From: Syncephalis plumigaleata | Lineage: Eukaryota; Zoopagomycota; Zoopagomycetes; Zoopagales; Piptocephalidaceae | Assembly (NCBI GenBank): GCA_025201365.1 | Contig: JAIXMF010000238.1 | Location: forward strand, 1-21,466 | DNA: 21,466 bases | Direction of reading: 5' to 3' | Part shown: positions 1-21,466 of the stretch, one piece after another | Numbering within the stretch: position 1 is the first letter of the stretch | How the letters are laid out: each line of letters opens with the position of its first letter | Notes under the pieces: model-generated | The model's database searches: none | Seen by the model: only the letters and a program-made list of their open reading frames with translations | What the model was told of the DNA's origin: nothing | Position numbers and translations under genes: made by a program

Positions 1-2097
1 AGTATCAGCCGTCTAAGCAATGGAAACGACTACATGGCCTACCGATCATTCTCAATATTAATTCATCATTATACAAACGAGAGGATCGTACTTATTGGCG
101 GTGTCATACAAGTGAAAACTCGGATAGATGGCTACCTGCTAGGTAAGGAGACGTGTGTACGCTTGAATGCTTCATTCTGATATATATCTCTCTTCATGTA
201 TGCTCATCGATAATAGATTGTTTATTGGCATGCGAAAAGATGGCGAATTGGACGTGCGTGATGTTACCGATGCCACTCTAGATCCAGATGAAGCACTCTA
301 TGAAACTTATGGCATATTCCTTTTATCGGTAAGATTACTAGTCTACTCTATGAATTACGTTGTGTTAATTGATGACCTAATTCATCATCATCATCATCAT
401 GATCATAGTCGGTAATCAGTCAAGTACAGCCGGAGAAAGAGCTTCCTCATTTAGTGGCACAGATCAAAGGTAAATAGCAGCATGTGTACTATACACTTTT
501 ATGTATCGGCTTATTGCCTTACTAATTATTACTATTACTATGCTTTCTTGTTTGATACAATAGTGTCGAATGATAAGCAGAACAATTGGTATTTATTTAA
601 TGACTTTTTAGTTAGACAGATTCCTAAGGAACAAGTGTTGGATCTCTATTCTAATTGGAAAGTAAGTTGTCTATACAAGTGTAATGTTATTGTTTGCCCT
701 TTACTAATTGAATAACCTTACTCTTCATAGTTACCTGCGGTTCTATGTTATATTCGGGAAAATACCGACGATTTATTGAGATCGATTCATATACCTCAAT
801 ACGGAGATACTTCCATTTTGTTTAAGAATATTACTATAGCAAAGTAGGTGTAACTATTACTTTATGCTGTTGACTGGCTGCTTATTCGTATGTGTTGAAT
901 GGTGTAGACAAACGGATCTTGCCGTGAGAAAGCATCAACAGTTAAGCAGGGCGGAACACATTGGTCAAGGTACACTTTGTGCTATTGACGCAGAATTTGT
1001 TCTATTATCAGAGGTGAGCTTTTGACAAAGTGTATTTCAATATTATTCATTACTAATTATTATTATTAGGAGAAAACCGAGTTAAATATCGAGGGTGTAC
1101 GTGTGGTCGTGCGTCCCAATCGACTAAGTCTCGCGCGAGTTAGCGTTGTACGCGGTGATGGCGAACTGGAGGGCGTACCATTTATAGATGACTATATAGC
1201 CTCTGTTGAACCTGTAGTCAACTACCTCACCGAGTTCTCCGGTATTGAACCGGACGATCTTGACCCTGAACTATCACGCCATAATCTTGTTACATTGAAG
1301 ACCGCCTACAAGAAGCTGCGTCTTTTATTAGATATGGGCTGTATTTTTGTAGGCCATGGTTTGAAGAAAGATTTCCGTATTATTAACTTACTCGTACCAC
1401 CGGAACAGGTGATAGATACGGTTGATTTGTTCCATCTAAAGAATCGCCAACGTAAAATATCACTACGCTTTCTAGCCTGGTATCTATTAGGCGAGGCCAT
1501 TCAAACGAGTAGTCACGACAGTATTGAGGATGCACGCATGGTAAGTGACATTCACTTTCTACTCGTCTGTTTATTGATTATTGTGTGTATTAGGCATTAT
1601 TATTGTACAAAAAGTATTTGGAATTAACCCAAAAGGGCATATTCCAATCGATATTAGAGGAGATCTACGCCGAGGGATGGCGACGCAATTGGAAGGTTGG
1701 TGAAGCTGACACCATGACGAGTCTTGAATTGTTCCTCGCCTCAAAGTCGTTATCCAGTGGTTCAGAAGCGAGTGATACTTCCATTCTAGAAGAGAGTGAT
1801 CATCATGAGTTGCAACAAGAGGAGCATGCTGACTATAGCACATATGATAATGATGATGATGATGATGACGATAATGGTGATAATGATAGTGGTACAGCCA
1901 CGATGACTCTAAAACAATCATCACATGAATTGTCTCCGCTTATTGACTTGACCGAGTCATCGTGTGCTACTACCACTATTAATAATACCGAAGATCCTTC
2001 AGACAAACTTGCACACAGTGCAATAGACGATACCCCAACCATACTGGAAGCAGAAGGAACAGGCCCCGATGGTAATCTGTTGACAGAAATCAGTTGA
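1..2097 (+). CDS. PAN2: PAN2, poly(A)-specific ribonuclease catalytic subunit (3' part, 8 exons)
   Basis: PAN2 with PAN3 shortens mRNA poly(A) tails in the cytoplasm. The gene is cut by the window edge. The exons I derive are <1-142, 217-328, 409-469, 564-661, 731-843, 908-1013, 1070-1540 and 1594-2097; all introns are GT-AG, 53-94 nt, and the phases agree. The first exons match the end of the catalytically dead UCH-like domain (GLPIILNI, then NNWYLFNDFLV, as in other PAN2 proteins). The last three carry the DEDDh exonuclease: AIDAEFV (first Asp and Glu), VGHGLKKDF (second Asp) and HDSIEDA (catalytic His and last Asp). All five catalytic residues are present, so the enzyme should be active. 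After the conserved RRNWKV there is a tail of about 132 residues with an Asp/Asn-rich run and an L-I-D-L-T-E motif, longer than the human C-terminus. The family call is firm; exon ends before 700 are slightly less certain. Confidence 0.95.
380..402. repeat. (CAT)n tract in a PAN2 intron
   Basis: A short CAT microsatellite lies just before the 3' splice site (AG at 407-408) of the second PAN2 intron in the window. It sits where a polypyrimidine tract is expected, so length changes could alter the branch-to-acceptor distance. Confidence 0.8.
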
Positions 2098-2227
2098 ACC
2101 ATTTTGAAATATTGTATTTTTTCTTCTTGATATCACTCACTCCCCTTATACTCATTCGCACCTTGATCATTATTAAGATTGTCCATTCGCGTGGTAATCA
2201 TGATGTCATAGACGCACGAGTAATACG

Positions 2228-2233
2228 AATAAA
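2228..2233 (+). terminator. Candidate PAN2 polyadenylation signal
   Basis: AATAAA lies 131 nt after the PAN2 stop. A second AATAAA is at 2280-2285. The position fits a short 3' UTR; this is consensus match only. Confidence 0.4.
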
Positions 2234-2478
2234 ACAGGACTCTAATCAAGTTTCCCTCTTATTTAAAATGTAACAAGCAAATAAATGTTCCCTGTGTATT
2301 GAGCAATCCATTGGACTGTATTCCAACGAGCAGCATGTGCCCAAGGCGAAGCGTATGGCGAGTAGCGATCATGTGGCGAGCAATGTTTTGTGCTATACGT
2401 TTGTGTAACCTTGAACCTGCCATTTACAAGCGGCCACATTCATACAGCCACGCATTCACATCTATAGACATACGGGCA

Positions 2479-2512
2479 TACACACACACACGCGTGCACA
2501 CATACGCACACG
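2479..2512. repeat. CA-rich microsatellite (interrupted)
   Basis: Runs of CACACA are interrupted by CGCGTG, TACG and GTAC. This is ordinary intergenic simple sequence. Confidence 0.8.
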
Positions 2513-2607
2513 TACTTATTGTCTAGAGATCGATAGTCGAAGGAAAAAAGCGTGGTAACGATGTCATTAATATACGATGGCCTATACAATAATGACACCA
2601 TCTGCAG

Positions 2608-2664
2608 TCTTCTTCCTCTTCTACTACTTCTTCTATTTCTTCTTCTATTTCTTTTTCTTTTTTG
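2608..2664 (+). repeat. TTC-rich pyrimidine tract ending in TTTTGTAG
   Basis: The tract is almost pure C/T with TTC/TTTC units, and it ends in TTTTGTAG, which resembles a 3' splice acceptor. It may be promoter-proximal simple sequence or the end of a 5'-UTR intron of gene A about 385 nt downstream. No donor was fixed. Confidence 0.5.
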
Positions 2665-3016
2665 TAGCAGTTACTGCTAATAGTACTGTTTTAACATCGT
2701 TTATTATTGATGTGTACACTCGTTGATTACCGAGGGAAAAAAGGCATCGTATTCATTTCTACTGTTGAACCGTTGAAAGAAATCGATAAATCAAACGATA
2801 TTTCTAGTTACACTTAGATAAAAATATTAAGAATACACAAGTGGTGGTGAATAAGAAGACTACTACCACTACTGTGTGCATACGCAGATTTACGTACAAC
2901 AGCAGATTCGTCACATCTTTACACGCATTATCAACAACTACAACAACGACAATATCATTTTATTGTATCACTAGTACTATTACATAAACTACATAGTGCA
3001 AATCACCCACTCATTC

Positions 3017-3047
3017 ATATATATATATATATATATATAAATATATA
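3017..3047 (+). repeat. (AT)n tract directly before the start of gene A
   Basis: Alternating AT dinucleotides end one or two bases before the ATG at 3049. The tract could act as TATA-like promoter sequence or an AT-rich leader. Because it abuts the start codon, transcription may start inside it or upstream of it. Confidence 0.7.
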
Positions 3048-3048
3048 C

Positions 3049-4395
3049 ATGGGGAACTACCATGCTCGATCCAGACGAAATACTCTTGATTGTAATGACT
3101 CGAGCCAGACATCAAGCGGTATTCAAGCCCATCGACTACAAAAGTCATCGAGCGATTCTGGACCCATTGTCTCGACATTACGACGACATGGTAGCCTTGA
3201 GCACTGGTATCGAAAACAGCCAACTAAATCAATGATGGTCAGGCATCGTTCGAATGGTAGTCTTATGACGCGACCTCGTGCCAATACGGCCAACAGTTTA
3301 ACAGAGGAAGAGGAGTATGATAACAATGGCGACAACAATGATGATGATGATGATAATGATGGTGAACGAACAAAACACATTACCACCACCTCCATTGTTC
3401 CGGTTAGACATTTATCCACGTCTAGTAAAAGATCCTCGCAGATTATACTACCGGATGAGGAAAAACTGGATTTACTCAATCGTATGCATGCAACGCTGCG
3501 ATACGTTATCGGCACTCAACATCTCGTTCCATCTACCACTCGGCCTAAATCAGTACTTGATGTGGCTACAGGTGCAGGTACTTGGTTGATGGTAAGTGGA
3601 ATAAGTGGACTGATAATTATAAAGTAATAATGACAATAATGATATCTAATCCCGATGTAGGAAGTAGCGATGGACTGGCCCGAGGCACAATGTATAGGCA
3701 TTGACAAGTCGCCTTTATTCCCGACCGCGGTCATGCCAAAGAACTGCAGGTTCTATCTACTCGATATTCTTGAAGGTAAGATAGCATTCCTTTCGGTTTC
3801 ATGCATTGTGCATGCTGTTACTAATAGTTGAATAGAACGCGCGCTAAGTACTCTGGAGCAGTCATTTGATTTCGTTTATCTACGCTATTTAGCCACTAGT
3901 ATACCCGCTGATCTATGGCCGCAATTATGCAAGGATTTATACGAGGTCACCTCCACCAAGAAGGGAATGTTGCAAATGACGGGATTCGCCTTCAAGTTGG
4001 AATCGGTAGGACCGGCCGGCGAGGAGATTAATCGTTTGTTGCGCATGTTCGCCGAACACAACGGCCTTGACATCGACATAAGTGAGCGGTTGACCGATCG
4101 TCTGACTGATGCGGGGTTCGTTGACGTCAATCATATTACCATTTCATTACCATGCGGTGACTGGGGCGGACACGTTGGTCGACTATTCCTAAGCGATGCC
4201 ATGGCTCAGCTTAACACGCTGAAACCATTGCTATTAGACATGATGCTAACGGATGATACGACATTTGCGCAATTGATCGTGGATTGGCAGAATGAGATCG
4301 ATACAAGTCGATGCTACGGCAATGTCTACATTCATACGGCGAAACGTCGTGAAAAACCAATGTATAATCAAATGTATGAATGTACGAATGAATGA
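3049..4395 (+). CDS. Methyltransferase A: predicted N-myristoylated class I SAM-dependent methyltransferase
   Basis: The exons are 3049-3591, 3661-3775 and 3836-4395, giving 405 residues. The introns (69 and 60 nt) are phase 0 and phase 1, at the family positions. The N-terminus MGNYHARSRR has Gly2, Ala6 and Arg7 plus a basic cluster, which fits the N-myristoylation consensus, although Ala6 is weaker than the Ser/Thr of its paralogs. Residues 11-130 are disordered and Ser/Arg-rich, with an acidic Asp/Asn run at about 86-105. The methyltransferase domain starts near 137: motif I is VLDVATGAGTW at 169-179, the acidic residue after strand 2 is D196 (IGID), and the CGDWGG signature is at 326-331. 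The usual R-P-G-G turn is replaced by TSTKKG, so this paralog has diverged there. The substrate is unknown. It is the first gene of the array, and the intron after E/L-D-R seen in B, D and E is absent. Confidence 0.88.
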
Positions 4396-4876
4396 ATGAA
4401 CAAAAATGATAATTTGCATATTAACGACATGACACTATTATAGTTTGTCTGTTTATAATTATTTTATTATATTATATTAATAAAGAACTATTCTATACTA
4501 TTAAATAGATCGTTAAATAATAGATATATATTTGTAGATCGAAATAACGATGTCTTACTATTTGCGAGCGGAATTGCAACTTTTCTAGGTTTCAGTATTT
4601 ATTTTGATGAATGATGATTGATCGATCGCGGTTTCACAGGCGTGGTGATATCATCGCACCGGCAAAACCTTGGAGGGTGAAACATTTTACGATTCAGTTA
4701 CTTATTGCTTGCTTACGTGCTTACGTATCAATATCGTTGTTATTCACCAATAGTATACCCTTTTCCGTCGTTGTTCATATACATTCTACTTGTAGTATAC
4801 CCCCGTGCATTAGTTCTTTCACCTTCATTCTATTCCCATTTATTCATTAAAGGGCATACCAGCTATTCGCATCAAT
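4396..4876. other. Spacer between methyltransferases A and B
   Basis: This 481-nt AT-rich spacer holds the A 3' UTR and the B promoter and leader. An ATG frame of 79 codons at 4611-4850 ends 27 nt before the B start. It has no recognisable domain and could be an upstream ORF if the leader extends that far. No other feature is visible. Confidence 0.55.
4479..4484 (+). terminator. Candidate polyadenylation signal of gene A
   Basis: AATAAA lies 84 nt after the A stop codon in an AT-rich stretch. The spacing fits a fungal 3' UTR. Confidence 0.5.
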
Positions 4877-6582
4877 ATGGGCTCACCTCATTCCAAAGCA
4901 CGCCGACAGAGTCAAGCATCGGTACGTAGTGCGCCAACCGACTATCGTCATCGTCGTCCATCCGCGGGTAGTGTCGTGGAATTGACTCAGACACGATGCT
5001 ATTCAGATACTGGCATGAAGCCTATAGCCAGTGTCTCCCCTAAATACAAGAATAAAAGACGGTCACGACGTTACTCTGGTTTGGAGTCACGTATCAGTTT
5101 GCAGGAATGGTTGGGCGATCATTACAACGACGTTTACGACACGCCACCCATCAAGTCGTCGTCCTACAAAGAGATGACGAGTAACAAATCGACGACGAAT
5201 CGAGGTAGATTACATGACTTTTTCTCAAAGAAATCTCGAAAATCGAGAATGCTAGCGGAATCACCATGTAGTGATAGTGATATCGACAATGACAATGGTG
5301 ACAACGGTGGCAGTTGCAATTGTGACAATAATGCCAATGACAATGGTGACAATGATGATAAATGCTCGGTACGAACAGCAAAGTCTAGGCGAAAGCTTTC
5401 CTGGGGATCACTAATACGCACGTCAGATAATGCATCCGAGAATACGAATGAATCATCGTCATCATCAATAAGATCATCGTCATCATCATCATCATCGAAG
5501 ACTGAACCGAAAAAAGCAGTGTCCACGATAGTCAAGAATGGCCTACTTGTCCCAAGGTGTGAAGAGGAGATAGCACGGTAAGCAAGCAAAACAAGTAATA
5601 CACTTGGCTAATTCAGATAAAAACAATCGCTTTTATCTTCTTAACAAAAGCGAGAATAACAAGCATTACATTCTTAATCAAGTATTCGGTCGTAATTATT
5701 TCATACCACTTGATAATGTTAAACGAGTATTGGACGTCAATACAGGCACAGGCATTTGGGTTCTAGTAAGTGGTGATGATGATGGCGATACAATAATATG
5801 CTAGCAAGGATATGAATGAATGATTAACGCGCGTATACGTGCTTGTCAATGATACTCATAGGAAATGGCTACTGCCTGTCCCAACACATTATTCCTTGGT
5901 ATAGATACGGAAAAGTGTTTTCCACAATGTACAATGCCACCTAATTGTCGATTTGAATGTATGAATATATTTCACGGTAAGTGTATAACATAGCGAGAGA
6001 AAGAGAAAGAGAAAGAGGCACAAGGTATAATTAACGCATTCCATTGTTGTTGTTGCTATTGCTAAAGGGCTTGATTGTGCATCGGAACTATTCGATTATG
6101 TTCATATTCGTTTACAACTCGCCTTTATCCCTACTGATGCGTGGCAGCAAGTACTACTAGAGATGTATCGTATCACTAGTCCCGGTGGATGGATTGAGGT
6201 AGTCGAATGGGATGCATTCTATCGACAAGGCGGTCCAATTAGCAATCGAATGACCGATGTAGCACGACAATTATTGAGTATGCGTGCTTGCGATCCAAGT
6301 AAAGTGCCACGACTTGATGGAAGAATCACAGACGCTGGTTACACGCAAGTGACCACACGCGCTTATGATATACCATTAGGACGTTGGGGTGGCAGTATCG
6401 GACTGCAGATGATGCTTGACATCGAGTCAATAGTGCGTATTGTCGCACCGAATGCCATTAAGGCGGGGCTATTCGGTCCGGATGAGGTGCCAACATTGCT
6501 CAATGAATGGGAAAAGGAAATGGACGTGACTAAACCATTTGTAAGATATTATGTTTATACGGGACAACGTCCTAATAAATAA
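4877..6582 (+). CDS. Methyltransferase B: predicted N-myristoylated class I SAM-dependent methyltransferase
   Basis: The exons are 4877-5577, 5651-5765, 5862-5976 and 6068-6582, giving 481 residues. The first acceptor was chosen by comparison with the paralogs: joining at 5651 keeps the frame and puts His five residues after the Arg, as in D, E and F. The nearer CAG at 5614-5616 would create a stop. MGSPHSKARR is a strong N-myristoylation match (Gly2, Ser6, Lys7) followed by basic residues. Residues 10-230 are disordered: Arg/Ser-rich, an Asn/Asp-rich run at about 134-161, and a Ser run at about 192-208. In the catalytic domain, motif I is VLDVNTGTGIW at 260-270, D287 is in LGID, SPGG is at 348-351 and PLGRWGG is at 413-419. 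All family motifs are intact, so this is probably an active enzyme of unknown substrate. Two of its three acceptors are AAG rather than pyrimidine-AG. Confidence 0.88.
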
Positions 6583-6717
6583 GTTTATTACATAATGCAT
6601 CTTGGTCAGGTCAGCTCTATTAATCTCATCTCGTTTACACACGATTGTAAGCATGAGCAAGTCATTTCTCGGTAATAACGTTAGTATAATATAAATACAA
6701 AAGTGCATGTGTATATC

Positions 6718-6723
6718 AATAAA
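6718..6723 (+). terminator. Candidate polyadenylation signal of gene B
   Basis: AATAAA lies 136 nt after the B stop. Another AATAAA overlaps the stop itself and is too early for normal use. Confidence 0.4.
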
Positions 6724-7450
6724 GTTTATTAAATCCACTGAACGTCATTGATGTGTATAGAAATGTACAATAAGTGTACGATAGATCATTAATTCAGTTA
6801 ATAGTAGCAAATGAATCAGTTAATTATTCAAGGTCATGCAAGTTTATACGTTGAATGAAATGGTTGTAACAGTAATAACAATGGGTACTTCTTTAGAATA
6901 GATAACGGTTTTTTTTCCGCTATTGTTGACATTATCGCTTCACTTCCTCTTACTCAGCCATCCACACGTGTGTGTGTGTTTATCCTTTTTTCTTCTTAAA
7001 TAATTTGCCATCATTAAAATAATAACATAACATTGCAATATCATCATAGCTATGCAATATAAGGCGTGACCGCTCACCATTGGCAAACCACCTTGACCCA
7101 TTCTTTCTTCTTGATACTAAAAATAGCCAAAGGATTGCACATTAGAGGGGAAAAGGGAGCATGGCAATTTGTATTCACATACCCTGAAGAATAAAGAAAG
7201 ATAACGAGATGCCGGTGCCGATGCTGATGTTGCAATGTCTGCAAAGTTGGAAGCATTGTCATTGCAATTATTCGTCTTGTTCTAGTGACATTTGTATTGT
7301 CAATAATGCTTCTATTTGCCATGAGTAATACCGAGTTTATTATTGTAGTGTTTTAGCAATTATAATTGAATTCTAACATGCGGCAGATCAAACATACTCC
7401 CTTTTTTATTTTGACGCACAATGTATGTACTTGTTGATGCATACATACAT

Positions 7451-7482
7451 AGAGAAAGAAAGAGAAAGAGAGAGAGAGAGAG
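7451..7482. repeat. GA-rich purine tract
   Basis: This is a run of AG and AAAG units on the + strand. It is the only long purine tract in a spacer that is otherwise pyrimidine-rich on this strand. Confidence 0.8.
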
Positions 7483-7639
7483 GCGATGATAATGGTGTTT
7501 AGGGTGAACAAGTGTGCGCGGACGACGCGTCCCTCACTCATTCGCTCGTTCATTCACTTGTTCACTCGCACACTCATCTGTACATTGTTTCACAGCGCAT
7601 CCTTGATCTCCTAACCACGAACCAGTGTGACACCTTGTT

Positions 7640-7834
7640 CATTGTTGTTGTTGTTGCTGTTGTTGTCACGATTGTTACGGTTTTTTGTTATGCTTATTGT
7701 TGCTGTTGCATCCACCACCATCATCTACCACTGCTATTAGTACTATTGCTACTACTGCTATCGCATTTGTTATTGTTATTGGCATTGTTATTGTTCTTAT
7801 TACTATTGTTGTTGTTTGTTGTTGTTGTTGTTGT
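7640..7834. repeat. TTG/TTA trinucleotide-rich region
   Basis: TTG repeats are perfect at about 7640-7667 and 7804-7834, with degenerate TTG, TTA, CTA and CTG units between. The reading frames across it are repeat artefacts. Confidence 0.7.
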
Positions 7835-8235
7835 GATGGTGATCCATGTTACAACAAGTACTTTTTAATAAGCTCATACCCTGTGATAAAAAGTATGAGG
7901 ATTGTGTAATCTACCACAGGTAAACATTATTTGTCGGTATTTTGGTCCATATCTCTCTCTCTCTCTTGTCCACCTGAACTGCATCGAGCATCGTCGCGTC
8001 CATTGCTTGTTGGACGGGAACGATACTTTAAACTGCGTATACCCTTTCTTCTTCTATTATCATCATCATCTTTTATCTTTGCATCGCTGCTTCCAAGTGC
8101 TCGCACCAGGTCAATAGCGCTCTTTTTTCCTGCATCTTGTCGGGGATCCCTTTAGCATGACATTGAACTTTTGACATTACCTATTTCTCTATCTCATTTA
8201 ATAGCTTACCTTCACTTTCCTATCGCTTGACAACC

Positions 8236-8308
8236 GACAACAACAACATCATCATCACTATTATCATCACTATTATCATCGCTATTATTATCATTATCAT
8301 CATCATCG
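8236..8308. repeat. CAA/ATC/ATT trinucleotide repeats
   Basis: A short CAA run passes into ATC and ATT units with little interruption. This is intergenic simple sequence upstream of gene C. Confidence 0.75.
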
Positions 8309-8347
8309 CATATTGATCGGTCGGTTGAGTCGCATTATTCGCTCTTA

Positions 8348-8368
8348 CTCTCTCTCTCTCTCTCTCTC
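8348..8368. repeat. (CT)n microsatellite
   Basis: About ten CT units lie within a longer pyrimidine-rich stretch upstream of gene C. Confidence 0.8.
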
Positions 8369-8520
8369 CCCTTCTCTCTCGCTAGTTACTCGGCCATTTC
8401 GTTGCCAGCCTTTATTGTCTATTTGGATACATGTCAACCGGATTGCTACTTATCCTAGGATAGTTACTTTTTTGCTTGTTTTTGTTTCTTTCTTTCTTCT
8501 TCTTTCTTTACTACTATTGC

Positions 8521-8550
8521 CACTACTACTACTACTACTATTACTACTAT
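8521..8550. repeat. (ACT)n microsatellite
   Basis: ACT/ATT units form a near-perfect trinucleotide run in the leader region of gene C. Confidence 0.75.
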
Positions 8551-8660
8551 TGCTGCTTATTTCATTCTTCATACTCAGCAATTAAACATTGCTCTTGTAG
8601 TTCATTATCGTCTCTACTCCTTTTTTCATATATCATCTTGTAATTTAATATACACACGCG

Positions 8661-8681
8661 CACTCACTCACTCACTCACTC
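8661..8681. repeat. (CACT)n microsatellite
   Basis: Five tandem CACT units lie about 175 nt before the gene C start codon. Confidence 0.75.
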
Positions 8682-8755
8682 ATACATATTTAATATCTAA
8701 CATCTAATATCTATATCGATTATTTAGTATACTACTGCTACTAGTTAACCTATTT

Positions 8756-8829
8756 GTAAGCCATAATATCATTATCACTTTTATCTATTATTCATTATTT
8801 GTTCCCATTTGTTCTCTTCTTTATTGCAG
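8756..8829 (+). other. Predicted 5'-UTR intron of gene C
   Basis: GTAAGC at 8756 and a pyrimidine-rich acceptor ending TTATTGCAG at 8829 bound 74 nt, a typical intron length here. The gene C ATG lies 27 nt after the acceptor. Both ends match the consensus of the coding introns in the window. This is inferred from sequence only. Confidence 0.5.
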
Positions 8830-8855
8830 TCAACTTTTTAATCCTCCTTGTCGTC

Positions 8856-10249
8856 ATGGGTAATACCACGTCTAAGCGTCATCCTATCAATCATAATAAT
8901 GTGGTGTTTAATATCAAAAAGGGAACAGCGTTACCATTGTCAGACTGTCATTCAACGTGTACACCTAGCAACAGCACGTCTACTACGCATCCATGCGCCC
9001 AGCCAACGACAGCATTTGTACAAACTATCACCGATGCATTATCAAATCGTTTACCTCGAAAGAAGAGTAATCGATCTTTACGAAGCGTGAATAGCGAGAA
9101 TAGCAGTTGCAATTATGACTTGACCGATCCATTGGGACGTCATTTCTGGTGGATCGCCCATAAGCAATGTAATTCCGGCATCCCACTCTCGCTTTCAACG
9201 AGTAACCTCCTGCTGACTGACTCGACGAGCACGACACGATTCTACGCGTTGATGAATGGTCTACGACGTAATAATAATAAAAAGATTCGACGCAATGCAT
9301 CGTCTTCAACATTGAACTCGATTACTATAGCAATGATGGCTGCTGCGAAGCGAGAGGTCGACGATGTCGATGTCAACATGGATACATTGCTAGACAAGTG
9401 GCCCATCACCGAGGAGGGACGACCATTGACGAAATCGCTATGGAAGCATCAGCTTTATCTATTTGTACTAGGTGACTTGTTTATCGCTCCCGTGCTTAAT
9501 TTGGCAAACGTACTTGATGTGGGGACAAGCGCGGGTGATTGGTCGCTTGCCGTGGCACGCGAGTTCCCTCATTGTCAGGTGGTTGGCATCGACTCGCAGG
9601 GCAACAACTATCCACACCAGCATTCCTGGCCTAATAATTGTCAATTCAAACATATTGACATCAGTCATGGTGAGTGAATCGATTGCGTAACTTTTCTTTA
9701 CATATACCGTTTCGATTAATGCAATGCAAAAAAATAGGCCTGACCATTGACGCTAATCGATTCGACTTGATCCACTGGCGACATCACTTGACGAGTATTC
9801 CATCGGCGCACTGGCATTACTGCTTCTCGGAGTTGTTTCGTTGCACTCGCCCTGGCGGTTGGATACAGGTCACCGAGTCTGATGATCGTCATCTTGAATG
9901 CGGCCCGATAGCTGGTGCGATTAACATGCTCGTTCATCGTTTTGCTCTGGTGAACGACGTTGATCTCGAGTTGCTCCGCCATCTGGATGATGTGTTACGA
10001 GCGGCTGGATTTGTCAACGTCGAACGAACGATGATATCATTGCCTATCGGCAGGTGGGGTGGTCAAGTGGGCGAGCTACTTTTACAGGACAACATCGAGA
10101 AGCTCCAAACCCATCGAAAGGCCATGCTTGAGGAGGGCATCACCTCCGAGGAGGAGATAGACTGGCTCTTGGCGGGCTACGAACGTGAAGCGAACATGAC
10201 CCAGGCATACTACAATGTTTGTATCTATACGGCACAACGTCCAAAATAG
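8856..10249 (+). CDS. Methyltransferase C: predicted N-myristoylated class I SAM-dependent methyltransferase
   Basis: The exons are 8856-9669 and 9738-10249 (one 68-nt phase-1 intron), giving 441 residues. The start is the first in-frame ATG; the open frame runs upstream as hydrophobic codons, but without an ATG. MGNTTSKRH is a textbook N-myristoylation context (Gly2, Ser6, Lys7). Residues 10-180 are a variable Ser/Thr/Asn-rich region with basic patches at about 65-75 and 137-147. In the catalytic domain, motif I is VLDVGTSAGDW at 219-229, D246 is in VGID, RPGG is near 309-312 and GRWGG is at 376-380. Motif I deviates from G-x-G-x-G because Ser replaces the middle Gly, so SAM binding may be weaker. 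The two upstream family introns are absent and only the phase-1 intron before the G-L codons remains. The substrate is unknown. Confidence 0.88.
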
Positions 10250-10258
10250 CGGGCAGCT

Positions 10259-10300
10259 TATATATATATATATGTATATATATGCGTATATATATGTGCA
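10259..10300. repeat. (TA)n tract after gene C
   Basis: TATATA runs are broken by GTA, GCG and GTGC. The tract starts about 10 nt after the C stop, so it is probably in the 3' UTR. Confidence 0.75.
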
Positions 10301-10388
10301 TAGTTGTACCAGTGTATTTAATTGATTCTAAAGCGCTGGTCGCTGTAATATTTGGTTCTATACGAGCGTATTCACTTTAATATTATTC

Positions 10389-10394
10389 AATAAA
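10389..10394 (+). terminator. Candidate polyadenylation signal of gene C
   Basis: AATAAA lies 140 nt after the C stop; a second copy is at 10514-10519. Confidence 0.45.
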
Positions 10395-11270
10395 CACAGT
10401 AAAACCATTATACCAATGTACGTGTCAAACCATGCCAACTAAACAATAGTCCAATGATTTTAGCAAACATCTATCATTGAATATACTTTAGTTCGTACTC
10501 TTGTATACTAGGCAATAAAAGTAGCAAGTCATTGTAACCGTATCACCTAGTATTTCTCCTTCTATATCTTTTCTCTCTTTTCATGTGGGTGTGTACCACA
10601 TTCATGTTTTTGGCAAATCTATTCAGTTTTATTGTACATATGAAATCTTACTAATCGGTCAAGTATTCATGTTTACCGTGTAGCCAAAACAGGGAGATAT
10701 GTGCATTTCACATTGCATACGAACAAGTCGTGTCATTGTTTCCAGCAAATATGCTGGGAATCCATAGTTTACAGATGTCACGCCTTGACCATTGACGATG
10801 TGACTATATGGGTTTATCCGACCATTATTACTATCACTATCATTAAATAGAATGGAGCTTACCAGCTGGGTATACGTACAACCAAGCGGTAAAGCATCAA
10901 TGTCATTCCGCTAATCAGATTGCTTCTAATGCAATATCTGCATTGCATATCAAGCATGCTTGCTCCAAGGCGATAACCTGCTGCACCACCGTCCTTATTC
11001 TTTTTTCGATTCTTGTCCCTCCCCTTTTTTCTCCTCTCTTTTACTTACGTGCTCGTTCACTATTTGTGCCGAAACCTTGACACATTATCACTGTAAGCGT
11101 CCACCTACTCCTATCTGGTCTGTACGTTTCTCCGGACGTGTAGCACCGCCGGTGTGACTAATATTGATTCAAGGGATAAGAAATTGCGTTGCATTGATTT
11201 CAAAGATATATAGTTTTCTTCTGACAGCAAGAGCTCCAATATCCATTGAATTACACCTTACAAAAGTCAA

Positions 11271-11320
11271 CAATCAATCAATCAATCAATCGTCATCATC
11301 ATCATCATCGTCATCAATCA
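11271..11320. repeat. (CAAT)n followed by (TCA)n
   Basis: About five CAAT units run directly into TCA/TCG units, roughly 120 nt before the D start codon. Confidence 0.75.
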
Positions 11321-11441
11321 TCGCTTGTTCGTGTGTATGTCGTGAGTGTGAATAGTATTACATCAAAGGTGGCCTAACTACTCCTCGGTGGATATCCGTT
11401 CAAATTATCATTACCATTATCACTGTCGAATTATCGATAAT

Positions 11442-12634
11442 ATGGGTAATCATCAAAGCAAAAAACGTCGACCTTATAGAGGTAGTGACACGCAAAGTGA
11501 ACGTATGTATATGATGAAAAATGAGTATGTAAATGAACAAGTTCTAAGAGGCAGTTGCACGAATGTCACAAAATGAAATAGGATCAGTGAGCAATGAGCG
11601 ACGTGAAAATGGATACATTCTCGAAATGAGCATAGAGGAGATTGACCGGTAGGTGTTTTGTCACGAGCGAACCATCTAAGCTAGCGTTAAAACCAACGAA
11701 TATCACACATACGCATACGCAACAATAGACTGAATCATATCCACAATGTGTTCGTCGACATTAGTGGCACATTACACCACGTTTCACTTGACAATCCACG
11801 ACACGTAGTTGATATCGGTAGTGGTACCGGTATATGGATGAAGGTAGGAATGAAGCAGTTGTACAAAGTGTTGTCTTCACTCAGCATACGTAACACACAC
11901 ATGTATATGTAGAATATGGCCATGAAGTTTCCTGACACTCAGTTTCACGGCGTTGACTTGTTCGTCGACGTATGCCAAGAGCACATCCTACCCAATTGTA
12001 AATACATCCAGCATAATGTATTCAATGGTAATGTAGGGCGATGCCTAGCATGTACACCGAGCTAATCCTCCGTATAGGCCTGCCATTTGGCGAGCAGTCT
12101 ATCGACTATGTGCATCAGCAATTGTTCAATATCGTGGTGCGTACCGAACAATGGCCGCAACTATGTGCCGATTATTATCGCGTGCTTGCACCGGGCGGTC
12201 AAGTTGAAATAGCGGAGATCGATGGCACTCAGTTGTCCAAGGGTCCTGCCGCTCAGCGTATGGAGAACTGGATAATGCAGTCATTGAAGCAGCGTCAACT
12301 AGACTTGGGCGACATCCATCGATTGCCGCAACTACTTGCCGACACGGGATTCATCGGGATCGAACATCGAATCATTAGTATACCCAGTGGATGTACCGCA
12401 GGAAAGTACGGCGAGATGGCATGGCTCGGTTGGAATAGCTTTGCGCGTATTATGCTGCCGCTACTGCTAGATGACGGCGTTGCCGCCTGGGAGTTCGAGC
12501 AAACGATGCTGGAATGGCAGCGTGAAGTCAAGGAACTGCCGAGTATCACTCAACTTCATGTCTACTCAGCTCGTCGTCCTGGTAGCGCGACGACACCTTC
12601 TCAAACCGCGTATACCGACACAGATCGATGGTAG
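11442..12634 (+). CDS. Methyltransferase D: short predicted N-myristoylated class I SAM-dependent methyltransferase
   Basis: The model is 11442-11502, 11582-11648, 11729-11843, 11913-12027 and 12078-12634, giving 304 residues, the smallest paralog. The first intron (79 nt, GTATGT...AAATAG, phase 1) is inferred: the MG frame stops at 11574-11576, while the next open frame carries the family segment before E-E-I-D-R. MGNHQSKKRRPYR is a very strong N-myristoylation plus polybasic match (Gly2, Ser6, Lys7). The linker to the catalytic domain is only about 25 residues. Motif I is VVDIGSGTGIW at 69-79, the acidic residue is in HGVD, and APGG is at 157-160. The G-x-W-G-G signature is replaced by SGCTAGKYG near 223-231. 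Exons 3 and 4 are 115 nt each, exactly as in B. The substrate is unknown. The first intron is the weakest part of the model; a frameshift is the alternative. Confidence 0.82.
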
Positions 12635-15002
12635 TACGGGTCGATGAATCCATCCAACTCTAATACAATAATACGAGATGCTTGTTCACCTCTTATTAGA
12701 CAAGCACTCTGCTATAAATTATTCTACAACCATTGTAACCGGGGATCATCACATGACGATGAGTGTACGCCCTATGTACGCACACACATACGATATGGCC
12801 TTTTCATTCCATTCGTAACACACACATATATATGTATTTATACGTATAAATTGTCAATTTGTATAGAATAGCATGTAATGTGTAAATACACACACACACA
12901 CACACACACACTAAGAGCGACGAACACATGCCTAACCATGTTTGGAGTATTATAATTATAAAACACAATATTGACAACCGAGCGAATAACGAATGCTTTA
13001 ATCGCCAGAGTACGGTCAGATATACGAGCCATATGTATCCCCTTCATGTTCACCTATTCTCTATGGTACGAGAATGTTTTAAATTATCAAATGAGCATCA
13101 TGCGTGTAATCTATACTCTAATACGGATTGCTAGATGTATCATTCCTGACGTGGTATAATGGGGCATATCAGTTACACCTAGCACTACCACGGTTATCTG
13201 GTCATTGTAGACCGCGTGTTTTTGCCATCAAAACAAGCAATTGGCCTTTCCGCTTCCTCATTTCTTTCTATCGAATCGGTAAATTGTACAACACCGTATC
13301 TACACGTTCCTATCTGGTCATTGATGGTATGGCAGGGAGAACAAGCGCGTGCTATCACGAAGTTCAATGTGTAGATAATTAGCAGATGACAGCGATCATC
13401 GGTCTGCTCGATTCCGATATCATTTGGCACTTGTCGATTTAAGCCTGCATGTAACGTAAGACGATCCATTAATGTTGTATTCAACTATTGCCGTTGTAAT
13501 AAGATTATTGCGTAATATTGTAATTTATCAGCTAGGCAAGATTAACTATTTATAGACTATAGCATTCCTCACTATCATCTATATGTCATTGCCTTTCTTT
13601 CTTGCTTGCTTATTTGTTATAACTAAATGACTGATTGCATCGTCATTGACATTAGTGTCTGTAGCATCATTCTAGGCTAATTTGCATCATTGAAGCACCA
13701 TGTTTCATGCTAGCATTCTACTTTCCTTTTTCCACGATTAGTTTCACGAAGTTCACGCGTTACCTTTGTCGTATAGTAGACGGCATTCGCTATTCGTTCG
13801 CCTTTTCTCGTCTCCTAACTGTACCCCTCAATGAAGCAATACCTACCGCCTAATTTCTCGCTTTCTCTCTCTCGTCCTTTCCCCGCTTTCTTTATGCTTA
13901 TCTTGAGTGTCATCGGGAACATGACTGGTGGATTCAACTTTTTGCGCGTCCCATAAAGAATACATGCGGATTCGGCACAATATGCACGTGGTGACGCGAT
14001 TCAGCGGTTGTTCCACGGCACTCTTATTTGTTGCCTAATTTTAAGCAATCACCACTAAACAGAGGGTGCCTGCGTTGTACACGGTCAGAGAAGAATGAGC
14101 TCATCTCCTCATCAGAACAGTTCTATACATCATTCTATTGTCTGGATAGAACTTGCCGCTGTTTCAGTATCAAAGCACCGCGGCCTGTTCTTCCGTGAGC
14201 GTCGTTCTATTTAACCAACGCCTAACGTGCTCGCCTATTATTCGTATTATTCATCCGGTTATGCATCCCACTCAATTAAACTAACGACCTTTTATTCTGT
14301 TTTACTGATATTATTTCATACGATTTACGAATTAAAAGCATTAGCAAGCTAAATGACAAATTAGCAAATCTGGACCTAATAATAATATCGCTATTACTTT
14401 AATCGAATTACAATTTTGACTCATTACCATTACAATACGCGCACGCAAGTAAGTATACTCGCTAATAATCGTAAGAGTAAAATGTGTTCTGTGCTTCATT
14501 CTTGTTTCTTCTTTTGCTCGTTAATCCGTTATAAGCATTATTATATACTTGACTGCACGTAGACTGCTATCCCTTTTTTTGTTCTGCTTTTGACATCATC
14601 TAAAGTAGATAGTGATGTGTGCTCCATTTGCAAATTGACATGTTGTAATACATATTGTCATTTCAGTGGTTGTTCATTATTTCCATCATATGATATTAAT
14701 TCTTTATTATATATATTTCTTTGACAATTATATTATAGTCTCCTGGTTTGTTACGCAAGTGATATTATCACAATCCGACGACAGAGTTATCAGCATTACT
14801 CCCTCCTACTAGCTGACCGACTACTCGACGAATTAAACAGTATCGCATACTATTATCGGTGTAGTGCTTTTGGAAGCCAGCGACTAACATAAAATCAATC
14901 CAATTGATAACAGTAACTAAACGTCAAGGAAAAGATTATAACGCTTTTAAACTTGCAATAGCGTATCCATCACGTTTACTTTATTCCGCATTCTGTTTTG
15001 TC
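12635..15002. other. Long spacer between methyltransferases D and E
   Basis: This stretch is about 2.4 kb with no gene I can support. It contains a CA microsatellite (12888-12911), a TC-rich stretch near 13857-13890, and otherwise non-repetitive AT-rich DNA. The open frames (for example a 96-codon frame on the minus strand at 13194-13484) show no recognisable domain. The frame of gene E stays open upstream of its first ATG to about 14865, so a missed upstream exon is possible. Confidence 0.5.
12888..12911. repeat. (CA)n microsatellite
   Basis: This is a perfect CA run of about 12 units in the spacer after gene D. Confidence 0.9.
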
Positions 15003-17490
15003 ATGCCAATGCCCGATCCTTTTTGGTCTTTATCACCGTCGTCGTTGTCGTCGTTGTCGTCGTCCGCATTACCGTCATCCTCCCCGCCAGTTTCAAGTCC
15101 ATTGGCCAATGCATCCTATAGACATTTAAGCGCAACCACCATATCATCCACCACTACCACTATCACCACCGCGAGAACCGTGAAATATCGCAGTTCATAC
15201 GCGACACTATTAAGGAAACCCAAGTCTATTAAGATAGTGCATCCTACTCTACGCGAGCAAGATGATTCACCGTCAAATGCTCGCCAAGCGAAATCATCAC
15301 GTCGACTGTCAGCAATGGCGACCGAGAAGTTGCGTCGTATCGGTAGAAGCATGCGTTTCTGGCGTCATTGCTTCTTTATCGCTGATCTCCCGACAAGTAG
15401 AAGCAGTGGTAGTAGTAGCAATACGCCTGCCATGAGAAGATGTCCCATGCAAACGCAACCCGCTTACAAGACCACCATCGTATCCAAGCCCACTTCATCC
15501 ATGCAAAGTACCATTCATGCCAAATACTCGAGCTACGAGAGCTGGGCGTCCGATCAGCCTTTATATCTTCAGGATGATTATACCACGGATGTTTCCGTAT
15601 TCTACGATTGGTACGCGAGTCCAAACACCGAGAAAGACCAGTTTACCGCGTCATTCTACGTCGACGATAGTATCGCCTATTCCTGCGATAATTTGTCCAT
15701 GCCATCTCATAGAATCTCCCGCACCTACTCGGGCACCTGTCTTTCCAATAAGAATCATAACCATACAAATCGCCTTCTAGACGCGCAGCCATCATTACCG
15801 CCATCACCATTACCGCCATCATCATTACCATTACCATTATCATTATCATCGTCATCGTCATCGTCATCGTCATCATTATATAGTAGAAATCGTCACATGT
15901 CAGCGGGAGCTGGCGACAGGAGTAGGCAATCATCACGTCTGCCTCCATTGCCTCCGTCGCCGAAAACGGCCGATTGCTTTCCTGGTCCATCATCGAGTAT
16001 CACGCAAGTAACATCCGGTCCATCATCGTTGCCATTATCGATGGTGTCACCACATGCGGTTATGCAATCTCCGGTGGTGGTCAAGCCACTCGAGTCGCGA
16101 TCGGCATCGTCTAGAATGTCCCGTAAAGAGTCGTCTCATACGTTGAAATCAACTCGAAATAGCAGTCAGCATTCTCCACTTGACATCAATAGAGAGTTCA
16201 CCCTAGCATCGCCGGCTACCATATCATCCGCCAGTAATTTCAACGAGTTTGTGCAATCTTCTCTAACTGCAGGCGGAAATAAACTGCGCAAACGTTCGAC
16301 TACTCAAATGAGTATTCATCCTCAGCATCGTGGTATATCCACGCCCATATTGCCTGAAACGCCGCGTCGCTCAACCAACACTGCACCTTGTAGTCGTAAT
16401 GTAAGCATCGACTTGGTCATGCTTAGTCCGAGTGATACGATCGCTTCCCTCCCCGTTAGTCGGCATGGAAGTATTAATAGTGCAGCCAGTGCTTGTTCAT
16501 CAAGACGCAAAAGTGTCGACACGGCACGATCAACGCCCTGCAGTTCTAAGCGTAGATTCCGGAACAAATCCGCATTACCAGTTATTACGATTAAAGATCA
16601 ACATGAATTAGACCGGTACGTGTTATTATTATTGCCATTTATTTACTATAATATTTACTCTCTTTACATTAGGCAAGACCAATTGCACTATTTGTTGCGC
16701 ACTTTTCTGCACACTAATCATTTAGCATTTATCAATACTACCGGCAACATACTTGACATCATGACTGGTTCAGGCGTGTGGGCACTAGAAATGGCTTCGG
16801 AATATCCCGCCTGTCAGGTTCATGGTGTGGATTTACTGCCGGCACAACCCTCGCACGTCTTACCGCCCAACTGCCACTTTCGCTTAACCATTAGTATGAC
16901 CGGTAAGTTTGCCCATCTACCTATGTAAGCAAACTAATTATTTGCTATTTTATTATCATTATTATCAATCATCACTCCTAGCCTTACCTTATCAGAATGA
17001 TGAGTTCGAGTATCTACACCATCGATTCGTTGCTCTACATGTCCCGCGGGAAATACAACCGGCCTATTGGCATGAATGCTACCGTGTATGTAAGCACGGT
17101 GGTATTATCGAAGTGCAGGAGCGTAACATGGTCATGCGTAATGTGGGCGAGATAGGTCAGCAGATTAACATTTGGCTCGGTAGTATTCTTATACATCAGA
17201 ATGGTATTCCGCTTGCCGTTCAAGAGATCGCGAACGATATCAAATGCGCAGGCTTCCACATACTAGACACGCAAGAATTACCGGTGGCCGTCGGACAATG
17301 GGCAGGTAACATGGGTGCGGCAGGCTTTGCGGAAATTCGTAGCTTTCTCGAGGAACATCGCGAATATCTTGTGCGTCTATTTACACTGGAAGACGGCGAG
17401 TTTGACCATTTACTAGCCGACTGGCAGACAGAGATCAACACTTATCGTACTGTCTGGACATTGCAAGTGATTATCGCACGTAAAATATAA
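15003..17490 (+). CDS. Methyltransferase E: class I SAM-dependent methyltransferase with a very long Ser/Pro-rich N-terminal region
   Basis: The exons are 15003-16615, 16673-16902 and 16982-17490, giving 783 residues from the first in-frame ATG. The first 537 residues are low complexity: Ser, Pro and Thr runs, basic patches (KSSRR, RRIGRSMR) and a long poly-Ser stretch. No domain is visible. The catalytic domain starts near 534 (HELDR): motif I is ILDIMTGSGVW at 564-574, D591 is in HGVD, KHGG at 652-655 replaces R-P-G-G, and GQWAGNMG is at 719-726. Introns are phase 2 (57 nt) and phase 1 (79 nt), at family positions; the middle intron is lost. The 57-nt intron is a multiple of three without a stop, so retention would insert 19 residues. 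Unlike its paralogs it has no Met-Gly start; a missed upstream exon is possible. The catalytic part is certain, the true N-terminus is not. Confidence 0.8.
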
Positions 17491-17730
17491 GCTATTCATT
17501 AGAGTATGCGATACTCCAGAGTAGTCATACCATTGCCAATTTTAAATATAATCAGTCTATCAAGTCTGTTTATCGTTTTGCTTAACTCGTACTATCATTT
17601 CTATCATTATCTTCATTGTTTATTCATTAAATGTAACATCGAATCATGATGTGAAACATTGTTTATTTACTGTTATACTACATGCGTGTAATGTTTTCCT
17701 TTAACTTGGTCGATTGGCAAAGCTATATTT

Positions 17731-17754
17731 ATACATACATACATACATACATAC
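17731..17754. repeat. (ATAC)n microsatellite
   Basis: Six perfect tetranucleotide units lie about 240 nt after the gene E stop. Confidence 0.85.
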
Positions 17755-17770
17755 AGGACATTCCTGTTTG

Positions 17771-17776
17771 AATAAA
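17771..17776 (+). terminator. Candidate polyadenylation signal of gene E
   Basis: AATAAA lies 280 nt after the E stop, just after the ATAC repeat. It is the first clear consensus match downstream. Confidence 0.35.
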
Positions 17777-18363
17777 TAGAATAATCCATGACAACAAGTT
17801 TACAATGGAGGTATACATACACACGGACATGGACACGGACACACGATTGTTACCAATTGATCATATGCTTGGTATTAGTCATATGTCAGCCTTTGGCTGA
17901 ATGAATTGCCGCGGACAAGCATTAACAAAGCGTAACACTCAATTCGAATAATGAATACATTCACGAATATTCTATGCATTTTCATTGTTCTCAAAGCTTG
18001 ATGAATCTACAAAATGAATAATGAAGAATAAAGAAAGGTGATGGTACGCATCTAGACCGGTCCATGGACGTGCACGATCGTTACTAGTGGCTCAATTCCC
18101 CCCTCCCCCCCATTCACTCATTTGCATGCCTCGACTGTAATGCAACGGATGTTTCTATAGGAAACTTTAACACTGTCGTGCCAATCATTCTGCAAAAAAG
18201 GACTGAGTAAACCATGCATTCTTGTAAGTGATGGCGAGTGCATATCGCGTGTCACTACCATAATCACCACACGCACACGTGTGTATATGTACATGCCTAT
18301 CATTGGCTATCTGTACATGTGGGTTGGACAATGTTTCGTAATGTCCCTCCATTTATGCAAAAT

Positions 18364-18389
18364 GAGAGAGGAGAGAGGAGAGAGGAGGA
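18364..18389. repeat. GAGAG-type purine repeat
   Basis: Tandem GAGAGAG units form a short purine run in the E-F spacer. Confidence 0.7.
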
Positions 18390-19304
18390 TAGGTGGACAG
18401 GTCAAGCGACAAGTAAACCGGATAAATTCGCATGCATCAAACGCTGCACTGGCATGACAATGAAGATACGACGATTACCTTCCATAGTTAACAGTTCAAC
18501 TTTACTATCCATTCAGTAGCAACTGCAATATCATCAATATCATTGATTACATTCATTTCCTTACGTACTGCGCGCTCTTTCCTTTCTATTCTTTTTTAAC
18601 CATACTCTCATCCTGCGATATTCATCATCTCCATCATCTTCTTCATCTTCATCAGTATTACTAGCCATCTGTATTGCTGGCACATTACTACATACATACC
18701 AATTTCTCCCATCGTTTATTAGTATACTCGCATACTAGTGTATACATCATTAATGTGCTACCGTGCTCATATGCATTGATTGTTCACGCACATACACTAT
18801 CGTTCACAGTTGCTCGGCAAATTAAGTGACTAGCTTCTAAGCAATACAAATGAGAACCTTGAGACGTCGCTAACTGCATCGGCGCCTTGTATTTGCATAT
18901 CCCTTCTACTCATAGCGGTACACGATAGCAGACGTATAATCATTGATCATCTATAAAAGTGTTTCCTACGCTATCATCACATCTCGCTTTCTCCTTCATC
19001 ATTCTCGGATTGTACTGCCAGGTTTATGTATCATCTTGTTTCTTCTTTCGTCAGTTGCTAATTGTGCGTGTGCAATCACAACTAGGTTGACTAATTATCA
19101 TATTTTTGCAATTAACTATTATTTCCATTTATTGTCATTTATTACCAAGTTACAACATCGGAGTTTCATTACTCATACTGACTTTTTTCTCTTGTCCCTT
19201 GCCTTTTCCTTGTCCTTCCTTGCCTATTGTGAGCGATAAATATCAGTCCTTCTTTTGTTTAATAACCAAAAGTGCTAGCACTTTATTATCCTCTACCTTT
19301 CTTC

Positions 19305-19342
19305 ACTACGACTACGACGACAACGACAACGACAACGACTAC
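19305..19342. repeat. ACTACG/ACGACA repeat in the leader of gene F
   Basis: Tandem ACGACA hexamers are flanked by ACTACG units and lie 20-57 nt before the F start codon. They keep a frame open upstream of the ATG, but that frame has no in-frame ATG before 19362. Confidence 0.75.
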
Positions 19343-19361
19343 TATTCCACCTCATTCGAAC

Positions 19362-20448
19362 ATGGGCCAGTCCAACACCAAACATCCTCGAATCCGACGA
19401 CGTGGATCGGAGTTATCACCCTCGACGGATAAATCGATTTATTCCTCTACAAGCATGGATTCATTCGACAAAAGTAAAAACAATCTACTTAGTGTTCGTA
19501 TAGTGAATCCATTTGCAATCGATTGTAAACGCAAGAAGAGTCTGTCGTCTACAAGTGATCAGAGCGGATATAGCTGCTACTTACTGCCGACGAATATACA
19601 CGAGAGTGAGCGACTAAACAAGCAGCATGAATTCCTAAGGATGGGACTAAAGACCAACCATTTTGCCCCGATCCATCATCCCAGGAAGGTACTTGATGTC
19701 GGCACGGGAACCGCAATCTGGATCAAGGACATGGCGAGACTATGGCCATCATCGAAATTCTACGCCATGGATTTGATACATCCTGGATCGCAAGATGTCA
19801 AGTTTAAGTTTGCATTTGCCGACTACTCACCGGTAAGTATAATGGTTAATAAGTGTTTGTAGTAGATCTACACGCTACTATTCCAAACGTATTTATACCG
19901 ACACGATGGCTGATCTATTACTCCTCAGGTCTACCGTATTCTAGTAAGACGTTCGACTATGTACATCAACGGTTTCTATCCTCGGCCATCCCTACAATAA
20001 ATGGATGTCGGTATTGGAGGAACTCTATCGAGTAACACGTCCTGGTGGCTATCTCGAAATCGTCGACACAAACGTGAAACTCTCCACGGTAGGACCTATA
20101 ACCGGTCAGATATTCGCACTCATTACCAACATGATGTCACTGGGCGGTATCGATTTGGAACTAGTCGGCAATGAGCTCGGGCTATGGCTAACGGAGGTTG
20201 GCTTCGAGCTAGTTGAGAAACGTATCGGTAAAGTGCCCGTCGGTGAATGGGGAGGCAAGACAGGCCAGATGTGCTTTAACTCTTGGTGCCCTGCTCATAC
20301 GTTCGCTCAAGATAAACTACTCGCCTCGAATTCATTGCGTTCCTGGGACTTTGAACTACTAATGAGCGAATGGCAGGCCGAGATCGAGGAAATCAATACG
20401 AGTTGCGAAATGGTAATCTACGTGGCTAGACGTCCACTCAAAGCATAG
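19362..20448 (+). CDS. Methyltransferase F: predicted N-myristoylated class I methyltransferase with an apparent frameshift
   Basis: Exon 1 runs from 19362 to 19836 (or 19832) and exon 2 from 19929 to 20448. MGQSNTKHPRIRRR fits N-myristoylation (Gly2, Thr6, Lys7) with a basic cluster. A Ser-rich linker of about 70 residues leads to the catalytic domain: motif I is VLDVGTGTAIW at 110-120 (Ala in place of the last Gly), D137 is in YAMD, and then FDYVHQRF, RPGG, VGEWGGKTG and EWQAEI follow. Two frame problems exist. The strong donor GTAAGT at 19833 leaves the wrong phase, while GTATAA four bases later restores the family phase 1. Then only 8 nt separate the conserved Pro (19991-19993) from the conserved Trp (20002-20004), where paralogs A, B and C have 9, so the frame shifts by one base. 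Everything downstream stays open to the stop. This is either a recent pseudogene or an assembly indel. Only the phase-1 family intron is kept. Confidence 0.75.
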
Positions 20449-20452
20449 TAGT

Positions 20453-20458
20453 AATAAA
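20453..20458 (+). terminator. AATAAA just after the stop of gene F
   Basis: The hexamer begins five bases after the F stop codon, implying a very short 3' UTR if it is used. It is a consensus match only. Confidence 0.3.
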
Positions 20459-20683
20459 CATCACATGTGTCAACATACCAAGACTAGCCACATCTACCTG
20501 TTTATTGCCTATTTACTCTACTTACCTATTCATCTATTTGATTACACATCTACATGTATCTCAGCTATTGCTTCATTCTTTTCTTTTTAGTTCTTTCTTT
20601 CTTGTTGTTGTTGTTGTTCATGCAAGCATACTATACTCTATTTTTGTCGCATTATTAATCTTCTTCTTCTTTTCAAATATTAC

Positions 20684-20689
20684 TTTATT
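20684..20689 (-). terminator. Candidate polyadenylation signal of the G-patch gene
   Basis: TTTATT on the + strand (AATAAA on the minus strand) lies about 104 nt after the stop of the minus-strand gene. Confidence 0.45.
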
Positions 20690-20792
20690 AAACATTTACA
20701 TTTACTTTTTTTACTTTATATAAAATGATTACTGCTTATTACAATTATAATTCATTTACAACTTCCGATAGATATGATCAATGATTCTACAG

Positions 20793-21466
20793 TTAACGCT
20801 TCAGATAAGCTAATAGTTCTAGTCGTTCTACTCGATCAACTTCAGCTTTCCGTGCAATAGCTGCCTGTGATATATTGCTTCCTATCTAATAGACACATAG
20901 CATTCATGTATGCATATTAGATTAACAACCTGTAGACTATACTCAAAACAACTAATCCCTACCTCCAAGTCTGATGGCGCGGATGATGGTCGCTCTTTCG
21001 CACCGAGTCCAAGTTGTCTTGGTCGCATACGAGCCTTTATCGGATGTCGTCGCCCTTGTAATTCAACGCCCAATCCTTGGTTGTCATCCCAGCCTGCCCG
21101 CTGAAGCATACGATAACCGATATTCGTCTAGAATCAGGAAGATAGCAATAAATACGTTTGCACTACTACGTATATGATGAAGAATCTAGCTTACCTCATT
21201 CAAAACGATAGGGTCAGGTATGTCAGGATAATCACTACGCGATGCCAAGTGTCCAATACTTTGCTGATGTCGCTCTACACTCTCCCTCGATAGTGCTACT
21301 TGACATACGCGACACCATAGTTCGTTGTCTAGTTGATCTGCCAAGTCATTTAAGACAATATGCTATCGTTGTATCTACTATTATCACTTACCTGCCGTTC
21401 CCGAGCTACTTTGTCCAGTGCTTTCGTTTGATTTGTGCTTATTCAGTTCGCTTGCACTTGTTAATA
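20793..21466 (-). CDS. Zinc-finger plus G-patch domain protein (3' part, GPANK1-like)
   Basis: The minus-strand exons are >21466-21392, 21337-21195, 21127-20963 and 20885-20793; the introns are 54, 67 and 77 nt, GT-AG, with consistent phases. The gene runs off the window, so its start is missing. The visible part has a Ser/Asn-rich segment, then a C2H2 finger of the U1/matrin type (C-R-V-C, 11 residues, H, 5 residues, H). A G-patch follows: GYRMLQRAGWDDNQGLG, then GRRHPIKARMRPRQLGLG. A charged helix-like C-terminus ends the protein. G-patch proteins commonly bind RNA or activate DEAH helicases. The finger-then-G-patch order matches the C-terminal half of GPANK1-type proteins; whether ankyrin repeats precede it cannot be seen. 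It converges on gene F and is unrelated to the methyltransferase array. Confidence 0.88.

What the first reader, a model, noticed from the sequence alone, without database searches (positions are those of the whole stretch)
3049..19400. Predicted N-myristoylation plus polybasic anchor on five of six methyltransferases
A, B, C, D and F all begin Met-Gly. Residue 6 is Ser in B, C and D, Thr in F and Ala in A; residue 7 is Lys in four and Arg in A. Basic clusters follow (RSRR, KARR, KRH, KKRRPYR, KHPRIRRR). This matches the N-myristoyltransferase consensus and the myristate-plus-basic membrane switch known from Src and MARCKS. The rest of the N-terminal regions are unalignable, so conservation of only these first residues suggests selection. 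A methyltransferase family held at membranes by lipid would be unusual.
Basis: partly seen in the sequence, partly recalled or inferred. Interest (0 to 1): 0.75.

Follow-up and report, generated by a model that had tools for sequence, protein, structure and literature searches.

The report
Fungal methyltransferases with predicted lipid anchors
A large family of methyl-transferring enzymes in this fungus mostly begins with a short tag that cells use to attach a fatty acid and hold a protein at a membrane, which suggests that most of the family works on membranes; the attachment itself has not been tested in the laboratory.

Summary
Window genes A, B, C, D and F begin Met-Gly with Ser/Thr6 (Ala in A) and Lys/Arg7; E does not. 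Searching the same genome with the C-terminal exon of gene C, a query blind to N-termini, gave 56 matches, which I reduced by hand to 35 loci, a lower bound. I could read 31 starts; 26 are Met-Gly. Of those, 22 have Ser/Thr6 and 19 Lys/Arg7; residue 3 is only Asn, Gln, Ser or Ala. Catalytic exons of the 22 tag-bearing members in the tree have a median identity of 26%, so the tag outlasts most other similarity. Gly2 uses four codons and Ser6 both serine codon families. Outside loci fetched by a tag pattern, the strict motif occurs at 20 of 8,367 distinct ATGs, and all 20 are starts of this family. An N-myristoyltransferase gene is present. Best reading: N-myristoylation is ancestral to the family, with some losses (E among them). 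The basic patch is common, not universal. A MARCKS-like switch, the substrate and orthologs in other fungi are untested.

The parts
3049..4395 (+). Gene A, exons 3049-3591, 3661-3775, 3836-4395; N-terminus MGNYHARSRR, class I methyltransferase domain
   Evidence: complete open model; first in-frame ATG; family alignments A1/A2
4877..6582 (+). Gene B, exons 4877-5577, 5651-5765, 5862-5976, 6068-6582; N-terminus MGSPHSKARR
   Evidence: complete open model; rank-1 start of a gene finder without Gly2 preference (trained on A-E)
8856..10249 (+). Gene C, exons 8856-9669, 9738-10249; N-terminus MGNTTSKRHP
   Evidence: complete open model; rank-1 start
11442..12634 (+). Gene D, exons 11442-11502, 11582-11648, 11729-11843, 11913-12027, 12078-12634; N-terminus MGNHQSKKRRPYR, only about 36 residues before the domain
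   Evidence: complete open model; rank-1 start
15003..17490 (+). Gene E, exons 15003-16615, 16673-16902, 16982-17490; N-terminus MPMPDPFW, no Gly2
   Evidence: complete open model; no ATGGG between 13159 and 15003
19362..20448 (+). Gene F, first exon 19362-19832, C-terminal part to 20448; N-terminus MGQSNTKHPRIRRR; small disruptions between about 19832 and 20005 in this contig
   Evidence: a copy with an open C-terminal frame exists on contig C124
3049..3078 (+). A: predicted NMT recognition motif G2, A6, R7
4877..4906 (+). B: predicted NMT recognition motif G2, S6, K7 and basic run
8856..8885 (+). C: predicted NMT recognition motif G2, S6, K7
11442..11480 (+). D: predicted NMT recognition motif G2, S6, K7 and KKRRPYR
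19362..19403 (+). F: predicted NMT recognition motif G2, T6, K7 and RIRRR

Best explanation
Genes A-F belong to a large, old family of class I SAM-dependent methyltransferases in this fungus, and the ancestral N-terminus of the family is an N-myristoylation signal. Proposed mechanism: the initiator Met is removed; the fungus's N-myristoyltransferase puts C14 on Gly2, guided by the small or polar residue 3, Ser/Thr6 and Lys/Arg7; the lipid, helped in many members by nearby Lys/Arg, binds acidic inner-leaflet membrane. A flexible linker, often long and Ser-rich, then tethers the methyltransferase domain to that surface, where it methylates membrane-bound or membrane-near targets. Members such as E that lack Gly2 would be soluble. 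Shown here: the conserved sequence pattern and its position specificity, the NMT gene, the methyltransferase domain. Inferred: the myristoylation itself, the membrane, the direction of loss, the substrate. Phosphorylation-controlled release is possible but only weakly hinted at.
For: Family search blind to N-termini: 56 matches, reduced by hand to 35 loci. 26 of 31 readable starts are Met-Gly, each the first in-frame Met; S/T6 22 of 26, K/R7 19 of 26; residue 3 N13 Q6 S5 A2. A start finder with no Gly preference (trained on my models of A-E) ranks a Met-Gly start first in 22 of 35 loci. A PROSITE-like NMT pattern (recalled) fits 23 of 26; shuffling residues 3-30 never reaches the observed S/T6 or K/R7 counts in 20,000 trials. 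Codon 2 is GGC9 GGT9 GGA5 GGG3, and Ser6 uses TCN (14) and AGY (6), so amino acids, not DNA, are conserved. Domain exons of 22 Met-Gly members: identity 17-44%, median 26%. Strict motif at 28 of 10,926 distinct ATGs of the fetched DNA: 20 family starts, 8 in loci fetched by an NMT-like pattern; without pattern-fetched loci 20 of 8,367, all family starts. MGNxxSK pattern: 16 places in the genome, reversed control 0; wrong spacing 3 against 3. NMT gene on C373 (PF02799, PF01233 above cut-off). Net charge of residues 2-25 averages +2.85 against +0.26 for later windows to residue 150 (26 proteins, Wilcoxon p = 0.0002).
Against: No direct evidence of lipid. Five of 31 readable starts lack Gly2 (E, L071, L061, L033, L018) and 4 of 35 loci could not be read (L022, L036, L027, L058). 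Three Met-Gly members have Pro6 (L034, L060, L070) and A has Ala6. The start finder put another start first in 12 of 35 loci and gave no model in 1; in 4 of the 26 Met-Gly members (L038, L060, L076, L040) it did not join the Met-Gly exon to the domain. Net charge of residues 2-25 is 0 or +1 in 8 of 26, and no member has Cys in residues 3-8, so a second membrane signal is not universal. The members without Gly2 in the tree (4 of the 5) are not significantly clustered on a weakly supported tree, so the direction of change is inferred.
Confidence: 0.8

Rival explanations
1. Gly2 is kept for a reason other than myristate: start-codon context (G at +4), N-acetylation of Gly, or an N-terminal degron.
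For: +4 G is a known start context in many eukaryotes (recalled); NatA can acetylate N-terminal Gly (table in PMC4692089, passage seen).
Against: A +4 G would allow Ala, Val, Asp or Glu as well; of 31 readable starts 26 have Gly, one Val, one Asp, none Ala or Glu. These models do not explain S/T6 with K/R7 or the restricted residue 3.
Confidence: 0.1
2. Beyond anchoring, a MARCKS/Src-like reversible switch: Ser/Thr phosphorylation in the basic patch releases the enzyme to the cytosol or nucleus.
For: RRxS/T-type sites in the first 60 residues in 10 of 26 proteins, shuffled mean 5.1, reached in 94 of 5000 shuffles (which replaces the partly unspliced count). Fungal precedent for a releasable membrane-held methyltransferase pair (VapA-VipC-VapB; passages of PMC4299510).
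Against: 16 of 26 have no such site and 8 of 26 have little net charge; the enrichment is modest and was looked for after seeing the sequences.
Confidence: 0.3
3. Chance or an artefact of choosing ATGs: the Met-Gly starts are not the true starts.
Against: Every one of the 26 is the first in-frame Met of its open frame; the strict motif occurs at no other ATG outside pattern-fetched loci (20 of 8,367).
Confidence: 0.03

Closest known systems
PRMT8 (vertebrate protein arginine methyltransferase 8)
   Same: A methyltransferase with an N-terminal myristoylation site that works together with basic residues in the first 20 amino acids to reach the plasma membrane (passages of PMC8621972).
   Different: One vertebrate protein of the PRMT family. 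Here there are at least 26 divergent fungal paralogs with a generic class I domain; the one scanned whole, L001, has no PRMT hit in Pfam.
VapA-VipC-VapB complex of Aspergillus nidulans
   Same: Fungal SAM-dependent methyltransferases held at the plasma membrane (passages of PMC4299510); the present genome also has velvet-domain genes.
   Different: There the tether is a separate FYVE zinc-finger protein, VapA; here each enzyme would carry its own lipid. Homology to VipC/VapB/LaeA was not tested (no such sequence at hand).
Src / MARCKS myristate-plus-basic membrane binding (recalled; MARCKS papers seen only as a search listing)
   Same: Gly2, and a nearby basic patch in 16 of 26 members.
   Different: Basic patch uneven, phosphorylation unproven, and the cargo is a methyltransferase.
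Phosphoethanolamine N-methyltransferases (AtPMT2 5wp5, PfPMT 3uj6) and a generic class I methyltransferase (3mgg)
   Same: 5wp5 is the best solved match both by sequence profile of window genes A-E (11 of 23 matched sequences are phosphoethanolamine methyltransferases) and by fold of L001.
   Different: 12-18% identity and TM-scores of 0.25-0.36 by query length (0.25-0.60 by target) in the fold rows of these entries; this is shared class I fold, not evidence of the same substrate.

Membership tests
N-myristoyltransferase substrates | Gly at residue 2 after the initiator Met | tested here: met
   5 of 6 window genes, 26 of 31 readable family starts; not met by E, L071, L061, L033, L018
N-myristoyltransferase substrates | Ser/Thr (or small residue) at 6, basic residue at 7, no charged or aromatic residue at 3 | tested here: met
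   22 of 26 S/T6, 19 of 26 K/R7, residue 3 only N/Q/S/A; PROSITE-like pattern (recalled) 23 of 26; G with S/T at the fifth place after Met removal as in a passage of PMC5492501. A passage of PMC4692089 says that a charged residue is favoured right after Gly, which no member has
N-myristoyltransferase substrates | NMT enzyme encoded by the organism | tested here: met
   PF02799 on C373, E 2.5e-33; exons hit PF02799 and PF01233 above cut-off
N-myristoyltransferase substrates | Myristate covalently on Gly2 | not testable with these tools
   needs labelling or mass spectrometry
Myristoyl-electrostatic switch proteins (MARCKS, Src) | Basic cluster near the lipid | tested here: inconclusive
   net +3 or more over residues 2-25 in 16 of 26; 0 or +1 in 8 of 26
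Myristoyl-electrostatic switch proteins (MARCKS, Src) | Phosphorylation in the basic cluster releases the protein | not testable with these tools
   only RRxS/T counts, 10 of 26
Class I SAM-dependent methyltransferases | Rossmann-type methyltransferase domain with motif I | tested here: met
   single-exon member L001 scores 54 bits on PF13649 (cut-off 27) and 40.8 on PF13489 (cut-off 27); window exons taken singly stay below cut-off but spliced A-E align through the motifs; fold search of L001
PRMT family | PRMT catalytic domain | tested here: not met
   no PRMT family among Pfam hits of L001 at E<=0.01; other members not scanned whole
LaeA-like / VipC-VapB methyltransferases | sequence membership in the LaeA-like clade | not tested
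   no fungal LaeA-like sequence at hand; only velvet genes were found

The most novel reading that the evidence does not exclude
This fungus has turned a whole expanded family of methyltransferases, about 26 or more enzymes, into a membrane-held signalling array: each enzyme is anchored by its own myristate and some could be released by phosphorylation. It would be a lipid-based counterpart of the VapA-tethered methyltransferases of Aspergillus and might form a large share of the fungus's myristoylated proteins.
Probability: 0.2. Interest if true: 0.8.

Novelty: new variant of a known kind. Interest (0 to 1): 0.6.

Why it matters
Enzymes of this type are usually thought of as soluble (general knowledge), and in Aspergillus a membrane-held pair needs a separate tether. 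If a whole fungal family carries its own lipid anchor, the likely substrates change (membrane or membrane-near), and NMT activity would control dozens of methyltransferases at once. About 0.5% of cellular proteins are estimated to be N-myristoylated (passage of PMC4692089), so 26 or more members would be a sizeable part of one fungus's set (inference). The pattern makes a clear, cheap test possible.

Tried and rejected
Considered and rejected: chance starts; start-codon context (Gly far above Ala, Val, Asp and Glu, four Gly codons used); a second acyl site (no Cys in residues 3-8 of the 26); an MG start hidden in an exon shortly upstream of E (no ATGGG between 13159 and 15003; a more distant exon is not excluded).

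Led nowhere: prokaryote and viral contig scans with gene C's exon matched patterns but no relative; plasmids, no match for E's exon. A pattern with wrong spacing, my typing error, serves only as a control. The fold of L001 is a generic class I domain with low confidence in its first half. Papers: N-myristoyl with methyltransferase and Mucoromycota gave one congress record, myristoylat with methyltransferase and Rhizopus none, the phrase 'myristoylated methyltransferase' none. That a lipid-anchored fungal methyltransferase family is not in print rests only, seen as listings (in only 8 of 11 and 8 of 22 papers listed), in an open-access library. From memory I recall Mucoromycota methyltransferases beginning MGNxxSK; no call supports it.

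Mended on checking: charges and RRxS/T counts read D or L017 past a predicted exon end; one search repeats them on the spliced models (16 rather than 17 of 26 with net +3 or more; RRxS/T still 10 of 26, but reached in 94 rather than 56 of 5000 shuffles). The start finder was trained on A-E while my model of D was still out of frame in its later exons.
Full report
What is there. The window is one contig (C155) of a 32.6 Mb genome that has velvet-domain and chitin-synthase genes, so it is a fungus (that velvet marks fungi is general knowledge); the species is not known. A second contig, C124, carries the same cluster at 98.3-99.2% identity over five pieces compared, most simply the other haplotype. 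Six tandem genes encode class I methyltransferases. Models of A-E are complete with GT-AG introns (A, B, C, E: introns 57-96 bases; D). Gene F in this contig has small disruptions between its first and last exon; the C124 copy has an open C-terminal frame.

The observation. A, B, C, D and F start Met-Gly as stated and E starts MPMP. Residue 6 is Ser in B, C, D, Thr in F, Ala in A; residue 7 is Lys in four and Arg in A. Beyond the first residues the N-terminal regions do not align, apart from one weak match of D to B (30% over 36 residues, E 0.23).

Is it more than chance? I searched the genome with the C-terminal exon of gene C, which cannot favour any N-terminus: 56 matches, reduced by hand to 35 loci by merging likely second haplotypes (same or nearly same score), split matches and the tandem domains on C373; the tool calls such counts lower bounds. 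Starts were read in two ways. A splice-aware finder without Gly preference, trained on my models of A-E, put a Met-Gly start first in 22 of 35 loci, another start first in 12, and gave no model in 1 (A-E, the other 30). Reading open frames by eye resolved 31 loci: 26 Met-Gly and 5 not (E, L071 MVNT, L061 MKFR, L033 MNVI, L018 MDSY); 4 stayed unread (L022, L036, L027, L058). All 26 are the first in-frame Met of their open frame. For L038, L060, L076 and L040 the join to the catalytic exons is by eye only.

The pattern. In the 26: residue 3 is N 13, Q 6, S 5, A 2; residue 6 is S 20, P 3, T 2, A 1; residue 7 is K 12, R 7, others 7. Positions 4, 5 and 8 are mixed. In 20,000 shuffles of residues 3-30 none reached the S/T6, K/R7 or joint count (22, 19, 17; shuffled means 6.4, 4.6, 1.2, and likewise). 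Codon 2 uses all four Gly codons and Ser6 uses both TCN and AGY, so the amino acids are conserved, not the DNA. As a specificity test I looked at the distinct ATGs (by following 60 bases) in the fetched DNA: 28 of 10,926 start the strict motif (G2, N/Q/S/A3, S/T6, K/R7); 20 are starts of this family (17 genes plus second copies) and 8 lie in loci that I had fetched with an NMT-like pattern. Leaving those loci out, 20 of 8,367 ATGs have the motif, and all are family starts. The pattern, MGNxxSK, hits 16 places in the genome against 0 for its reversed control; with wrong spacing it hit 3 against 3. No family domain was found in the seven stretches around its non-family hits (L062, L064-L069).

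Age of the trait. Domain exons of the 22 Met-Gly members in the tree have pairwise identities of 17-44%, median 26%. The tree has 31 rows, including two domains of L058; five members with partial exons (L070, L071, L072, L076, L077) were left out. It needs 3 changes between Met-Gly and not, for 22 against 4 labelled rows; the labels are not significantly clustered (77 of 500 shuffles as low for Met-Gly, 87 for the others) and support is weak (1 of 28 inner branches starred). The simplest reading is an ancestral Met-Gly with scattered losses: E, L061, and the neighbours L018 and L033.

How it would work. NMT is encoded in the genome. The known preference is Gly first with Ser/Thr at the fifth position after Met removal (passage of PMC5492501), which most members meet; another review says a charged residue is favoured directly after Gly (passage of PMC4692089), which none of the 26 has. 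Myristate alone binds weakly (general knowledge), so a second signal is expected. On spliced models net charge of residues 2-25 averages +2.85 against +0.26 for later windows up to residue 150 (26 proteins, Wilcoxon p = 0.0002), but only 16 of 26 reach +3 and 8 have 0 or +1; no member has Cys in residues 3-8. The structure model of the single-exon member L001 shows low confidence for most of the first 190 or so residues and confident domain parts from about residue 281, fitting a flexible linker in front of the enzyme; with 22 mostly partial sequences in its alignment, low confidence does not prove disorder.

What it acts on is open. Of 23 solved sequences matched by the profile of A-E, 11 are phosphoethanolamine N-methyltransferases; by fold the 50 rows shown are a mix of class I enzymes. 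The shared fold does not give the substrate.

Comparison. PRMT8 is a known N-myristoylated methyltransferase that combines myristate and basic residues (passages of PMC8621972), so the principle is known; the family and the scale differ. VapA-VipC-VapB shows that a fungus holds methyltransferases at the plasma membrane and releases them (passages of PMC4299510); there the tether is a separate protein. Whether the present family is LaeA-like was not tested.

Verdict.

Noticed in passing
window 1-2097: A plus-strand gene whose reading I recall as PAN2-like exonuclease; not searched.
   Followed up: no
window about 20800-21466, minus strand: Reading on the minus strand shows GYRMLQRAGWDDNQGLG, recalled as a G-patch motif.
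   Followed up: no
L058 (C373:816500-825000): Three methyltransferase domains of this family lie head to tail on one strand; the exon of the middle one reads on without a stop into a linker before the third, so this may be a multi-domain protein.
   Followed up: partly
L071 (C362:594100-596400): A family member starting MVNT with a degenerate SAM motif (ILNMDCGGTDTW), possibly a pseudo-enzyme that lost both Gly2 and motif I.
   Followed up: partly
L036 (C329:1279804-1283295): The open frame reads MLFTGNKSRRQ; GNKSRR resembles the family tag without a Met directly before its Gly.
   Followed up: no
L051, L053, L047, L046, L042, L043: Non-family places with MGNxxSK starts, e.g. MGNNPSKKSGN (long open frame) and MGNEESKRQK; candidates for other myristoylated proteins.
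   Followed up: partly
C362:590-605 kb, C329:1276-1282 kb, C223, C68, C279: The family forms further small clusters of 2 to 4 genes elsewhere in the genome.
   Followed up: no
window 19832-20005: Gene F carries small disruptions in this contig, while the C124 copy has an open C-terminal frame; assembly error or a damaged allele.
   Followed up: partly
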